Assembly: GCA_022925895.1 (NCBI GenBank)
Contig: JAKSYS010000057.1
Span: forward strand, 62,001 to 126,000
Origin: Fragilaria crotonensis
Lineage: Eukaryota > Bacillariophyta > Fragilariophyceae > Fragilariales > Fragilariaceae
Reading direction: 5' to 3'
Length of the DNA stretch: 64,000 nt
Positions within the stretch are counted from its first letter, which is position 1. Each line of letters opens with the position of its first letter. The notes under the pieces are model-generated. The model ran no database searches. It was given only the letters and a program-made list of their open reading frames with translations, and was not told the origin of the DNA. This document shows, one piece after another, positions 1 to 64,000 of the stretch. Both the position numbers and the translations under genes were made by a program.

Positions 1-3000
1 CGCACTCTGACAAGGAAACAAAACTGTGTGTCGCGTCACCTGAAATATATGCCGACCAGTTATGTCAGCGGGAACCGCAAGACGTGGCATGGTGGCAGAG
101 TACCAATCAGGTGTGCTATCGTAGAAGATTCCAGAACCTTCATGTCCATTCGGACGAACAAATTGTTGTGGAAAGTGCACCGAAATATCCCTTTCTCCCG
201 TCCGATTGCTTGGATCCCATCTGTATAAATTGGAGTCCCATACCATGGAGGAGCTCCATATCATGTTTGGTTCCGCATGCCAGCTCCCAAGGGAAGTTCG
301 AAGGAGAAGATTCGCAGCAGATGATGACTGGTCCAGCAAGCTACGCATCAGTTTTCGCCAGAGACCGCGCTGACCCGTGGATAGACAAGGTTGTCGAGCA
401 AAAGTAAACCGAGATTTCCGATCCGGAATATGTTTGCATCTCCAGCTCAGTTGGTGTATGTGTGTACCACATGCGGTTGCGATGTCGCTGACAGTGGTGA
501 CCTGCAGATACGTACGCGCGAGGTTGAGATCGATTAGTTCTTGTCGTGACAGACCCAGTGTGGTGGCGTGTTCCATGAGGAAGCTATCGTGTTCTCGAGC
601 CGAGCAAGGAATTCGATTGGAGAGAAGGCGGATGGAGATGTTGAATGTTGAGCAAAAGTGTCGAAGATGAATAAGCCAGCAGTCACTGAGGTACGAGAGT
701 GGGCAAGTGGGAAACTGAAACAAATCAAAAGACACGCCCGCCTCAAGTTGGAGATGCCGAAGTGATATCAGCAGAACTTTGCCGACTTTGTGACCGGTGC
801 CAATGTAATTTAGGAGGGAGTGGAGTTGTGCCAGTCCCTGTTCAATCCGTAAGTCACTCAGCCCACAACCAAAGACATGTTGCGGAGCAAACGCCACTGC
901 GTGGGGATAGTGCTGATTGTATCCGAGTGCATTAAGAGTGCAAGCAGTCATAGTTGACTGTATTTTATGGAGGTCCATGTCACTCAGTGATATCACCGGA
1001 AGAGAATATTTGACCGCCGGGAGATAGAAAGAGTTGTAGAAAGCTCGGGAGAGACCCTGGGACAAGTGCGATTGTCTGAGACGTCGAGCAAGACTATCAG
1101 ATTTCTGTCGCATAATGGAAGCGTGAAGTTTAAACGTCCCCATAAAGTTCATATGGACACCGAGTCCTTTGAGTTCAGTATCATTGGTATGCCGTTTTAT
1201 AACATGGTGTTCGGGAATGTCACCGCTCGTCATAATTAATAAGGGATCGTGGGTCGATACGGTTTGGAGAACTGGCCGACCTTGTTTCCACATCCAGTAC
1301 TGTAAGGTCCACGAGCATTTGGACAGATTCAAGCTGCCGCCAGAGATGTGGAGAAGTCGTTCCCACATTTGACCAGCCTGCCGAAGGTGTTCAACCAGAT
1401 CTTCCACAGTCATATTCCCATTGGAGTCAACAATCCCCTGATTAGTCTCATCGACGAATGCTCCCACTCGCCATTCCGCTACTATTTCCTGCCATGGATC
1501 GGAGAAGGAGAGCGCCGGGATTTGGTCTTCTTTTGACATTCTATCGAGGGAGTTGAGGAGGATGACCACCAGACTTAACCATATGGCTGGCGAAGCGCCA
1601 CTTCCTTGTCCCGTTCCGAAGAGAGGTTCTTCGGGGGAGCTCGTGTATTGAGCATTCGAGATGCCGTACACATGCTTTACAGCGTAGGTCATGTTGAGTA
1701 ACGTTGCAGCTTGGCAGCGGATAACATTGGAGGGCATTCCAAGTCTTCGGCATGCGATCATGCCGAGAGATGTGATGATGCGATCGTAACACCCTGTGGC
1801 GTCATTGTCCATGTGAGCGCTGTTGGATTTTGTCTGTCTTATCAAGTCTTTTTCAAGACGAGAGAGGAAGAGTGCATCGGTGGTCATTCTACGCGGTCGT
1901 GATCCATGTTGTTGATCATTTAGAGCATTTGCACGTTCACCATTGCGGACAAGACGTTTTCCAAAGAGGATCTTAAGGAACAGGTTATAGTCTGCTTCAA
2001 AGAGATGTATCACTCTTAATTGAGTGAGGTACGGCTTGCCTTCATCTTTTTCAATCATTGGAGTGACGGACTGGGTCCATCTTTTGGGCGCAAATCCATA
2101 CTGTATCGGTAGATTTAACATGTCCGTATGGAGAGCGGCAACCTGATCGTCCAGGATGGCTGTACGGTAGTGACCGAGATGGCGTCCGGAAGGGGAGGTG
2201 GATGTGCATTCCTTCCACTTCTTCACGTTAGATTTGAATTCATCGACTGTGATAGTGGATTTAATGTCCACCACTGATGTAGGACGTTTGCATTCTTCCA
2301 AAAAAACTTGGCGTTCTCGTGTCATAGGAATACCCATATGGGCAATACAGAAGCCCGATACTATATTGTCGGCCTCCTCGGTTAGTCCATCATATCCCAC
2401 CATCTCGTACAGCTCGCCATGTCCAAAGGGAGTATCCTGTGCTTGACGAAACCAGCTTCGATTATATGTGAGGAGTTCGTGTTCTATTTCATCACAATCC
2501 AAAAGAGTCTTATATTCAACCGAGAGCTTGTCCGCTTGCGCCATCTGAATCAGGTTAGCCTTGGATAGAGTTCCATCAGGTTGACAATATTTGGCCGCAA
2601 CTTGGTTGTTCTTAACGCCGACAGGAACGAACAGTTTGGATAATCCGGCAGGTCGTGTAGCAGAAGTAGAGGAGCAAATGGCACGAAATGGTTTCCTCAT
2701 CTGCTCTGTATTTAGAAGTTGACGTATCCTTCGTATCTTATTGTTGTTGGCAGCAGCGTTATCTCTTCCTGTTATTGGCAAAGACTGATGCATTTCCAAA
2801 TTCGAGTGAAGATGTGTAGCACGATAATCAAACGCGGAGTCGCGTACCTTTTTTAGCGTTGCCATAGCCTCCTTCCATTGAGTTTTGACGAGAGCCAATG
2901 TGTCACCAAGTTCATCCACGAGCAAAATGTGAAGGGATTGCAAACGTTGTCTTAATCGAGTGAGGACAGAGGACATTTGAGTTCCACTGTCCAATGCTTT

Positions 3001-4401
3001 CAGCCTGAGATTCCAGTATCTTGCCAGAAGTCCAGCTTCCCTTAGTTTTGGAGACCACGCGTACTTTCCTGATGGTCGTTTGGCTTCTTTCTCAGCGTGG
3101 AGCATAGCACGTGTAACATCTCTGTCAATTGCATCATAGCTTTCTTTGCATTGATCAGGAGATAGGGAGGGAGCAACCGTGATGAGGTCTCGTACACGAC
3201 CTTCAATTTTGTGGTCAGTGAAATATGTTTTTATCGCCTCCAGGTAGCGGTCGACTGAGACTTGATTTTCCGAATTAAGGCCTCTGGCTGGGGAGGGAGT
3301 AATTGCATCGACAGCTCCCATGAGTTCTGTAAAATCGAGGTCGATAAACAAGCCGCGATGTTTGGAGAATATGCCGTTGTCATATGCCAGGTAACCAGCT
3401 CGTCGAACCCATTGGGCCACCGCGGGGGTTCCCAGCATATAATCAATCTTTCTATCATGGCCATATTTATACGTGGCCGGAGGTAAGGATGGACCCAAAC
3501 AGTGTAAATTGGTCAGAGTGCATTCTTCCATAAGGTATCGGATGCCATGCGAGGAATCCTGTCCTGGAGTTTCGTTGGCGTCAAGAGAGACGAGTACTTC
3601 ATGACCCGCCGATTGCAGCTCATTGATGAGGGCAGTGATGTCCGTTATGAATTTTTTCCGGACATTTGGTTTCTTGACTCCTTGTGACAACAATAGCGCA
3701 TACTGTTGGTCATAGAAGCCGAATCCAGCTTGTGGTTGTTGCCGAGGGCTGCGATAGGCCGTTAGGACTGTTAACCTTTTGTTCCGCCTGCCAAGAAAAG
3801 TAAGGCCCGACCATCTTCCTAATCCAGTTGTATCTTCGAGAATTTTTCCAGTGCTGCGAGTGGCCCATTTGCCCGTCGTTGCCATGAAGGTACCGCCTGG
3901 TTGGTAGCTGCTGCATCGGTTAGTTTTGTCTATTGGGAGGACACTGGACGAGAAGGCACTCCGAGCGGTTTTGAAGTGGGACCTAATAGGTTGAGTTAGA
4001 CTTCGGCGAACATTCATATTTGAGAAGGCAAGCCCAGGATCCGCCCAACAAAATGTACTAACATGAAATTGAGCCATGCTGGAGACATAGAGATCAATTT
4101 CATCGGCGTCATGTCGAAGCCCATCAATGTTTTGGAAGTAGATACGATGACATTCTTCTGGATGTGAATTGATAGAATCGCCCCATGAGAGATCTTCCAC
4201 GACGGCTGCTGGTTCATGAAGCGAAGGAAAAAAATCAAGCAAGGTACTATTGCAAGTGCGAGTGGTTTGGTTGACAGAAAGGGAAGAGCTGAGGGCTTGG
4301 AGTGATGACGAGCACTGTCCATCACCACCAAGAAGACTGACTCGATGGGTTTCTCCGAGGGGAGATAACACCTGAGCCAGAACTAGTGCACCAAAGATCA
4401 A
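1..4401 (-). CDS. LINE A ORF2: APE endonuclease-reverse transcriptase (partial, runs off left edge)
   Basis: I translated this strand line by line; the frame is open from about 4450 to base 1, at least 1467 codons from a TTG at 4401. Endonuclease signatures come first: YFQNIDGL near 4140, TGLGRWSGLTF near 3820, a VSLDANE acidic motif near 3580, RKIDYMLG near 3450 and KHRGLFIDLD near 3340. The RT follows: SPSGRHLGHYR near 2190, a motif-A region DNDATGCYDRI near 1790, motif B GTGQGSGASPAIW near 1600 and the catalytic turn AFVDETN near 1450. That turn is usually [YF]xDD; here the second Asp is Glu, while LINE B keeps FVDD. No ATG precedes the endonuclease. The frame starts in an overlap with ORF1: the ORF1 stop TGA (4398-4400) overlaps TTG (4399-4401). 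A thumb/connection-like segment is read at 1-700; RNase H is presumed beyond the edge. Confidence 0.85.
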   Translation of the reverse strand, partial: MIFGALVLAQVLSPLGETHRVSLLGGDGQCSSSLQALSSSLSVNQTTRTCNSTLLDFFPSLHEPAAVVEDLSWGDSINSHPEECHRIYFQNIDGLRHDADEIDLYVSSMAQFHVSTFCWADPGLAFSNMNVRRSLTQPIRSHFKTARSAFSSSVLPIDKTNRCSSYQPGGTFMATTGKWATRSTGKILEDTTGLGRWSGLTFLGRRNKRLTVLTAYRSPRQQPQAGFGFYDQQYALLLSQGVKKPNVRKKFITDITALINELQSAGHEVLVSLDANETPGQDSSHGIRYLMEECTLTNLHCLGPSLPPATYKYGHDRKIDYMLGTPAVAQWVRRAGYLAYDNGIFSKHRGLFIDLDFTELMGAVDAITPSPARGLNSENQVSVDRYLEAIKTYFTDHKIEGRVRDLITVAPSLSPDQCKESYDAIDRDVTRAMLHAEKEAKRPSGKYAWSPKLREAGLLARYWNLRLKALDSGTQMSSVLTRLRQRLQSLHILLVDELGDTLALVKTQWKEAMATLKKVRDSAFDYRATHLHSNLEMHQSLPITGRDNAAANNNKIRRIRQLLNTEQMRKPFRAICSSTSATRPAGLSKLFVPVGVKNNQVAAKYCQPDGTLSKANLIQMAQADKLSVEYKTLLDCDEIEHELLTYNRSWFRQAQDTPFGHGELYEMVGYDGLTEEADNIVSGFCIAHMGIPMTRERQVFLEECKRPTSVVDIKSTITVDEFKSNVKKWKECTSTSPSGRHLGHYRTAILDDQVAALHTDMLNLPIQYGFAPKRWTQSVTPMIEKDEGKPYLTQLRVIHLFEADYNLFLKILFGKRLVRNGERANALNDQQHGSRPRRMTTDALFLSRLEKDLIRQTKSNSAHMDNDATGCYDRIITSLGMIACRRLGMPSNVIRCQAATLLNMTYAVKHVYGISNAQYTSSPEEPLFGTGQGSGASPAIWLSLVVILLNSLDRMSKEDQIPALSFSDPWQEIVAEWRVGAFVDETNQGIVDSNGNMTVEDLVEHLRQAGQMWERLLHISGGSLNLSKCSWTLQYWMWKQGRPVLQTVSTHDPLLIMTSGDIPEHHVIKRHTNDTELKGLGVHMNFMGTFKLHASIMRQKSDSLARRLRQSHLSQGLSRAFYNSFYLPAVKYSLPVISLSDMDLHKIQSTMTACTLNALGYNQHYPHAVAFAPQHVFGCGLSDLRIEQGLAQLHSLLNYIGTGHKVGKVLLISLRHLQLEAGVSFDLFQFPTCPLSYLSDCWLIHLRHFCSTFNISIRLLSNRIPCSAREHDSFLMEHATTLGLSRQELIDLNLARTYLQVTTVSDIATACGTHIHQLSWRCKHIPDRKSRFTFARQPCLSTGQRGLWRKLMRSLLDQSSSAANLLLRTSLGSWHAEPNMIWSSSMVWDSNLYRWDPSNRTGERDISVHFPQQFVRPNGHEGSGIFYDSTPDWYSATMPRLAVPADITGRHIFQVTRHTVLFPCQSA

Positions 4402-6974
4402 AATGATCCTTCTCCGCTTGAGCCCATGGAGTCGTTGTATTGAAGGCGCAAGTCGGGAGAGGCCGTTGGTTTACGGCGTTTAGGTCGGTTGTTTTTTGTG
4501 GGAGTACTCAGGAGTGAGAGTGCTACCGTGTTACTTTCACCGCCGGTGGCAGGGAAGAGTTGTATGCCACCCATCACCTCGCCGGTTGGCTTATCAGCAA
4601 TAATAGAAGGCCATTCGAGTGTCGGAGACGGAGGAGATGTAGTAGAAGATGGAGCTTCTTGCTTGTTGCCTGCGGTCAGGGTTGTAAGCATATTTTGAAT
4701 GCTTAGTACCGCTGTTTCAATTCCATCGAGTCGAGCATGTGCAGAAGCGATGGTGTGTGTTGGGGAATTCCCAGAAAGATGTGACAATGTGTTGGACGCT
4801 CTGGATTGGGACATTTTTGATTGTTGCTCAGTGGTCGATGAGGCCTTCGAGTTTGTGGTACTCATGGACGCAAGTTTCGCCTCAAGGTGATCAATTCTTT
4901 GCTGCTGTTGTATTTCTCGAAGGTTACCACTATTCATTTTTCGAGATGCTTTGTGATACTCGTGACGTTGTATGGTCTCCTGGAGTGGTTTTTTCCAAGC
5001 AATAGGTCCTTTAGGACTTTTTGACGTAGCGCCAGTGATAGATGACTCCGGCGACAAAAACGTGGCTGCATCATCTGATCGCTCCGAGGGAGTTCGCTTC
5101 TTGATCTTCTTCGCCAGAATAGTATCTATATTTTTTGTAAATACTGTCATTGGGATATCGGGATCCGCCAGTACGGTGTCCTGATACATCTTTGTGGCAT
5201 GAGCGAGGGCTGGGTTCTGGCGTTGCCAGTACTGTTGTAGCTCAAGAATAGTTTGGTGATGAGATGCCGACGGAGTGATGAGTACCGCGGATCCATCAAT
5301 TGTTCCGTTTTCCAAATCGACTTCGAGGGGAATACCATCTTTATCACAAAGACTTTTTGCCCATTGTCGAGGGGAGCGGGTAACAGTTTCTCCCGAGTTA
5401 AGATGTTCGATCACCTGGAGGTCAATCTGACGACTTGCAGGGAAAGGAATGAACATTATGTCTGACAGATATTCGTGATGGACTTTATAGATTTTTTCAT
5501 GCTCGCCTTTCTTTATCTGGTTTGCTCCCAGAGCCAGTCGGGAGATAAAAATCTCTGGATTAGAGCCTGTACCATTGAGTGCGGTGCTGAGAGCTTGAGC
5601 AACCTCGACAGCAACACTGCGTCCACAGCGAACCGTCAGGATTGGTGTCTTTTTACCTGCCGGATCTTTGTGCTGGCGCATTTTTATGTCAAACGCAGGG
5701 ACTGCAGCCGAGAGTACTTCAGTACGTAAGTATTTTAAGTAATGAGTGCGCTGAGTCACTGATGCATCTTTTAAAAGAATGTCACCTATGAAAACCGGTT
5801 CTCCGTGGTGGGCCAGGATATACGAGGGATCGAAAGTCATATTCTCGCCACGTTTGGCTTTCTTTTGTTCTTTGGATTGTAGGACCTGTATGAGTTGCTT
5901 TCCAGTTGCATTGACTCGAAAGCTGAAATAAAAGCACTGTTGCGCAGTCACAGGAACAACCCGAATACTTAGGAACTTGGATAGTTGAGTTGGAGAAATA
6001 GTCTGATCCGGTGCCAACTGATCCGTTTGCCACTCAATCATCCAGGAATGTTGGGTGTTGAATGTTGACAGTAATGGTGCCAGCCTGGAATACATCTGTG
6101 CTGTCGAAGCTTTCAGAGCATGGAAGTCCTTGGGAGCCCAACGAGCTTCGATGCGAACGGGAGCATTCACTTTGCTTGGTCCTTTGTGATCTGTATCCGT
6201 TGCTTGTGCGGACGGAGTCACTGAATGTTGTCCTTTCTTTGTGCGAATCCGAGGAATTGTCGCAGAGGGCAAACCGGGTTCGAGCAGTGGAATAGATTTC
6301 ACAATGTCTTGAAACTCTTGTGTAGTTGGGCTGAGAATGCCTGTGGCGGTGGAGGGACTAGGATCCGCCTTTGAGTGCTCAGTAAGAGGTGCTTCTTTGA
6401 TGGCTCCGGCACATGAAGCCTCTGAGGTCATTTCGACATCCTGCTGGGAGCTGGTGTCAAGTTTAGTGGGCGGTGAGAACGGTAGTAGCTCTTCATCATT
6501 GACTTGACGATCTTCCGGACTGAGATTACGAAGATATTCGTCCATCTCAACGACAGACATATCAAAGTACCCTGGGAATGTTGTTTGGAGAGCAGCTTCG
6601 ATACCGACGATCTGGGCCATAAGGAATTTATCGACTGGAGCTTTATGCTCTAAATGTAGACGATAGTATCGTCCCAATCGAAGATTGTATTCGAGCGTAG
6701 ACTCAGAATCCCGAGTTGCAAGATACTTAGATGGGCTTGCAAATTGTTGGATGCCGAAGACGACATATGAGTTCCAGTCTTTGACTGACAACGTTTTGTA
6801 AGCTTTAGTGTAGTTTCTAGCGCGGAGCGCCAAGGTGTCCGATGATGTGGTTTTGCCACCAATCAGAGGGGGGGGAGCCTTGTACCCCAATGGAGGTAAG
6901 GCAGATAAGGCAGCAGCAATTTGAGGTTTCAAGGAGAACTTCGAACCGCTGCGCGGGCGTTGCTTTTCCACCAT
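4398..6974 (-). CDS. LINE A ORF1 protein
   Basis: Predicted 858-residue protein. I chose the ATG at 6974 because it sits in a strong Kozak context (CCACCATGG); the open frame upstream has only GTG. It matches LINE B ORF1 (59046-61799) in position and layout. Both have an N-terminal region with a W-rich block, a central region with QLSKFLSIRVVP- and RVNATGKQLIQVLQ-type segments, then a Ser/Thr/Gln-rich C-terminal third with a likely coiled coil around a QQQRIDHLEAKLAS segment. I see no CCHC zinc knuckle and no RRM that I can name, so nucleic-acid binding is assumed from its position in the element. The stop overlaps the presumed ORF2 start by two bases. Confidence 0.75.
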   Translation of the reverse strand: MVEKQRPRSGSKFSLKPQIAAALSALPPLGYKAPPPLIGGKTTSSDTLALRARNYTKAYKTLSVKDWNSYVVFGIQQFASPSKYLATRDSESTLEYNLRLGRYYRLHLEHKAPVDKFLMAQIVGIEAALQTTFPGYFDMSVVEMDEYLRNLSPEDRQVNDEELLPFSPPTKLDTSSQQDVEMTSEASCAGAIKEAPLTEHSKADPSPSTATGILSPTTQEFQDIVKSIPLLEPGLPSATIPRIRTKKGQHSVTPSAQATDTDHKGPSKVNAPVRIEARWAPKDFHALKASTAQMYSRLAPLLSTFNTQHSWMIEWQTDQLAPDQTISPTQLSKFLSIRVVPVTAQQCFYFSFRVNATGKQLIQVLQSKEQKKAKRGENMTFDPSYILAHHGEPVFIGDILLKDASVTQRTHYLKYLRTEVLSAAVPAFDIKMRQHKDPAGKKTPILTVRCGRSVAVEVAQALSTALNGTGSNPEIFISRLALGANQIKKGEHEKIYKVHHEYLSDIMFIPFPASRQIDLQVIEHLNSGETVTRSPRQWAKSLCDKDGIPLEVDLENGTIDGSAVLITPSASHHQTILELQQYWQRQNPALAHATKMYQDTVLADPDIPMTVFTKNIDTILAKKIKKRTPSERSDDAATFLSPESSITGATSKSPKGPIAWKKPLQETIQRHEYHKASRKMNSGNLREIQQQQRIDHLEAKLASMSTTNSKASSTTEQQSKMSQSRASNTLSHLSGNSPTHTIASAHARLDGIETAVLSIQNMLTTLTAGNKQEAPSSTTSPPSPTLEWPSIIADKPTGEVMGGIQLFPATGGESNTVALSLLSTPTKNNRPKRRKPTASPDLRLQYNDSMGSSGEGSF

Positions 6975-7100
6975 GGTGGATGGCTGACAATCTTCGTGCA
7001 GATTCACTAATAAAACGGACGACGGACAGAACGTTGGTTAAAAATCTTCTAACTAAAAATTGTGTCTACTCTTCTGACACCACAAAAGGAGTCTCCTTTG

Positions 7101-9206
7101 TTACTGGTGCAGCAACTGCATAGACATAACAAATGAGCACTTGTTTGGATGGTGGGATGATCTGTTGGATAACTCCTTAGTACTCAACCTGCCAGACTGA
7201 CCCTGCCATCATGGCAAAACAGTCAAGGCAGGAACCTTTTTGATGCAACTGCTTCAATGCATACAGCAACAATGGAAGATGAATCAATTTAAATACCATT
7301 TCAATCCTAAGAAATGACAATATTCCTCTTCACCCAAACCCCAAAGAACAGGAGCTTTAGGGTTAATGTCATGTATTACTAGCAACGTTAGAAAACAACA
7401 ACCTGAGCATACTATGCAGCAACTTCCTTCATTCCTTCTTCTGGCTGGTCTGGCAGCTGTGATTACATCCCACGGAGCCTTTCTCCCTACTCCATACTCC
7501 TACGCTTTAGCTGGCGGCACTGCCCTGCCTGATGCTCATACAAGGTGGTCCACTCATTATTGTTTCAGCAAAATAGCAGGATAGAGCGAGGCACTTCTGA
7601 AGTTGTTATAATCAAAATCACTATCATTATGATCCCAGCCATCAACATTGTGACTCCGGTCTGAGGAGTCTTGCCGTGGTCATCCTTGGGTGGTCGCTTG
7701 GAATCTGGGCCTTTCTTTTGACATTTGTGACAACTCTGTGATGTGGCTAATATGGTCCCTCATCATGTCAGTAACACTGGCGGGTGATGGCCACTCCACT
7801 GGCAGGCAGTAGGCCCAGCATAGTACCAGGAACAATTCTCTTGCTTCCATTTGATTAAAAGGCTGAACACAACAGCCAGGATCACTGAGAAGTTGTTTGT
7901 TCTCCCACGGAGGAAAATTGCTGTCGAGGTTGCCGTATGGCTCCTGGCAAGTACAGTCACACAGCCGAGTAGGAATGCAGTGCTATTGGCTGCTGAACGG
8001 ACAACGGCTTCTGGCTCAATATTTGCAAGCTCAGTATTGATCATATTAGCTTGGTTCATTCCATGCTCTGAGGCAATAATTGCACGGCGCTTGGCCACAA
8101 CACAGCAGATGCTTTTGACGAGGACATCAAGCAGTACTAGGGGGGTCCTGGAAGTGCTTATCCAAAGCATTTGATGGTTACAAACTTGCCATGTGCGCAG
8201 TTTTGAAGTGCTTGAGCTCTTCACGAATGGAGACAGGTCAGGGGAAAGAAACTCTGGCTTGAAAGTGAAAGGCCAATGCCCTAGTACCTGAGTGCCATGA
8301 GCAATCTGCACCTTGCTTCTACTACAAGTATTACCATCCTGAAAGTAGATGGTATCATAGGAGGAATGATCACATCAAATGTGCAGCATTGTGCCCAGAC
8401 AAGTGAGTATAGAGTCTTGATATTTTCATGTAGGTGGGAAAGTGTTTGAGTATCTGTTGCTTCATCATGGAATACTACTTGCATGCTTGTTCAATATTTT
8501 GCCTGGACAGCTGGACAGTCATGGACAAGCATCCAGCCCAGTCATCTGTCTGTCCTGCAGCCACTTCGTGACTTCCCACTTCCCATGTGAAGACGTATCG
8601 AGGATCCCAGATATTTGTGAGTGCAGTACCCCTGTACCTGCTCTGGTTATGGGGTGATAACTTCAGTTGTCAGGCCTTGACAAAATCAGCAAAGTAAAGT
8701 TATGAGTTTAGGTTCTAAATAAACTCGTCTCCAGCAGCAGGTTCCCTTTTCTGTCTCTCCAGAACCTTCTCCAGCCTTCTTCCTTCCTCGGGACTCTGTC
8801 CTGTTCTTACCAGCAGCTCTTTTATAATGGACTTCTGTCCATTCTCCTACTTGTTAAATGTTTTCCACTGACTTTCCGGTGTTGTCGGCCTCTGATGAAA
8901 TCTTGGAATGTTGGACTTTTTGGAATTCCATTGTGCGATTAATTTCGAAATCTTTTTCCCAGTTCAGTTGTGCTATCAATTCCGATTTCACGTCTGACTC
9001 GAATCTGACATTCCGTCTGAACTTCGCATCTCTTACATGTTGTAATGTTCGCCAACGACAGTATTTACTGTCTCACCGGTACGTGGCTTATCCAGTAGAA
9101 TTCTATCCTCGACAACGAAGGTCACAACTCGTTTTCATTCCAAATGCTCGTTACTGTGCCCTGCCGACCAGGATGGACATTGCGATTGAAAACGACTTGT
9201 ACCTCA
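7101..9206. other. Gap with no firm gene; possible decayed coding remnant on the minus strand
   Basis: About 2.1 kb between LINE A and the transporter. The minus strand has an open frame at 7763-8311 (182 codons, two hydrophobic stretches). In another frame at about 7566-7738 there is a CHKCQKKG motif followed by a hydrophobic run (MLMAGIIMIVILI) and a stop. The pieces could be fragments of an old membrane-protein gene, but there is no recognisable domain and no consistent frame. A further plus-strand open frame at 8858-9325 overlaps the start of the transporter and is unlikely to be coding. Confidence 0.25.
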
Positions 9207-10463
9207 ATGATGACATCAATGACTTCGACCTACGGTCTCGGACTGCTCTTTATTGTACTGGTGACACTTATCTGGAGCGTTTCGTCAATGGTGGTGCAGT
9301 TCCTATACACAGACGAGAACTTTGATTCTCCATTTTTATTAACGTACATTGGAACAACTCTCTTCGTGGTGTTCCTACCGTCGCGGTTGATATGGGAGAG
9401 GTGGCGGAGATGTTGTTTTTCGAGTTCGTCGGGCATTGATCTGGACGATGAAATTATTCCCTGGAGAACCAACGACTCGTACGAGCACATTCCTTCGCAG
9501 TCTACTATTCCAGCAGAGAATGGTTTCACCATCGAACCCGACAATCGGCGCACAAAGGTTATACTACTCAGTCACTGGCAACATTTTTGCATAGCGTTGA
9601 AAATCGCCCCAGTCTGGTTCATCAGCAATTTCGCCTACAACGCGTCATTGAAGTATACCTCAATTACCTCATCGACTGTCTTGGCAAGTACAGGATCGCT
9701 CTTTACCTTTCTGTTCGCGATTATTTCGAGGGACGAAAGATTTTCTCTCCTGGGATTTTCGGGCGTCATGTTTGGGGTGGTCGGTAGTGCGCTGACCGGA
9801 TGGTCCGATGTTGGTAATGACAGCGACAACATTCCTTCCAACAATACCACATCTCTACATGGTGGGCATTTTGGAACCGCTCCCCACTTTCGAGCACATG
9901 GCAATCCATTTGAAGGCCATGCCATGATCGGCGACTTCCTCGGCTTGCTATCAGCGTTGGGATACGGTACATATACAGTCATGATTCGAGTCTTATGCCC
10001 GCACGATGAGAGCTCGTATTCCATGCAGTTGCTTCTGGGCTACATCGGTCTTGTGAACGGGCTGTCTCTATTACCCGTCACTGTATACCTCATGTTTGTA
10101 AGCTCGTCATCCACAACTATGACGAACTTGACTTGGTTAGTGTTTGGATACCTAGTTGCAAAAGGAATGTTGGACAATGTGCTTTCCGACTATTTATGGG
10201 CGCGAGCCGTCATTTTGACCAGCGCCACAGTCGCCACCGTCGGTCTGGGTCTGACAATTCCACTAGCCTTCTTCAGTGATTGGTTTATGGGACATGACAA
10301 TGTTGTCAACGTACGGTCGATCTGTGGTGCCCTTTTTGTTCTGATCGGCTTCGCGCTCGTTAATGTTGGGTTCAACAGTGACGATTCTGTCAACGGAAAT
10401 GAGGACGAGTCCAATGACGCTTTACCTATCGATAACGCGGTTGTGGTTGGGACTCCTGAATAG
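9207..10463 (+). CDS. SLC35F-type DMT-superfamily transporter
   Basis: 418 residues from the ATG at 9207 (another ATG follows at once); the open frame extends to 9144 but the extra residues are polar and not hydrophobic. The protein has about ten hydrophobic segments: one at about residues 8-30, one at 41-56, a run of pairs from about 125 to 200, then 235-400. A polar loop of about 65 residues follows TM2. The pattern, with a segment like APVWFISNFAYNASLKYTS and a second half containing LWARAVILTSATVATVGLGL, fits the SLC35F5/THI74 branch of the drug/metabolite transporter superfamily. These are membrane carriers whose substrates are mostly unknown; no ligand should be inferred. Single exon. 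The 3' end is 321 bp from the convergent NmrA-like gene. Confidence 0.8.
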   Translation: MMTSMTSTYGLGLLFIVLVTLIWSVSSMVVQFLYTDENFDSPFLLTYIGTTLFVVFLPSRLIWERWRRCCFSSSSGIDLDDEIIPWRTNDSYEHIPSQSTIPAENGFTIEPDNRRTKVILLSHWQHFCIALKIAPVWFISNFAYNASLKYTSITSSTVLASTGSLFTFLFAIISRDERFSLLGFSGVMFGVVGSALTGWSDVGNDSDNIPSNNTTSLHGGHFGTAPHFRAHGNPFEGHAMIGDFLGLLSALGYGTYTVMIRVLCPHDESSYSMQLLLGYIGLVNGLSLLPVTVYLMFVSSSSTTMTNLTWLVFGYLVAKGMLDNVLSDYLWARAVILTSATVATVGLGLTIPLAFFSDWFMGHDNVVNVRSICGALFVLIGFALVNVGFNSDDSVNGNEDESNDALPIDNAVVVGTPE

Positions 10464-10784
10464 CGATGATCGCGATCTGCGTTGTTTGTTGCGCCTCGAC
10501 CTTTCTTGTTCCCATATTGCAGCATGGTGCCAATTTCGAATCGTGTACTACGGATTTCTTTGATACATACCAGTGAGTAGGTTGAAGATCTCAAGCGCGA
10601 GGGCGACATTCTACTCGAGTGTGCCATACATCTGCACAACAATACTTCAGAAAATGGACAATCTAAGGCACAAAAATAGCTGCTACGCAACCGACCACCA
10701 GGTACTCCAGAGCACTCAGAGGCATTCCTGTCAGATTCCTCGTCAAATGATATATTAAACCTTTAGTACGGTACAAGCATGTCT
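10464..10784. other. Convergent spacer, nothing recognised
   Basis: 321 bp between two convergent stop codons. I see no open frame of note and no structured RNA that I can identify. Confidence 0.5.
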
Positions 10785-11606
10785 TCATTTCTCTTCCTTC
10801 GCGATGATCGCGTTGGTCAATACTGGCATCTGAAACTTCCACTTTTCCCAGTCGTCGTCATTCAAGATCAACTGGACCATGGCGTGAGCAACGTTAGACC
10901 TCGTTGACTTTCCAGCTCCGAACAATCCGAAGCATGGTTTCGGTGTCAAATTGTATTCTGAAACATCTCCATCAATCAAATCATCGGGACGAACAACGCA
11001 CCATTCGATAGGGGTATCCTTGCCAAGGTTGTGCACGTACAACGCTGCTGCCTCATTATCTGCAATTGGCGGGATAAGACTCCGAAGGAGAGCCAGGATG
11101 AGCCTCTCCAAGAAAGGACGACGATCGTCATTACCGTTTGGATTCGCGACGCCATCAGCACTCATGAGAATGAATTTTGTTTTTTGGCTACCAATTGACG
11201 TTATCAGGCGTGTCACAGCTTCAGTTACCAACTTGCGAGGCTCGCCCCAGATGCCGTTGAAATCGGGAACGTGGCCTAGGCAGCTGACAACAGCATCACA
11301 TCCCTTGGTGAGCTCATCCAATTTGGACTGACTCAAATCTAGAATCGATGCCTCTGATATCATAAGGCGATCACCGAAGTCTCCGTCCAAAAGCTTTTCC
11401 ATGCGTTCCTTGGACCTTACGATTGTTCTCACTTTTTGACCTCGATCGAGAAGCATTTGGACAACATGTCTGCCTGTCGCACCCGTTGCACCAATAACTA
11501 ACGTGGTAGTAACGGCGTTCATATTAGCTTCGCAAGCCTTGATTGATTCAGGATCTGCGAGCACTTTATGTGCGGTCATCAGGAGCAGCAGGACCACCAG
11601 TATCAT
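10785..11606 (-). CDS. NmrA-like / atypical short-chain dehydrogenase-type NAD(P)-binding protein
   Basis: 273 residues from the ATG at 11606. A hydrophobic stretch (MILVVLLLLMTAHKVLADP) opens the protein and looks like a signal peptide. About residue 34 begins a Rossmann beta-alpha-beta with VIGATGATGRHVVQML, the GxxGxxG dinucleotide-binding motif of NmrA/atypical SDR proteins. Later conserved stretches are DAVVSCLGH and FILMSADGV, followed by WCVVRPDDL. The classic SDR YxxxK pair is not obvious, as is usual for atypical SDRs, so a catalytic role is not shown; it could be a redox sensor or reductase. If translation began at the second ATG (11522, just before TTTLVIGATG), the product would lack the signal peptide and be cytosolic. 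Confidence 0.8.
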   Translation of the reverse strand: MILVVLLLLMTAHKVLADPESIKACEANMNAVTTTLVIGATGATGRHVVQMLLDRGQKVRTIVRSKERMEKLLDGDFGDRLMISEASILDLSQSKLDELTKGCDAVVSCLGHVPDFNGIWGEPRKLVTEAVTRLITSIGSQKTKFILMSADGVANPNGNDDRRPFLERLILALLRSLIPPIADNEAAALYVHNLGKDTPIEWCVVRPDDLIDGDVSEYNLTPKPCFGLFGAGKSTRSNVAHAMVQLILNDDDWEKWKFQMPVLTNAIIAKEEK

Positions 11607-12099
11607 TTCCTTGTCCTTCACATTGAATTGAAGGCTTCCGCGGAAGATCTTCTCGAATGTTCGTGACAATCATTTCTTCGTCCCACGATTAGATCCAGGC
11701 GACTCGTTGCAATCTGGAATCTGGAATCTGGAGTACAAGTACGGTACTACCGACAGTAATCCTACAGTATACTGTAGCTGAATTTTATGCCGGTACAGTC
11801 CTTCAACGACAGTTCCAACGATAGACTACAGTACCTACGGTACACTTACCAGGGTACCTGGAATTTCAGAGCGAAACTCTTGGCATCGGTTGACTAATGT
11901 GAATCCTTCGAAGTAAAGCACATGCTGACATAGTGAACACTGAACCATGTTGTCGATGACCGTGTTGGTTAGTTTGCGATGTTTAATCGCATTAAAATAC
12001 AAGCCAAACAAAAAAGCCAAGAACCTGAGTTCTCGCGGATCGCATTGTTGGAAGATGGCGTCTGAAGGTCGATCTACTGCATACTGCGTCACTCAGCCT
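11607..12099. other. Spacer with GTAC-rich tract
   Basis: 493 bp between two minus-strand genes. Bases about 11740-11860 are rich in GTAC and CTACAGTA-type short palindromes. An 85-codon open frame (11835-12092) starts at GTG and shows no recognisable domain; I do not call it. Confidence 0.5.
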
Positions 12100-13188
12100 T
12101 CACTCCCCCTTGTCCCAGATTGGATCTCCAATTTTGATAATCTTGACGACATCGTTGACAGATATAGAATCCCCAAAGGCAATTGCATTCTGAGCAAAGT
12201 AGACGTCGCTCTTTGAGTTTCCTACCGCTCGAAAGTCGGCCAGTGTCGCCAATGGTTCATCAGACACCTGGCCTGTAATTTGATCTGTGCAGGACTGTTT
12301 GCACCGAGGGCATCCCTTCACAATGTGCAATTGCGTCGCACCAATCTCAATTATCTTCCACGAATCTTCTTCAAAGGCCTTGGTGTTTCGAATCACAATA
12401 TTAGGTCGGAAGCGACTCATGGGGATAGGGTCCTTTCCCTTGTCTCGGAGACGTCGGTTCACCTCGTCAAGGGATGCTTCGCAGGCGATTAAAATTGGAA
12501 AGCCATCCGTGAGAGAGGTCGCGGGAGAACGCCCCCAGAGAGTTCGCGCTTCAGGTGGTACATATTTGTCTGGAGCATGTAGTGTAGAAATTTGATGGGT
12601 CAAACGTATATTCTTGAATGATTCGTCAGACCCCACAATATCTTGAAAAAACTTGGCTGCAACGTCACCCAAATCCACCACTTCGACAACGTTGTCCCAA
12701 AGTCTGGCACGGTACACGGATTGTTTTGTGGTGTCGTATTGAAGGGAAACGGTAATACTCACTTCCTTCCAAGACAGCTGAAGCAACATGTCGTTCAGGT
12801 ACCTTGCTGTTACAGTCGCCAGCTCGGGACATTGACGCTGCGAAATAAATCGATGTGTGGCATCCGACGGTGAAAACCCATAGACGGGACGTGGACTGGG
12901 ACACACGAGCATGAGACGTCGATCCCTGACAAAGCCGCAATTATCTATCTTGGAGCTTTCCAATTCAACGGCCCGCAGCGATTTGACGGGGTGAATGTAA
13001 AGGGCGGAAACAGTCGGTGATTCTCCGTCGTTGGTGGGTGATGCAGGGGCAAACACTAATTGAAGTTTCGCCCACCATGTCTGAAAAAGGCGGCGTATTC
13101 CTCCGTGAGCAAGGGGCAGCAACACTAACAATAGAGTCAAGAGTGTTGATTGAGACCAAAGGCTTCCGGACAATACTGGAGTGGTCAT
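12100..13188 (-). CDS. MOSC-domain protein, mARC-like (molybdenum cofactor)
   Basis: 362 residues from the ATG at 13188; the open frame upstream offers only TTG. An N-terminal hydrophobic segment (STLLTLLLVLLPLAHGG) could anchor or target the protein, as in mitochondrial mARC proteins. The MOSC N-terminal beta-barrel begins at about residue 60 with SALYIHPVKSL. The MOSC domain follows with TDGFPILIACEASLDEVN, then SRFRPNIVI, then GCPRCKQSCTDQITG. The first Cys of CPRC matches the conserved position of the Cys that coordinates molybdenum in mARC/MOSC proteins. In that family the enzyme reduces N-hydroxylated substrates together with cytochrome b5 and its reductase; that role is inferred here. 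Alternative: another MOSC sulfurase-related protein, but no aminotransferase-like domain is present. Confidence 0.86.
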   Translation of the reverse strand: MTTPVLSGSLWSQSTLLTLLLVLLPLAHGGIRRLFQTWWAKLQLVFAPASPTNDGESPTVSALYIHPVKSLRAVELESSKIDNCGFVRDRRLMLVCPSPRPVYGFSPSDATHRFISQRQCPELATVTARYLNDMLLQLSWKEVSITVSLQYDTTKQSVYRARLWDNVVEVVDLGDVAAKFFQDIVGSDESFKNIRLTHQISTLHAPDKYVPPEARTLWGRSPATSLTDGFPILIACEASLDEVNRRLRDKGKDPIPMSRFRPNIVIRNTKAFEEDSWKIIEIGATQLHIVKGCPRCKQSCTDQITGQVSDEPLATLADFRAVGNSKSDVYFAQNAIAFGDSISVNDVVKIIKIGDPIWDKGE

Positions 13189-13433
13189 GATGGCGAACCT
13201 TGTAAGGACAGACTTTGTGTCAAGATAAAGATATGCCTGTACTCGGAGTATGCTCAATGATATTTCTGTATGTCATACACGCTACAGTCAAATGACTGAT
13301 AAGTTGTACATGTACAGTGTACAGGGAACTGGTACCTGGTACTGTAACTCTGTAAGACATCAATACCGGATAACATTGTGTACTAAATACTAAAGTACTG
13401 GTACTACTAGTACTGTATTACAGTGCGACTACT

Positions 13434-15725
13434 ATGCTGCGTGCTGTAGAGCTGCTACACTCAAGGAAAGGCACGGCGCACTTGTCGCAATCCCAAATCC
13501 CAAATCGACGACGGTTCATTTTCTATGATGCAGCAGCAATGACAACGGATGAAAGTCGCTCCTGGCGCCACGACGACAGCAAGTTGCCCCCTCGTCCTCG
13601 CCAAGAAGGGATTCCACCCAGAGCATTTCATAGCATTAGCAGCAATCGGCGACCTCGAGGCCTGGACAAAGTGCTGAAAGAATCGGCAACCAATGTCGTG
13701 AAAGAGCAACGCAAGCACGTTAGCTCGCAGAACAAATTGAAGCGAGCTGCGTTCAAGGAAGTGACATCCCTCAAGACATGGCCTCTTCAAGAACTCGCAC
13801 TGCAAGATCTTGATCGTTTATGCGTGGAGCATTTAGGCAAGCTTCAAGGAACGAGCTCTGATCTGGAGAACGTTTCGGATGTGGAGACACTCGGAGATTC
13901 TACAGGTTTGTCCTCCTCCTCCCTCGATGAACCCAAGCGAACACGACGGAGGGACTCCGACTATGAAGAGGACTTGTCACCTCGAAAGTCCAGTCTACGG
14001 CATCGGTTCATGCAAGACTTTATTCGAGAACGAGACTTGCAAGTCTTACAGGAGGACTCTGCTCTACCTGCGTTATGGTGTATGGAACCTCGCATCTTTG
14101 CCTTTGAAAAGAGTGCTACAGGCAAACGTAAATACATTGTCGGGCATTTGGGACGTTTTATGGATTACTATTGGCGCAAATGCGATCTGAAACAAAGACA
14201 CTACTATGAACTGATTCGTGAGAAGATGCCATGTCGACTTTATTTCGACCTGGAATTCTCGAAGGCAGCGAATCCTCACATTACTGAGGAAGACAGCCAA
14301 TTGTTGCTAAAAGAACTTATGGAAGAACTGATTCATGAGTTCAAGAGTATGTATGACTTTGGTTTGACCAAGGATCGAATTGTGGAATTGGATTCTTCCA
14401 CCGAGACAAAGTTTTCTTGCCACTGGATTGTCCACCTTCCGAATGGTGAACTATTTGCCGATGCAACTGCAGCGGGTCGATTTGTGCGGGTCTTTGTTGG
14501 ACGCCTTGCCGAAGAATTAGCAACGGGACAGATGAAACGAGGCACATTGGCAAAATGTCTCTTTGTTACGAATGCTTCTCCAAAGACCGAAGATCAGCAT
14601 GTGACGACAGCAGCTGACGACATATCTTCCAAGAGTTGTGTTATCGACTTAGGAGTGTATACGCGCAACCGACTCTTTCGCATCATGGGTTCGTCGAAGT
14701 TCGGCAAGCCCGCCTCTGCCGCTTTGCATCTGGCATCGACGAACGAATATGCACTACCCATAGGGAACGAGAGCTTCTACGCTCCTGCGCTGCTCAACAA
14801 GGAGGACACAGTCGTGAATGAGGAGCTAGTAAGTATTGAAAGGAACCAGCGTAATTCCGGAACATTATCTGTAGCTCACTTGTATTGCTATTCGAAGGGA
14901 GAAGATATGAAACGCGACCTACAGAGGTTTCAATCCTCTGTGGACTGGACGGCTCATGCCGACGCTTTAGCAGCCACGCTTGTGGTGCCCATGAATGTCA
15001 TGAAGTGCAATTTTCGGATTTTGGAGGATTCGGAGGCTGCCAAGGCCCTTGCCGATGCAGAAGCAGGCCCACCCTTCAAGTCTAGTGCTGTGGGTTCGAC
15101 TAATCCGAAGCTAATAACTAACACGTCCGTCAAAACTGGAAGGTCTCCATTTCCAGTCTTGGACAACTTCGTGCTCACCGACCTTGCGACTCGAGGTGGC
15201 GTGCAAGGTTCGATTCGGGGATGGTCTGTAGAAAACGATGGTAGCATGCCAAAATCTATTACATATCAAATGGTACGCAACCGTTGGTGTGAATCCATCG
15301 GCAGACCCCACAAAAGTAACAACATTATGTGGACCATTGACTTTACCACCATGGAGACGACTCAGGGCTGCCATGATCCCGAATGCCGCGCTCGGAGATT
15401 TCGAAGGAAACCCAAGCCATTGTCTGACAAACTTCAGGAGGAACTCCGCGATATCCTTTTTGATTATGAGCTCGTCGTTCACGCTGACGAAGCAGAAGGT
15501 CTGAGGCAGGCCAATTCAGTGCCATCGACTCCCCATATCGAAGAAGAAACTGCGTTGGTGTCGAGGAATTCAACAGCTTCGACTGGTGAATTCGACGACG
15601 AAGAGTTTGAGAAAGCATTGCTTGCTTTGACTATCCACGAGGATCGCACTCAAATGACAAGAAATACGACGACTTTACCCGCTCAAGACCTAGAAAAGAA
15701 GGATAGCTCATCGCAAACGCCATAA
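13434..15725 (+). CDS. PRIMPOL: PrimPol, DNA primase-polymerase (AEP superfamily)
   Basis: 763 residues, single exon, ATG at 13434 (a second ATG at 13539 is possible). The first ~200 residues are charged and of low complexity. The archaeo-eukaryotic primase core follows. CRLYFDLEF at about residues 268-276 gives the DxE metal motif (D272, E274). FSCHWIVHL at about 326-334 gives the SxH nucleotide motif. VIDLGVYTRNRLFR supplies the third conserved Asp. A C-terminal zinc module has WCESIGRPH then GCHDPEC at about 618-652 (Cys, His, Cys, Cys), typical of PrimPol. The enzyme reprimes stalled forks in nuclear or organelle DNA. It is longer than the human protein (about 560 residues), mainly at the N-terminus. 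Its stop codon directly abuts that of the convergent GNAT gene. Confidence 0.9.
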   Translation: MLRAVELLHSRKGTAHLSQSQIPNRRRFIFYDAAAMTTDESRSWRHDDSKLPPRPRQEGIPPRAFHSISSNRRPRGLDKVLKESATNVVKEQRKHVSSQNKLKRAAFKEVTSLKTWPLQELALQDLDRLCVEHLGKLQGTSSDLENVSDVETLGDSTGLSSSSLDEPKRTRRRDSDYEEDLSPRKSSLRHRFMQDFIRERDLQVLQEDSALPALWCMEPRIFAFEKSATGKRKYIVGHLGRFMDYYWRKCDLKQRHYYELIREKMPCRLYFDLEFSKAANPHITEEDSQLLLKELMEELIHEFKSMYDFGLTKDRIVELDSSTETKFSCHWIVHLPNGELFADATAAGRFVRVFVGRLAEELATGQMKRGTLAKCLFVTNASPKTEDQHVTTAADDISSKSCVIDLGVYTRNRLFRIMGSSKFGKPASAALHLASTNEYALPIGNESFYAPALLNKEDTVVNEELVSIERNQRNSGTLSVAHLYCYSKGEDMKRDLQRFQSSVDWTAHADALAATLVVPMNVMKCNFRILEDSEAAKALADAEAGPPFKSSAVGSTNPKLITNTSVKTGRSPFPVLDNFVLTDLATRGGVQGSIRGWSVENDGSMPKSITYQMVRNRWCESIGRPHKSNNIMWTIDFTTMETTQGCHDPECRARRFRRKPKPLSDKLQEELRDILFDYELVVHADEAEGLRQANSVPSTPHIEEETALVSRNSTASTGEFDDEEFEKALLALTIHEDRTQMTRNTTTLPAQDLEKKDSSSQTP

Positions 15726-16887
15726 TCAACTAAAGACACTTTCGCGAAACGACTGGAAAAGTTTCGATAAGTCCCCCATGGCTGACTTGGTCGACATTGC
15801 CAAGTCCAACTTTCTTGGTGCTGTCGCACTGCCATCGAGTGGCTTTCGCATGCAAACCTTGATACATCGCTCCTTGCTTAGAAGGAATCCCGCCGTCGTA
15901 AACCTCCGACCGGTAGGATCCGAAAAGACAATGTTGTAACCACGTTTCTGATAGAATTCCAGGGCCCGATTGTTATCCGCTTCCACTTCCAGTATCACTT
16001 CTTCACCTCCCCAGCTCTCAACTGCTGCCTCACACGCTTCCATTAGTTGACTGCCAATCCCACTGTTACGTGCCTCGCTAGTGACGGACAGATTCGTTAA
16101 GAATGGCCGCCGCGGATTTGGTCGTCCATTCGACGCCTGTCTCTTGCCTCTTGTGGCACCTGGAACATCTCCCAATCCATAGGGGCGCTCGGATACTTCA
16201 CAGAATCCCACAACATCACCACGAACATAATCAATTGTCCCTCTTGTATTGAGATCAATGTCCAAATTTTCGATGCGATCCAGATCCAAAATGAGAGGTG
16301 TCGTTTGAGCCACCTCGGGAGATTTCATGGGTATAACGCGACGAGCGACAAACATGGCGACGGGCGAAGCGTCGTCATTGGTGTTGAGTTTTCGTCGTCT
16401 CAAGTCTGCCGCTTGAATGGAAGACAGATATTTTAGCTGTACCCGTGTCCATGGTCTATTGGAATGAAGGAACGGGTTGTGTGAGGATCGACGAGATTGA
16501 CGATGCGAGGTGTCGTGATGAATGGGAAACCGGCACCAAGAGCACTGGTTGGTTCAAAGATCAAATTGTTACGTACGGAGGGTTGGTGCGTGATTTATTG
16601 AAAAACACATCAATACACATGCCGGCAACTTCATCGAAGACATGGTCGGCTGGTCGATCACCCAACCTATCAATAATGAAGGGTATCGCACCAACGTTTG
16701 TTTCCTCTTTCTGCTGTTCCCATAAATTTGGAAACACACGTCGTACTGTCGACACAGGCATGGATGGCACAACCCTTTGTGGAATCAGCAACGCTCTTCC
16801 TGTGGCGCAGATCATGCACAGGATCAACACAACAAACGCCGTGCCGCCCGGGTTTGTGGTGCAGCGATTTCTTTTTATCCTGGCCAT
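15726..16887 (-). CDS. GNAT-family N-acetyltransferase, two exons (16577-16887 and 15726-16455), signal-peptide bearing
   Basis: I joined two open frames through an intron at 16456-16576 (121 bp; donor GTACGT, acceptor AATAG). Both sides are phase 2 and the junction reads TNPPPWTRVQLKYLSSIQ. The 346-residue product starts at ATG 16887 with a hydrophobic segment (TAFVVLILCMICATGRA), so it enters the secretory or plastid route; an ATG at 16944 in the same frame is an alternative. The C-terminal half has acetyl-CoA binding features: LTNLSVTSEARNSGIGSQLM (motif A, R/Q-x-x-G-x-G/A) and NNRALEFYQKRGY (motif B). The segment MFVARRVIP between them is also seen in algal plastid-type GNATs, from memory. 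The substrate (protein or small molecule) is not inferable. The TGA touches the TAA of PrimPol with no spacer. Confidence 0.82.
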
Positions 16888-17978
16888 TTCTCCGTCCAGT
16901 TTCGAACTTCTACTACCGGTAAGTCCAAATGGTATGCGATTCATCAACAATGTGCAGCGCCCTGAGTTAGGATCTTTAGCGCACAGTTTCGAGTTGATCA
17001 CGCCGAAAAGTGTGCTGTGCTATGTGATGGTTTGAGGTTTGAGAGTTTGAGTGCCAAAGTGCCAAACGGAAACAGCTCAACTTTTATGGCAACTGGCGAA
17101 CAGAGAACAGAGCAAACACACAGGGAGCCTCCCTACCGTTGCAAACGTACCTGGCGCACGTATGAAACATTGCCCAGTACTCCGAGCTCCAAGTACTCCA
17201 GTACCAGGTACCAGGTAGCTATGATCGCTACAGTACCAGGTACAGTATTACAATTCGGCCAAGTGGATATGGCAAATGTGCCAAGAACCACACGTACATA
17301 TGAAGTATGAAGACCTTGTACGTCGTATTTGTTCTCGTAGTACTTGTACTCCATGCTCCAGTAGATAATGATATGTGATACTGTAGTACAGTATATTACG
17401 TGTTCCAATAGTCTACTGTCGACCACATTAAGTTTTCCACTTGCCACGTCATAGAATCCTGACGTACTGATAACATACGAAGAACACCGTATGTCATACA
17501 TACATCCTTTGCATAGAGAGAGTGCAAAGTGCAAACTGCAAACATCTCGTCCACCACTTCGAACTTCCAACTTCCAACAGCCACCACATCCTTGTTGCAT
17601 TTGGACATCGCCACAGCAAACAAAAAATGAGTGTTTTGATTTTCTTCGCATACACTATGGCATAGTCGCATCTCATCTGGTACCAGGTAGTAGATGCAGT
17701 GTCTACTGTCTACGCGTAAAATGCTAAAGCCGCGTAACGCGTCATCCTTGGAACGTTGCGAACGCACACTAATACAAGGGATACAGTCATTCGTTGTGCA
17801 AGGTACACTGCGATTCGTCAAGTTCGGTATCAGCTCTCTGCCGTTGTATAGGTACTGATACAGATCACCCATTGAGTGATTGATTGGACCCTCTACGGCA
17901 AGCAGTTTGTCAGTCGAAACTCGTACGAACCGTCGAGATTCCGTACAAGTTTGGTTCGGCAAAGTTCTCCTATCGTTG
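16888..17978. promoter_or_regulatory. Shared divergent upstream region, GTAC-rich
   Basis: 1.1 kb between the divergent GNAT and phosphatase genes, so both promoters should lie here. Bases about 17160-17400 carry clustered GTAC and GGTACC palindromes, for example ACCAGGTACCAGGTA. A 246-codon minus-strand frame (17396-18136) runs through the spacer and antisense to the phosphatase presequence; it has no domain and is not called. No TATA box could be assigned. Confidence 0.4.
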
Positions 17979-19348
17979 ATGAAGGCCCGTCGCACGCTCC
18001 TCCTGACCATGATAATGTTGGCGAGTCGAATAAGCTTTGTTCGAGCTTTCGCTCCCTCATTAAGAGCCTCCTCCTGCCGCTCCCACGCACCTCTCGTTCG
18101 CCTTTTCAGCGCGGGAGCAGTCCCCGTGCCCAACATTGATCCGACGGCACAACTTTCGTCGTTTACTTCTCTTCAAGACAAATATCAACTCCCCAGTACG
18201 AATCAAGATCGATTACCTTTACGAAAAAACCAACGACTCGTTTGTTTTGGAGATGTTCACGGTGATTTAAATGCTTTGAAACATTTCTTAACCATCAGTG
18301 GAGTCTACGACGGCCATCGTTGGGTTGGCGGAGACTCCATTCTGGTACAATGTGGTGACGTCTTGGACCGTGGATCACAAGAATTACAATGTTTTTCATT
18401 ACTGACCGAACTTTCTCGTCAGGCCGACGCCGAAGGTGGCCGTGTTATTCTCTTGTGGGGAAATCACGAGGCTCTCAATGCGGCAGGACTCTTTCAATAC
18501 ACGACGGGTGACGCCGAATACGAGGACGCCGTCGGAACGTCCCTCGATGCGTCACTTCAGACGAATCGGTGGAGACTGCAGTTCGCAGGGAATCAGCCGG
18601 CTCGATGGGCATCCTTTGAACCGGGAGGATTGCTAGCCTCGCCATTGTTGGCCAATATGAAAGTTTCCGTCCAAGTGGGAAAGACTGTGTGCGTCCATGC
18701 TGGTTTGACGAAACGGCATCTTCAAGATTGGGGTGGACTGGAAGGGATGAATCGCATGGCGCAAGAATGGATTCAACAAAGTGAGTCACGTACATGTTTC
18801 TGCCTTTTCTTGTTGTTATGCCGCCTCCTCACACCTATCATCGTATGTACTTTGTGTTCGTCGCTTCAGCCCAACTCCACACCAACAACAATCTCGGTAC
18901 ATACTTTACCGTCCAACAGGTCTTGAAAGATGCTGAACAACGTGCCAAAGTGACATCCTCCACCATGCCCGCATGCCTAGGAGGTGGTAAGGATGACACG
19001 GGCGAATCCTCACCCGTCTGGCTGCGGGCCTTCTCCTCTCCGCCGGACCGTCCACCATCGCGACCTGACGCCCAGGCCCTCCTCGACGGGTGCCTGGCCG
19101 AATTGCAGGCCGATCGCATGGTCATGGGCCATACAGTGCAATCTCGCATTAATGCAGCGTTGGGAGGAAAGGCGTGGCGTGTGGATATTGGTGCCAGTCG
19201 CGGAGTGGCCGGTGGAACTCCGGAAGTGCTGGAGGTCATGGCGCACGGAGAGACTGGTGACGAAGTTGTATCGATTTTGACGCAGCATGGGAAAATACCG
19301 GCTCGTGAACGGCAGGTGGAACACTATGTAGCGAATCTGTATTCGTAG
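17979..19348 (+). CDS. Shewanella-like PPP-family phosphatase, plastid-type presequence, two exons (17979-18780 and 18870-19348)
   Basis: 426 residues. The start at 17979 gives a bipartite diatom plastid presequence: a signal peptide (TLLLTMIMLASRISFVRA) followed directly by FAPSLRASS, with Phe at +1. The PPP metal and phosphate motifs are complete: FGDVHGD, CGDVLDRG, LWGNHE, and after the intron VMGHTVQ; VCVHAGL provides the second His. The spacing and the GDVxxRGxxE variant fit Shewanella-like phosphatases (SLP1 is chloroplast-located in plants) rather than PP1/PP2A. The intron 18781-18869 (89 bp, GTGAGT...TTCAG) was chosen because it is the only nearby acceptor that keeps phase (A|CC). Serine/threonine or tyrosine specificity cannot be read from the sequence. 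Confidence 0.85.
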
Positions 19349-19517
19349 AAAGAGATTCTGAAAATCCCTACTTGTATAGTAATTGTTTAGTACTACTCGA
19401 GGACCACGTCCTCGTAATACTCTTGCACCCATGAACATCAGGTTGAATCAGCTCGACATGTGTCGTCCTAGTGGTTGGTCTACATTATGGTCTACTACGC
19501 TAGTAATCCTCCACTCA

Positions 19518-20120
19518 CTAAAAGGCTTCTTCTCCCTCCACGTGTTCCAAGTATCCCTGTTGAACGAAACTTTCCACATCTTGCGCTGGAAGAAAATGTA
19601 GTGTCCCCAGTTCTAGATTGGCCGTCCCTCCCGTTTCTGTCAAAACAATGGTTCCCAAGGATTCCAATACCCGAACTTGGATCCACGTGCTTGTCGGTGG
19701 CAATCGTTGCTGGCAAGTCATGTTGGCCCCTGTCTCGACCCCCTGTTGGGCTCGAAGACGTTCGTAGGCTTGCAGGAAATCCAATTCCGATTCGTGAAGC
19801 AGCGATTTTTGAATGCTGTCACTGCGATGCTTGTTGCTATTGCACTCGTGTTGCAAATACTTGACTCGATGATAAATGTACGCCAACAAACATCGCTTGT
19901 TTCGTCGAATGGCAGCATCGTGCAACATGAGGGAAGGGCGAACTTGGAGGGATGGCTTTTCTCCTTCAATGGAATCGACCAGATGCGTTAGCTCATCAAC
20001 GTGAAAGGTGATTTCTTCCAAACAACCCTTGACCAATTCGTCATTGTACGGCAACAGGGATGTGGCGTCGGAATGTTGGCATTCAGACACCAACGCTCGA
20101 CCACGTTGACCGAAATTCAT
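19518..20120 (-). CDS. PSF1: GINS complex subunit Psf1
   Basis: 200 residues from ATG 20120, where MNFGQRGRALV matches the usual short Psf1 N-terminus; an open frame continues upstream to 20210 but adds an unlikely leader. The helical A-domain contains LLPYNDELVKGCLEEI and the diagnostic RRNKRCLLAYIYHR. The C-terminal B-domain has WIQVRVLESLGTIVLTETG and ends with FVQQGYLEHV, as in eukaryotic Psf1. GINS joins Cdc45 and Mcm2-7 in the replicative helicase at nuclear forks. Length equals the family norm (about 196-208). It is convergent with the phosphatase gene, 169 bp away. Confidence 0.9.
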   Translation of the reverse strand: MNFGQRGRALVSECQHSDATSLLPYNDELVKGCLEEITFHVDELTHLVDSIEGEKPSLQVRPSLMLHDAAIRRNKRCLLAYIYHRVKYLQHECNSNKHRSDSIQKSLLHESELDFLQAYERLRAQQGVETGANMTCQQRLPPTSTWIQVRVLESLGTIVLTETGGTANLELGTLHFLPAQDVESFVQQGYLEHVEGEEAF

Positions 20121-20210
20121 GTTTTGGATATATTGTTGTGTGGAAAGGAATGCGATCGTGATGGACGGGCAGAGTGAGAGAGCGAACGCACCGCAGGCCG
20201 ATTGGGACAA

Positions 20211-20812
20211 GGGAAGGAAACGGTTTTTGCCTTTGTAGCGTGCGGATTGAAGAACACTTTAATGTTGGGAATAATGTTATACTGGACTACAAGCACCATA
20301 CGGAGCCTTAATGAAATTCATTTGTAATTGGGGAGATCCGTCGCGATTTGCGATTCAAGAACTGAATTCCGCGCCAAAATTCAAATGTTCGCTTGTGTGG
20401 GTACACTCCGAACTCCGAGAACCGAGAATGATGCCGGATGTGACAGTGACAAGTGACGATAAGATACGTTTTCCACGACACTTATGCTGAGACAGCTAAA
20501 TTTCTCGTGAATTGACCTTCGTGCAAGTACTGTATCACATCTACTGTAAGCCACCAATTCCCAGTACCATCATTTCTACCGTAGATTTCAATATGACAAA
20601 CTAGTATGTAGGAATTGGTAATAAGTACAAGTACTATTTCACAGCAGTACAATAGTACTCCAGTACATTATCCCTACTTGGGTGGTTCTCGTATTACAGT
20701 GCAGTGAAAGTTACGCGATGTAGTAGCGTACTCAAGGCACAGGCTGTACTCCAGTACTACTACTCCGTATTCTGTATTCTGTAGCGTCGTCGAAATGATG
20801 TTAACCCCAGTA
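20211..20812. other. Spacer upstream of Psf1, GTAC-rich
   Basis: Contains the Psf1 upstream region and, at about 20520-20780, a dense run of GTAC and CAGTACTA-type short palindromes. No gene recognised. Confidence 0.45.
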
Positions 20813-22178
20813 TTTTTTGTCGCATGGCATGCGACAAAAATTCTTCCGAGTTTTGGGATATCCCAAAATTTTTGTCCTACAAAAAAGCTAGCGAGAAATT
20901 TCGTGCGACAAATGTTTTTCAGCGATTCTCATTGATGCCTACAATTGAAGTTCGTTTGTTGCCCCTTGCATGCATTCCAGAGACCAGTTGTGCACCCAAT
21001 CCTTTTACTAGAAGTCAAGTGCTGCATACTCTGTAGGTTTTACCTACGGCAAGAAGTGTCGTACACCCCCGTACAAGCAAGAAATTGGTGAACTGCAAAG
21101 TGCGAACAACAACAAGAACATCATAATCTCTTGATTGCAACTTCCTCAAGGTGTTTCTACTCATGTCAGGCACCGATGGCTGCATCAATGGTGACCGTGA
21201 TTGGGAAGAAAAGGTGGTCATCATGTCCATTTCTGCGGATTCAGATGAGGATCTCAAAGTGTTGGGCCTTTGTGGCCGTATCCCACAGCCGAGACAATCA
21301 TGCCTGCAAACATGGACATGGGATCCGTTGGTGCCTCCTCTGATGTCTCAACAGCGGACATGCCAGTGAAGTACTAACTATGAGGATGTGCCTACTGATG
21401 ATGTTGTTGTTGGGTGATTGACCCATAAGGACAAAACGCCTTGTTGTCGTAAATCTAATACTGACTAAGGCTCCTTCTCGTAAGCACCAGCTTGCACCCA
21501 CCAAGACGGCTCGCGAGACTGCTTCAGCCACTGCAGGAATAACGAAGCCTCACACAGACCGTGCAGGAACCGTTGCTCTCCTGCGTGAGATCCTCTTACC
21601 TGAAGAGGTTCTTCCTTTTCAGTGTCTTGTCCGTGAGATTGCTCCGAGAGATTTCAAGCCGGACCTTTGCTTCCAGGGATCTGCTATCCCCGCACTCGCT
21701 GCTTCTTGCTTGTTTATTGAGGAAGAAGTATCATGATAAATGGTTTGCTTCAGCAGTGCAATATTCAATAGTGTAATGTTAGCGCTTAGCGCAGCAACAT
21801 TGTTGTTGATGGATGCAATGAGCAACATTATGCGGCGTACGAGCTATTTGTACTAGAAAAAACCCAGTCTGGGTCGTATGTTTGAGTGTTTTGGGCGATG
21901 TTCACACTGGTGTAATGAGTGCTATATTTTTAAATCCGCTTTTTTGTCGCATGCTAGCTTTTTTCATGCGACAAACTCGTGCGAACTCCGAAAAAAAATT
22001 GATGAAGTTTGCAATGTTGTAACTTTGCAAGCATCATGATTGGAAAGCAATCCTCACAGATTTAGGTAGAATGTTAAAAGCATTACAGATCGCACTTTTC
22101 ACAATTTTTTAGGTGTTGTTTTTTGTTCTGATATGGCGTCTCAACATTTTGTCGTCTTTTTTGTCGCACGGAATTTTC
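20813..22178. repeat. Interval bounded by repeated TTGTCGCATG inverted motifs, possible non-autonomous mobile element
   Basis: A near-perfect 27-bp palindrome lies at 20814-20840 (TTTTTGTCGCATG, one base, then its reverse complement). At 21943-21975 the same motif forms an 11-bp stem around an 11-base loop. AAAAAAGCTAGC at 20881-20892 recurs inverted at 21953-21964. CGTGCGACAAA at about 20901 recurs inverted at 22157-22170. No long open frame lies between. No target-site duplication was found, so element status is only suggested. Confidence 0.4.
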
Positions 22179-22328
22179 ACACTGGACATGGAAACATGCA
22201 GGGTCAACGAGATGCAAGATGTTACTGCTAGATGCTTTATCCATGCCTTCGAATAATTCTGAATTACCATTTGTTTTGATATCATCGGACTGAGAGCCAA
22301 TAGTGACAAAGCACAGCGATTTAACAGA

Positions 22329-24568
22329 ATGGCGCTTGAACGAGTGCGAACGATCTTATCACTGGTCACCCTCACGTTGGCAACTGTACAAGGGTTTCAG
22401 AACTTTCAGAACTTACACCCTCCTCATCCCAAAGCCAGCTTATCATCGTCATCAATTTCATCATCAAGCGTATGCTCGAAACACATCCGATTGACGACAA
22501 GTCGACTTTCCCTGGGTTTCGCCAACAGCAATTATGGGGAAGACGATGATGATGACGAAGACGACGACTTTCCCAATGTGGATACTCGAAACTTCACTCC
22601 ACCACCAATGCTGGGACGTGGCGGTCGATCAGCTCCTAATCAGCGCAAGGCCATGGCAACAAAATCCTCCGGATCGGCATCGGTCCATGTCTGCACGAAT
22701 TGTGGATCCGAATTCGTAAAGTGGATGGGCCGATGTCCCACCTGTCGCGAATGGAACACATTGCAAGAATTCAAAGTCCATCGAAGCAGTAGCAGTACTA
22801 GTGCATCACCCTCCCGACCATCGTTTGGGGGAGGTGAGCGCACCGCTTCCCGCTCCACGTGGTTGGGAAGTAACAGTGGAGACTATGAGAATGCACCCGT
22901 GCGAGTGACGGATGTGTACTCTCAGGTGAAACGAGACCAAGCTGGGGATCACGACTCGGAACGTCGTCCAACGAGACTCTTGGTTCCGAACGATGAGGAA
23001 CTTAACACAGTACTGGGGGGAGGTATCATGACGGGTTCGTTGACGCTCCTAGGAGGTGATCCAGGTGTGGGTAAGTCATTTGCACCGAGCAAATATCTAC
23101 ATGTTCATGCCGAGTTTCGCTGTTGCGTCGAGTACTGGCTAATAATTATTTCAATGTAGGAAAGAGTACGCTCATGTTGCAAGTCGCGGGAGCTGTGGCA
23201 TCTCTGGCAGTTCCCCAGGTTGGGATCGGTATGGGACCTTCCAATGATTCAGGGTCCTCAGGTCCGGTTTGGTACATCTCCGGAGAGGAGAACGCACAAC
23301 AGATTGCTTCCCGTGCGTTGCGGTTGGGCATTCACGAATCGGAGCTTTGGTTATTGAGTGAAACACATGTCGACACGCTTTGCGAACAAGTCGTGTCGTC
23401 ATATCATCCCAATCAACAATTGTCCGTGGCCGATGCGATTCCAGGACAAAAGGCCAAACCACCTGCCCTCATAGTTATTGACTCCATACAAACAATGGTG
23501 TGTGAATCTGGCGGAGCCTCAGCTGCCGGAGGAGTCACACAGGTGCGCGAATGCGTCAGTCTCTTTCTGAGACTTGCCAAATCGACTGGGATTCCCATCA
23601 TATTAGTCGGGCACGTGACCAAAAATGGCGATGTGGCTGGACCGCGAACTGTAGAACACATGGTGGATTGCGTCTTGTACTTGGAGGGAGGCGATCATAG
23701 AACCATTGGAGGTGTGAATCTGCGCATGCTCCGAGCTGCCAAAAATCGCTTTGGATCGGCGGATGAGTTGGGCGTCTATGAAATGACATCAGGCAGACTC
23801 CAGCCAGTGAGTGATCCCTCGTCGCTCTTCTTGTCAACACGCATCGACTCGGAAGATTCTGAAGGCTGTGCCATCTCGATCATCCTAGAGGGTTTGCGCG
23901 CTATGACCGTGGAGATCCAAGCACTCGTAACACCGAACATGGAAGGCAAAGGGCGTCGGACTGTCAACGGATTCGCGTACAATAGACTCCAACTCCTTCT
24001 TGGTGTGCTTCAGAAGCGATGTGGCATGTTCTTTGGAAAATATGATGTTTATCTTAACGTCGTTGGGAACATGCGACTTGACGCGTCTCAGAACGAAGGT
24101 TCGGCATCCGATCTGGCTGTGTCGTTAGCGTTGGTGAGCAGCTTGCTCTCCATCCCGGTCCGTAGTGACACCGCCTTTGTCGGTGAGGTGGGCTTATTGG
24201 GTGAAATCCGATCTGTTCCTGTGATTGACAAGAGGCTTCAAGAAGCGCAGCGCATGGGATTCTCTCGTGTTGTCACGTCGAGAGTGCTAGATCGAACGAA
24301 GAAGGCTTTTGCCGGGAACAGTGGAAAGCCAAGCTTCTCGAGAATACATGGTATTGATTGGATTCAGTGCGATACTTTAGTCGATGCACTGAATGAAGGA
24401 TTAGTAAGACAATTGCCTGCACGTCGTGCTAGACGAAAAATCCAACGAAAAGGCTCCGAGTCTTCGCCCGGGAGCATGGACGAGCTCGCGCTAAACGACG
24501 AAGACGTCTTTGTGGACGACGAAGGCTTCGACGACGATGACATCAATACCGGTAGTGTATTCGGTTGA
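22329..24568 (+). CDS. radA: RadA/Sms recombination ATPase, plastid-type presequence, two exons (22329-23070 and 23160-24568)
   Basis: 716 residues. The intron at 23071-23159 (89 bp, GTAAGT...TGTAG) splits the Walker A motif, which is restored as GGDPGVGKST. The N-terminus is a signal peptide ending VQG followed by FQNFQ, a plastid-type cleavage site, then about 80 acidic and Ser-rich residues. A C4 zinc finger (CTNCGSEFVKWMGRCPTC) starts near residue 122. The RecA-like core has ALIVIDSIQTM (Walker B) and the RadA-specific KNRFG motif in RAAKNRFGS. The last ~180 residues fit the Lon-protease-like domain (DLAVSLALVSSLLSIPV), ending in an acidic tail. In bacteria RadA drives branch migration of recombination intermediates; a role in plastid DNA repair is inferred from targeting. 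Confidence 0.92.
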
Positions 24569-25427
24569 TTCCACTTAGTTCCATTTATATGTTTGTGTTA
24601 AAACCACCCACTAGTGCTGCCATAACGCTTTCGAGATACCGCTTGTGGGGGTATCGGAACTCATGCTTGCTGGGTCGGGAGTCGGGAGTCGGGACCAGTA
24701 TTCGACGAACTGCGGGACCTGCCCAAAAGCATATTGCTGACAGTACTCCGTACACAGTCATCCAGTACTACCGTACTTCCGACAGTTTTGTTCTCTCTGG
24801 CGTACTCCAGTACTGGAGTACTCCAGTACTCTCTCTAGCTGAGTAGTAGAAGATTACTCGAGACTCGAGACTCGAGACTCTCAAGACTCAAGAGTCGTCC
24901 GACTGTGACTGTTAAAGCGGGTACGTCCTGCGGTACTGGAGTATAAGTACTGTATGGATAGACGACAAGTCTATGTAACATAAACTCAGACTCCTGTGTC
25001 GAGTATACTGTACTAGTACTAGAGTATGTACTTCATCGTACATCGTACATCGTACAAGGTATACGTGCCTACCGTAGATGAGTATAGTGTCGAAGTCCGT
25101 CCGCCAGACGCCAGACGCAGCTTGTGTTCGCGTATTTGTCATTTGTCACCCGAATTCCGCTTCAATTTTGTTCCCAGTCGTTCCGTTCGACGGACGTCCG
25201 TCTTCGTTTGAAGTTTGACACCAGAATGTTTGCTGCGCATGCAGGATGCAGGATTGGGGGCAGCGGGGAAGGGGTGCTCGCAACTTGCAACTGTCTCGAT
25301 CAAAGCGCGTGACCGAACTGAGTAGAGAGGCCGTTGGTTCGTGCCAGCTTTACTTTCGCTTATTCTCCTCGAGGTGAGCTGCGCGTAGGCGGAGGAGAGA
25401 GGAATTGCAATAACAGCTCGAATCAGA
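24569..25427. repeat. GTAC-rich spacer with short tandem repeats
   Basis: 859 bp between RadA and PP1. Four GTAC sites fall within about 30 bases near 24800-24830, in a palindromic CCAGTACTGGAGTACTCC context. A (GACTCGA)n microsatellite is at about 24855-24885 and three ATCGTAC units are at about 25038-25060. The PP1 promoter must lie in the right part. Confidence 0.6.
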
Positions 25428-26552
25428 ATGACAATGGAAGTCAGTTCGTCAGACGCGAATGAAGTGGTGATGCAGCATGCGGTGGATTCCACTCCACCGA
25501 TCGTTGATGCTTCAAACGAGGCCATTGTCAGTATCACTCAACGCCTACTAGGCTTACGTGGGTCGCCTCCGGGGACATTGGCATCCCTCGCTGAGCACGA
25601 GATTAAACTTTTGTGTCAGCGAGCTCGTCCAATTCTTTTGCAACAGCCCATGCTCTTGGAACTAGAGGCTCCGTTAAAGATATGCGGTGATGTTCATGGC
25701 CAGTATACTGATTTACTACGGCTATTGGAATACGGCGGCTTTCCGCCCGAAACGAACTATCTTTTCTTAGGCGACTATGTTGATCGCGGAAAGCAATCGC
25801 TGGAAACAATCTGTCTCTTGTTGGCCTACAAGATTCAATACCCCGAAAACTTCTTCATCCTCCGAGGTAATCATGAATCCGCTGGTATCAACCGTATTTA
25901 TGGTTTCTACGACGAGTGTAAGAGGCGCTACTCAATCAAGCTATGGAAGACCTTTTCGGATGTGTTCAACTGTCTACCTGTTAGCGCTCTGGTAGATGAA
26001 AAGATTTTGTGTATGCATGGGGGACTATCCCCAGAATTGCAATCATTGCAGCAAATTGCCGATCTTCAGCGACCCTGTGATGTCCCGAATGTCGGCCTTA
26101 TGTGTGATTTACTGTGGAGTGATCCAGACCCAAAGACCACTGTAAGTTCCCGTAAAGTTACGCCAATGCGACGGCGTATAGGGCACTGTCCTTGTCCCCT
26201 TTGCGTCTAGACGTTCCATACAACTCACTCGTATTTTTGAATTCAAACGTACTAGGGTTGGGCTGAGAATGATCGCGGGGTGTCATTCGTCTTTGGGGCT
26301 GATGTCGTTACCAATTTTCTAGAAACTCAAGATTTGGATTTGCTCGTCCGGGCTCATCAAGTGGTGGAGGATGGGTATGAGTTTTTCGCGGGGCGGCGTT
26401 TGGTCACCCTCTTCTCGGCACCAAATTATTGCGGAGAATTCGATAATGCTGGGGGTATGATTTCAGTCGATGAGAATCTCATGTGTACCTTTCAGATCCT
26501 CAAACCAAGCACCAGGTCAGCGCGATTTTCAAAGAATGACAGCAATGCCTAA
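25428..26552 (+). CDS. PP1-type serine/threonine phosphatase catalytic subunit, two exons (25428-26141 and 26256-26552)
   Basis: 336 residues. All PPP motifs are present: [48 protein letters not shown] and [14 protein letters not shown]. The NYCGEFDN loop and overall length are those of PP1. The intron at 26142-26255 (114 bp, GTAAGT...ACTAG) is phase 0 and rejoins DPKTT to [11 protein letters not shown], the usual PP1 sequence. The first ~30 residues are variable. PP1 acts through many regulatory subunits in nucleus and cytoplasm, so no single pathway can be assigned. The convergent membrane-protein gene ends 143 bp away. Confidence 0.95.
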
Positions 26553-26695
26553 GTTGCTCCTGCCAAAGAGTATTCCTCATAAATATAATTGCGTTTGATG
26601 TGCGCGACACTTTGTATTTAAAGATACATCTCTATTTGGTTATAGCTCGAGGCTGTCCTCTTCTGGCTTTCTGTGGTTCGCCATGAATTCCATGA

Positions 26696-29245
26696 TTAGA
26701 CTATGCCTTCAATTTGTGAATGCCATGGTGGGACCATTGTCAAATGCCACGTTGACAAGGAAATCACAACCCAACCCGCCAGCATACCAAGTCCAACCAC
26801 CAATTTGATGACTCCAATGCATTTGTGTCCAAATTGCCATTCTCGAATGGCGTCTGCTTTGGCTTTCTCATCGGAATACTCGGGCTGCGTAAAGACACCA
26901 TCCCGGTCGGCAGTGCACAGGATTTGCCACCACTCTGGTCGCAGCATGTTCCAGAAAAATGTGTGTAGACCGTCAATAGTCCAACGGAAGGCTTGAAAGA
27001 GTAGCGTGTAGCCGGCGATCACGTAGGCGATGCGCCAAAGATGGCCAAGAAACCACCATTCCACCACGCACCAGTTTTCCTCCACCAAAAGTTCTTTCTG
27101 CACTCGGTCTCTCTTGCCCTTCAGACTTATTTCACCTTCCGGTACTGAGCTGCAGCTGAAGTCAACAGCTTCCAATGTGACAGTGGTAAACTCAGGGTTG
27201 GTAGGTACAAATTCACAAGGGTTGCCGACAACTGATCCATTTTCAAGAATCGGGCAAATCATGTTGGGATCTTCGCCGGAGCAAGCGAGTTCATGTTGCT
27301 CGCACAATGCATGCAAATCGACAGCATCGCTGATTGTACTTATTCCTTGCAGGTCACGCAATGTCTTGATGCGGCTTCCTTCATAATCAACGACTTGCCG
27401 ACGGTATGCATCGTAGGTGCTCATGCTTTCAATTTGACACTGTTTCTGAACATGAAGGTGGTTTTCAATACTTATATCAATGGCATGCTGTTGACCAGCC
27501 GCCAGGGCGCGGTTATACAGGAACGGACCAACTACAAACCTGCCGATACTGGTGCCGTTGTTGGACATGACACAGTTCGGATGAAACTCGCCAACGTAGT
27601 AGTTGTATCCAGCAAAAACAAAGGCGGCAAAAACAGCGAATGGAACCAGCTGCGTCACCACGGTCCCGATGAGGGGGTGGAAGAGATAAGTCGAAATGGT
27701 CTTGCATTTACTTCGTTTTCGTTGCACGCCGTCCTCCTGTTCGGCCTTAGTCCTTAGGTCGATCACAGGCAGTGGGACCGCCGTTCCCTCATAATATTCC
27801 AAGGCGCGGCGCAGGGCACGGTAAATGTTGATGACGAATGCTTCAATCTTGAGGTAGTGACTCCAGATAAAGAGAATTATCTCGCGGAGCACCGAAACGA
27901 AAGGCCAGAGGTTGGGTATCGACAATGAAAAGAGATCGGTAACAGGTCGAGCAAAATCGAAGTTTTGAGATTCGTAAACAGTTTCTGGGATAGAAATGTC
28001 TGGCACTTCAGTCATGATTTTTGGGTTTGGTAGCTGATTGGCCTGGAGGGTTAAATTTGCGGTGATTTCGCTATTCAAGAGCAAAGCATCTGGGAGCGAC
28101 ATGGTTCTCCCTTGAAATGTAATTGAAGGTGGAAAATAATCGTCGGGGGTCAACGCGTCGATCAAAGCAGCCATGATTTCATTAGCATTGACATCCATGC
28201 TTAAGTTGACAAGAGAAAATATATCCGAGGCCAAGATATCGAAGGGGGTTTCGAGATGCAGCAGAACGTCATCGAAGGGTTTCAAGAAGACTTGGAGCTC
28301 GGGAAAGGCAACCGATTCCGGGAGGTAAAAGTTTGGAGGTGGAATGGCATTAAGGTCAAGGCGAGGAATGACGGGTAGGCCAATCACATCGACGCGGTCC
28401 AAGATCGCATAAAATTGGCGAATGGTTCTGATCAAGACTTCGTAGTTAGCGGCCATGGCATCAAATGCTAATTCAGTCTCGAGTAGTTGAAGTGATAGTC
28501 TCTCATAGACGTCAGACATATAATCTCGTACCGGGCGCAGCTCGGCTATCAGCTCATCGTATACCTCGATGACACGTTCTCGGATGTTGACATCCAAATC
28601 AGGGATGTGCAAGGATGCAGAAATGTTAGGAATCAATGTTGGAAGTAGCCCGGCAGTCTTGTTGTATAAATACTCCATGTCATATTCGTATCGAGCCGCA
28701 ACTTGGTCCGACAAACTGATGGAATCCACAGCCAACTTTTCGATGATGGCACCATTCTCGAGACTGAGCATTGTTTGCAACAAGAAGGCATCCTCGCTTG
28801 TTGTATTGGAATAATAGGGCACTTCGTTACCCACTCTGGACCAGGCTTGCAGGTAGACCACCTGCTGCTGGTAGGCATACCGAGTTGTAGTTTCATCATG
28901 AAGGCGTGAGCGAACCTTATCATCGTTAAGTGAGAGCAAACCTCCAGTGCGATTGATTTCTTGCTCCATTGTTGCATTGATCTCAAGGCCAAGGATAGCA
29001 TTGTCGGCGTCAATTTGTGCCAACAGGGCATCCGAATAGACCTGGGTGCTGTTTTGAAGTTTCCGAACAAATGGAACAAGTTCGATGGTTGGTACTGCGA
29101 TGATCGCCCGGGCAACTCGTCCATGAGCCCAAAATGAGTTCAGTAAGAGCAGGCAGATGTCAAAGATGGCGAACAAGGATCGATTGCGGACGAATCTAGA
29201 AGGATTCAGTGCGGAGACAGGCTCTTGTGATTCGATGTCGTCCAT
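26696..29245 (-). CDS. Large multi-pass membrane protein of unknown function
   Basis: 849 residues, single exon, ATG at 29245. Not recognised as a known family. Hydrophobic segments lie at about residues 23-40, 447-470, 524-548, 728-750 and 808-832. Between the first two is a ~400-residue region with many N-glycosylation sequons (for example NST, NAT, NRT, NKT), and between the third and fourth a ~175-residue region with at least seven Cys, suggesting two large lumenal or extracellular loops, the second disulphide-bonded. The short segment between TM2 and TM3 is basic, consistent with a cytosolic face. The two-large-loop plan recalls prominin- or tweety-like proteins, but I see no sequence signature to support that. 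Possibly lineage-specific. Confidence 0.75.
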   Translation of the reverse strand: MDDIESQEPVSALNPSRFVRNRSLFAIFDICLLLLNSFWAHGRVARAIIAVPTIELVPFVRKLQNSTQVYSDALLAQIDADNAILGLEINATMEQEINRTGGLLSLNDDKVRSRLHDETTTRYAYQQQVVYLQAWSRVGNEVPYYSNTTSEDAFLLQTMLSLENGAIIEKLAVDSISLSDQVAARYEYDMEYLYNKTAGLLPTLIPNISASLHIPDLDVNIRERVIEVYDELIAELRPVRDYMSDVYERLSLQLLETELAFDAMAANYEVLIRTIRQFYAILDRVDVIGLPVIPRLDLNAIPPPNFYLPESVAFPELQVFLKPFDDVLLHLETPFDILASDIFSLVNLSMDVNANEIMAALIDALTPDDYFPPSITFQGRTMSLPDALLLNSEITANLTLQANQLPNPKIMTEVPDISIPETVYESQNFDFARPVTDLFSLSIPNLWPFVSVLREIILFIWSHYLKIEAFVINIYRALRRALEYYEGTAVPLPVIDLRTKAEQEDGVQRKRSKCKTISTYLFHPLIGTVVTQLVPFAVFAAFVFAGYNYYVGEFHPNCVMSNNGTSIGRFVVGPFLYNRALAAGQQHAIDISIENHLHVQKQCQIESMSTYDAYRRQVVDYEGSRIKTLRDLQGISTISDAVDLHALCEQHELACSGEDPNMICPILENGSVVGNPCEFVPTNPEFTTVTLEAVDFSCSSVPEGEISLKGKRDRVQKELLVEENWCVVEWWFLGHLWRIAYVIAGYTLLFQAFRWTIDGLHTFFWNMLRPEWWQILCTADRDGVFTQPEYSDEKAKADAIREWQFGHKCIGVIKLVVGLGMLAGWVVISLSTWHLTMVPPWHSQIEGIV

Positions 29246-30534
29246 GGTGTCTCTTCTTGTTGGGAAAAAGTGAGCTTTGTGAAAGCATTCTTCAATTCGC
29301 GAGCCTCCACCGTGGTACCTTCGATTTGCGAACCTTCGCCGTTGAATTCATGCCTTTCACATACTGATATCGAACCTACAAGCGTGGAAGGCACGCTAAC
29401 TCGTTGATGAGAGAGCGTGTGGCGATACCTAGGGACGCCGGAGGGCGAACGTCTACAATCTGTCACGCCCTTGCAATCTCGCTCCTCGGTTGTCAAGGGT
29501 CATCGTAGACATGGACTGCGACGCCGACTTGAGTTGAGCTCGACGAGGAAGTCGTCGTTGTCATGATGCCGAGTCCCACAAGTGTGCTTGATACTTGATA
29601 TTGCCTTTCGATTCTTGTCGGAAAGACAGAGGAAGTTCGGCTAACGGACAGACCAATCGAAGCATGAATGCGGCGAATGGCGAGTCGTGGATAGTAAACT
29701 CTTGGATCAATTATTGCCGTTGCCAAACAGGAAAGGTGAACCATAACCTCAACAGACCCCAGGGGGATAAGTGCCATCGGAAATCATGCAACTATCCTTG
29801 GAAAACACTTCAAAGTTGTGGCAGAGTCTAATTGTGATTATGTTGAACCAACATGTGAACAGCATATGCGCAAGAAGGAGCACAGGGTTGTATTGGGCAT
29901 TATGATGTTATTGATATGACTGGAAGTAGTGGTAGAAACCAAATCAACCCACAATCTTCAGTAGTGCAACCAACTTTGCTAGAGTTCTGAAACATAATGA
30001 GGATAGGTTTCGTCGATCTATTTTTCCGGTTCCTATATAATTCAAATTTCAGAGTTCAAAGTAGATTTGTACTACAGTACTACTGACCACCTGTTATCCA
30101 GTACAATCTTGTTGTACTGAAGTAGAGTACGTTCCCTTCCGTGTATGCATATTGTGCGATGGAATCTACTCTCTACCTGGTACTTGTACTCACTCTCTAG
30201 TAGGAGTAGAGTACTCGTACCAGATACTGTTGTACTACAGTACTACAGTACATCAAATCTGAAGTGCATCGCCGGCTCGCGGGTCGCCGGTCCTGCATTC
30301 AACCGCGCGAAAATCTTGGCAATCAAATGGACGATGTGGTTTGGTGTGCTCTGGTCCGATGCTACATTCTACATTCTCTTTCATTTGACTCCTCTGATCT
30401 ACAGTTATGAAGTAGAACACATGCTGAATGACAATGCTCGACAGTCGGACAAGGCATTGGGTGACATTCCTTGATAAGTTCAAAGTGCTACTCAATTAGC
30501 ATCTCAACACCCCTCAACCTAGTCCACCAGCACA
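29246..30534. other. Divergent intergenic region, GTAC-rich at 30060-30250
   Basis: 1.29 kb between the divergent membrane-protein and Pus7 genes; both promoters should be here. Short open frames on the minus strand (29206-29496, 29493-29777) show no domain. Around 30060-30250 GTAC-containing palindromes are frequent. No RNA gene recognised. Confidence 0.45.
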
Positions 30535-32622
30535 ATGACGGACAAATTTGATGACATCGAAAAGGGGGTGGGAATCAGAGTCTATCTTTCGGATGAGCCC
30601 GGGTTTGCGGGCGTGGTGAAAGCTCGATATTCAGATTTCATTGTACACGAAGGTAAGGGAGTATCCAGTGTAATGAGTGCAGCGAGTAAAAATTTTTTCC
30701 AGACGTCCAACCATACACTTGTAGTCAACAGAGATGGCAAAATGGCTCGGTTATCGTCCTTACAACCTCCAAAGGACGAGTCGGCAGCCGACGAAGACGC
30801 AACCGTGGAAAATTCTAAGAAACGAAAACATGCCGACACTGACGACAAACCGGGTGTATCGCCAGAGGAGATTTTCGAGTCAAGCCGCACCACGCTGAGT
30901 GCCTGGGTCGGAGAGGAGTCTGCGAGCGAGGTTGTGAAGATGCTGCAATATTGGGAAAGCCATGATGGAAAAGTGGAGGACATGGGAAAATTCGTTCTTC
31001 TGCCTGCAGTCGAAACCAAGGAGGTTCGAACGGCAATTCATCAGTGGATCAGGAGCGATTTGGCGCAGTACGCCGTTGGCGACACCCACGAGGGACGAAT
31101 TCGAATTTGGCACAAGCGCTTCGAGCGGGAGACTCCTAATTTTGGCAAATTCGACCGAGTTGGAAAGCCGCGAACCGACAGGAATAAGAACTCGTGGCCA
31201 GAAGGTCGACCTGATTTTTTGCAGTTTGTGCTGTACAAGGAAAACATCGACACAGGATCCGCAACAAAGGATATCCTAAAGCGCATAAAGGGCAAGGCTC
31301 GACTTGGTTATGCTGGAATGAAAGATAAGCGAGGGGTGACGAGCCAGTTTTTGACACTGTATCGTAAACGACCAGAAGACGTTATGTCATTCAACAACTC
31401 GCGAGGTAGTGGTGGGGGTAATTCGAGTTACGGAAACATCAGCGTTATTCGTGTCGGTAACTTCGAGTATGTTGACAAAGAGCTGACTCTTGGTATGCTT
31501 CAAGGGAATCGATTCGACGTCGTTTTGCGTAACATCGATGCGAAAGGCGAAGACCTTGCGGAGAAAAAGAGACACATCGAAATTGCGGCGAAAGCTTTCC
31601 AGCAAAATGGCTTTATCAACTACTTTGGAATGCAAAGATTCGGTAAAGACCACGACACTCACAAAGTCGGCATTGAGATTTTGAAGGACAACTTCAAAGG
31701 CGCGATCGACATGATAATGAGACCGAAAACAGACGAATTCCCAAGAACCAACGACGCTCGAAAGCAGTGGTGCAGTCGGTTTGAGGGGATCTCCGATGAT
31801 GAAGGAAAACGCAAGGAAGCCGAAAGGGTGTGTGCAGGCGAGGTTCTCAAGCAAATGGGACGATTCATGACATGCGAGGTTGCACTTCTCCACAGTCTAA
31901 AGCGAGACCCTCTCGACTATCGCAAGGCATTCTCTCATATTCCCAAACATACGCGTCTCATGTTTCTCCATGCGGTCCAGAGTGTTATTTGGAATGAAGT
32001 CGCCTCAAGTCGCATTGAGAAACTCGGGAAACAGGTTTGTGTCGGCGACCTGGTGCAAACGAGCGACGACAATGAGGAAAATGGTGGGTCGGGGACCTCC
32101 GGCAGGAAGGGCAAGGGCGTCCATATTGTTAATCAAGACGACGTCGACGCTCATACCTTCGCGCTGACGGACGTCGTATTACCACTAGTGGGAACAAAAG
32201 TGATATTCCCTCAAAACGAGACTGGCCAGATGTTTGAGTCGCTCCTTGTGGAATGGGGCATTGAGAAGAAATCTTTTGAAAACGTGAGGGATCGGGAGCT
32301 CAGTCTCGGTGGCGATTACCGCAAAGTTATATGCAGACCATCTGACGTTGATTTCACAATATCTGAGTACATCGATCCATTGCAGCCCCTGGTTCACACA
32401 GATCTCATGAACCTTAACAATGAAACTTTGAGTGTCGATGAAATCGACGGCAAAACGGAGAAACGCAGTCATCTTGGTATGGTGGTGGGCTTCACCTTGC
32501 CACCTTCATCGTATGCTACAATTGCACTTCGAGAATTGACCAAGCGACCTACATCTAGCGAATATCAGCGACAGCTGCAGCTTGAAGGACCTTGCGAGGC
32601 TAACCTTGTTAAAGGAAACTAA
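30535..32622 (+). CDS. PUS7: Pus7/TruD-family tRNA/RNA pseudouridine synthase
   Basis: 695 residues, single exon, ATG at 30535. The TruD catalytic motif is GYAGMKDKRGVTSQ, with the presumed nucleophile Asp264 in MKDK. The second TruD signature is GFINYFGMQRFG at about residue 360, and the C-terminal core ends with SYATIALRELTKRP. N-terminal residues 20-45 (FAGVVKARYSDFIVHE) match the start of the family fold. An insertion rich in acidic and Lys residues lies at about 75-110. Length is close to yeast Pus7 (676). The enzyme isomerises uridine in tRNA, snRNA and mRNA, mostly in the nucleus; no organelle presequence is evident. Confidence 0.93.
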   Translation: MTDKFDDIEKGVGIRVYLSDEPGFAGVVKARYSDFIVHEGKGVSSVMSAASKNFFQTSNHTLVVNRDGKMARLSSLQPPKDESAADEDATVENSKKRKHADTDDKPGVSPEEIFESSRTTLSAWVGEESASEVVKMLQYWESHDGKVEDMGKFVLLPAVETKEVRTAIHQWIRSDLAQYAVGDTHEGRIRIWHKRFERETPNFGKFDRVGKPRTDRNKNSWPEGRPDFLQFVLYKENIDTGSATKDILKRIKGKARLGYAGMKDKRGVTSQFLTLYRKRPEDVMSFNNSRGSGGGNSSYGNISVIRVGNFEYVDKELTLGMLQGNRFDVVLRNIDAKGEDLAEKKRHIEIAAKAFQQNGFINYFGMQRFGKDHDTHKVGIEILKDNFKGAIDMIMRPKTDEFPRTNDARKQWCSRFEGISDDEGKRKEAERVCAGEVLKQMGRFMTCEVALLHSLKRDPLDYRKAFSHIPKHTRLMFLHAVQSVIWNEVASSRIEKLGKQVCVGDLVQTSDDNEENGGSGTSGRKGKGVHIVNQDDVDAHTFALTDVVLPLVGTKVIFPQNETGQMFESLLVEWGIEKKSFENVRDRELSLGGDYRKVICRPSDVDFTISEYIDPLQPLVHTDLMNLNNETLSVDEIDGKTEKRSHLGMVVGFTLPPSSYATIALRELTKRPTSSEYQRQLQLEGPCEANLVKGN

Positions 32623-32698
32623 GTCGCTATTCCATCATTATCTTCATTTCTATCCCTCTAGCTCCCCGTGACTTCCCAACTTCCCCTTTGCATCCTTT

Positions 32699-33187
32699 TT
32701 AGCTGAACCACTTCCGTTTGGCATTCACATCCCTGATGATAGGGGACGACGGTGGTCGCAGTACGTCGGTCGCATCCCATGCAGTGAACAACGCCTTGCT
32801 TCTAATATGCATATCATGGAATTTGGAAAGTCTTTCCAACTTGGTCATCCCAGACCCATCACCTTCGTCCTGGATGATGAATTCGCTAGGATCGAAACCG
32901 CAGAAAGTCATGTCTTCCAATGGCGACGAGAAGGCTGGGTAAGGAAGCTGATATGAGTCTCCGGGACCTACGCCGCTCAACGCATCTGCGTCGGGCTTCT
33001 CCTTGAAAGTCATTTCTGCATGTAACTTGGAAGAATCGGAGTATCGATAAATGCGCTTGCCAGTTGTTCGATTCGTGTCACAAGCCTTGCCGTTGTCGAA
33101 GTGGAAGGTGGCGATCTCATCAGCTTTTGACTGCGCGGCATAGGTTGCCCAGAATTCGTCCTCAGTTTGCGAGTTGTCGAAAACCAT
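32699..33187 (-). CDS. Small hypothetical protein
   Basis: 162 residues from the ATG at 33187 (MVFDNSQTEDEFW); the frame stays open further upstream to 33268 without a better start. Soluble, acidic and without signal peptide or membrane segment. It has a Phe/Asp-rich middle with PAFSSPLEDMTFCGFDPSEF and ends in a basic KRKWFS tail. I do not recognise the family. It is convergent with Pus7, 76 bp apart, a spacing typical of real genes in this window. Confidence 0.55.
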   Translation of the reverse strand: MVFDNSQTEDEFWATYAAQSKADEIATFHFDNGKACDTNRTTGKRIYRYSDSSKLHAEMTFKEKPDADALSGVGPGDSYQLPYPAFSSPLEDMTFCGFDPSEFIIQDEGDGSGMTKLERLSKFHDMHIRSKALFTAWDATDVLRPPSSPIIRDVNAKRKWFS

Positions 33188-33824
33188 CTTGGTCGTTATG
33201 ATAATGGTAGGTTTCGCGCAATTTATGGATTCATGGCACGAAATGTGGTGCGACATCAGCGAGGACAATTTTCAAGGCCTTCATCGTTTAGCCAAGATTT
33301 GCTAACCGTGGATTCCCACGCAACGAAAGACTCAAGGATCGTTCTCGAATACCTCAAAGCCAAGTGAAGCGAAGGACACGATGGGTCGCAAGCGTAACAA
33401 TCCGTTCGCCATGCTCTTGGCAGAGCTGTCGAAATGGAAGAGAGTTCATGTTCAACATATCAAATGTTGGATTCGAGATATCATCAGGCTTGTTCAGGCA
33501 TGACACTCGTGGCCTTTTTCCCCCTGATATTATATAAGTAGTCGTATATAATGGAAGGAGCAATTTCTTGAAAGTTCATTTTCTGTATGCATAGGCGTTA
33601 GAAGAACTTGTACAGTATCGGTAGTGGACTATGGTACTCCAGTACACTCTCCGGAGTATTTAATGCACTCAAAGGCGTCTCCAGCATACCCGTTACCCGT
33701 GGACCATTGACTGCTCGAGTATTCCGTTCGATAGTACCTGGTACGCATACTCGGAGCTCGGAGTATTTGTATGTACGCATTACGCATACATGTACGTGCA
33801 ATCATAGCACGCACGAACTCTTTA
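33188..33824. other. Spacer, GTAC-rich in its right half
   Basis: 637 bp from the hypothetical gene to the MITE. About 33600-33790 is rich in GTAC/ACTCGGAGTA-type palindromes. No gene recognised. Confidence 0.45.
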
Positions 33825-34342
33825 GGGGCGTTCTTAACTCAGCAATTTTCGGGTAGGATGCTGGTAGGATGGTAGGAGGCAACGGAGTTGATAACACCAT
33901 TATAACGCTCAAATTTGTATCCTACTTCTCCCTTCTCAACTCGGTTTTCCGTCCTCTCATCCAACTTTATTTGCTTAGGAAAACGACCTCGTTTCTACAT
34001 AATTAAAAATCTATCATGTGTGACGAAGAATTCGTGTTTCATTCTCGATGTCACCTATGTAAAATGCGAATACGAGTCTGAGCATTGGTGTTTCCACATG
34101 TACATCTACAGATTTGATTTTTCGGAATAAAAAGTGCAGGGCAATTTGACGACGTCACTTTGTATGTGGTAGGATGAAAAAAAGCCTCCACGCCTGTTTC
34201 ATCCTACCGTAGGATGCAAAATTGCCTCCTACCATCTTCTCCGGGTTTTTACGGTCGAATAACGTTAAAAAACGAATATAACCGAAAAATCATCCTACCC
34301 TCCTACCATCCTACCCGAAAATTGCTGAGTTAAGAACGCCCC
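33825..34342. mobile_element. Harbinger-like MITE, 518 bp
   Basis: The ends are perfect 36-bp terminal inverted repeats starting GGGGCGTTCTTAACTCAGCA (33825-33860 and 34307-34342). They are flanked by the trinucleotide TTA on both sides (33822-33824, 34343-34345), a TWA-type 3-bp duplication as made by PIF/Harbinger transposases. The GG-rich start also fits. Several extra GTAGGATG/CATCCTAC copies lie just inside the ends and mid-element (near 34170 and 34205), as expected for subterminal transposase sites. No coding capacity, so it depends on a transposase elsewhere. Confidence 0.88.
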
Positions 34343-34345
34343 TTA

Positions 34346-35260
34346 AGTCCTACATGCGTTTTGGTGTCAATGGTACCACGTACCAGGTACTTGTACCATC
34401 CATCCACGCGCACCTCGAGGCCTGGAGGAAAAAAAGTCAGGAATCCGGAATTCTTGTGTAGGTTCTATGACTCAAATAACCAAGTGTCAAGCGAGGTGCG
34501 TTTCCGCATGTCCCAGGTTAAATGTTGAGGAAGACTTTGCAATTGCAGGAGAAATGATTCACCTCTATGTTGTAAACAATTAAGTCGGTGTGCTCCTTTA
34601 TTACATAGCAAGAGTCCTTAATATAATAGTCAATTGACACGGTTTCTAAATGTCGGCCGTTCGTTGCCAAAGCAACGAGATGGCGGTACCGAAATTTCAC
34701 TTAAACAATTATCCTCCATAAAATTGATAATGTAATCGTGAAGGAAAACTCATTTTCGAGGGACATATTTGCCCGAAACATCTTTTCCTCGCAAACGAGC
34801 ATCTCCAGAACGCCGGAGGGCACAATAGTCATTGAATGAGACAGCCGAATTAAAAGGATTGGCGTCATCAGTGTTTTCAAATCTAAAGTCCATGTACAGT
34901 ACTCTGTAGCCTATCCTACTCCCATTCTCGAAACCAAAAAGACTCAGAAACCACCTCAGAAGGACTTTTGTCACCTCGAACGGTTCGTTTTGGTCTTGCC
35001 AACACAAAAAGAGATACTACCCACACTATTGATACCACGCGTTTCTCGAGTCTCGAGTGGTGAGAGGCGAATGTCGTCTTTCCAGTCGGACCTTCTCAGG
35101 ACAGAAAAGGTCCGCTTTTTATCTCGCACAGAAAAGAACACACTCGGGAAAAGTTCATATCTCAGAATACAGAACTCCAGTAAGTCCGCCTCTCAAGTTA
35201 GCAACGAAGTAACACAGCGACAGGTACCTACCGTTCTTCAGCAGCATCGCAATCAACATC
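34346..35260. other. Spacer, nothing recognised
   Basis: 915 bp between the MITE and the hypothetical gene at 35261. Open frames here are short and unconvincing. The right part should hold that gene's promoter. Confidence 0.45.
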
Positions 35261-36068
35261 ATGGCCAATTACCGTGCTCCAACCCTCTCCAGTGAGATTG
35301 CCCCCCCGGTCGCTCCTCCTCGTGCGAAGCAAAGAATGCAGCAGACCGAGCTTCTGGAAACAGTCGTGAAAGACGATGACATGTGGAAAGAGCTTCAGCA
35401 AGAACTGGCCAAGTCAAAGGTTGTGTCTCGTGCTGGCGTTCAAGAAATCACACGTAGATTTTTGGAAAAACGTGAAGCAGAGATCGACGCACAAGCCGTG
35501 ATCCAATCCTTGGCAACCCAAAGCTCTAAACCTCCTCGACGATCCTCCTACGAAACGGACTATTCAAGACGCTCAAACATGGCTTACATTTCCATGACTG
35601 GCACGAACATGCGCCGGGCATTATCACTAAGCGTTGGTTTGGGAGAGAAAGAAGCAGCACAGAAAGGTAACTTCACTTCGCCAACCTTCAACGAACGAAT
35701 GCACAGTTCGTTTTCATGGATCAACGGTTCCGTGAACTCATTGAACGCTGAGACAGTATCCACACCGCCTGTTCAAGCGATATTATTTCCCCGCAACCTC
35801 CAGGAGCAGAGCTTGTGACGATATCTTTGAAGTCATAGACCACGCTGTGTCCGAAGCGGATGCTGTATCAGATCGAGGTGGCATGATAATGTCCTCCACA
35901 TCGAACAATCGAATCATGGGAACAGACGCAGATCTTGACACACAATGTGAAGGCGGTTACGACCAGAGTTATGACGACAGCGATGATGAGCTTCTTGTGT
36001 GCTTTCCATCTAAGCCACGACACCAATGGAACAACAATGCAACTCATGCTGCGGCGCGGACTGCCTAA
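35261..36068 (+). CDS. Unrecognised host gene, probably two exons
   Basis: ATG at 35261 begins a 185-codon frame (MANYRAPTLSSEIAPPVAPP), polar, with a charged helical part at about residues 35-85 and a Ser-rich remainder. A second frame continues to 36068 with an acidic Ser/Asp stretch (YDQSYDDSDDELLV). A GTAACT donor at 35667 and an AG at 35810-35811 would join them in phase (giving AAQKACDDIFEVIDHA), but the acceptor context is weak, so the exon structure is a proposal. Without splicing, the first frame ends at 35818. No domain, signal peptide or membrane segment recognised. The stop codon lies 11 bp before the copia element, so the native 3' end has been separated from it. Confidence 0.5.
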
Positions 36069-36079
36069 CCAGTTAATAG

Positions 36080-36546
36080 TGTTCGTGCATATCTCCAGAC
36101 TATATATCTACTAGTCCACCTAGCTGACTACGGTACCGTCGTCTATCCGTACCGTCATCCGATACTCACCGCGTGGTCGCGTCGCTCCTGTCTCCTATCT
36201 AGTGACCCACGTATACTGGCTACCAAATGTGTAGTCTTAAAGCGGAGTACCTCTTGGACTCCGCTCACAACTTCTAAAACTTAGCTTATTCTATTTCTTC
36301 TACTGCACTCTTGCCGGTCTCGGATCGTAAGGGTAACGAGGACCAGATATAGCTTTGTCAACCGCCACCAAACACTCCGATCTCACAAAGGTAAACTCGC
36401 CCTGCTCGTGACATCTCATTATCGAACTGCGCCTCCCTGTTTCGCATCGACATCGACAACGAGGGCGCCCGGTCGCTGCCCTGCGTTTAATCCTGCTCCC
36501 AGCGAGCGCGGTACCAAGGTAGGGCCTTGGAAGGTTTGGTCTCACA
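36080..36546 (+). repeat. Left LTR of the copia element
   Basis: Starts TGTTCGTGCATATCTCC and ends GGTCTCACA. Near-identical to 43250-43715. The sequence after it, GGTTATGAGCCC, is complementary to the anticodon stem-loop of initiator tRNA-Met, suggesting priming by an internal tRNA half as known for Drosophila copia. Confidence 0.93.
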
Positions 36547-36756
36547 GGTTATGAGCCCAAGATCTCTGCTAGGGTTCGAGATCTTCCTAAGTACAGAAAC
36601 CGAAAAAGAACTTTTCAATCCCGAGTGACTTCCGAAGAGAGTCATAAGAGATAAAAGCTCGCCGGGTACTTCCAGACATACCACGTGGTGTGTAGGGCAT
36701 TCCCATAAAGCCGAAACAGAATCTTTCGGTAGAGGTGGTTCAGTCATACACCAAAG

Positions 36757-38844
36757 ATGACGGTCGCTGAGGAGATTCCGCATCTATTTGACTGTTTCCT
36801 CGTCAAACTCGACATCGTCAACTGTCCTATGGCAGAAATCCCGCTCGCCGATCTCTTCGATCTTGTCACTTCATCCCTTCTCGAGAATTACCTTGATATC
36901 ATCCGTGGGGTGGTTGTGGAAATGCTCGAAGATGCGATGTGGATCGATGAATCGACGAGGGAAAAGATGGTAGATACAGGTTTCGCGCTTTTCGAAGTTC
37001 GAGATGGCCCAGGGTTGATTATCTCCCTACGAGCGGCTGCGTTGCAACGTTACGTTGCACAGTCAATTGCCAATCGGCAAATGCCAATTTCGACCCTCCG
37101 AATCCCGATTATGGTTCGATTCAAGATGACCGCTGTCGAAAAGATAACCCCTCGAGATGCTCCTGTTGCTGTCATTGATATTGTAGGTGATCCACCCGTC
37201 CCACGTTCTGGTCCACCATCGAACGTATCAGAAGGAGAACTGTTGGACCAAGTTTCGGAACTTCCGATCTCGTCCCCGGTCCCCCAAGTCGACAGTGTCG
37301 CTCCTGTTCCATCCAGAAGCAGCAGAACTGGCGCCGAGAATGTGGCACCATCCGTCCAGTTTGCGTCGGAAGATATCGCTACGCCCCGCGATGAACCTAG
37401 GTCAGTCCCCGGCACCGGCCCGGCTAATCGTGGCGACAACGAACCCGCCATCAACACGGGTGCAACATTTCGAGGAAACCCTGTTGACGTTGAACTTCGA
37501 ACAACTGGCCATGGCGCCACTGGCACATCCATCCGGCGAGATTATGCTTCATACAGCGACTATCCCGATCGCGAACGCGAGTCTTCCACTCAGCCTCGTC
37601 GTGGACCACTAAGATATGACGAAGAAGCTGAGCGATACGAAGCGATTGATCAAGAGCGTGGACGAACCCCACGCCGTTCGCCTACCAAAAATCATCCATA
37701 CACTGATGAAGTAACTTTTGGTGCTGAGACCTTTAAGGATTACATGACACAATTTCAAAGTACCGACGTAAAGTTTAAGGACTTTCGGAAGATTACACTC
37801 CCAAAGTTTGATTCCAGTAAAAACGATTCTTTCGTCCACTGGTATAAGCTGCTTGTCTCAACATGTCTGCAGTATGGAGTCTGGTGTCCGCCGTACGAAT
37901 CGGTTGAGGAGGACAACATTTATGGTGCTTGGTGGAAAAGGTTACCACAATCGGTCAAGGATCAGGAAGCGTTTATGGCACATCTGCTGTATACGGTGCT
38001 AATCCGGCCTGAAACTTTCCCGCCAAACTCTCGAGAGTTGGAAGCTGTCGAAGGGTCCTCCGCCAACGCAGGATACAATGCCATATACAACATCCTCAGA
38101 ATGCATCATCCTTTGCTTCATTCGGTCCTTTCGATGGCCAATTCGATTCCGATGCACCGCCGAGCCGAATCGTTTAGCCTCTACCTTCGTCGTCTCCAAG
38201 AATTCTTCGCGCGAGAACGTTTGGCAACACGCACGTATACGGAATCGGAGGCTTTGGATTTAGCTGTTCGCAATCTGTCTGCCGAATGGCGTTCCGAATT
38301 CCGCCGCCTTGTCGAACGCGACAAACGCTCTGGAAATGGAGGCCGCCTTCCCTTCAAGTTGGCTTTGCCCCAGATGGCCACTACTTTTGTCGAGTATGCT
38401 TCCGAAATCGGTCGGGACCCTCCTGGTTCAAGCCACTCCTCTGCTTCATCGCGGTCCGCCTCCACCACGATCATGCGTCGCCTTGAGACGGTCGTCGATG
38501 ACACAGACGATCCCCCCTTTTTGCCCGATGATGATGTGGAATTGATCGTCCGTGCAATTGCACGCAACCAAGAATCCAGTGAAGTCTGCCTCGGTTGCCA
38601 ACTGCCCGGTCATACTTTAGTGGATTGCAACCGCTTTGTGGATTACATCGTTGCAGAGTCACTTGCCCAACGCAATCCTACGTTGCGCACTCAAGTCGCG
38701 AATTCCCATTCGCACTTCCGGACCCGCCTCAATGCTGCATCAGCGCGTTCCCGTACAACGTCCACTGCCCCATCACATGGTGCACGTGTCCGCAGCCTGC
38801 AGGAAAACACCACGGAATCGTCCTCATCTACCTCCTCCAAGTGA
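36757..38844 (+). other. gag region of the copia element
   Basis: A 695-codon open region. Its central part (FKDFRKITLPKFDSSKNDSF) resembles the UBN2/copia gag core, and a CCHC zinc knuckle (CLGCQLPGHTLVDC) lies near the C-terminus. The first ~110 residues and the Ser/Pro-rich stretch up to about residue 300 are unusual for plant copia gag but common, as far as I recall, in diatom elements. Confidence 0.85.
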
Positions 38845-38849
38845 GCCCG

Positions 38850-41800
38850 CTGTCGCTGAGGAGGCGGACTCGATGGATCATGGCTATCGCCAACATGCCA
38901 TCCAACTTGTCGGTGACACAGGCGACGATGATTTCGAATCCTGCTTTGGTCCCATCAGTATCCGGTCTATCGAACTCCTTGGCGTTGATGCTTCTTGTCC
39001 ATCGTCCGCGGAGATGGTGCCTGTTCCAGCACCCGCGCCAATCCCTGACCCTTTTGTCCTACGTCGTCTTGCAGAAACATACGATGTTACAACGTCTGCA
39101 TCCTTCGCGCATGCTGACAATGGATCGATGGCCAACACTGTCCATGATGCGACCCTTTTGTTTGCCTATCGACTCCTCAAGGATTCCAAAGTCCGCCTCC
39201 TTGATGCTGGCGATCACGCTCATCATCCTCTCGGCGTTGGTTTCCTCTGTGTGCCCACCACGAATCGTGGAATTGCCGGAGCCCCCACATCCGTATTCAT
39301 TCGGACGTATCACACTCCCACGATCCCCGGGATCATCATCTCGCACTCGGCTGTTTCTAAACAGCTCGGCACATCTGGATATCACATGTCAAGTCACACG
39401 GATTCGGCTGGTTTCATTCACTTCCCTCATCGCCTCCGTCGATGCCAAGATGTCTACGTCACTCTTCAGCCTACCTCTCAGCGCGGTGGTTTGACGTTCA
39501 CTGAAGCTCTCATCCTGCCGACGGCTGCCCAACATGCGGCGTCCATCGTCCCGTCGTCGCTTCGTGTCCTCCGTTTGTGCTCTGACCACCAGTCCGGGCC
39601 GCCGGCAACCATCGTCGACCCTACTGACGGCATGTATTGCCAAGCCTGCCAGCTTCCACCCTTGTTGGATTTTCGGTAGGCCCGTTGCCAGGTTTACCCA
39701 CTGACAACAACGGGCCTGAACCACATGGGTGCGGGGTGATTGCCGAAGACACTCATCCTGTCTCATCGCCTCCGCTGGAACCTGCGGCATTGTCGGATCC
39801 GATTGTCCTCCCATCGGATCCAACTGTGGCAGATGGCTCTCCGCCATCACCATTGACCAATCGTGACGTCTGCGAGGATATTGGCGCTGATTCCCCTATT
39901 GATCTGCTCGTCCGTTCCTTGCCCAGAGCTGCTTTGCGAATGCTCTGGCATCAACGTTTGGGGCACCTCAACTTCCGGCGTCTGTCGACCATGCACCGCT
40001 TTGTGAAGGGAATGCCGGAATTCCAAATTCCAAATGAGATTGAATCCTGTCCCATCTGTCTGGCTGCCAAGCTTCGGAAACGGCCAGCTGGAACCGACAC
40101 AACAATGCATTCCACCATATGCAACCAAGGAATTTCCATCGACTTCGGCTTCATGGTACAGCGCAGTCGGAATACCAAGCGACAACACAATCTGATTGGT
40201 TTGAACGGTGAAACATGCTATGCGCTGATCACTGACCATTTCAGTGGCCGTCTCTACGGTCGTGCATTCGCCACAAAAGCTCCTCCAGTCGACTGGGTTA
40301 ACAATTGGCTTGCCAATAATGCCCTGACTGTCCAAACAAGTATGTCCGCATGGATGGAGGTGGCGAGTTGGGAAAGAGTCGTGATATTCGCCAAGCGTTC
40401 ACGAATTTCGGATACACTGTCGAGGTTACTGGTCCTGACTCCTCGAATCAGAACGGCCCCGGTGAGCGACCTCACCAGACCATTGGCGACGCGCTAAGAT
40501 CTATGTTGTCCGGCGCCAATCTCCAAGCGAACTTCTGGCCGTACGCTTTCTATCATTATCTTCGGTTGTACAATTTTGTCCCACATGGGACTCGTCCGAC
40601 CAGCCCCTATGAAATGTGCGGCTCCACTTTGCCGAATTTGTCCAAATTGCGCACTTTGGATGCCGAGTCCATGTTCGGCCAACGACTGCGCGCTGCGGAA
40701 AGGCCATACCCAATTCGCGCCTCGGCATTTTTCTTGGGTATTCACGGTCTCTCAAAATCCTATACTACTATGATTTGGAGAGCTCCCTGGTAAAAACGGC
40801 AACACACGCCCGGTTTGATGAGGGCATGAATGATCTTGTTGACAAACCGCCACCGAACGTTCAGATTCTTCGACAACTCAATAACGACGACTCTCCTTCC
40901 CCGGACAACGTCGATATGTCTCCTCTTGATCTTACGGTTTCGGATGACCCCTTCGATCGCCTCGACGAATTGAATCCGGCAATCATTTGCGATCACCCAA
41001 ATCTTGGATTTGAAGTCTCCGAATGCCATATCCGGAAACGTGGCTATGTTTCCAATATCATCGCACATTCTTCTGCATCTCGGATCAAAAACGTCCGTCG
41101 GAAGTACATCGGTGCATTTATCGTCTCCATCAACGATCAACCTGTCTTCACGGCCCAATCTGCCATCGATGCCCTTGCTGTCGTCGCCTCCTCTGACGCC
41201 GAAAACTTTCGTATTGTCTTTGCTCCCGACCGCTACATTCCCGTAACCGATCGGTCTACTGAGTCTCCGTTGCACTTATCCGTCGACCAGCTCCGAGTAG
41301 TCAACCAGATACTATCAGAGTCTGCTCCTTCCACTTCAACCTTGGGTACGTTTCCTTTGGATGGTGACCTTTCATCCGCTAAGGCTTGCCCGCCGCTTGT
41401 CGTACGATCCCTCAACACGACAACGCACGGTACTGTCGCAGAACAGGCTCTCGGTAGTTTCACCCGCCGTAAACTAAAAGGGCTCTCAAATTGGAATGAC
41501 TGGCAGCAGACAGAGTTCAAACAGCTGGACGCTATGGCGAAACAAGAGATGTATGGAACTCCGTGTCTCCCACCAAAAGATGCGATCATTTTGCGTCAGC
41601 ACTGGGATTATTCCTACAAGGCTGACGGCACCCGCAAGGCTCGCAACTGCTGTGACGGATCTCCTCGAGCGGCACCAATGCTCAAGTTGGCGAATACATA
41701 TTCATCATGCATCGAGCAACCGTGTATGCGGATGTTCTTTGCTTTATGTGCCTACGAGGGCTACGTTGCTCTGAAAGTTGATGCAACCAATGCTTATGCC

Positions 41801-43177
41801 AACTCGCCGCCACCGGGACAGCCAACCTTCGTCTACATCGACGATCAATATGCCGATTGGTACGAAGCTCGTTACGGCACCAAATTGTCTCGGGATATGG
41901 TGCTGCCAGTCCAACATGCCCTCCAAGGTCATCCTGAGTCCGGCGCCCTTTGGGAGGGATTCGTCAACAAGGTTATTGCACGTCATGGCTTCAAGTCTAC
42001 TACCCATGAACGCAGCATCTACCACGGCGTCTACAAAGGCCATCGGATGCTCATTTGCCGGCAGGTCGATGATCTTGCCATTGGTTGCATTGACCCTGAT
42101 GCTACTCGTGATCTTGTGAATACAATCTGTCGGGAAGATGGTATTGATCTCCGCGATGAAGGTCTCCTTGCATCATTTAATGGTGTCGACGTGGAGCAAA
42201 CCGACCGATATATCAAGATTACTTGCGAATCTTATATTGATAAACTCCTCGCTCATTACGGATGGTCTGCCGCAGGAACTCGTGACACTGACATGAAACC
42301 CATCGAGCCACTCGCGTCCTCTACGCTCCAACAGATGTTCGTTGAGTACGAATCTGCTCCTGCCAACGGTAGTCCTGAACATGCGCTGGTGGAGTCGGCT
42401 GCTGGTTTCTCCTATCGCAGCGTCCTTGGAGCTTTAATCTATGCTTATGTGGTCGCGCGTCCCGATATCGGCTACGCGGTTACAACCTTGGCTCGCTTCT
42501 CCGATCGACCAACTAAAATCCATTACGATGCCCTCCGCCGAGTTGCGCGTTATCTACGAATGACTAAATCCTGGGGTCTCATTTATTGGCGCCGCACTCT
42601 TCTTCCTGGTCTCCCAGCTGGTACCTTCCAACCACTTGCTTCCGATCCTTCCCTTCCATCCTTCCCGGAACCCGCGCACCCTACTCTTCTCGCAGGCTAT
42701 GTTGACGCTGCTCACGCTACGGATCTCATCACGCGGCGCTCTATCACTGGTTTGGTTTTATGTTCTGTGGTGGCCCCATCGCACAAATCAAAGATCCAAC
42801 CAACTGTGTCCACCAGCTCTACTGAGGCTGAATTCCTAGCTGCCGTTCATGCCGCAAAGATTGCCAAGTACCTCCGCTCCATTCTCTCCGAGTTGGGCTA
42901 TGCACAGCCTGGTCCTACTACGCTCTACGAGGACAACGCCGCTGCCATCCTCATGATCAATGCCAGCCGACCTACTCCGCGATCGCGTCACATTGATATT
43001 CAACATTTCGCGATCCAAGAGTGGAAAGCTAACCGAGAAATTTTGCTTGAACATATTCCTGGCATCATCAACTCCGCCGATTCCCTCACCAAATCTCTTG
43101 GTTCTACGCTCCATCACCGTCATGTGCGCCGTTTGATGGGGCATTACGGCGCACCCTGGACACCTCCTGTCCCTTGA
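38850..43177 (+). other. pol region of the copia element
   Basis: Recognisable parts in order: a GAG-pre-integrase zinc motif (LWHQRLGHLN then CPICLAAK) near 39940-40070; integrase core to about 40800; a PDZ-like stretch (GFEVSECHIRKRGYVSNII then IGAFIVSINDQPVFT) near 41000-41150; reverse transcriptase with LKVDATNAYANSPP near 41780 and CRQVDDLAIGC near 42065; and RNase H with STSSTEAEFLAAVHAAK near 42815 and LYEDNAAAI near 42930. The region is interrupted about three times. Confidence 0.85.
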
Positions 43178-43249
43178 CCTACCTACGATTGCGTCGCTGC
43201 ACTTCTGTTACTCATTGTCACCTTCTACGATTCTGACAATGGGGGAGTG

Positions 43250-43715
43250 TGTTCGTGCATATCTCCAGACTATATATCTACTAGTCCACCTAGCTGACTA
43301 CGGTACCGTCGTCTATCCGTACCGTCATCCGATACTCACCGCGTGGTCGCGTCGCTCCTGTCTCCTATCTAGTGACCCACGTATACTGGCTACCAAATGT
43401 AGTCTTAAAGCGGAGTACCTCTTGGACTCCGCTCACAACTTCTAAAACTTAGCTTATTCTATTTCTTCTACTGCACTCTTGCCGGTCTCGGATCGTAAGG
43501 GTAACGAGGACCAGATATAGCTTTGTCAACCGCCACCAAACACTCCGATCTCACAAAGGTAAACTCGCCCTGCTCGTGACATCTCATTATCGAACTGCGC
43601 CTCCCTGTTTCGCATCGACATCGACAACGAGGGCGCCCGGTCGCTGCCCTGCGTTTAATCCTGCTCCCCAGCGAGCGCGGTACCAAGGTAGGGCCTTGGA
43701 AGGTTTGGTCTCACA
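43250..43715 (+). repeat. Right LTR of the copia element
   Basis: Same sequence as the left LTR apart from two very short length differences. It is preceded by the purine-rich AATGGGGGAGTG, the presumed plus-strand primer. Confidence 0.93.
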
Positions 43716-44184
43716 TGATAGAGTTGGCCACTCTACGATCAAACGCGGAATGATTGCGATGTTTGGCTCATGTTTAATTATGATTTTGATTTACAGTGGT
43801 GAAAACAAACCTACGAATACTACTGTGCCGGACCTGTTATATTATTGACATAGGAGCACGGTACCTGATACCTAGAAAAGTGAATTCAACAGCAGGTATG
43901 ACGCGTTTGAGATTGGATCAGAAATTAGTCCTAAAGATGTAACAATGGCGAGACCAAAGTTGTGTAATCCACAAAAAGGAACGACATAATGATTCTCGAA
44001 CATAAAAGAATATGATGTAAAACACGTAGTGCATCTCGCGTCAGCATAATATCATGATGGTTTGGAGTACCCGCTCCGATATCATTTTGACACCACTGCA
44101 CAGTCAACAAACGACTCTTGCTTATCCTCAGTTTCCTCCTCGACAGATGGAGGCGTGCTCGGTGCGATGTGCATCGCAACGTCA
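43716..44184. other. Spacer downstream of the copia element and 3' of the first family gene
   Basis: 469 bp. The part at about 44010-44110 resembles the 3' flank of the third family member (about 63075-63170), sharing a GTGCATC...GTCAGCA and a TGGAGT...CCGAT block, so 3' flanks belong to the duplicated unit. No gene. Confidence 0.4.
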
Positions 44185-45786
44185 TTACTTCTGCTTCCTG
44201 GCAGCAGCCAAATCCAAGTCCTCATACTTGTCATAGCAGTCCTTTAGTGCCCCAAAGGCCGCAGGGTTACCGTTGGCAAAAGGATTATGGAATTTACCAA
44301 TTTCTTCCATGTTGTTCTTGAAAAGTTTCATAAAGTCCACATACGTCGTCGTTTCCTTCATCATAGTTTCAAAGTTACACATGCACTTCCAGGAAGAACG
44401 ATCACCACAAGTAATGCGGAGGAAGGAATCCGAGAACTTGTAAGCGCCCTGTTGATTACCATCAGATTTTCCGAACATAAGTTTTTCGTACAATTCTTCA
44501 GCGGAAATTTCGGCTAACTCGTTCTCAGTAGGGCGATAGTGACGTTCATGCTTCGGGACCTTGATCAGATCCCATTCCTTAGCAAATCTCTCGTAATCGT
44601 CACTCTTCTTGAAAGAATCAAGCTTGGGAAGCAAAAATTGACGGAGCGGATCCCTTCCAAAATCCTTCACGTCCTTCAGGAGACGAGGTGGAGCACATCC
44701 GCTGTCAAACCTCATTTGCTCCATCTCCTTTTGTGCATTCTCATGCGCCTTTCGCGCCACCTTTTCCGTTCGGACCACCTCCTCCTTCCACATTTTCTCG
44801 GATTTGGTTTTCTCTTTATCCGACAACTGCCGAGGCTTATCCGATGCTGAATCCCAGTACTGACCAAGCAAATTTTGTAGAGCCTCTAGTTTTTCTCGAT
44901 TGTCTTTGGCAAAAGGATTATGGTATTTACCAATTTCTTCCATGTTGTTCTTGAAAAGTTTCATAAAGTCCACATACGTCGTCGTTTCCTTCATCATAGT
45001 TTCAAAGTTACACATGCACTTCCAGGAAGAACGATCACCACAAGTAATGCGGAGGAAGGAATCCGAGAACTTGTAAGCGCCCTGTTGATTACCTTCAGAT
45101 TTTCCGAACATAAGTTTTTCGTACAATTCTTCAGCGGAAATTTCGGCTAACTCGTTCTCAGTAGGGCGATAGTGACGTTCATGCTTCGGGACCTTGATCA
45201 GATCCCATTCCTTAGCAAATCTCTCGTAATCGTCACTCTTCTTGAAAGAATCAAGCTTGGGAAGCAAAAATTGACGGAGCGGATCCCTTCCAAAATCCTT
45301 CACGTCATGAATCAGCTCGAGCGGAGCTCGATGGCTGTGAACGCTCATCGCACTCTCGCCCTGGTCCTTCTTCGGGCTCTTTGGAGAAACATCCTTTCTT
45401 TCCTTCTTAGTCGCATCCTTGCCTTCTTTTTCCTGCTTCGGGGCGTCGTTTCTGCTCCTGTCCTTCTTCTCAGTCTCCTTCTCTGTCTTCTCTTTCGTAT
45501 CTGTCTCTTTTTTGGTCTTCTCTTTTTTCTCAGTCTCCTTTTTGGCCTTCTCTTTTTTCTCAGTCGCCTCGCCCTTCTTGGGAGTCTTTGAGGCATCTGC
45601 CACCTCGCCTCTCTTCGGACTCTTGGACTTTGTTCTCTTTTCCACTCCACCCGCGCCTTCGCTTAAAGTAAGCCCTTCCATTTGTCTGGAAACATCCTTC
45701 TCACGAGTATCACGGTTTCGATGGTCCGACAATACGAATCTTTCAGCGCGTTCGTCGTCAGGCTGCCACGCGTTTCGCTTGTCCAT
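44185..45786 (-). CDS. Tandem-array family member 1: two-domain SWxCM/FETMMKE protein, function unknown
   Basis: 533 residues, ATG at 45786. Not recognised. Layout: residues 1-45, a head with QMEGLTLSE shared with member 2; about 50-150, a Lys/Glu/Thr low-complexity region (KKETEKKEK-type repeats); domain copy 1 at about 157-312; a charged linker, probably coiled coil, at about 315-365; domain copy 2 at about 368-525; ending DLDLAAARKQK. Each domain starts DVKDFGRDPL, then WDLIKVPKHERHYRPTE, ELYEKLMFGKS and SSWKCMCNFETMMKE, and ends NNMEEIG....NPFA. The two domain copies match in DNA almost perfectly (about 395 bp, offset 633 bp, two mismatches by eye). No signal peptide or membrane segment. 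Paralogues are at 48965-51120 and 63191-64000. Confidence 0.8.
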   Translation of the reverse strand: MDKRNAWQPDDERAERFVLSDHRNRDTREKDVSRQMEGLTLSEGAGGVEKRTKSKSPKRGEVADASKTPKKGEATEKKEKAKKETEKKEKTKKETDTKEKTEKETEKKDRSRNDAPKQEKEGKDATKKERKDVSPKSPKKDQGESAMSVHSHRAPLELIHDVKDFGRDPLRQFLLPKLDSFKKSDDYERFAKEWDLIKVPKHERHYRPTENELAEISAEELYEKLMFGKSEGNQQGAYKFSDSFLRITCGDRSSWKCMCNFETMMKETTTYVDFMKLFKNNMEEIGKYHNPFAKDNREKLEALQNLLGQYWDSASDKPRQLSDKEKTKSEKMWKEEVVRTEKVARKAHENAQKEMEQMRFDSGCAPPRLLKDVKDFGRDPLRQFLLPKLDSFKKSDDYERFAKEWDLIKVPKHERHYRPTENELAEISAEELYEKLMFGKSDGNQQGAYKFSDSFLRITCGDRSSWKCMCNFETMMKETTTYVDFMKLFKNNMEEIGKFHNPFANGNPAAFGALKDCYDKYEDLDLAAARKQK

Positions 45787-48700
45787 GTTTAATTGATTGC
45801 GGGTTCAGGAGGCGTGCGTATAGTTCTTCAATCTGTTTTTGTGTGCAAAGTGACTTCTATGTTGGAAGGCGGTAGATGTTATACTGTAGAGTATTGTGCA
45901 AAGCTAACCTTGGTATCTCATCCACCCAGCGAAATGAGAATATCTTTCAATCTTACGCAATTGCGACAACACACATTTATAGCGATACCTACTATTAGGA
46001 AACTACACATGTTTGAAGGACGTATATACACGCGTGTGGCTATAGGCACACAACGAAGAAACATTTAATCGGATTGTCATAGTCCTCATCCAAAAGATCC
46101 ATCTGCAAAACGCCGCAGCGGACTTCAACTTTCTTATCTAGAGAGGCTCTCCTCTTAATAGGAGAGTAGAATAGTAATTATTGACTGCGACGTGAGGCCT
46201 CTGTATGTGCTCTCTAGTAGTAGCCATTAGTGTAATGGATAGTGGAGAACTGCCGAGAACTCCAGTGCTGTGAGAACATATCTTCGAGTAAATAGAGAAG
46301 CACCTTTGAAATTGATACACTTAATAAAGGTCCGAAAAATTCAATGGCAGTCTATTGCCTTACCGGTAGCTCTTATAGTGAGATCAGCAGATCCGCAATT
46401 TTTTTGGTTCTATGTACCGTACTATCATACTACTACCTACTAGAGTACTGGCACTCTTTAAATCCTATTGTGATCAAAAGACATATCATAACGATACTGC
46501 TACACAAGCAAAAGATGTAGTACTGTGATTATATCTACTGTCCTGCAGGATCTCCAGCACTCAGAACTGCAAGAGTAGCGCACATGTCAATGGACAACGG
46601 ACACTTCTCTCGCGCTGTCTGTCCCGCAAGGGAATGATAATGATGAAACTCTCATCGTCCTCTCGGATGATTAGAATCTCAAGAGAGGACTTGAAGATCT
46701 TGTCAAGGACAGCATAAAGCAGCACACTGTGGCGTTGAATGATATGAAGGAGAAGGGTTTTCCGTGGAGGTGGGGATCCCAAACGTGTTTCTGAAAGACG
46801 ACGATGCCAAGGCGAGTCCCGACAGGTTGTGCAGACTTGAAGAGGGCAAATGACAAGGAGCCTTTCAAGACAAGACGCGCAATCATTCGCATAATAAACA
46901 TCCCCTCGGGATGCAAGGGTGGTGGAGCGACTCATTTGAAAACGAAACGACCAGCACGAGGGCCGCGGTTGATTACAATTGAGAAATCATTCCTCAATAC
47001 AGCCCTGACCTTCATTTCGATTTAGAAGCAACGCCACATGAGAGTGGTCATTGTGATCTGCCTTATCAGTGGAGGGCTTGCCTTTTGTTCAAGGCTGTCA
47101 CTAACGCTCGATAGGATGATCAGGTTACAAGCGACGACTTGGCAGAGGCACTACTCTGTCGCCGACCAAAGAACAGTCGTTGTGCAAGAAAACCATCAGA
47201 TAGAGTCAATCGTTACAATCGAATACCAAGATGTGGCAATGGACAAGAACGACTAGATACCATGACTGCCTGGCATACATGCCTGACATTTTAATCAGGG
47301 ACCCTCTTGTGACGATGAATGCTGCGCTCTTGAAAGGAGTCGATATAAGCGAGCATAAATCTAGATTAGAAAGTCTGCAGCAGCCGCAGTGATGGGAGGT
47401 GCATTCTCGAAAATGTGCGCATGTGAGGCGCATGGGATTGGTTGACTCTTTGGATGTTTTGTACAATGTAGATGAATCCTGACAAAAACTAAGGTATTGG
47501 AGAATGATGCATGTGCGGAGCAGGCAGACAACGGTAGGACTCCGGCCCACAGCAGTCCAAAGCTACGGTCATGGGGTCTAGCTCGGTCTTGGAAAACCAG
47601 ATGACGACGCCGGTATCCACTTCCATTACCGATGATGAATGAGCGTGCTCAACTGGAAAGACTTATGACGACGTTGTTAAGAAATATGACCACGGATGTG
47701 ATGGAGTTGGTCGCGAAAGACGTGAGGGAATGAGTCAACAATCAAATGGAGGATGATTGCGATGCTAAGGTGATTGATATTTGGTTCAAAGATTTGGATT
47801 CCTGTGCTTAAAGCTTCCCAATACAAACACCAATACGCCGAAACTGATGTTTGCGTTTGGTCACCGGACAGAATACGATTCAGCTGGTACTCCGACTACG
47901 GTACTACCAGTAGATCCTGTCAGGCAGTCTCACTGCCTCGAAGCGACTAGCCCTCAGAATGAACGTTCTCAGCAAATCTTGTCATTAATTAACGAAAGGA
48001 ACGCAGCATTTATGAAACGATGAATCTTGCGGAGTCGTCACGAATTTCCAAGTTAAGTGGATGATCCATATTGGCCATCCGGCATACGTAACACAACGAT
48101 TTACATGAAGCTTGACTCGCGACAGACAGACACGCACCGGAACAGACAATAATCATTAGATTTATTTCCACGGTCCTGATCTGGTGTAAAACTCTTTTGG
48201 AGAACGTATCCAAGTCAAAGCTGACATTCCGTCAATCCTCTACGACAACAATCCCCTGTTATGATTCTCTTTAGATGGAAGAGCTGGAAGCTCCAGTCAC
48301 GCGTTGTTGAACTTGTCACCATCGTCAGGGATGAAGGCGATCTTAAGTTATTGAAAAGAGTCCCATGAAGGAGTAGTTTGTGTAAGCGAGTCTGGGGGAC
48401 ATGACTGGAGTCTGATGGCATGGTTTGTCCCCTTAGCTGGTTACCGTCCAAGAGCTTGGAGGGTGGTAGAGAGAGGATATAGAGCCTAAACACCGACGCT
48501 GATATGAACTTGTGAGGACTGCATGTCTCAAACAAACGAGCAAGGCGGATCCATATAATATCTGACCCATGCGACACGAAGATGATCCTTCTAGTATTCC
48601 CAAGGTTATCTGACAGATCGCGAGTAAGGTATCATGGCAGATTGCGGTTGGAAGTTTGTGGACAGGCGTAATCGAAAGTAGCCACCAGGACCGTGTGTGA

Positions 48701-48964
48701 TGCTTCAAGCCTAATCCTCATTGTACTGAGACCAAAGTACGGTCATCGCAAAGTGCAGGTTTGGAACGACTGGCGCCCAGCAGTTTATTGAATGAACAGC
48801 GAAAAATGGTAATGTGCGTAGGGTAAGTATTATTCGTGAAAGTTCGACCATTTCTGACTTAACGTGTCACCGCATCATACAGTCAAAAAGCAATTTCTTG
48901 AGTATTCAAAGATCCTCCTCAGTATGACAGAGACATGTTCAATTCTGCGTGCAATGCACTGTGG
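45787..48964. other. Spacer between family members 1 and 2, with decayed repeat copy
   Basis: 3.2 kb. It contains the first copy of a diverged repeat (46560-47260, listed separately). The remainder (47260-48960) shows only short open frames such as 47781-48023. The stretch at about 48290-48360 translates to a VRDEGDLKLLKR-like string resembling the repeat's coding-like part. I see no intact gene and no RNA gene. Confidence 0.4.
46560..47260 (+). repeat. Diverged duplicated segment, copy 1
   Basis: Aligns over its length with 52150-52870: for example GACTTGAAGATCTTGTCAA against GAGCTTGAAGATCTTGTCAA, GGGGATCCCAAAC in both, GTGGTCA(T/C)TGTGATCT in both and GATGTGGCAATGGACAAGAA against GTTGTGGCAATGGACAAGAA. 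Translated on the plus strand it looks like a decayed gene (NLKRGLEDLVKD-type helix), with many stops. It lies 0.8 kb upstream of family member 1. Confidence 0.6.
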
Positions 48965-51120
48965 TTACGTCTGCCCCCTCGCCGTTTCCAAATCCAAGTC
49001 TTTGTACTTGTCATAGCACTCCTTAAGTGCCGCGCAGGCTCTTACGTTTTCTAGGGCAAAAGGATAATGGCGTTCTCCGATTTTCTCCATGTTATCCTTG
49101 AACCGTTCCATGAATGCTTCATACGTCATGATTTCCTTCATCATTGTTTCAAAGTGACGCATGCAAGTCCAGGAATGACGATCGTAAAGCTCACCGAGGA
49201 GGAACTTCTCGAATTGCTGAGCCGCTTCATGATTACCTTGAGACTCTCCAAACATAAGCTTTTCGTACAGCTCTTGAGAGGGAATGTTGGCGAAATCATC
49301 CTTAGTTGGATGATACATTCGTTCCTGTTTCGGGATCTTGATCAGATCCCAATCCATAGCCAACCTCCCATAATTTTTAGTTTGCTTAAACGCATCCAGT
49401 TTGGTAAGCAAGTAATCGTAGAGAGGATTCCTTCCAAATTTTTTCACGTTCTTCAGAAGAGGAGGTGGAGCACCTCCAACTTCAAACCTAGTTCGCTCCT
49501 TCTCCTTTTTTTGGGCCTTCGCTGCCTTCTCATGTGCCTTTGCTGCCTTCTCATGGGCATTTCTCGTCGCCTTGTCCGTTCGGACCATTTCCTCCTTCCA
49601 CATTTTGTCGGACTCTTTTTTCTCTTTACTCGACAACTGCTTGGGCAATCCCGATGTAGAATCCGAGTACTTGTCATAGCACTCCTTAAGTGCCGCGCAG
49701 GCTCTTGCATTTTCTAGGGCAAAAGGATAATGGCGTTCTCCGATTTTCTCCATGTTGTCCTTGAACCGTTCCATGAATGCTTCATACGTCATGATTTCCT
49801 TCATCATTGTTTCAAAGTGACGCATGCAAGTCCAGGAATGACGATCGTAAAGCTCACCGAGGAGGAACTTCTCGAATTGCTGAGCCGCATCACGATTACC
49901 TTGAGACTCTCCAAACATAAGCTTTTCGTACAGCTCTTGAGAGGGAATGTTGGCGAAATCATCCTTAGTTGGATGATACATTCGTTCCTGTTTCGGGATC
50001 TTGATCAGATCCCAATCCATAGCCAACCTCCCATAATTTTTAGTTTGCTTAAACGCATCCAGTTTGGTAAGCAAGTAATCGTAGAGAGGATTCCTTCCAA
50101 ATTTTTTCACCTCCAGAACGAGCTCGAAGGGAGGGCGTTCGCTGTGAACATTCATCGCATCCTCGCCCTCGTCCTTCCGGCTCTTTGATGCAACATCCTT
50201 GCCCTCGTCCTCCTCCGTGCTACGCTCCGTGCGCTTCTCGGTACGCTTCTCCGAGCGGTTCTTCTTGTCCTCGTCCTTCTTCGGGCTCTTTGGTTCAACA
50301 TCCTTGCCCTCGTGCTCCTCCGTGCGCTTCTCGCTGCGTTTCTCCGAGCGGTTCTTCTTTCCCGCGTCCTTCTTCGAGCTCTTTGGTGCAACATCCTTGC
50401 CCTCGTCCTCTTCCGTGCGCTTCTCCGAGCGGTTCTTCTTGTCCTCGTCCTTCTTCGGGCTCGTTGGTTCAACATCCTTGCCCTCGTGCTCCTCCGTGGG
50501 CTTCTCGCTGCGTTTCTCCGAGCGGTTCTTCTTTCCCGCGTCCTTCTTCGAGCTCTTTGGTGCAACATCCTTGCCCTCGTCCTCTTCCGTGCGCTTCTCC
50601 GAGCGGTTCTTCTTGTCCTCGTCCTTCTTCGGGCTCGTTGGTGCAACATCCTTGCCCTCGTCCTCCTCCGTGCGCTTCTCAGTACGCTTCTCCGAGCGGT
50701 TCTTCTTGTCCTCGTCCTTCTTCGGGCTCTTTGGTGCAGCATCCTTGCCCTCGTGCTCCTCCGTGCTCCTCTCCGTGCGCTTCTTCTTATCTTTGTTCAT
50801 CACCGTGTCTGTGTCCTTTCTTTTCTCCAAGCCCTTCTTTTTGGGACTCTTCAATGCATCTTCTTCGGGACTGTCTGACTTCACATTCAAAGCTTTCCCG
50901 CTCCATCCACGCCTTGAGCATAGTCCTCCTTCTGGCCCTTCGCCTCTTTCGGACTCTTCAACTTTGGCTTCAAGTGCTCTCCCACTCCATCCACGCTTTC
51001 ACTTAAAGTAAGCCCTTTCATCTGTTCGGCAACACCCTTCTTACGATCACGACGGTACTCGTAAGTCATTGAGACGTCGTCGTCAGGGTTCACCGCATTT
51101 CTCTTGTCATCGTGGTCCAT
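48965..51120 (-). CDS. Tandem-array family member 2: repeat-rich two-domain protein, reading frame shifted once near 50890
   Basis: The head (MDHDDKRNAVNPDDD, ATG at 51120, with QMKGLTLSE as in member 1) is open to 50887. The rest is open in a second frame from 50890 to 48965 (641 codons). No credible intron joins them, so there is one frameshift, or an assembly error, or translation starts downstream. The second frame holds 6-7 copies of a 27-31 residue unit, TEE(H/D)EGKDVxPxSxKKD then KKNRSEKR, at about residues 43-245. Domain copy 1 follows at about 257-415 (FGRNPLYDYLLTKLDAF, WDLIKIPKQERMYHPTK, SWTCMRHFETMMKE), then a Lys/Glu/Ala coiled linker and domain copy 2 to the end. The domain copies differ by about three bases in 385 (offset 663 bp). 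Confidence 0.72.
50150..50800. repeat. Minisatellite inside family member 2 (units of about 81-93 bp)
   Basis: On the plus strand the unit reads TCCTTGCCCTCGTCCTCCTC then GCGGTTCTTCTTGTCCTCGT. Six to seven copies, partly arranged as an alternating pair giving a higher-order period of 174 bp (protein residues about 101-158 and 159-216). The lack of stops in most frames produces several long overlapping open frames on both strands (for example 50199-51011 plus), which I regard as shadows. Confidence 0.8.
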
Positions 51121-52149
51121 GTTCGAGCAACGAGAGGTCGGACCCTGCAGTTGTTTGCGGTTCCTCAACTTTTTTTTGTGAGAATGTGGTAAAGGTTCGG
51201 GAGTGCCAAGTGCCGACCAAAGACACTTGTATCAGGTCCACCTCGCGGAGTTTCGCAACCTTACGCAATTGAAAAATGTCATACTGAGAAAAGTGGTGGA
51301 GGTGTACGTATCATATTCATAAGATAAAATGGTTTTGCACGAAACGCGAACTTGGGTTTAGGCCTTATCATAGTTCTCCGAAAGGAACTTCTCTGAAGAT
51401 CCATCTGACATGAACTGTTTCCTTTCGCGTCTAAAATAAAACAAATCAATGGCCGACATGAGGTATGCCGGATTCGGCTTCTTTGCTGTGCAATCCGAGT
51501 ACTCCTGCACTGTAAAATTGTTTAATCCCGATGATCCGCCCATTGGGTATCATGAAACTTGAGGCATATATATTTTGTCTATTTACAGTATCTCAAGTCT
51601 TCGCTTTGCAGACATACACAAAAATGATACACTGAAATGACTTTAAAAACTATCTAGAGTTCCTCCTGCGTCAAGGGATACATTGGTTAAAAGCGTTTCG
51701 CGTCGCTCAGTGAAGTTTTTCTAGTCTCAGTGAAACGCTTCGCGTCTGAGGGAAACGCTTCGCGTTTCGCGTCTCAGTGAAACCCTTCGCGTCTCATGAT
51801 AGTGCGACGCTTCGGTGTGTCTTCAGTGAAACGCTTCGCGTCATGATAGTGCGACGCTTCTGCGCGTCTTCAGTGAAGCGTTTCGTTTGAGTGACGCGAT
51901 CGGAATAGCAATATGTTTTTCTCTCCCAGGACCTCGTCCCAAGAGTTCTTGACCATCGTCCAGAGTCATCTGCACTGTAACGCAAGTATGGAGTACATCG
52001 TATGTTCAGAGATGGGACTCAGCTTCTGGCGACGATGAAATTCCGAAATTCCAACGCCGATAACGTCACAACAACAACCGTTAGACCACGACTCATGTTT
52101 TCGTACCTGGCACTGGCACTGGAACTTGTACTCTTACTACTGTACTGAT
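51121..52149. other. Upstream region of family member 2
   Basis: About 1 kb. It should contain the promoter of member 2. It also holds a short tandem repeat at 51690-51898 (listed separately) and a GTAC-rich end at about 52110-52170. No gene recognised; the short open frames at 51358-51543 and 51794-51985 have no domain. Confidence 0.4.
51690..51898. repeat. Imperfect tandem and palindromic repeat, CAGTGAAACGCTTCGCGTC unit
   Basis: Several copies of TCAGTGAAACGCTTCGCGTC. Within it are two adjacent units of about 46 bp, each starting TCATGATAGTGCGACGCTTC (about 51795 and 51841). GAAACGCTTCGCGTTTC is itself a 7-bp-stem palindrome. It lies 0.6-0.8 kb upstream of family member 2. Confidence 0.75.
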
Positions 52150-52870
52150 ACTACCAGTACTCAAGTACGGCTGACGCCTTAGTAGTACTGTAGCATCTCC
52201 CAGGGAATGTGGAGACGAACAACTTTTCATCATGAGCTGCCTTCTGAATGATTCGTAATCTCAAGAAAGAGCTTGAAGATCTTGTCAACGACAACAAATA
52301 GAAATTCACTGCGGTGTTGAACGATAAGGAGAAAGGGGCTTCCTCGGAGGCGGGGATCCCAAACATGTTCCTGACTGCCTTCGCAGGAGAATCATCAGTG
52401 TTGAGGAAAAATGCCAGGGCGAGGGTGAGGTGGTTAGACGTTCAAAAGCATAAGTGCAGGCTGTGCAGGTGACAAGGATCCCTTCAAGACGAGACGCGAG
52501 ATCGGGTGTGTAGTAAACAACCCCGTGGGAAACCTCTTTTGAAAACAAAAGAATCAAGAGGATGTCCGTGTCACGTGTCGGATCACACATTGAGATAACG
52601 TCTCATCACGGTCCCTACCTTCATTTGGATGTACAATGCCACATGGGAGTGGTCACTGTGATCTACTTCAACAGTGGTGGGTTAAGCTTTGCGGGTGATG
52701 ACAAGGCCGTATCTATGGCTGGATTGGATGATCAGGTGACAAACGACGTCTTGGCTGAGGCACTAGTTTGTTGCTGACACTGGAACAGTCGATGTGCAAG
52801 AAAACATTGCAGTGGAATGAATTGTTGCAATCGAATTCCGAGTTGTGGCAATGGACAAGAAATACTACGC
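52150..52870 (+). repeat. Diverged duplicated segment, copy 2
   Basis: Counterpart of 46560-47260 (see that entry for matching stretches), placed 1.0 kb upstream of family member 2. A 71-codon open piece (52562-52777) remains, but the segment as a whole has stops in every frame, so it is a decayed copy. Confidence 0.6.
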
Positions 52871-53058
52871 CCCAGCCGGTAGGACAAAGGATTCTCATAA
52901 AATAAAATAAAATGTAACCTAATTATAGGGTTCGCACCATGTACATGTACCAGCCGGTAGGCCAGTACTGTGTACCCACACCCGGCAGCGTACCGCGGAG
53001 TGATTTATTTATTTATAGCTGGCACGACTGAGACTTATACATATCATGTGGTGCAATG

Positions 53059-56000
53059 TCATGTCGTCTGGCGAGGAAAAAAGGACGTCATTAGAGTTTG
53101 TTGAGAGCTCTCTTTCCGATAATCGTCCATGGATTGTTTCACAATGCGCAACCATCTTCGACGAGTCGACGCGGACCCAGAAAGAAGTTTATCTAAGGAT
53201 CGAGAGCAGTAATGCTGATCACGTGGAAGCAAAAGATGGGGCATGCCGTGATAGAGTCGGATCTCCGCGATGTCGGTGTCTCTAGTCTGTCGAACGTCTT
53301 CGTCTGCCTGATCGTGGAGGGCAGAGTTCCTTGAGAGCCAGATAGACCGCGAAAAGTTGTGGGTCGCCTCAATAATAGATCGTAATCGGGCATCGCCGCT
53401 CGCTGAGTTCGCACGAGTGGGATTATGAAAGTCGTGGCTAGCAGTCTTGCACCAGAGGGTGCTGAAGAATCCTTTAAAAGCATTACCCCACCCAATGGCT
53501 TCCTGGGATTGAATGGCAGCCTGAAGGAGGAGAACAAACTCGGGATCATATTCCGATAGACTGGGAGTAAAAGGGACAGACGCTCCATGTTCCAACCAGT
53601 GAAGAAGCCCTGCTGCAATAACGTACCGCGCCGGGTGTGTGTCTTTCGTGCGAATGGCTGCTTGCAATTGTGCGACATGACTAGCACGTTGCGGAACTGC
53701 AGGACAACGCAGGAGATGTTCGGAGTTTTCAACAGCAACTTTGCAACAGGGACATAGACTCAGCATCGGATCTTTGACCGGAGCTTGGCGAAGACGACGA
53801 ACGCCCAGGGGAAGCTGATCATGGACAAATTTTGTGCGAGTGATCTGATGTCGTGACGAAAGACGACAATAGTGCTTACCAAAAAGCTGAAGATCAATCA
53901 TGTTCCAAACATCGTCCGACCAGCCGTTCTGGTCCTGCATGTAGCGTCGAAGGTGATAGCCATTCACATGATAGCGTATACATTCATCATACTGGCCAGT
54001 GAGACGTTGATTGTTAATAGAAATGGAGCATTGTTGAAATGGAACGTGATCACAGCCTTGACGAGACGGCAAGGAACCCGTCGTGCGATATCCCGAAGCG
54101 AGAGAATCTGCCGCAATGTTTAAGGTTGCTGACACCGAAAGTATCCGTGTTCTGGAGGAGGAATCTTGATGTCCTTTAACCCAGCAGTGTTTGAATTTGC
54201 ATTTAATTGAAGCAAGATGCATCCGAATGAGCGAAATAAGGTCTGCATCAGATGGCATGCGCCTTGATGGACGACGTGTTGCAAAACGTCTCACTCGAGA
54301 AATTGCCGCTTTGCTATCGCAGATCCATGTAAACTTGGATTTATGCCGAAGACCCCAAAACCTGGAAAGATGATCAATGAAGAGTAAGGCAGAGGCGTAT
54401 CCGAAGAGTTCACATCGCGTCGATGAAGATGTATCGAAGGGCCCATCTACTGGACCCGCGCATCGAAATAATACGTGGGAGCCGGTTGAGATTACCCAGC
54501 CGTGTGTTCCCTGATTATTCAGAAGACCTCCATCAGTGGCAACATACAGTCGCTTGCGAGCCCGAAATGATTTCCACACTTGGAGATCCGTCGATATCTG
54601 TTCGAGACTGTCTATCATCCGTCGATGTGATTGTGGGAGACTCGAGAGGTATTCCATAAGATTGTCGAAGGTAGACGGAGACGAATGCCGAGTTTGAGTT
54701 GTAGTAGCCGGAGATTTAGGGACGGGAACTTTTTTCCAATACGGAATGTAGCGAAGAAACGATGACTTAATATATCCCTTCCATAGACGAATCTGTTGCT
54801 TAGACGGGGTCTGTTGTCGCGGCCATTGTTGATTCGCAAGAAAGCTCAGCGGTCTTTTGCCATCCAAGAAGGACAAATTAATTGCCTTGGGATTCGAACC
54901 ATCTGTTAATTCGGCAAGGGTATTCACTTGGAGAAACAATCGAACAAGGTTAATGTCCTTTTGTTGAGCAGTGGAATACCGTGCAAGATGAGATTCTTGC
55001 ATTATATACTCATCCGAATCACCTCGAAGTGGAATCTGAAATGGATCGCTCACCGTAACGGACATATTGTGAAGCGATAGGAATTGCCGAAGGGAGAGAA
55101 TCCAGGTTGGGGTAAGATAGGAGAGGTGTATATTCGGAAACTGTAGGAGGTCTTCGCCAATGCCAGCTTCAAGTTGAGAGTATTGCAGATTCAATCGAAG
55201 CAACTTGCCGTTCTCAGATTCACTGTAGATTGCATCTCGGAAGAATTTCAACGATTCAATTCCCGCTTCTGTCCGTAGGTCATAAAGATCTAAACCTCCC
55301 AGCTCACGGGGTCCGTGTCTAATAGCTGTAGAGATAGTGCTTTGTACATGCAGCTTCTTTAGGATGGCTGGAATAATGCGGGATTGTACGGTACTCAGCT
55401 CTTCTTCATCAAGTGCGACAGTTGCCAATCCGTATCTCATAGAAGGTACATATGTGGTCCGATGAAAAATGCTTACGTCTGCCGCAGATAAACGGGGCGA
55501 CATGATGCGAGTCGCAAAGATGTCTGCCTTTTTCTTCATCTGTTTCAGGTGAAAACCAAAGTCGCCAAGGGGATTCATGAAAACGCCTAACATACGTGTA
55601 GACTCATCGGGTTTTGTCCGCGTGATGATGGATGGGTTGTGTTTTTCCGTGCCGTGATAAATCTTGACCTCTCTGTCCGTCGCCGCAATTGGTCTAATTA
55701 CGGGACGACCCTTTGTCCACTCCCAGCGAACTATAAACCATGAGCACTTTGCCAGGTTAAGTTTTCCACCGGACAGATGTAATAGATGCTCCCACGTCTG
55801 CGCAATCTTTTCCAGGCGGGCAATTAGATCGTCGATATTATTGGTATCCGATGATGATGTGAAACTGAGAGAAGTGTCGTCGACAAAAGCGTCCGATAGT
55901 CTGGTGTGAACCATATCCCCCGAAATCGACGAGAAATTCACGCGATCAGGTATCAAGCGGTCCAACGTTTGCAATAGAATGACAACGAGGGAAAGCCAGA

Positions 56001-59000
56001 CAGCAGGGAGGCTCCGCTCCTTGACCGGTTCCGAAAAGGGAGAGAATGTCGTCCCATGATAATTTTCCTCTGATATGCCATAGACCGTTTTCACAGTATA
56101 TTTCATGAATTGTAGGGCATCGGCGTGTGTTCTGATTGCGTGTTTCGGCATACCACATTTCCGAGCCGCGAGCATCCCCAGTCCGACAATTATGCGATCG
56201 TAGCACGAAGAAGCGTCATTGTCAAAGCGAGCATAGTCATGCTTCAGAATCCGACAAAGATCGCTTGATAGCTGAGTGAGCATTATGGGATCAAGTGACA
56301 TACGACCTGGAATGGAACCATGTTGACCATTGTGTAGCAGATCAAGCGATAAGGCTCGGCGAACCAGACGATGCCCCCACTGAAGTTTTAAGAAAAAATT
56401 GAAATCCGCCTCAAATAGATGCACAATTCGAAGCCGATTAATGCGTGGCCTACCCACATCCTTTTCAATTAATACATTGACAGCCTGACTCCATCTCGGA
56501 ATAGAAATCCCGCTGCCAATCGCTATGTTCATGAATTTTACGAAACAGTCCAATAGGACTGGATGTTGTATTTCGGACTTATATAATCCCAGATGGCGTC
56601 CCGACGGTGAAGTGGATGTTGTTTCGCGCCAGGATTGAAAGCCTTTTCGAACATCGTCATGGCTGATTGCAGTCTCGATATATCCCTTTACCTTAACCGA
56701 GGGGAATTGTAAAGATGCGAGAAACTCGCGTAGTGCCTGATCCTCATGTGACCATTCACATGGTGGCATACCGTCGAGTATCTTGTCGGATGCCAGAGAT
56801 AATCCCGAAAATGTGATGGCGTCGTACAATAGACCATTGCCAAACGGTGATTCACTTGCTGCCCTGAATGAGTCTCTATTGTACTTCAGAAGATGCGCTT
56901 CCATTTGGGACCTTTCGATCACCGTGTCCCAGAGGACATCGGATGGATCTTGAGTTTGAAGAATGTGATAAGCACTTGATGCCTCTTCCCATCTTGATCG
57001 AGAGCCGAGGATCCCGATGGAACCAAGATTTTGAGAGACTAGATGCTGTAAATGGTTTAACCGTGCGACGGATTTCGCGAAATTTATTCCGAACCGTTTC
57101 GCCGTCGATTGTCCTCCGAACGACTTTTGCTTTGTGTCGAGACGCTGTCATAGTTGCAGGATTGGTGTCTGTTTCATACCTGACAATCAAATCTTCGTAG
57201 CATTTCAGCCGCATTGGCGTGGCATCAGCTTGACATTTGTAAAACTCTGACGACGCTTTATTAAACTGCGCACGGACTTCTTCGAGAGGTAGTTCCTCAT
57301 TGAGAAAGGGGAAGAAAAAGTTTTGATCGTGCTGTCGGAGCTGACCTTGCCATCGTGTGAATGTTGCAGAGTAATTTTTCCTTCTTGAAGTTCTCGTAAT
57401 CGAAGCTTCCAATATAAACGAGTAAATGCTTTGTTGCGGAGGATCGGGGACCAACGACATTTTTTTGGAGGTCGTTTTAAAACATTCTCCGCTGCCTTCA
57501 TTGCTCTGCCCTTGTCATTATCCCATCCAACTAGTCTGGCGCGAATATCATCCCGCGACATGGAATGGTAATTATTGTGCAGGTCGTTTATTCGCTCTAC
57601 CATACGGTGTGCGGTGTAATACTCCACGACTTTGTCATTGTATTTCGCGACAAGTTCTGGATTGCCTGTATGCACCGTGCGAGACGAGGGTAGAGATATT
57701 GCCGAAGACCTCTGAAAAAAATCCAGCTTGAGATCCACGTAAAGACCGCGATGGTCTGACTGTGGGCCCTCGTTATACGATAATGTTCCTGATCTTTCCA
57801 GGAATTGTCGTGCATGATGACAGCCCAGGATGAAGTCAATTCGACGAGATTCAGCTCCAATGTATGTTGACTCCGCCGGATCGTTAGCATGAAGATCGAA
57901 AAGTGTGCAGTGATCAAGAAAATCAGCAAAGTGAGTATCGGATTGCAGAGTGGAATTAACGTCCATCATGACTATGATCGCATGGCCCTGTTCTTGAAGT
58001 TGAAGTACTTGTTGTTGAAGATCGCGAAGGAAAAGTCTTCTGGGATTGACTGATTGCTTGGTGGACAAGTGGAAATAATTATATTCTCTGGCAAAGGAAC
58101 TGCCGAGCGGCGCGGAGCGAATGGACCCAGAACAGACGCGATAAGCTGTAATCACGGTAAGTTTTTTGTGCCTCGGAGCCCGAGAAAGTGATTCCAGACC
58201 ATCTGCCGAGACCCGTAGGATCAAGGATGTTTTGGCCATGTACTCGGGAAACTAGACAACCCACCACAAATGTAAGTGTCCCCCCAGCTTGATACGTCTC
58301 TGAAGAAGGTATCGGATCAATATCGTTGGATGGTGAACCGAAAACAGTTTTGCTCTGCCTGTGAAACCTGCGTACCACGTTGTTGAAATCATCCCGTAGA
58401 TGAAAATGTTGCCAGCACGTGTTGGTCTCAGCAAGACCAGCAACATCGACATGGAGTGATTGAAGTGAGTTCATAAAATACCTGTAGTCGTCGCTACCCA
58501 GAGAGGAACTTAAACCGTGTACGTTTTGGAAGAAGAGTCGCACTGTATTGTTGGATTTTTGAATGATGGCATCTCCATATGACTTTGACGCAAAGGAATC
58601 TAAGGGATTGTGGCGAATGCGGCGTCCAGGGCGATTAGGAATGGACATGAAATGGCCAATTGGAAGAAGGGGAATGGATGAATCGATGGGAAGATTGCGA
58701 TAACTAAAAGACTTGGAAGACGTAGAATTTTCTGAAACATGGGTTCCCCCGCGGTCGATTTCGTGTTGCAGAAATCGTCCGCAGCTCACTGTTGTCCAAT
58801 GGGAAACTCATGTCGCGTCCCCTCCGCCTTGAGAGCTATGTTCTTTGTATCGACTCTCAAGGTCGGTGGTGATCTCATCCATATCTGTTGATGGTGAAGA
58901 TTCGGCGTTGTCGTCTGGTGGCAATGGTGTATGTACGGCCTGGGAGAAAGGATGCAAGTTGTCCAGATTGGGATCATCGGACATCTCATCAATCGTGGTG

Positions 59001-59049
59001 ACCATGATTGTAGGTTGTAAAACTCCGTCTGCGGATCCGTTGCTGTCAT
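53059..59049 (-). pseudogene. LINE B ORF2: endonuclease-RT-RNase H, frameshifted
   Basis: Domains by position: APE endonuclease at about 58600-57700 (VRLFFQNVHGL, TGLGRWSGITF, MMDVNST, RRIDFILG, SDHRGLYVDL); RT at about 56700-55300 (SPSGRHLGLYKSE, NDASSCYDRI, FVDDTSLSF); RNase H at about 54550-54100 (YVATDGGLLNNQG, RCELFGYASAL, WICDSKAAISR); and a Cys-rich tail near 53760 (LSLCPCCKVAVENSEHLLRC). Frame changes occur near 58170, 57370 and 57000, with another near 58790. A pair of compensating indels near 56010-56050 scrambles motif B: LINE A reads GTGQGSGASPA there, LINE B reads EPVKERSLPA. The presumed start ATG (59047-59049) overlaps the ORF1 stop as ATGA. Confidence 0.85.
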
Positions 59050-61799
59050 CTTTGTCGTGGCTCATGCCGATGTCCTCCATGTCGTCTTTGTGGAAACCAG
59101 CTCGATACTTCTTTTGATAGGTGACGAGAAGGACTCCTATCCAGCTGACGATTTGATGAATCCGACGGGGACGGAAAGGACTGTTGGTTGGTATTTGCCA
59201 CGGTTGCGGTGGAGTTGGTGTCATTGAGCAATGGTGAAATGCCAAGTGCTTGACCGGTGTTCATGTTTGTTATAGCGATCATGTCCATTAGAGCCGATAG
59301 TTTGTCGCTGAGTTTGTTCATAGTTCCGCCGACTCCGGCTTGTGTTTCCATAACATTCATGAGATTGCCTTGCATAGTGTCGAACCTGTGATCCATATCG
59401 TCAAATCTTGTAAATTGTCGTTCCATGCGTTCCAGTCGCTCCGTATTGATACGATCCTTCCGATCAAATTCCTTCTGTTGACGTTGGATTCGAGCTTCTA
59501 TTTCTTGGAATCGGGCTGTGGATGTTGACATTGAAGACAATCGGGAAGTGGCAGAATTGTTCGAGTCAGTTGATGCTGTTGTCTGTGCTGTGGAACGCAG
59601 ACCATATTGTTCCCGAAGTGAATCCAATGATGTCGGTGGAGCCTTTGACTTAGCCATTTCTTTCTGTTCCGTGGAAATTTTAGAACCTCCTGTTTCAGAG
59701 GATGAATCGTTTGTTGTAGATACAGGTTGGTCGGCTGCTCCGCCGGGTGTCAGAGAAGAATCAGCTTTCGATCCTGATTCTGCAAATGACTCGTCGCCTT
59801 GAACTGATGTTTGCTTCCACGATTCCGTTGAAGAGAATAATTTGTCAATAGAAGACAAATTTTCATTTACTTTAGAGAACACATGTATAACTGATGGAGG
59901 AGGACCGATTGCTTCTCTGAACCGTTCTTCTCTGATCGAGAAAGGAAAGACTCGGCGACGGTACTCTTCAAACGCTTGACGAACAATGACTTCGTGCTGA
60001 GGAGCCATGAGTAGGAAAGATTTTTGATCGTAGCCTCCATTAACGACATCGACATGTGCTGATTCGTTTCCGTCGGCAGATAGGATGGATGCGGCCCAGT
60101 CTCTTGTGGTTCTCTCCATTGTTGTGCCATCCGGGAAAAACTCTGTCCTCATGGTGTCTAAATTGTTAATCAGTGGAGACAATTGGATATATCTGAAGGA
60201 CTTGATATAAGAGTCGTGCTTGTCAAATAAATTCATTGCCTCGGCCGTCGTCATTTTCGCGAACGCAAATCTCGGAATGTAAACTCCAGCTCCAGATCCG
60301 TCCAGTGCAGAAAGTAGCGTCTGGCTCAAAGAATGAACGTGGTTTTTTCCACATTGTACCACCAGATGATTGATGTCCTGATCAAATGGAGTTCGTCGAT
60401 GAAGGAAAATGTCGAAAAAAGGAGTCGTGGCGGGAAGCTTGCTGCGTAAGCTTTGGAGGAAACGTGTGCGATGAGTTGTGCGAGGAGCTTTGAGAAGTAT
60501 ATAACCCGAAATGACCTGATCGCCGCTGGTGCTTTTGGAGTTTGAAAACATCACTGAGACTTTGTTCCTTGTGAGTGCTTCCTGCACTCTCGACTGGTTT
60601 TTCCAATAGAAAGACGGTTTATCAGTGAATCCGAACCGAAGCGCAATAATGATTTGCGATTGGGACGGTAGAACCGATAGGGAAGGAGCAATGTACGATC
60701 GGACTTCCTCTGGCGTCATTTTTGATAAGGAGTTGTAATTGTCAGTTCCTTCGTCTTTCCACAGGTATAGAAGGCCATCCTCGTCTCGGAAGATATCGTT
60801 GAGAAGCGAGTGGATTGCAACGGATAATTTCTGCGATTGCTGAGATAAGGCAAGCGAGACGACGTCTGCCGTCGTTTTCCAACGAAGCGAGATACGAATG
60901 GTGCCATCATTAATAGGAATGTTCGAGTTTGGAATCAGCGCCGACATTTTTCCATCCGCGGACGATGTAGTAGAATTCGACTCCTTGTTCTTTTCTTCAT
61001 GACCTTGTGGGTGGCTTTTTGGTGGCGGGTTGTTGATCTGTGGGTGTGGTTTGGTTACTGGTGGGAGCGGAGTTGTGTGGGACTTTGGAGTGGGCGTTTG
61101 AAGTGTTTGTGCTTCTGGGACTCCTGGAGTTTCCACATCCATCGGTTCGTCGTCTAGTTCTTCTGGAATTGGAGGGGTAGTGAATGCAAGTTGTTGTTTG
61201 AAGAGGTCTGTTGTCTTAAGAGCGATTGACATCTTCTTTGGCCCAGAGGATGTTTTCCTGGCGATCTGGGTACGACGCTTTGCCTTCGCGGATCCGATGA
61301 CCTTGTTCCATGAGTAGATATTGTTTGCACGCTTTGCCCACGCCTCGAAACCGACTGTGATCGTGTCCACTGGGAGAACTTTATCGGTGTGAGTGGATAA
61401 GTAGGGAAGAGAGAAACTGTTTGCCCAGTCGTGAAGTTTCTTTGGAACATCGAGTTTACGGTCAATGTAGTACATATAACGATACCAAACAACTAAGTGA
61501 AGTTGAAGTTGATCGTTATCGAAATTGTTCCAAAGTGCTTCGAAGTTGGGAAAAGACACAATGTTTCGCCCAAGAGTTGAAAACCTATGCCAGACAGTTG
61601 GAGTGGTATCGTTGCGTTGGACTGTTTCCTCATAGATGCGTTTGACGCGATCGTTCTGCGTCTCAGACAAGTGCTCAGGAGGAATGTCGGTATCGGGGAA
61701 ATCCTTCCAGTCCTTCAAATGAAAACCAAAGTAGTTGTCAGTGTCAGGAGGGAGGGACGTGAGGAGGGTTTGGGACGGATGAGCCGCTGCTTCGGTCAT
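59046..61799 (-). CDS. LINE B ORF1 protein
   Basis: 917 residues from the ATG at 61799 (MTEAAAHPSQTLLTSLPP); the frame stays open to 62063 but the leader shared with LINE A lies inside that extension, so the later start is preferred. It matches LINE A ORF1: an N-terminal block with WYRYMYYIDRKLDVP, a central region with IRISLRWKTTADVVSLAL, and a C-terminal coiled coil (RFQEIEARIQRQQKEFDRK) ahead of a Ser-rich tail. No zinc knuckle seen. Probably the RNA-binding partner of ORF2; this is inferred from position only. Confidence 0.72.
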   Translation of the reverse strand: MTEAAAHPSQTLLTSLPPDTDNYFGFHLKDWKDFPDTDIPPEHLSETQNDRVKRIYEETVQRNDTTPTVWHRFSTLGRNIVSFPNFEALWNNFDNDQLQLHLVVWYRYMYYIDRKLDVPKKLHDWANSFSLPYLSTHTDKVLPVDTITVGFEAWAKRANNIYSWNKVIGSAKAKRRTQIARKTSSGPKKMSIALKTTDLFKQQLAFTTPPIPEELDDEPMDVETPGVPEAQTLQTPTPKSHTTPLPPVTKPHPQINNPPPKSHPQGHEEKNKESNSTTSSADGKMSALIPNSNIPINDGTIRISLRWKTTADVVSLALSQQSQKLSVAIHSLLNDIFRDEDGLLYLWKDEGTDNYNSLSKMTPEEVRSYIAPSLSVLPSQSQIIIALRFGFTDKPSFYWKNQSRVQEALTRNKVSVMFSNSKSTSGDQVISGYILLKAPRTTHRTRFLQSLRSKLPATTPFFDIFLHRRTPFDQDINHLVVQCGKNHVHSLSQTLLSALDGSGAGVYIPRFAFAKMTTAEAMNLFDKHDSYIKSFRYIQLSPLINNLDTMRTEFFPDGTTMERTTRDWAASILSADGNESAHVDVVNGGYDQKSFLLMAPQHEVIVRQAFEEYRRRVFPFSIREERFREAIGPPPSVIHVFSKVNENLSSIDKLFSSTESWKQTSVQGDESFAESGSKADSSLTPGGAADQPVSTTNDSSSETGGSKISTEQKEMAKSKAPPTSLDSLREQYGLRSTAQTTASTDSNNSATSRLSSMSTSTARFQEIEARIQRQQKEFDRKDRINTERLERMERQFTRFDDMDHRFDTMQGNLMNVMETQAGVGGTMNKLSDKLSALMDMIAITNMNTGQALGISPLLNDTNSTATVANTNQQSFPSPSDSSNRQLDRSPSRHLSKEVSSWFPQRRHGGHRHEPRQR

Positions 61800-62063
61800 G
61801 GTGGTGACGCACGGGACGGCTTCGGTGGTTTTTGTACTGCAAAACGGGCGACGGACAGACTGGTGTTTCAAATTCTTAATACTAGAAATTGTGTCACAAA
61901 GGATTCTCATGTACTTGCCTGATTTGAACAAGACCTTGCCGTGGACGCTCGTGACGTGAGGCCATGAATGATCGGCAAACAAAAAAATGTCCATTTCGAT
62001 GTGGAGATCCAAACCTGCTTCACTGAGATACTGCCAAGCAAGCAGCGACGTACTGATTATCAT

Positions 62064-63190
62064 TTTATATATGGTGTGTTTGACGCCGAAGCGTTCTTTT
62101 CAAGTAGAAGCATCCCGTCGATTCCACAAGTCGTTTCGACCGTTTCAATGTCTGTGCGTCTACATACAGCTTGTTCCACATTTCAAAGCAAAACAACAGC
62201 AAATACGAACGGCAGCCACGCCTGCCATCTCTCCGTACCCTCTTGACCGACTAATTTCCTAACGCTGTCGGTTTCGCCTTGTCGTATTCCGTTTCATGGT
62301 CTCGGGCTGCTGTGGCGACACACTGACCCGTACTATGGGGCAATGGCTGTGTGATCTTCCCCACAAGGAATCGTACAAGCCAGGATACCAGCACTCTCAT
62401 GAGTCTCGTGAACAACACTGAATTCACGAACGGCTGGAAGTTCTGTTTCAACGATCATGGCAAACAATGTCATACGTGGAGTTTAATGAGAAAGCATGCG
62501 GCACTGGCTTGTGATGAACGTCATGGCAGCAAAGACATCGGTTCGGAGTTTACACCTACATATGACGATACTTCCAGAATCGGCTTGAGGTCACGACGGA
62601 CAACAGCTGAAGAGTCTCCATCGGAGATCCCAAAGGTCACCAGGAGGACGGTGTCACATCACAAACTTGAGAAAGCTCCTTAGAAGGACCCGACCCTCAC
62701 ATTCCTTTTGAAGGATAAGTGGTTTCAGTGATGGTCAATGTGATCTCTTCAACCTAGGATTTGCCGTACCGTACCTTAATTAGTTACTCCAAGGACGTGC
62801 TGCCAATGGACTGTTAGCGGTTGGATCAGCTATCGACGATCGGACGCCCAAAGATGTTTGCAACTGGCAGCAATTGACGAATCGACTATGAAATAGTGAA
62901 GTAGGCCAGCAACTTTGATGTGTTGACGTGTTGAGATGTAATTCCTAAATTTTAAAAGGCAAGCTATACGACCAAAGTTCGGCCATCCCCAAATGAAGAA
63001 CGACGTTGCAATTTGGAGCCTATCAACCGTCTCTGATCCTTTCAGTAGGTGAGTGAATGTAAAACGAAAAATGTAAAAAATGCAGTGCATCGAGTCAGCA
63101 ATATCGAGTAAGTTCAACCCTTCTGATGCTTCGACGTATGGAGTTGCCACTCCGATTTCAGCATGACATCACGGCTCAAAGCCTTCACTG
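62064..63190. other. Spacer between LINE B and family member 3
   Basis: 1.1 kb. About 62700-62755 carries a fragment like the duplicated segments (GGTCAATGTGATCTCTTCAA against GGTCACTGTGATCTACTTCAA in copy 2), suggesting the rest of a third decayed copy was displaced by LINE B. The part next to member 3 resembles the 3' flank of member 1. A 110-codon plus-strand frame (62351-62683) has no recognised domain. Confidence 0.4.
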
Positions 63191-64000
63191 CTACTGCATC
63201 CTCGCCGTTTCCAAATCCAAGTCCTTGTACTTGTCATAGCATTCCTGAAGAGCCGCAACAGCCTTCGGGTTTTCGTTGGCAAAGGGGATGCGCCATTTTG
63301 CTCCGATCGTCTCCACGTTGTACTTGAACAGTTTCATGAATTCCGCATACTTCGTCTTTTCCTTCATCATAGTTTCAAAGTGACGCATGCAATTCCAGGA
63401 ATAGTCATCATTGCACTGATGGGCGAGGAAAGAGTGCACGAATTGGTTAGCCCCGTCTTTGTTACCTTCAGTTTCTCCAAACATGAACGTATCGTACAGC
63501 TCCTCAGCGGTAATGCTGGCGAAATCGTCTGTTGTAGGACGAGTCTCGGGGTTCTTGATCAGATCCCACAAATGAGCACATCTCGTGTAGTCGTTACTCG
63601 TCTTGAATGCATCAAGTTTGGTAACCAAGTAAGCATAGAGAGCATCCCTTCCGAATTTCTTGACGTCCTTCAGGAGATGAGGTGGAGCACCTCCAACTTT
63701 AAACCTGATTTGCTCCTTCTCCTTCTCCAATGCCTTGGCAGCTTTCAGCCTGTCATTCTCTGCCTCCTCCTGTGCAACGCGCATTGCCTTCTCCACTCGG
63801 ATCATCTCCTTATTCCATAATTTTTCGGATTCTTCTTTCTCTTCAGCAGACAACTTCCGAGGCTTACCCGATTTAGGATCGTAGTACTCGTCATAGCATT
63901 TCTGAAGAGCCGCAACAGCCTTCGGGTTTTCGTTGGCAAAGGGGATGCGCCATTTTGCTCCGATCATCTCCACGTTGTACTTGAAAAGTTTCATGAATTC
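63191..64000 (-). CDS. Tandem-array family member 3 (partial, runs off right edge)
   Basis: The open frame covers the end of domain copy 1, the charged linker and all of domain copy 2, and remains open to the window edge, so the N-terminal part is missing. Domain copy 2 reads DVKKFGRDALYAYLVTKLDA, WDLIKNPETRPTTDDF, ELYDTFMFGETEGN, YSWNCMRHFETMMKE, IPFANENPKAVAAL and ends DKYKDLDLETARMQ. It is six residues shorter than members 1 and 2 between WDLIK and the PT motif. The C-terminal ends of the two domain copies (63304-63344 and 63961-64000) are nearly identical in DNA, as in the other two members. Confidence 0.78.
   Translation of the reverse strand, partial: EFMKLFKYNVEMIGAKWRIPFANENPKAVAALQKCYDEYYDPKSGKPRKLSAEEKEESEKLWNKEMIRVEKAMRVAQEEAENDRLKAAKALEKEKEQIRFKVGGAPPHLLKDVKKFGRDALYAYLVTKLDAFKTSNDYTRCAHLWDLIKNPETRPTTDDFASITAEELYDTFMFGETEGNKDGANQFVHSFLAHQCNDDYSWNCMRHFETMMKEKTKYAEFMKLFKYNVETIGAKWRIPFANENPKAVAALQECYDKYKDLDLETARMQ

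Follow-up and report, generated by a model that had tools for sequence, protein, structure and literature searches.

Polyubiquitin is a repeat gene that is homogenised intragenically, and filaggrin is said to be another. Spider major ampullate silk genes (PMC9779670) form clustered copies in which the units within one gene are more alike than those of neighbouring paralogues. In diatoms, multi-SIT silicon transporter genes carry two or three head-to-tail copies of a module in one frame, and PMC6114903 describes such genes in araphid pennate and other diatoms and in one ciliate. Here we describe a cluster of Fragilaria crotonensis genes that is like both in these respects. According to PMC9476933, the F. 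crotonensis SAG 28.96 assembly rests on Nanopore reads with short-read polishing and is 81% complete, with 61.85 Mb of nuclear sequence on 879 contigs at a GC content of 47.40%, and 14,593 of the 26,015 predicted genes are unannotated. The window (the whole stretch of DNA analysed, 64,000 nt) is C537:62001-126000 of a 62,107,879-base, 881-contig genome whose contigs were searched for relatives. As the assembly is 81% complete, the family counts given here are lower bounds.

The window contains three minus-strand paralogues, each with two copies (D1 and D2) of a domain of about 155 residues. Member 1 (m1, 44185-45786) is a single open frame of 533 aa that consists of a head, a Lys/Glu-rich part, D1 (44848-45327), a linker and D2 with a terminal DLDL tail (44188-44697). 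Member 2 (m2, 48965-50800) is a single open frame of 611 aa with D1 at 49658-50134 and D2 plus the terminal tail at 48968-49474, and the SPKK-bearing part of this frame holds a low-complexity repeat array (50244-50788, 174-nt period, 3.1 copies, 94% matches). The C-terminal 269 aa of member 3 (m3) are encoded at 63191-64000, with D2 and the terminal tail at 63194-63691, and the complete gene of 489 aa continues past the window end. The sixth domain copy of the cluster, m3 D1, is interrupted by the window end and the other five are complete inside the window. One domain copy used as query recovered the five others of the cluster at E values of 3.8e-92 to 2.5e-47. An earlier note on this DNA had proposed the trio and its duplicated domain, the domain motifs and a DLDL-A-R tail, and each of these was found as described. 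It had also given the genes a conserved head, with QM(E/K)GLTLSE in members 1 and 2. The motif QMKGLTLSE is present in m2 (50998-51024), but the head to which it belongs (MDHDDKRNA..., minus strand, 50890-51120) lies in a different frame from the 611-aa ORF. An intron, an indel in the assembly or a break in the frame could account for this offset, and any frame break of a single base is open to suspicion because the assembly is Nanopore-based and short-read polished.

Further copies of the domain were found on four other contigs of the same genome, C86, C235, C457 and C231. C86 has one gene with two domains and, like the window genes, a charged, probably disordered Lys-rich head and a charged linker. 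C235 has one gene with three domains, and C457 one gene with two domains, the most divergent of the family. C231 has two degenerate places (12108-12530 and 61482-61954), one with in-frame stops, beside ankyrin-repeat genes whose ORFs are nearly identical, and the pair probably arose by segmental duplication of a stretch that included a dead family member. In an alignment of 13 copies, from which the first C457 copy and the C231 place with stops were omitted, the only invariant residues were C, E, Y, F, F and L, and G, K, L, Y, F, F, M and P were nearly invariant. Neither these distant copies nor the near-identity of D1 and D2 within each window gene featured in the earlier note.

The near-identity is confined to a core tract with sharp edges. 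In m1 a 401-nt tract of D1 (44906-45306) is 99.5% identical to its D2 partner (44273-44673), in m2 a 444-nt tract of D1 (49667-50110) is 98.9% identical to the D2 tract (49004-49447) and in m3 a 438-nt tract of D2 (63227-63664) is 96.8% identical to the D1 tract (63884-64321 in window-scale coordinates, crossing the window end), or 97.2% over 429 nt by a stricter boundary; all tracts are on the minus strand, and short-read polishing of the assembly could have raised the last percent of these identities. Outside the tracts the same D1 and D2 copies were just 40-47% identical in the left flank and 42-58% identical in the right flank, and per-bin identity was 28-30 of 30 bases within the tracts versus 7-20 of 30 outside. 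Domain identity between different window genes was about 70%. The left tract edge lies 12, 9 and 6 nt upstream of the FGR codons of m1, m2 and m3, respectively, and the longest clean run was reached by 0 of 20,000 permutations per gene in all three genes. In a tree of the 13 copies D1 and D2 paired by gene, with support of 92/99 (m1), 100/99 (m2) and 99/99 (m3), and in three of three window genes the units clustered within the gene rather than with those of paralogues, the pattern of intragenic concerted evolution. A single clade of the three window D1s was also considered and was rejected (p-AU 7e-43). The two C457 domains paired at 100/100, and the C235 D1 and D2 paired at 94/92 yet are diverged. 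Pairing of the C86 domains was absent from the tree; when constrained it was not rejected (p-AU 0.12).

The sequences around the cores follow position instead of gene. The tail motif [KE]x[LV]D[LV] follows seven of seven terminal domains (the C231 fragment included) and none of seven internal domains, and L[ST]xxE follows five of seven internal domains (it is missing in C86 and C457) and none of six terminal ones. RxP[FL]EL precedes the first domain in m1, m2, m3 and C86 only and none of six terminal domains, and G-(C/G)-A-P precedes D2 of the same four genes. When aligned by hand, leaving aside the C86 and C457 internals, the tails were 29-64% alike among internal domains and 36-86% alike among terminal domains, and the two tails within one gene were 21% alike. 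Because flanks and linkers are specific to position and common to the genes, the cores must have been homogenised gene by gene. The overwriting would have occurred by conversion or by unequal exchange, and the data fit either. Recent and independent duplication of one ancestral domain in each gene, with no old pair to homogenise, would also pair D1 with D2 by gene in the tree. We consider this very unlikely, as the left flanks, linkers and tails are shared by position, m1, m2 and m3 align with one another across 1,247-1,271 nt spanning both domains and the linker, and C86 still has two domains, now diverged, joined by a related linker. The flanks are better explained by an ancient pair of domains whose cores were overwritten recently than by three fresh duplications. 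The divergence of the C86 domains (dS 0.86) indicates that matched cores are not obligatory.

Selection was assessed by comparing domains between and within genes. All 12 domain comparisons between different window genes gave a dN/dS of 0.35-0.45 at a dS of 0.71-0.91, averages that could hide a few positively selected sites, and replacement changes were depleted in the three D2 pairs between window genes (Fisher p 1.7e-6, 1.4e-5 and 1.3e-5). Comparisons with C86 gave 0.53-0.75, and many with C235 and C457 were saturated. Within genes dN/dS was 0.43 (m1), 0.46 (m2) and 0.70 (m3), with a deficit that was significant only in m1 (Fisher p 0.012, 0.093 and 0.34, respectively). The values between window genes indicate constraint and not diversification. 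The earlier note had likened the cluster to loci under diversifying pressure, with defence or recognition among the roles it named; diversification is not borne out by the 12 comparisons and the D2 deficits, and beyond the clustered, repeat-rich setting no finding ties the genes to either role. Rapidly evolving genes for defence or recognition, shaped by diversifying selection, would fit the clustered paralogues, the repeat-rich heads of differing length and the surrounding transposons. This reading is nevertheless distinctly improbable given the constraint between window genes, cores that are homogenised within genes rather than diversified and the outcome of the PADLOC search, in which six proteins gave no convincing defence-model match and just two weak rows, at E 0.01 and 0.024.

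Profile and sequence searches placed the domain in no known family, in agreement with the earlier note. No Pfam-A profile scored above its curated cut-off (rows of 11-16 bits versus cut-offs of 22-28, with single-member rows at a best E of 0.04), and there was no significant profile match in NCBIfam (best E 0.09, single protein) or PHROG (best E 0.024, single protein). PDB sequences, viral contigs and prokaryote genomes yielded no convincing relative of the domain, and for eukaryotes the searches covered this one genome. The domain family is absent from all libraries searched (Pfam, NCBIfam, PHROG, PADLOC, PDB sequences, viral and prokaryote).

AlphaFold was used to model m1 D2 and m3 D2 with the same alignment of the five complete window copies, so the two runs are not fully independent. 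The m1 D2 model was an all-helical module (mean pLDDT 86.3, pTM 0.82), and the m3 D2 model had nearly the same helix order with an extra short helix at the end (pLDDT 79.1, pTM 0.78). Both models agree on one predicted all-helical fold. Across the window copies 68 residues are invariant, 50 of them in predicted helices, and 33 of these 50 are hydrophobic, the pattern expected of a packed core if the models hold; the invariant set would be unlike an active site. The low dN/dS between window genes supports the earlier proposal of a domain under selection, and the two models give this domain a consistent predicted fold. Foldseek with the m1 D2 model gave no significant match in PDB or viral models, a result that falls short of proving a new fold, and second looks with a structure aligner gave only middling, tied scores. 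The second-look rows included the bromodomain and other helical bundles, which share an all-helical, bundle-like arrangement. The bromodomain is defined as a left-handed four-helix fold, and no bromodomain row appeared in the Pfam scans of the domain. It is conceivable, though we think it unlikely, that the all-helical fold is new, found only in diatoms or only in Fragilaria and close relatives, and worn as matched pairs on a single chain, with repeated intragenic conversion selected since the protein needs like heads.

The genes lie in a transposon-rich region, as the earlier note had observed, with copia-type and non-LTR-like retroelement ORFs around them. Direct repeats of 469 nt at 36079-36546 and 43249-43715 are 99.4% identical and flank copia-type ORFs (RVT_2 and gag_pre-integrs by Pfam), and 36079-43715 is a young LTR retroelement that ends about 470 nt from the m1 3' end. 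Two sets of non-LTR-like retroelement ORFs, judged by eye, were seen at 1-6974 and at 53059-62063; the latter stands between m2 and m3, and its four scanned ORFs had no Pfam match. Short tandem repeats with periods of 20-47 nt occur at 51724-51885, about 0.6 kb 5' of the m2 head. Degenerate sequences at 46667-47255 and 52248-52867, 5' of m1 and m2, are 67% identical across 649 aligned nt and have relatives at C86:43426-44098, C217:865-1473 and C50:5790-6040. The C50 match is overlapped by an open 223-aa frame that had no Pfam match. On C86 the relative is likewise placed 5' of the gene and oriented to it as at m1 and m2, and the gene and this neighbour were therefore probably copied together. 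Given a charged head, an all-helical module and neighbouring copia and other retroelements, the family could also be a domesticated gag-like retrotransposon protein. This is extremely improbable, as profile comparison with the gag-like ORF of a neighbouring element (one element only) gave a probability of 0.2% and Pfam returned a single chance-level Gag row (E 0.13).

The heads were examined for composition, motifs and hydropathy. They are Lys-rich and of mixed charge, with a net charge of +4 in m2. No membrane segment was found in m1-m3 by hydropathy (highest 17-residue value 0.10-0.44, with 0.17 in the m2 head), nor, by hydropathy alone, a signal-peptide-like hydrophobic stretch; in C86 hydropathy peaks at 1.58 close to the start. 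SPKK is a DNA-minor-groove motif of histone-H1-like tails. Strict SPKK-type motifs numbered 3 (m1), 4 (m2), 0 (m3), 2 (C86) and 0 (C235) versus shuffled means of 0.10, 0.19, 0.10, 0.15 and 0.02, counts that are not independent as the m2 motifs lie inside the repeat array and the motif-bearing heads may share descent. The motifs in three heads hint at a possible nuclear site.

The architecture, the family, the constraint and the core homogenisation are, at the level of sequence, established. For function we tentatively favour, at somewhat less than an even chance, intracellular diatom paralogues, perhaps nuclear, whose products have Lys-rich heads and act non-enzymatically as two-headed binding proteins or scaffolds, with core overwriting within the clustered genes. 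Such a binding or scaffold function is weakly suggested for the family as a whole. The proteins of the window genes and of C86 would start with the charged, Lys-rich and probably disordered head, followed by two helical modules on a charged linker, and the modules may be protein- or nucleic-acid-binding heads that let one chain hold two partners or one symmetric partner. Recombination between direct copies would recently have rewritten the cores in each clustered gene, so that the two heads within a protein stay similar as the paralogues diverge from one another, and matched heads may be of benefit to the protein. A further reading, possible though somewhat unlikely, is of chromatin or nucleic-acid-binding proteins proper, in which the SPKK heads would attach to DNA and the helical modules would recognise a nuclear partner. 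Repetitive Lys-rich chains are common in proteins of the diatom silica wall and its organic matrix. A structural or mineral-associated role there would suit the Lys-rich low-complexity heads, and the intragenic homogenisation resembles that of silk genes (PMC9779670). We regard this role as quite improbable, given that m1-m3 show no signal-peptide-like stretch by hydropathy and that what is conserved is a module predicted to fold into helices, not a repeat fibre.

Three genes of a genome in which more than half of the predicted genes are unannotated thus gain a small family and a domain with set boundaries and a predicted fold, which makes a structural or localisation test direct. Domain-pair overwriting, set against the diverged domains of C86 and the partly alike domains of C457, offers a compact system in which to ask whether selection keeps tandem domains matched or recombination merely yields matched pairs as a by-product. 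Silicon-transporter matches in this genome reach an E of 4e-193 and include one 1,456-residue frame with three SIT modules; three modules were seen at C97:29749-33762 and two at C771:21664-24330, each in a single open frame. The SITs are membrane transporters, whereas the window proteins have no membrane segments by hydropathy and no Pfam match. No sequence relation of the window genes to silk, polyubiquitin or filaggrin is suggested. Unlike those genes, the genes described here have only two homogenised units each, every unit being a predicted folded module of about 155 residues, the edges of the tracts are sharp, and the flanks are conserved by position.
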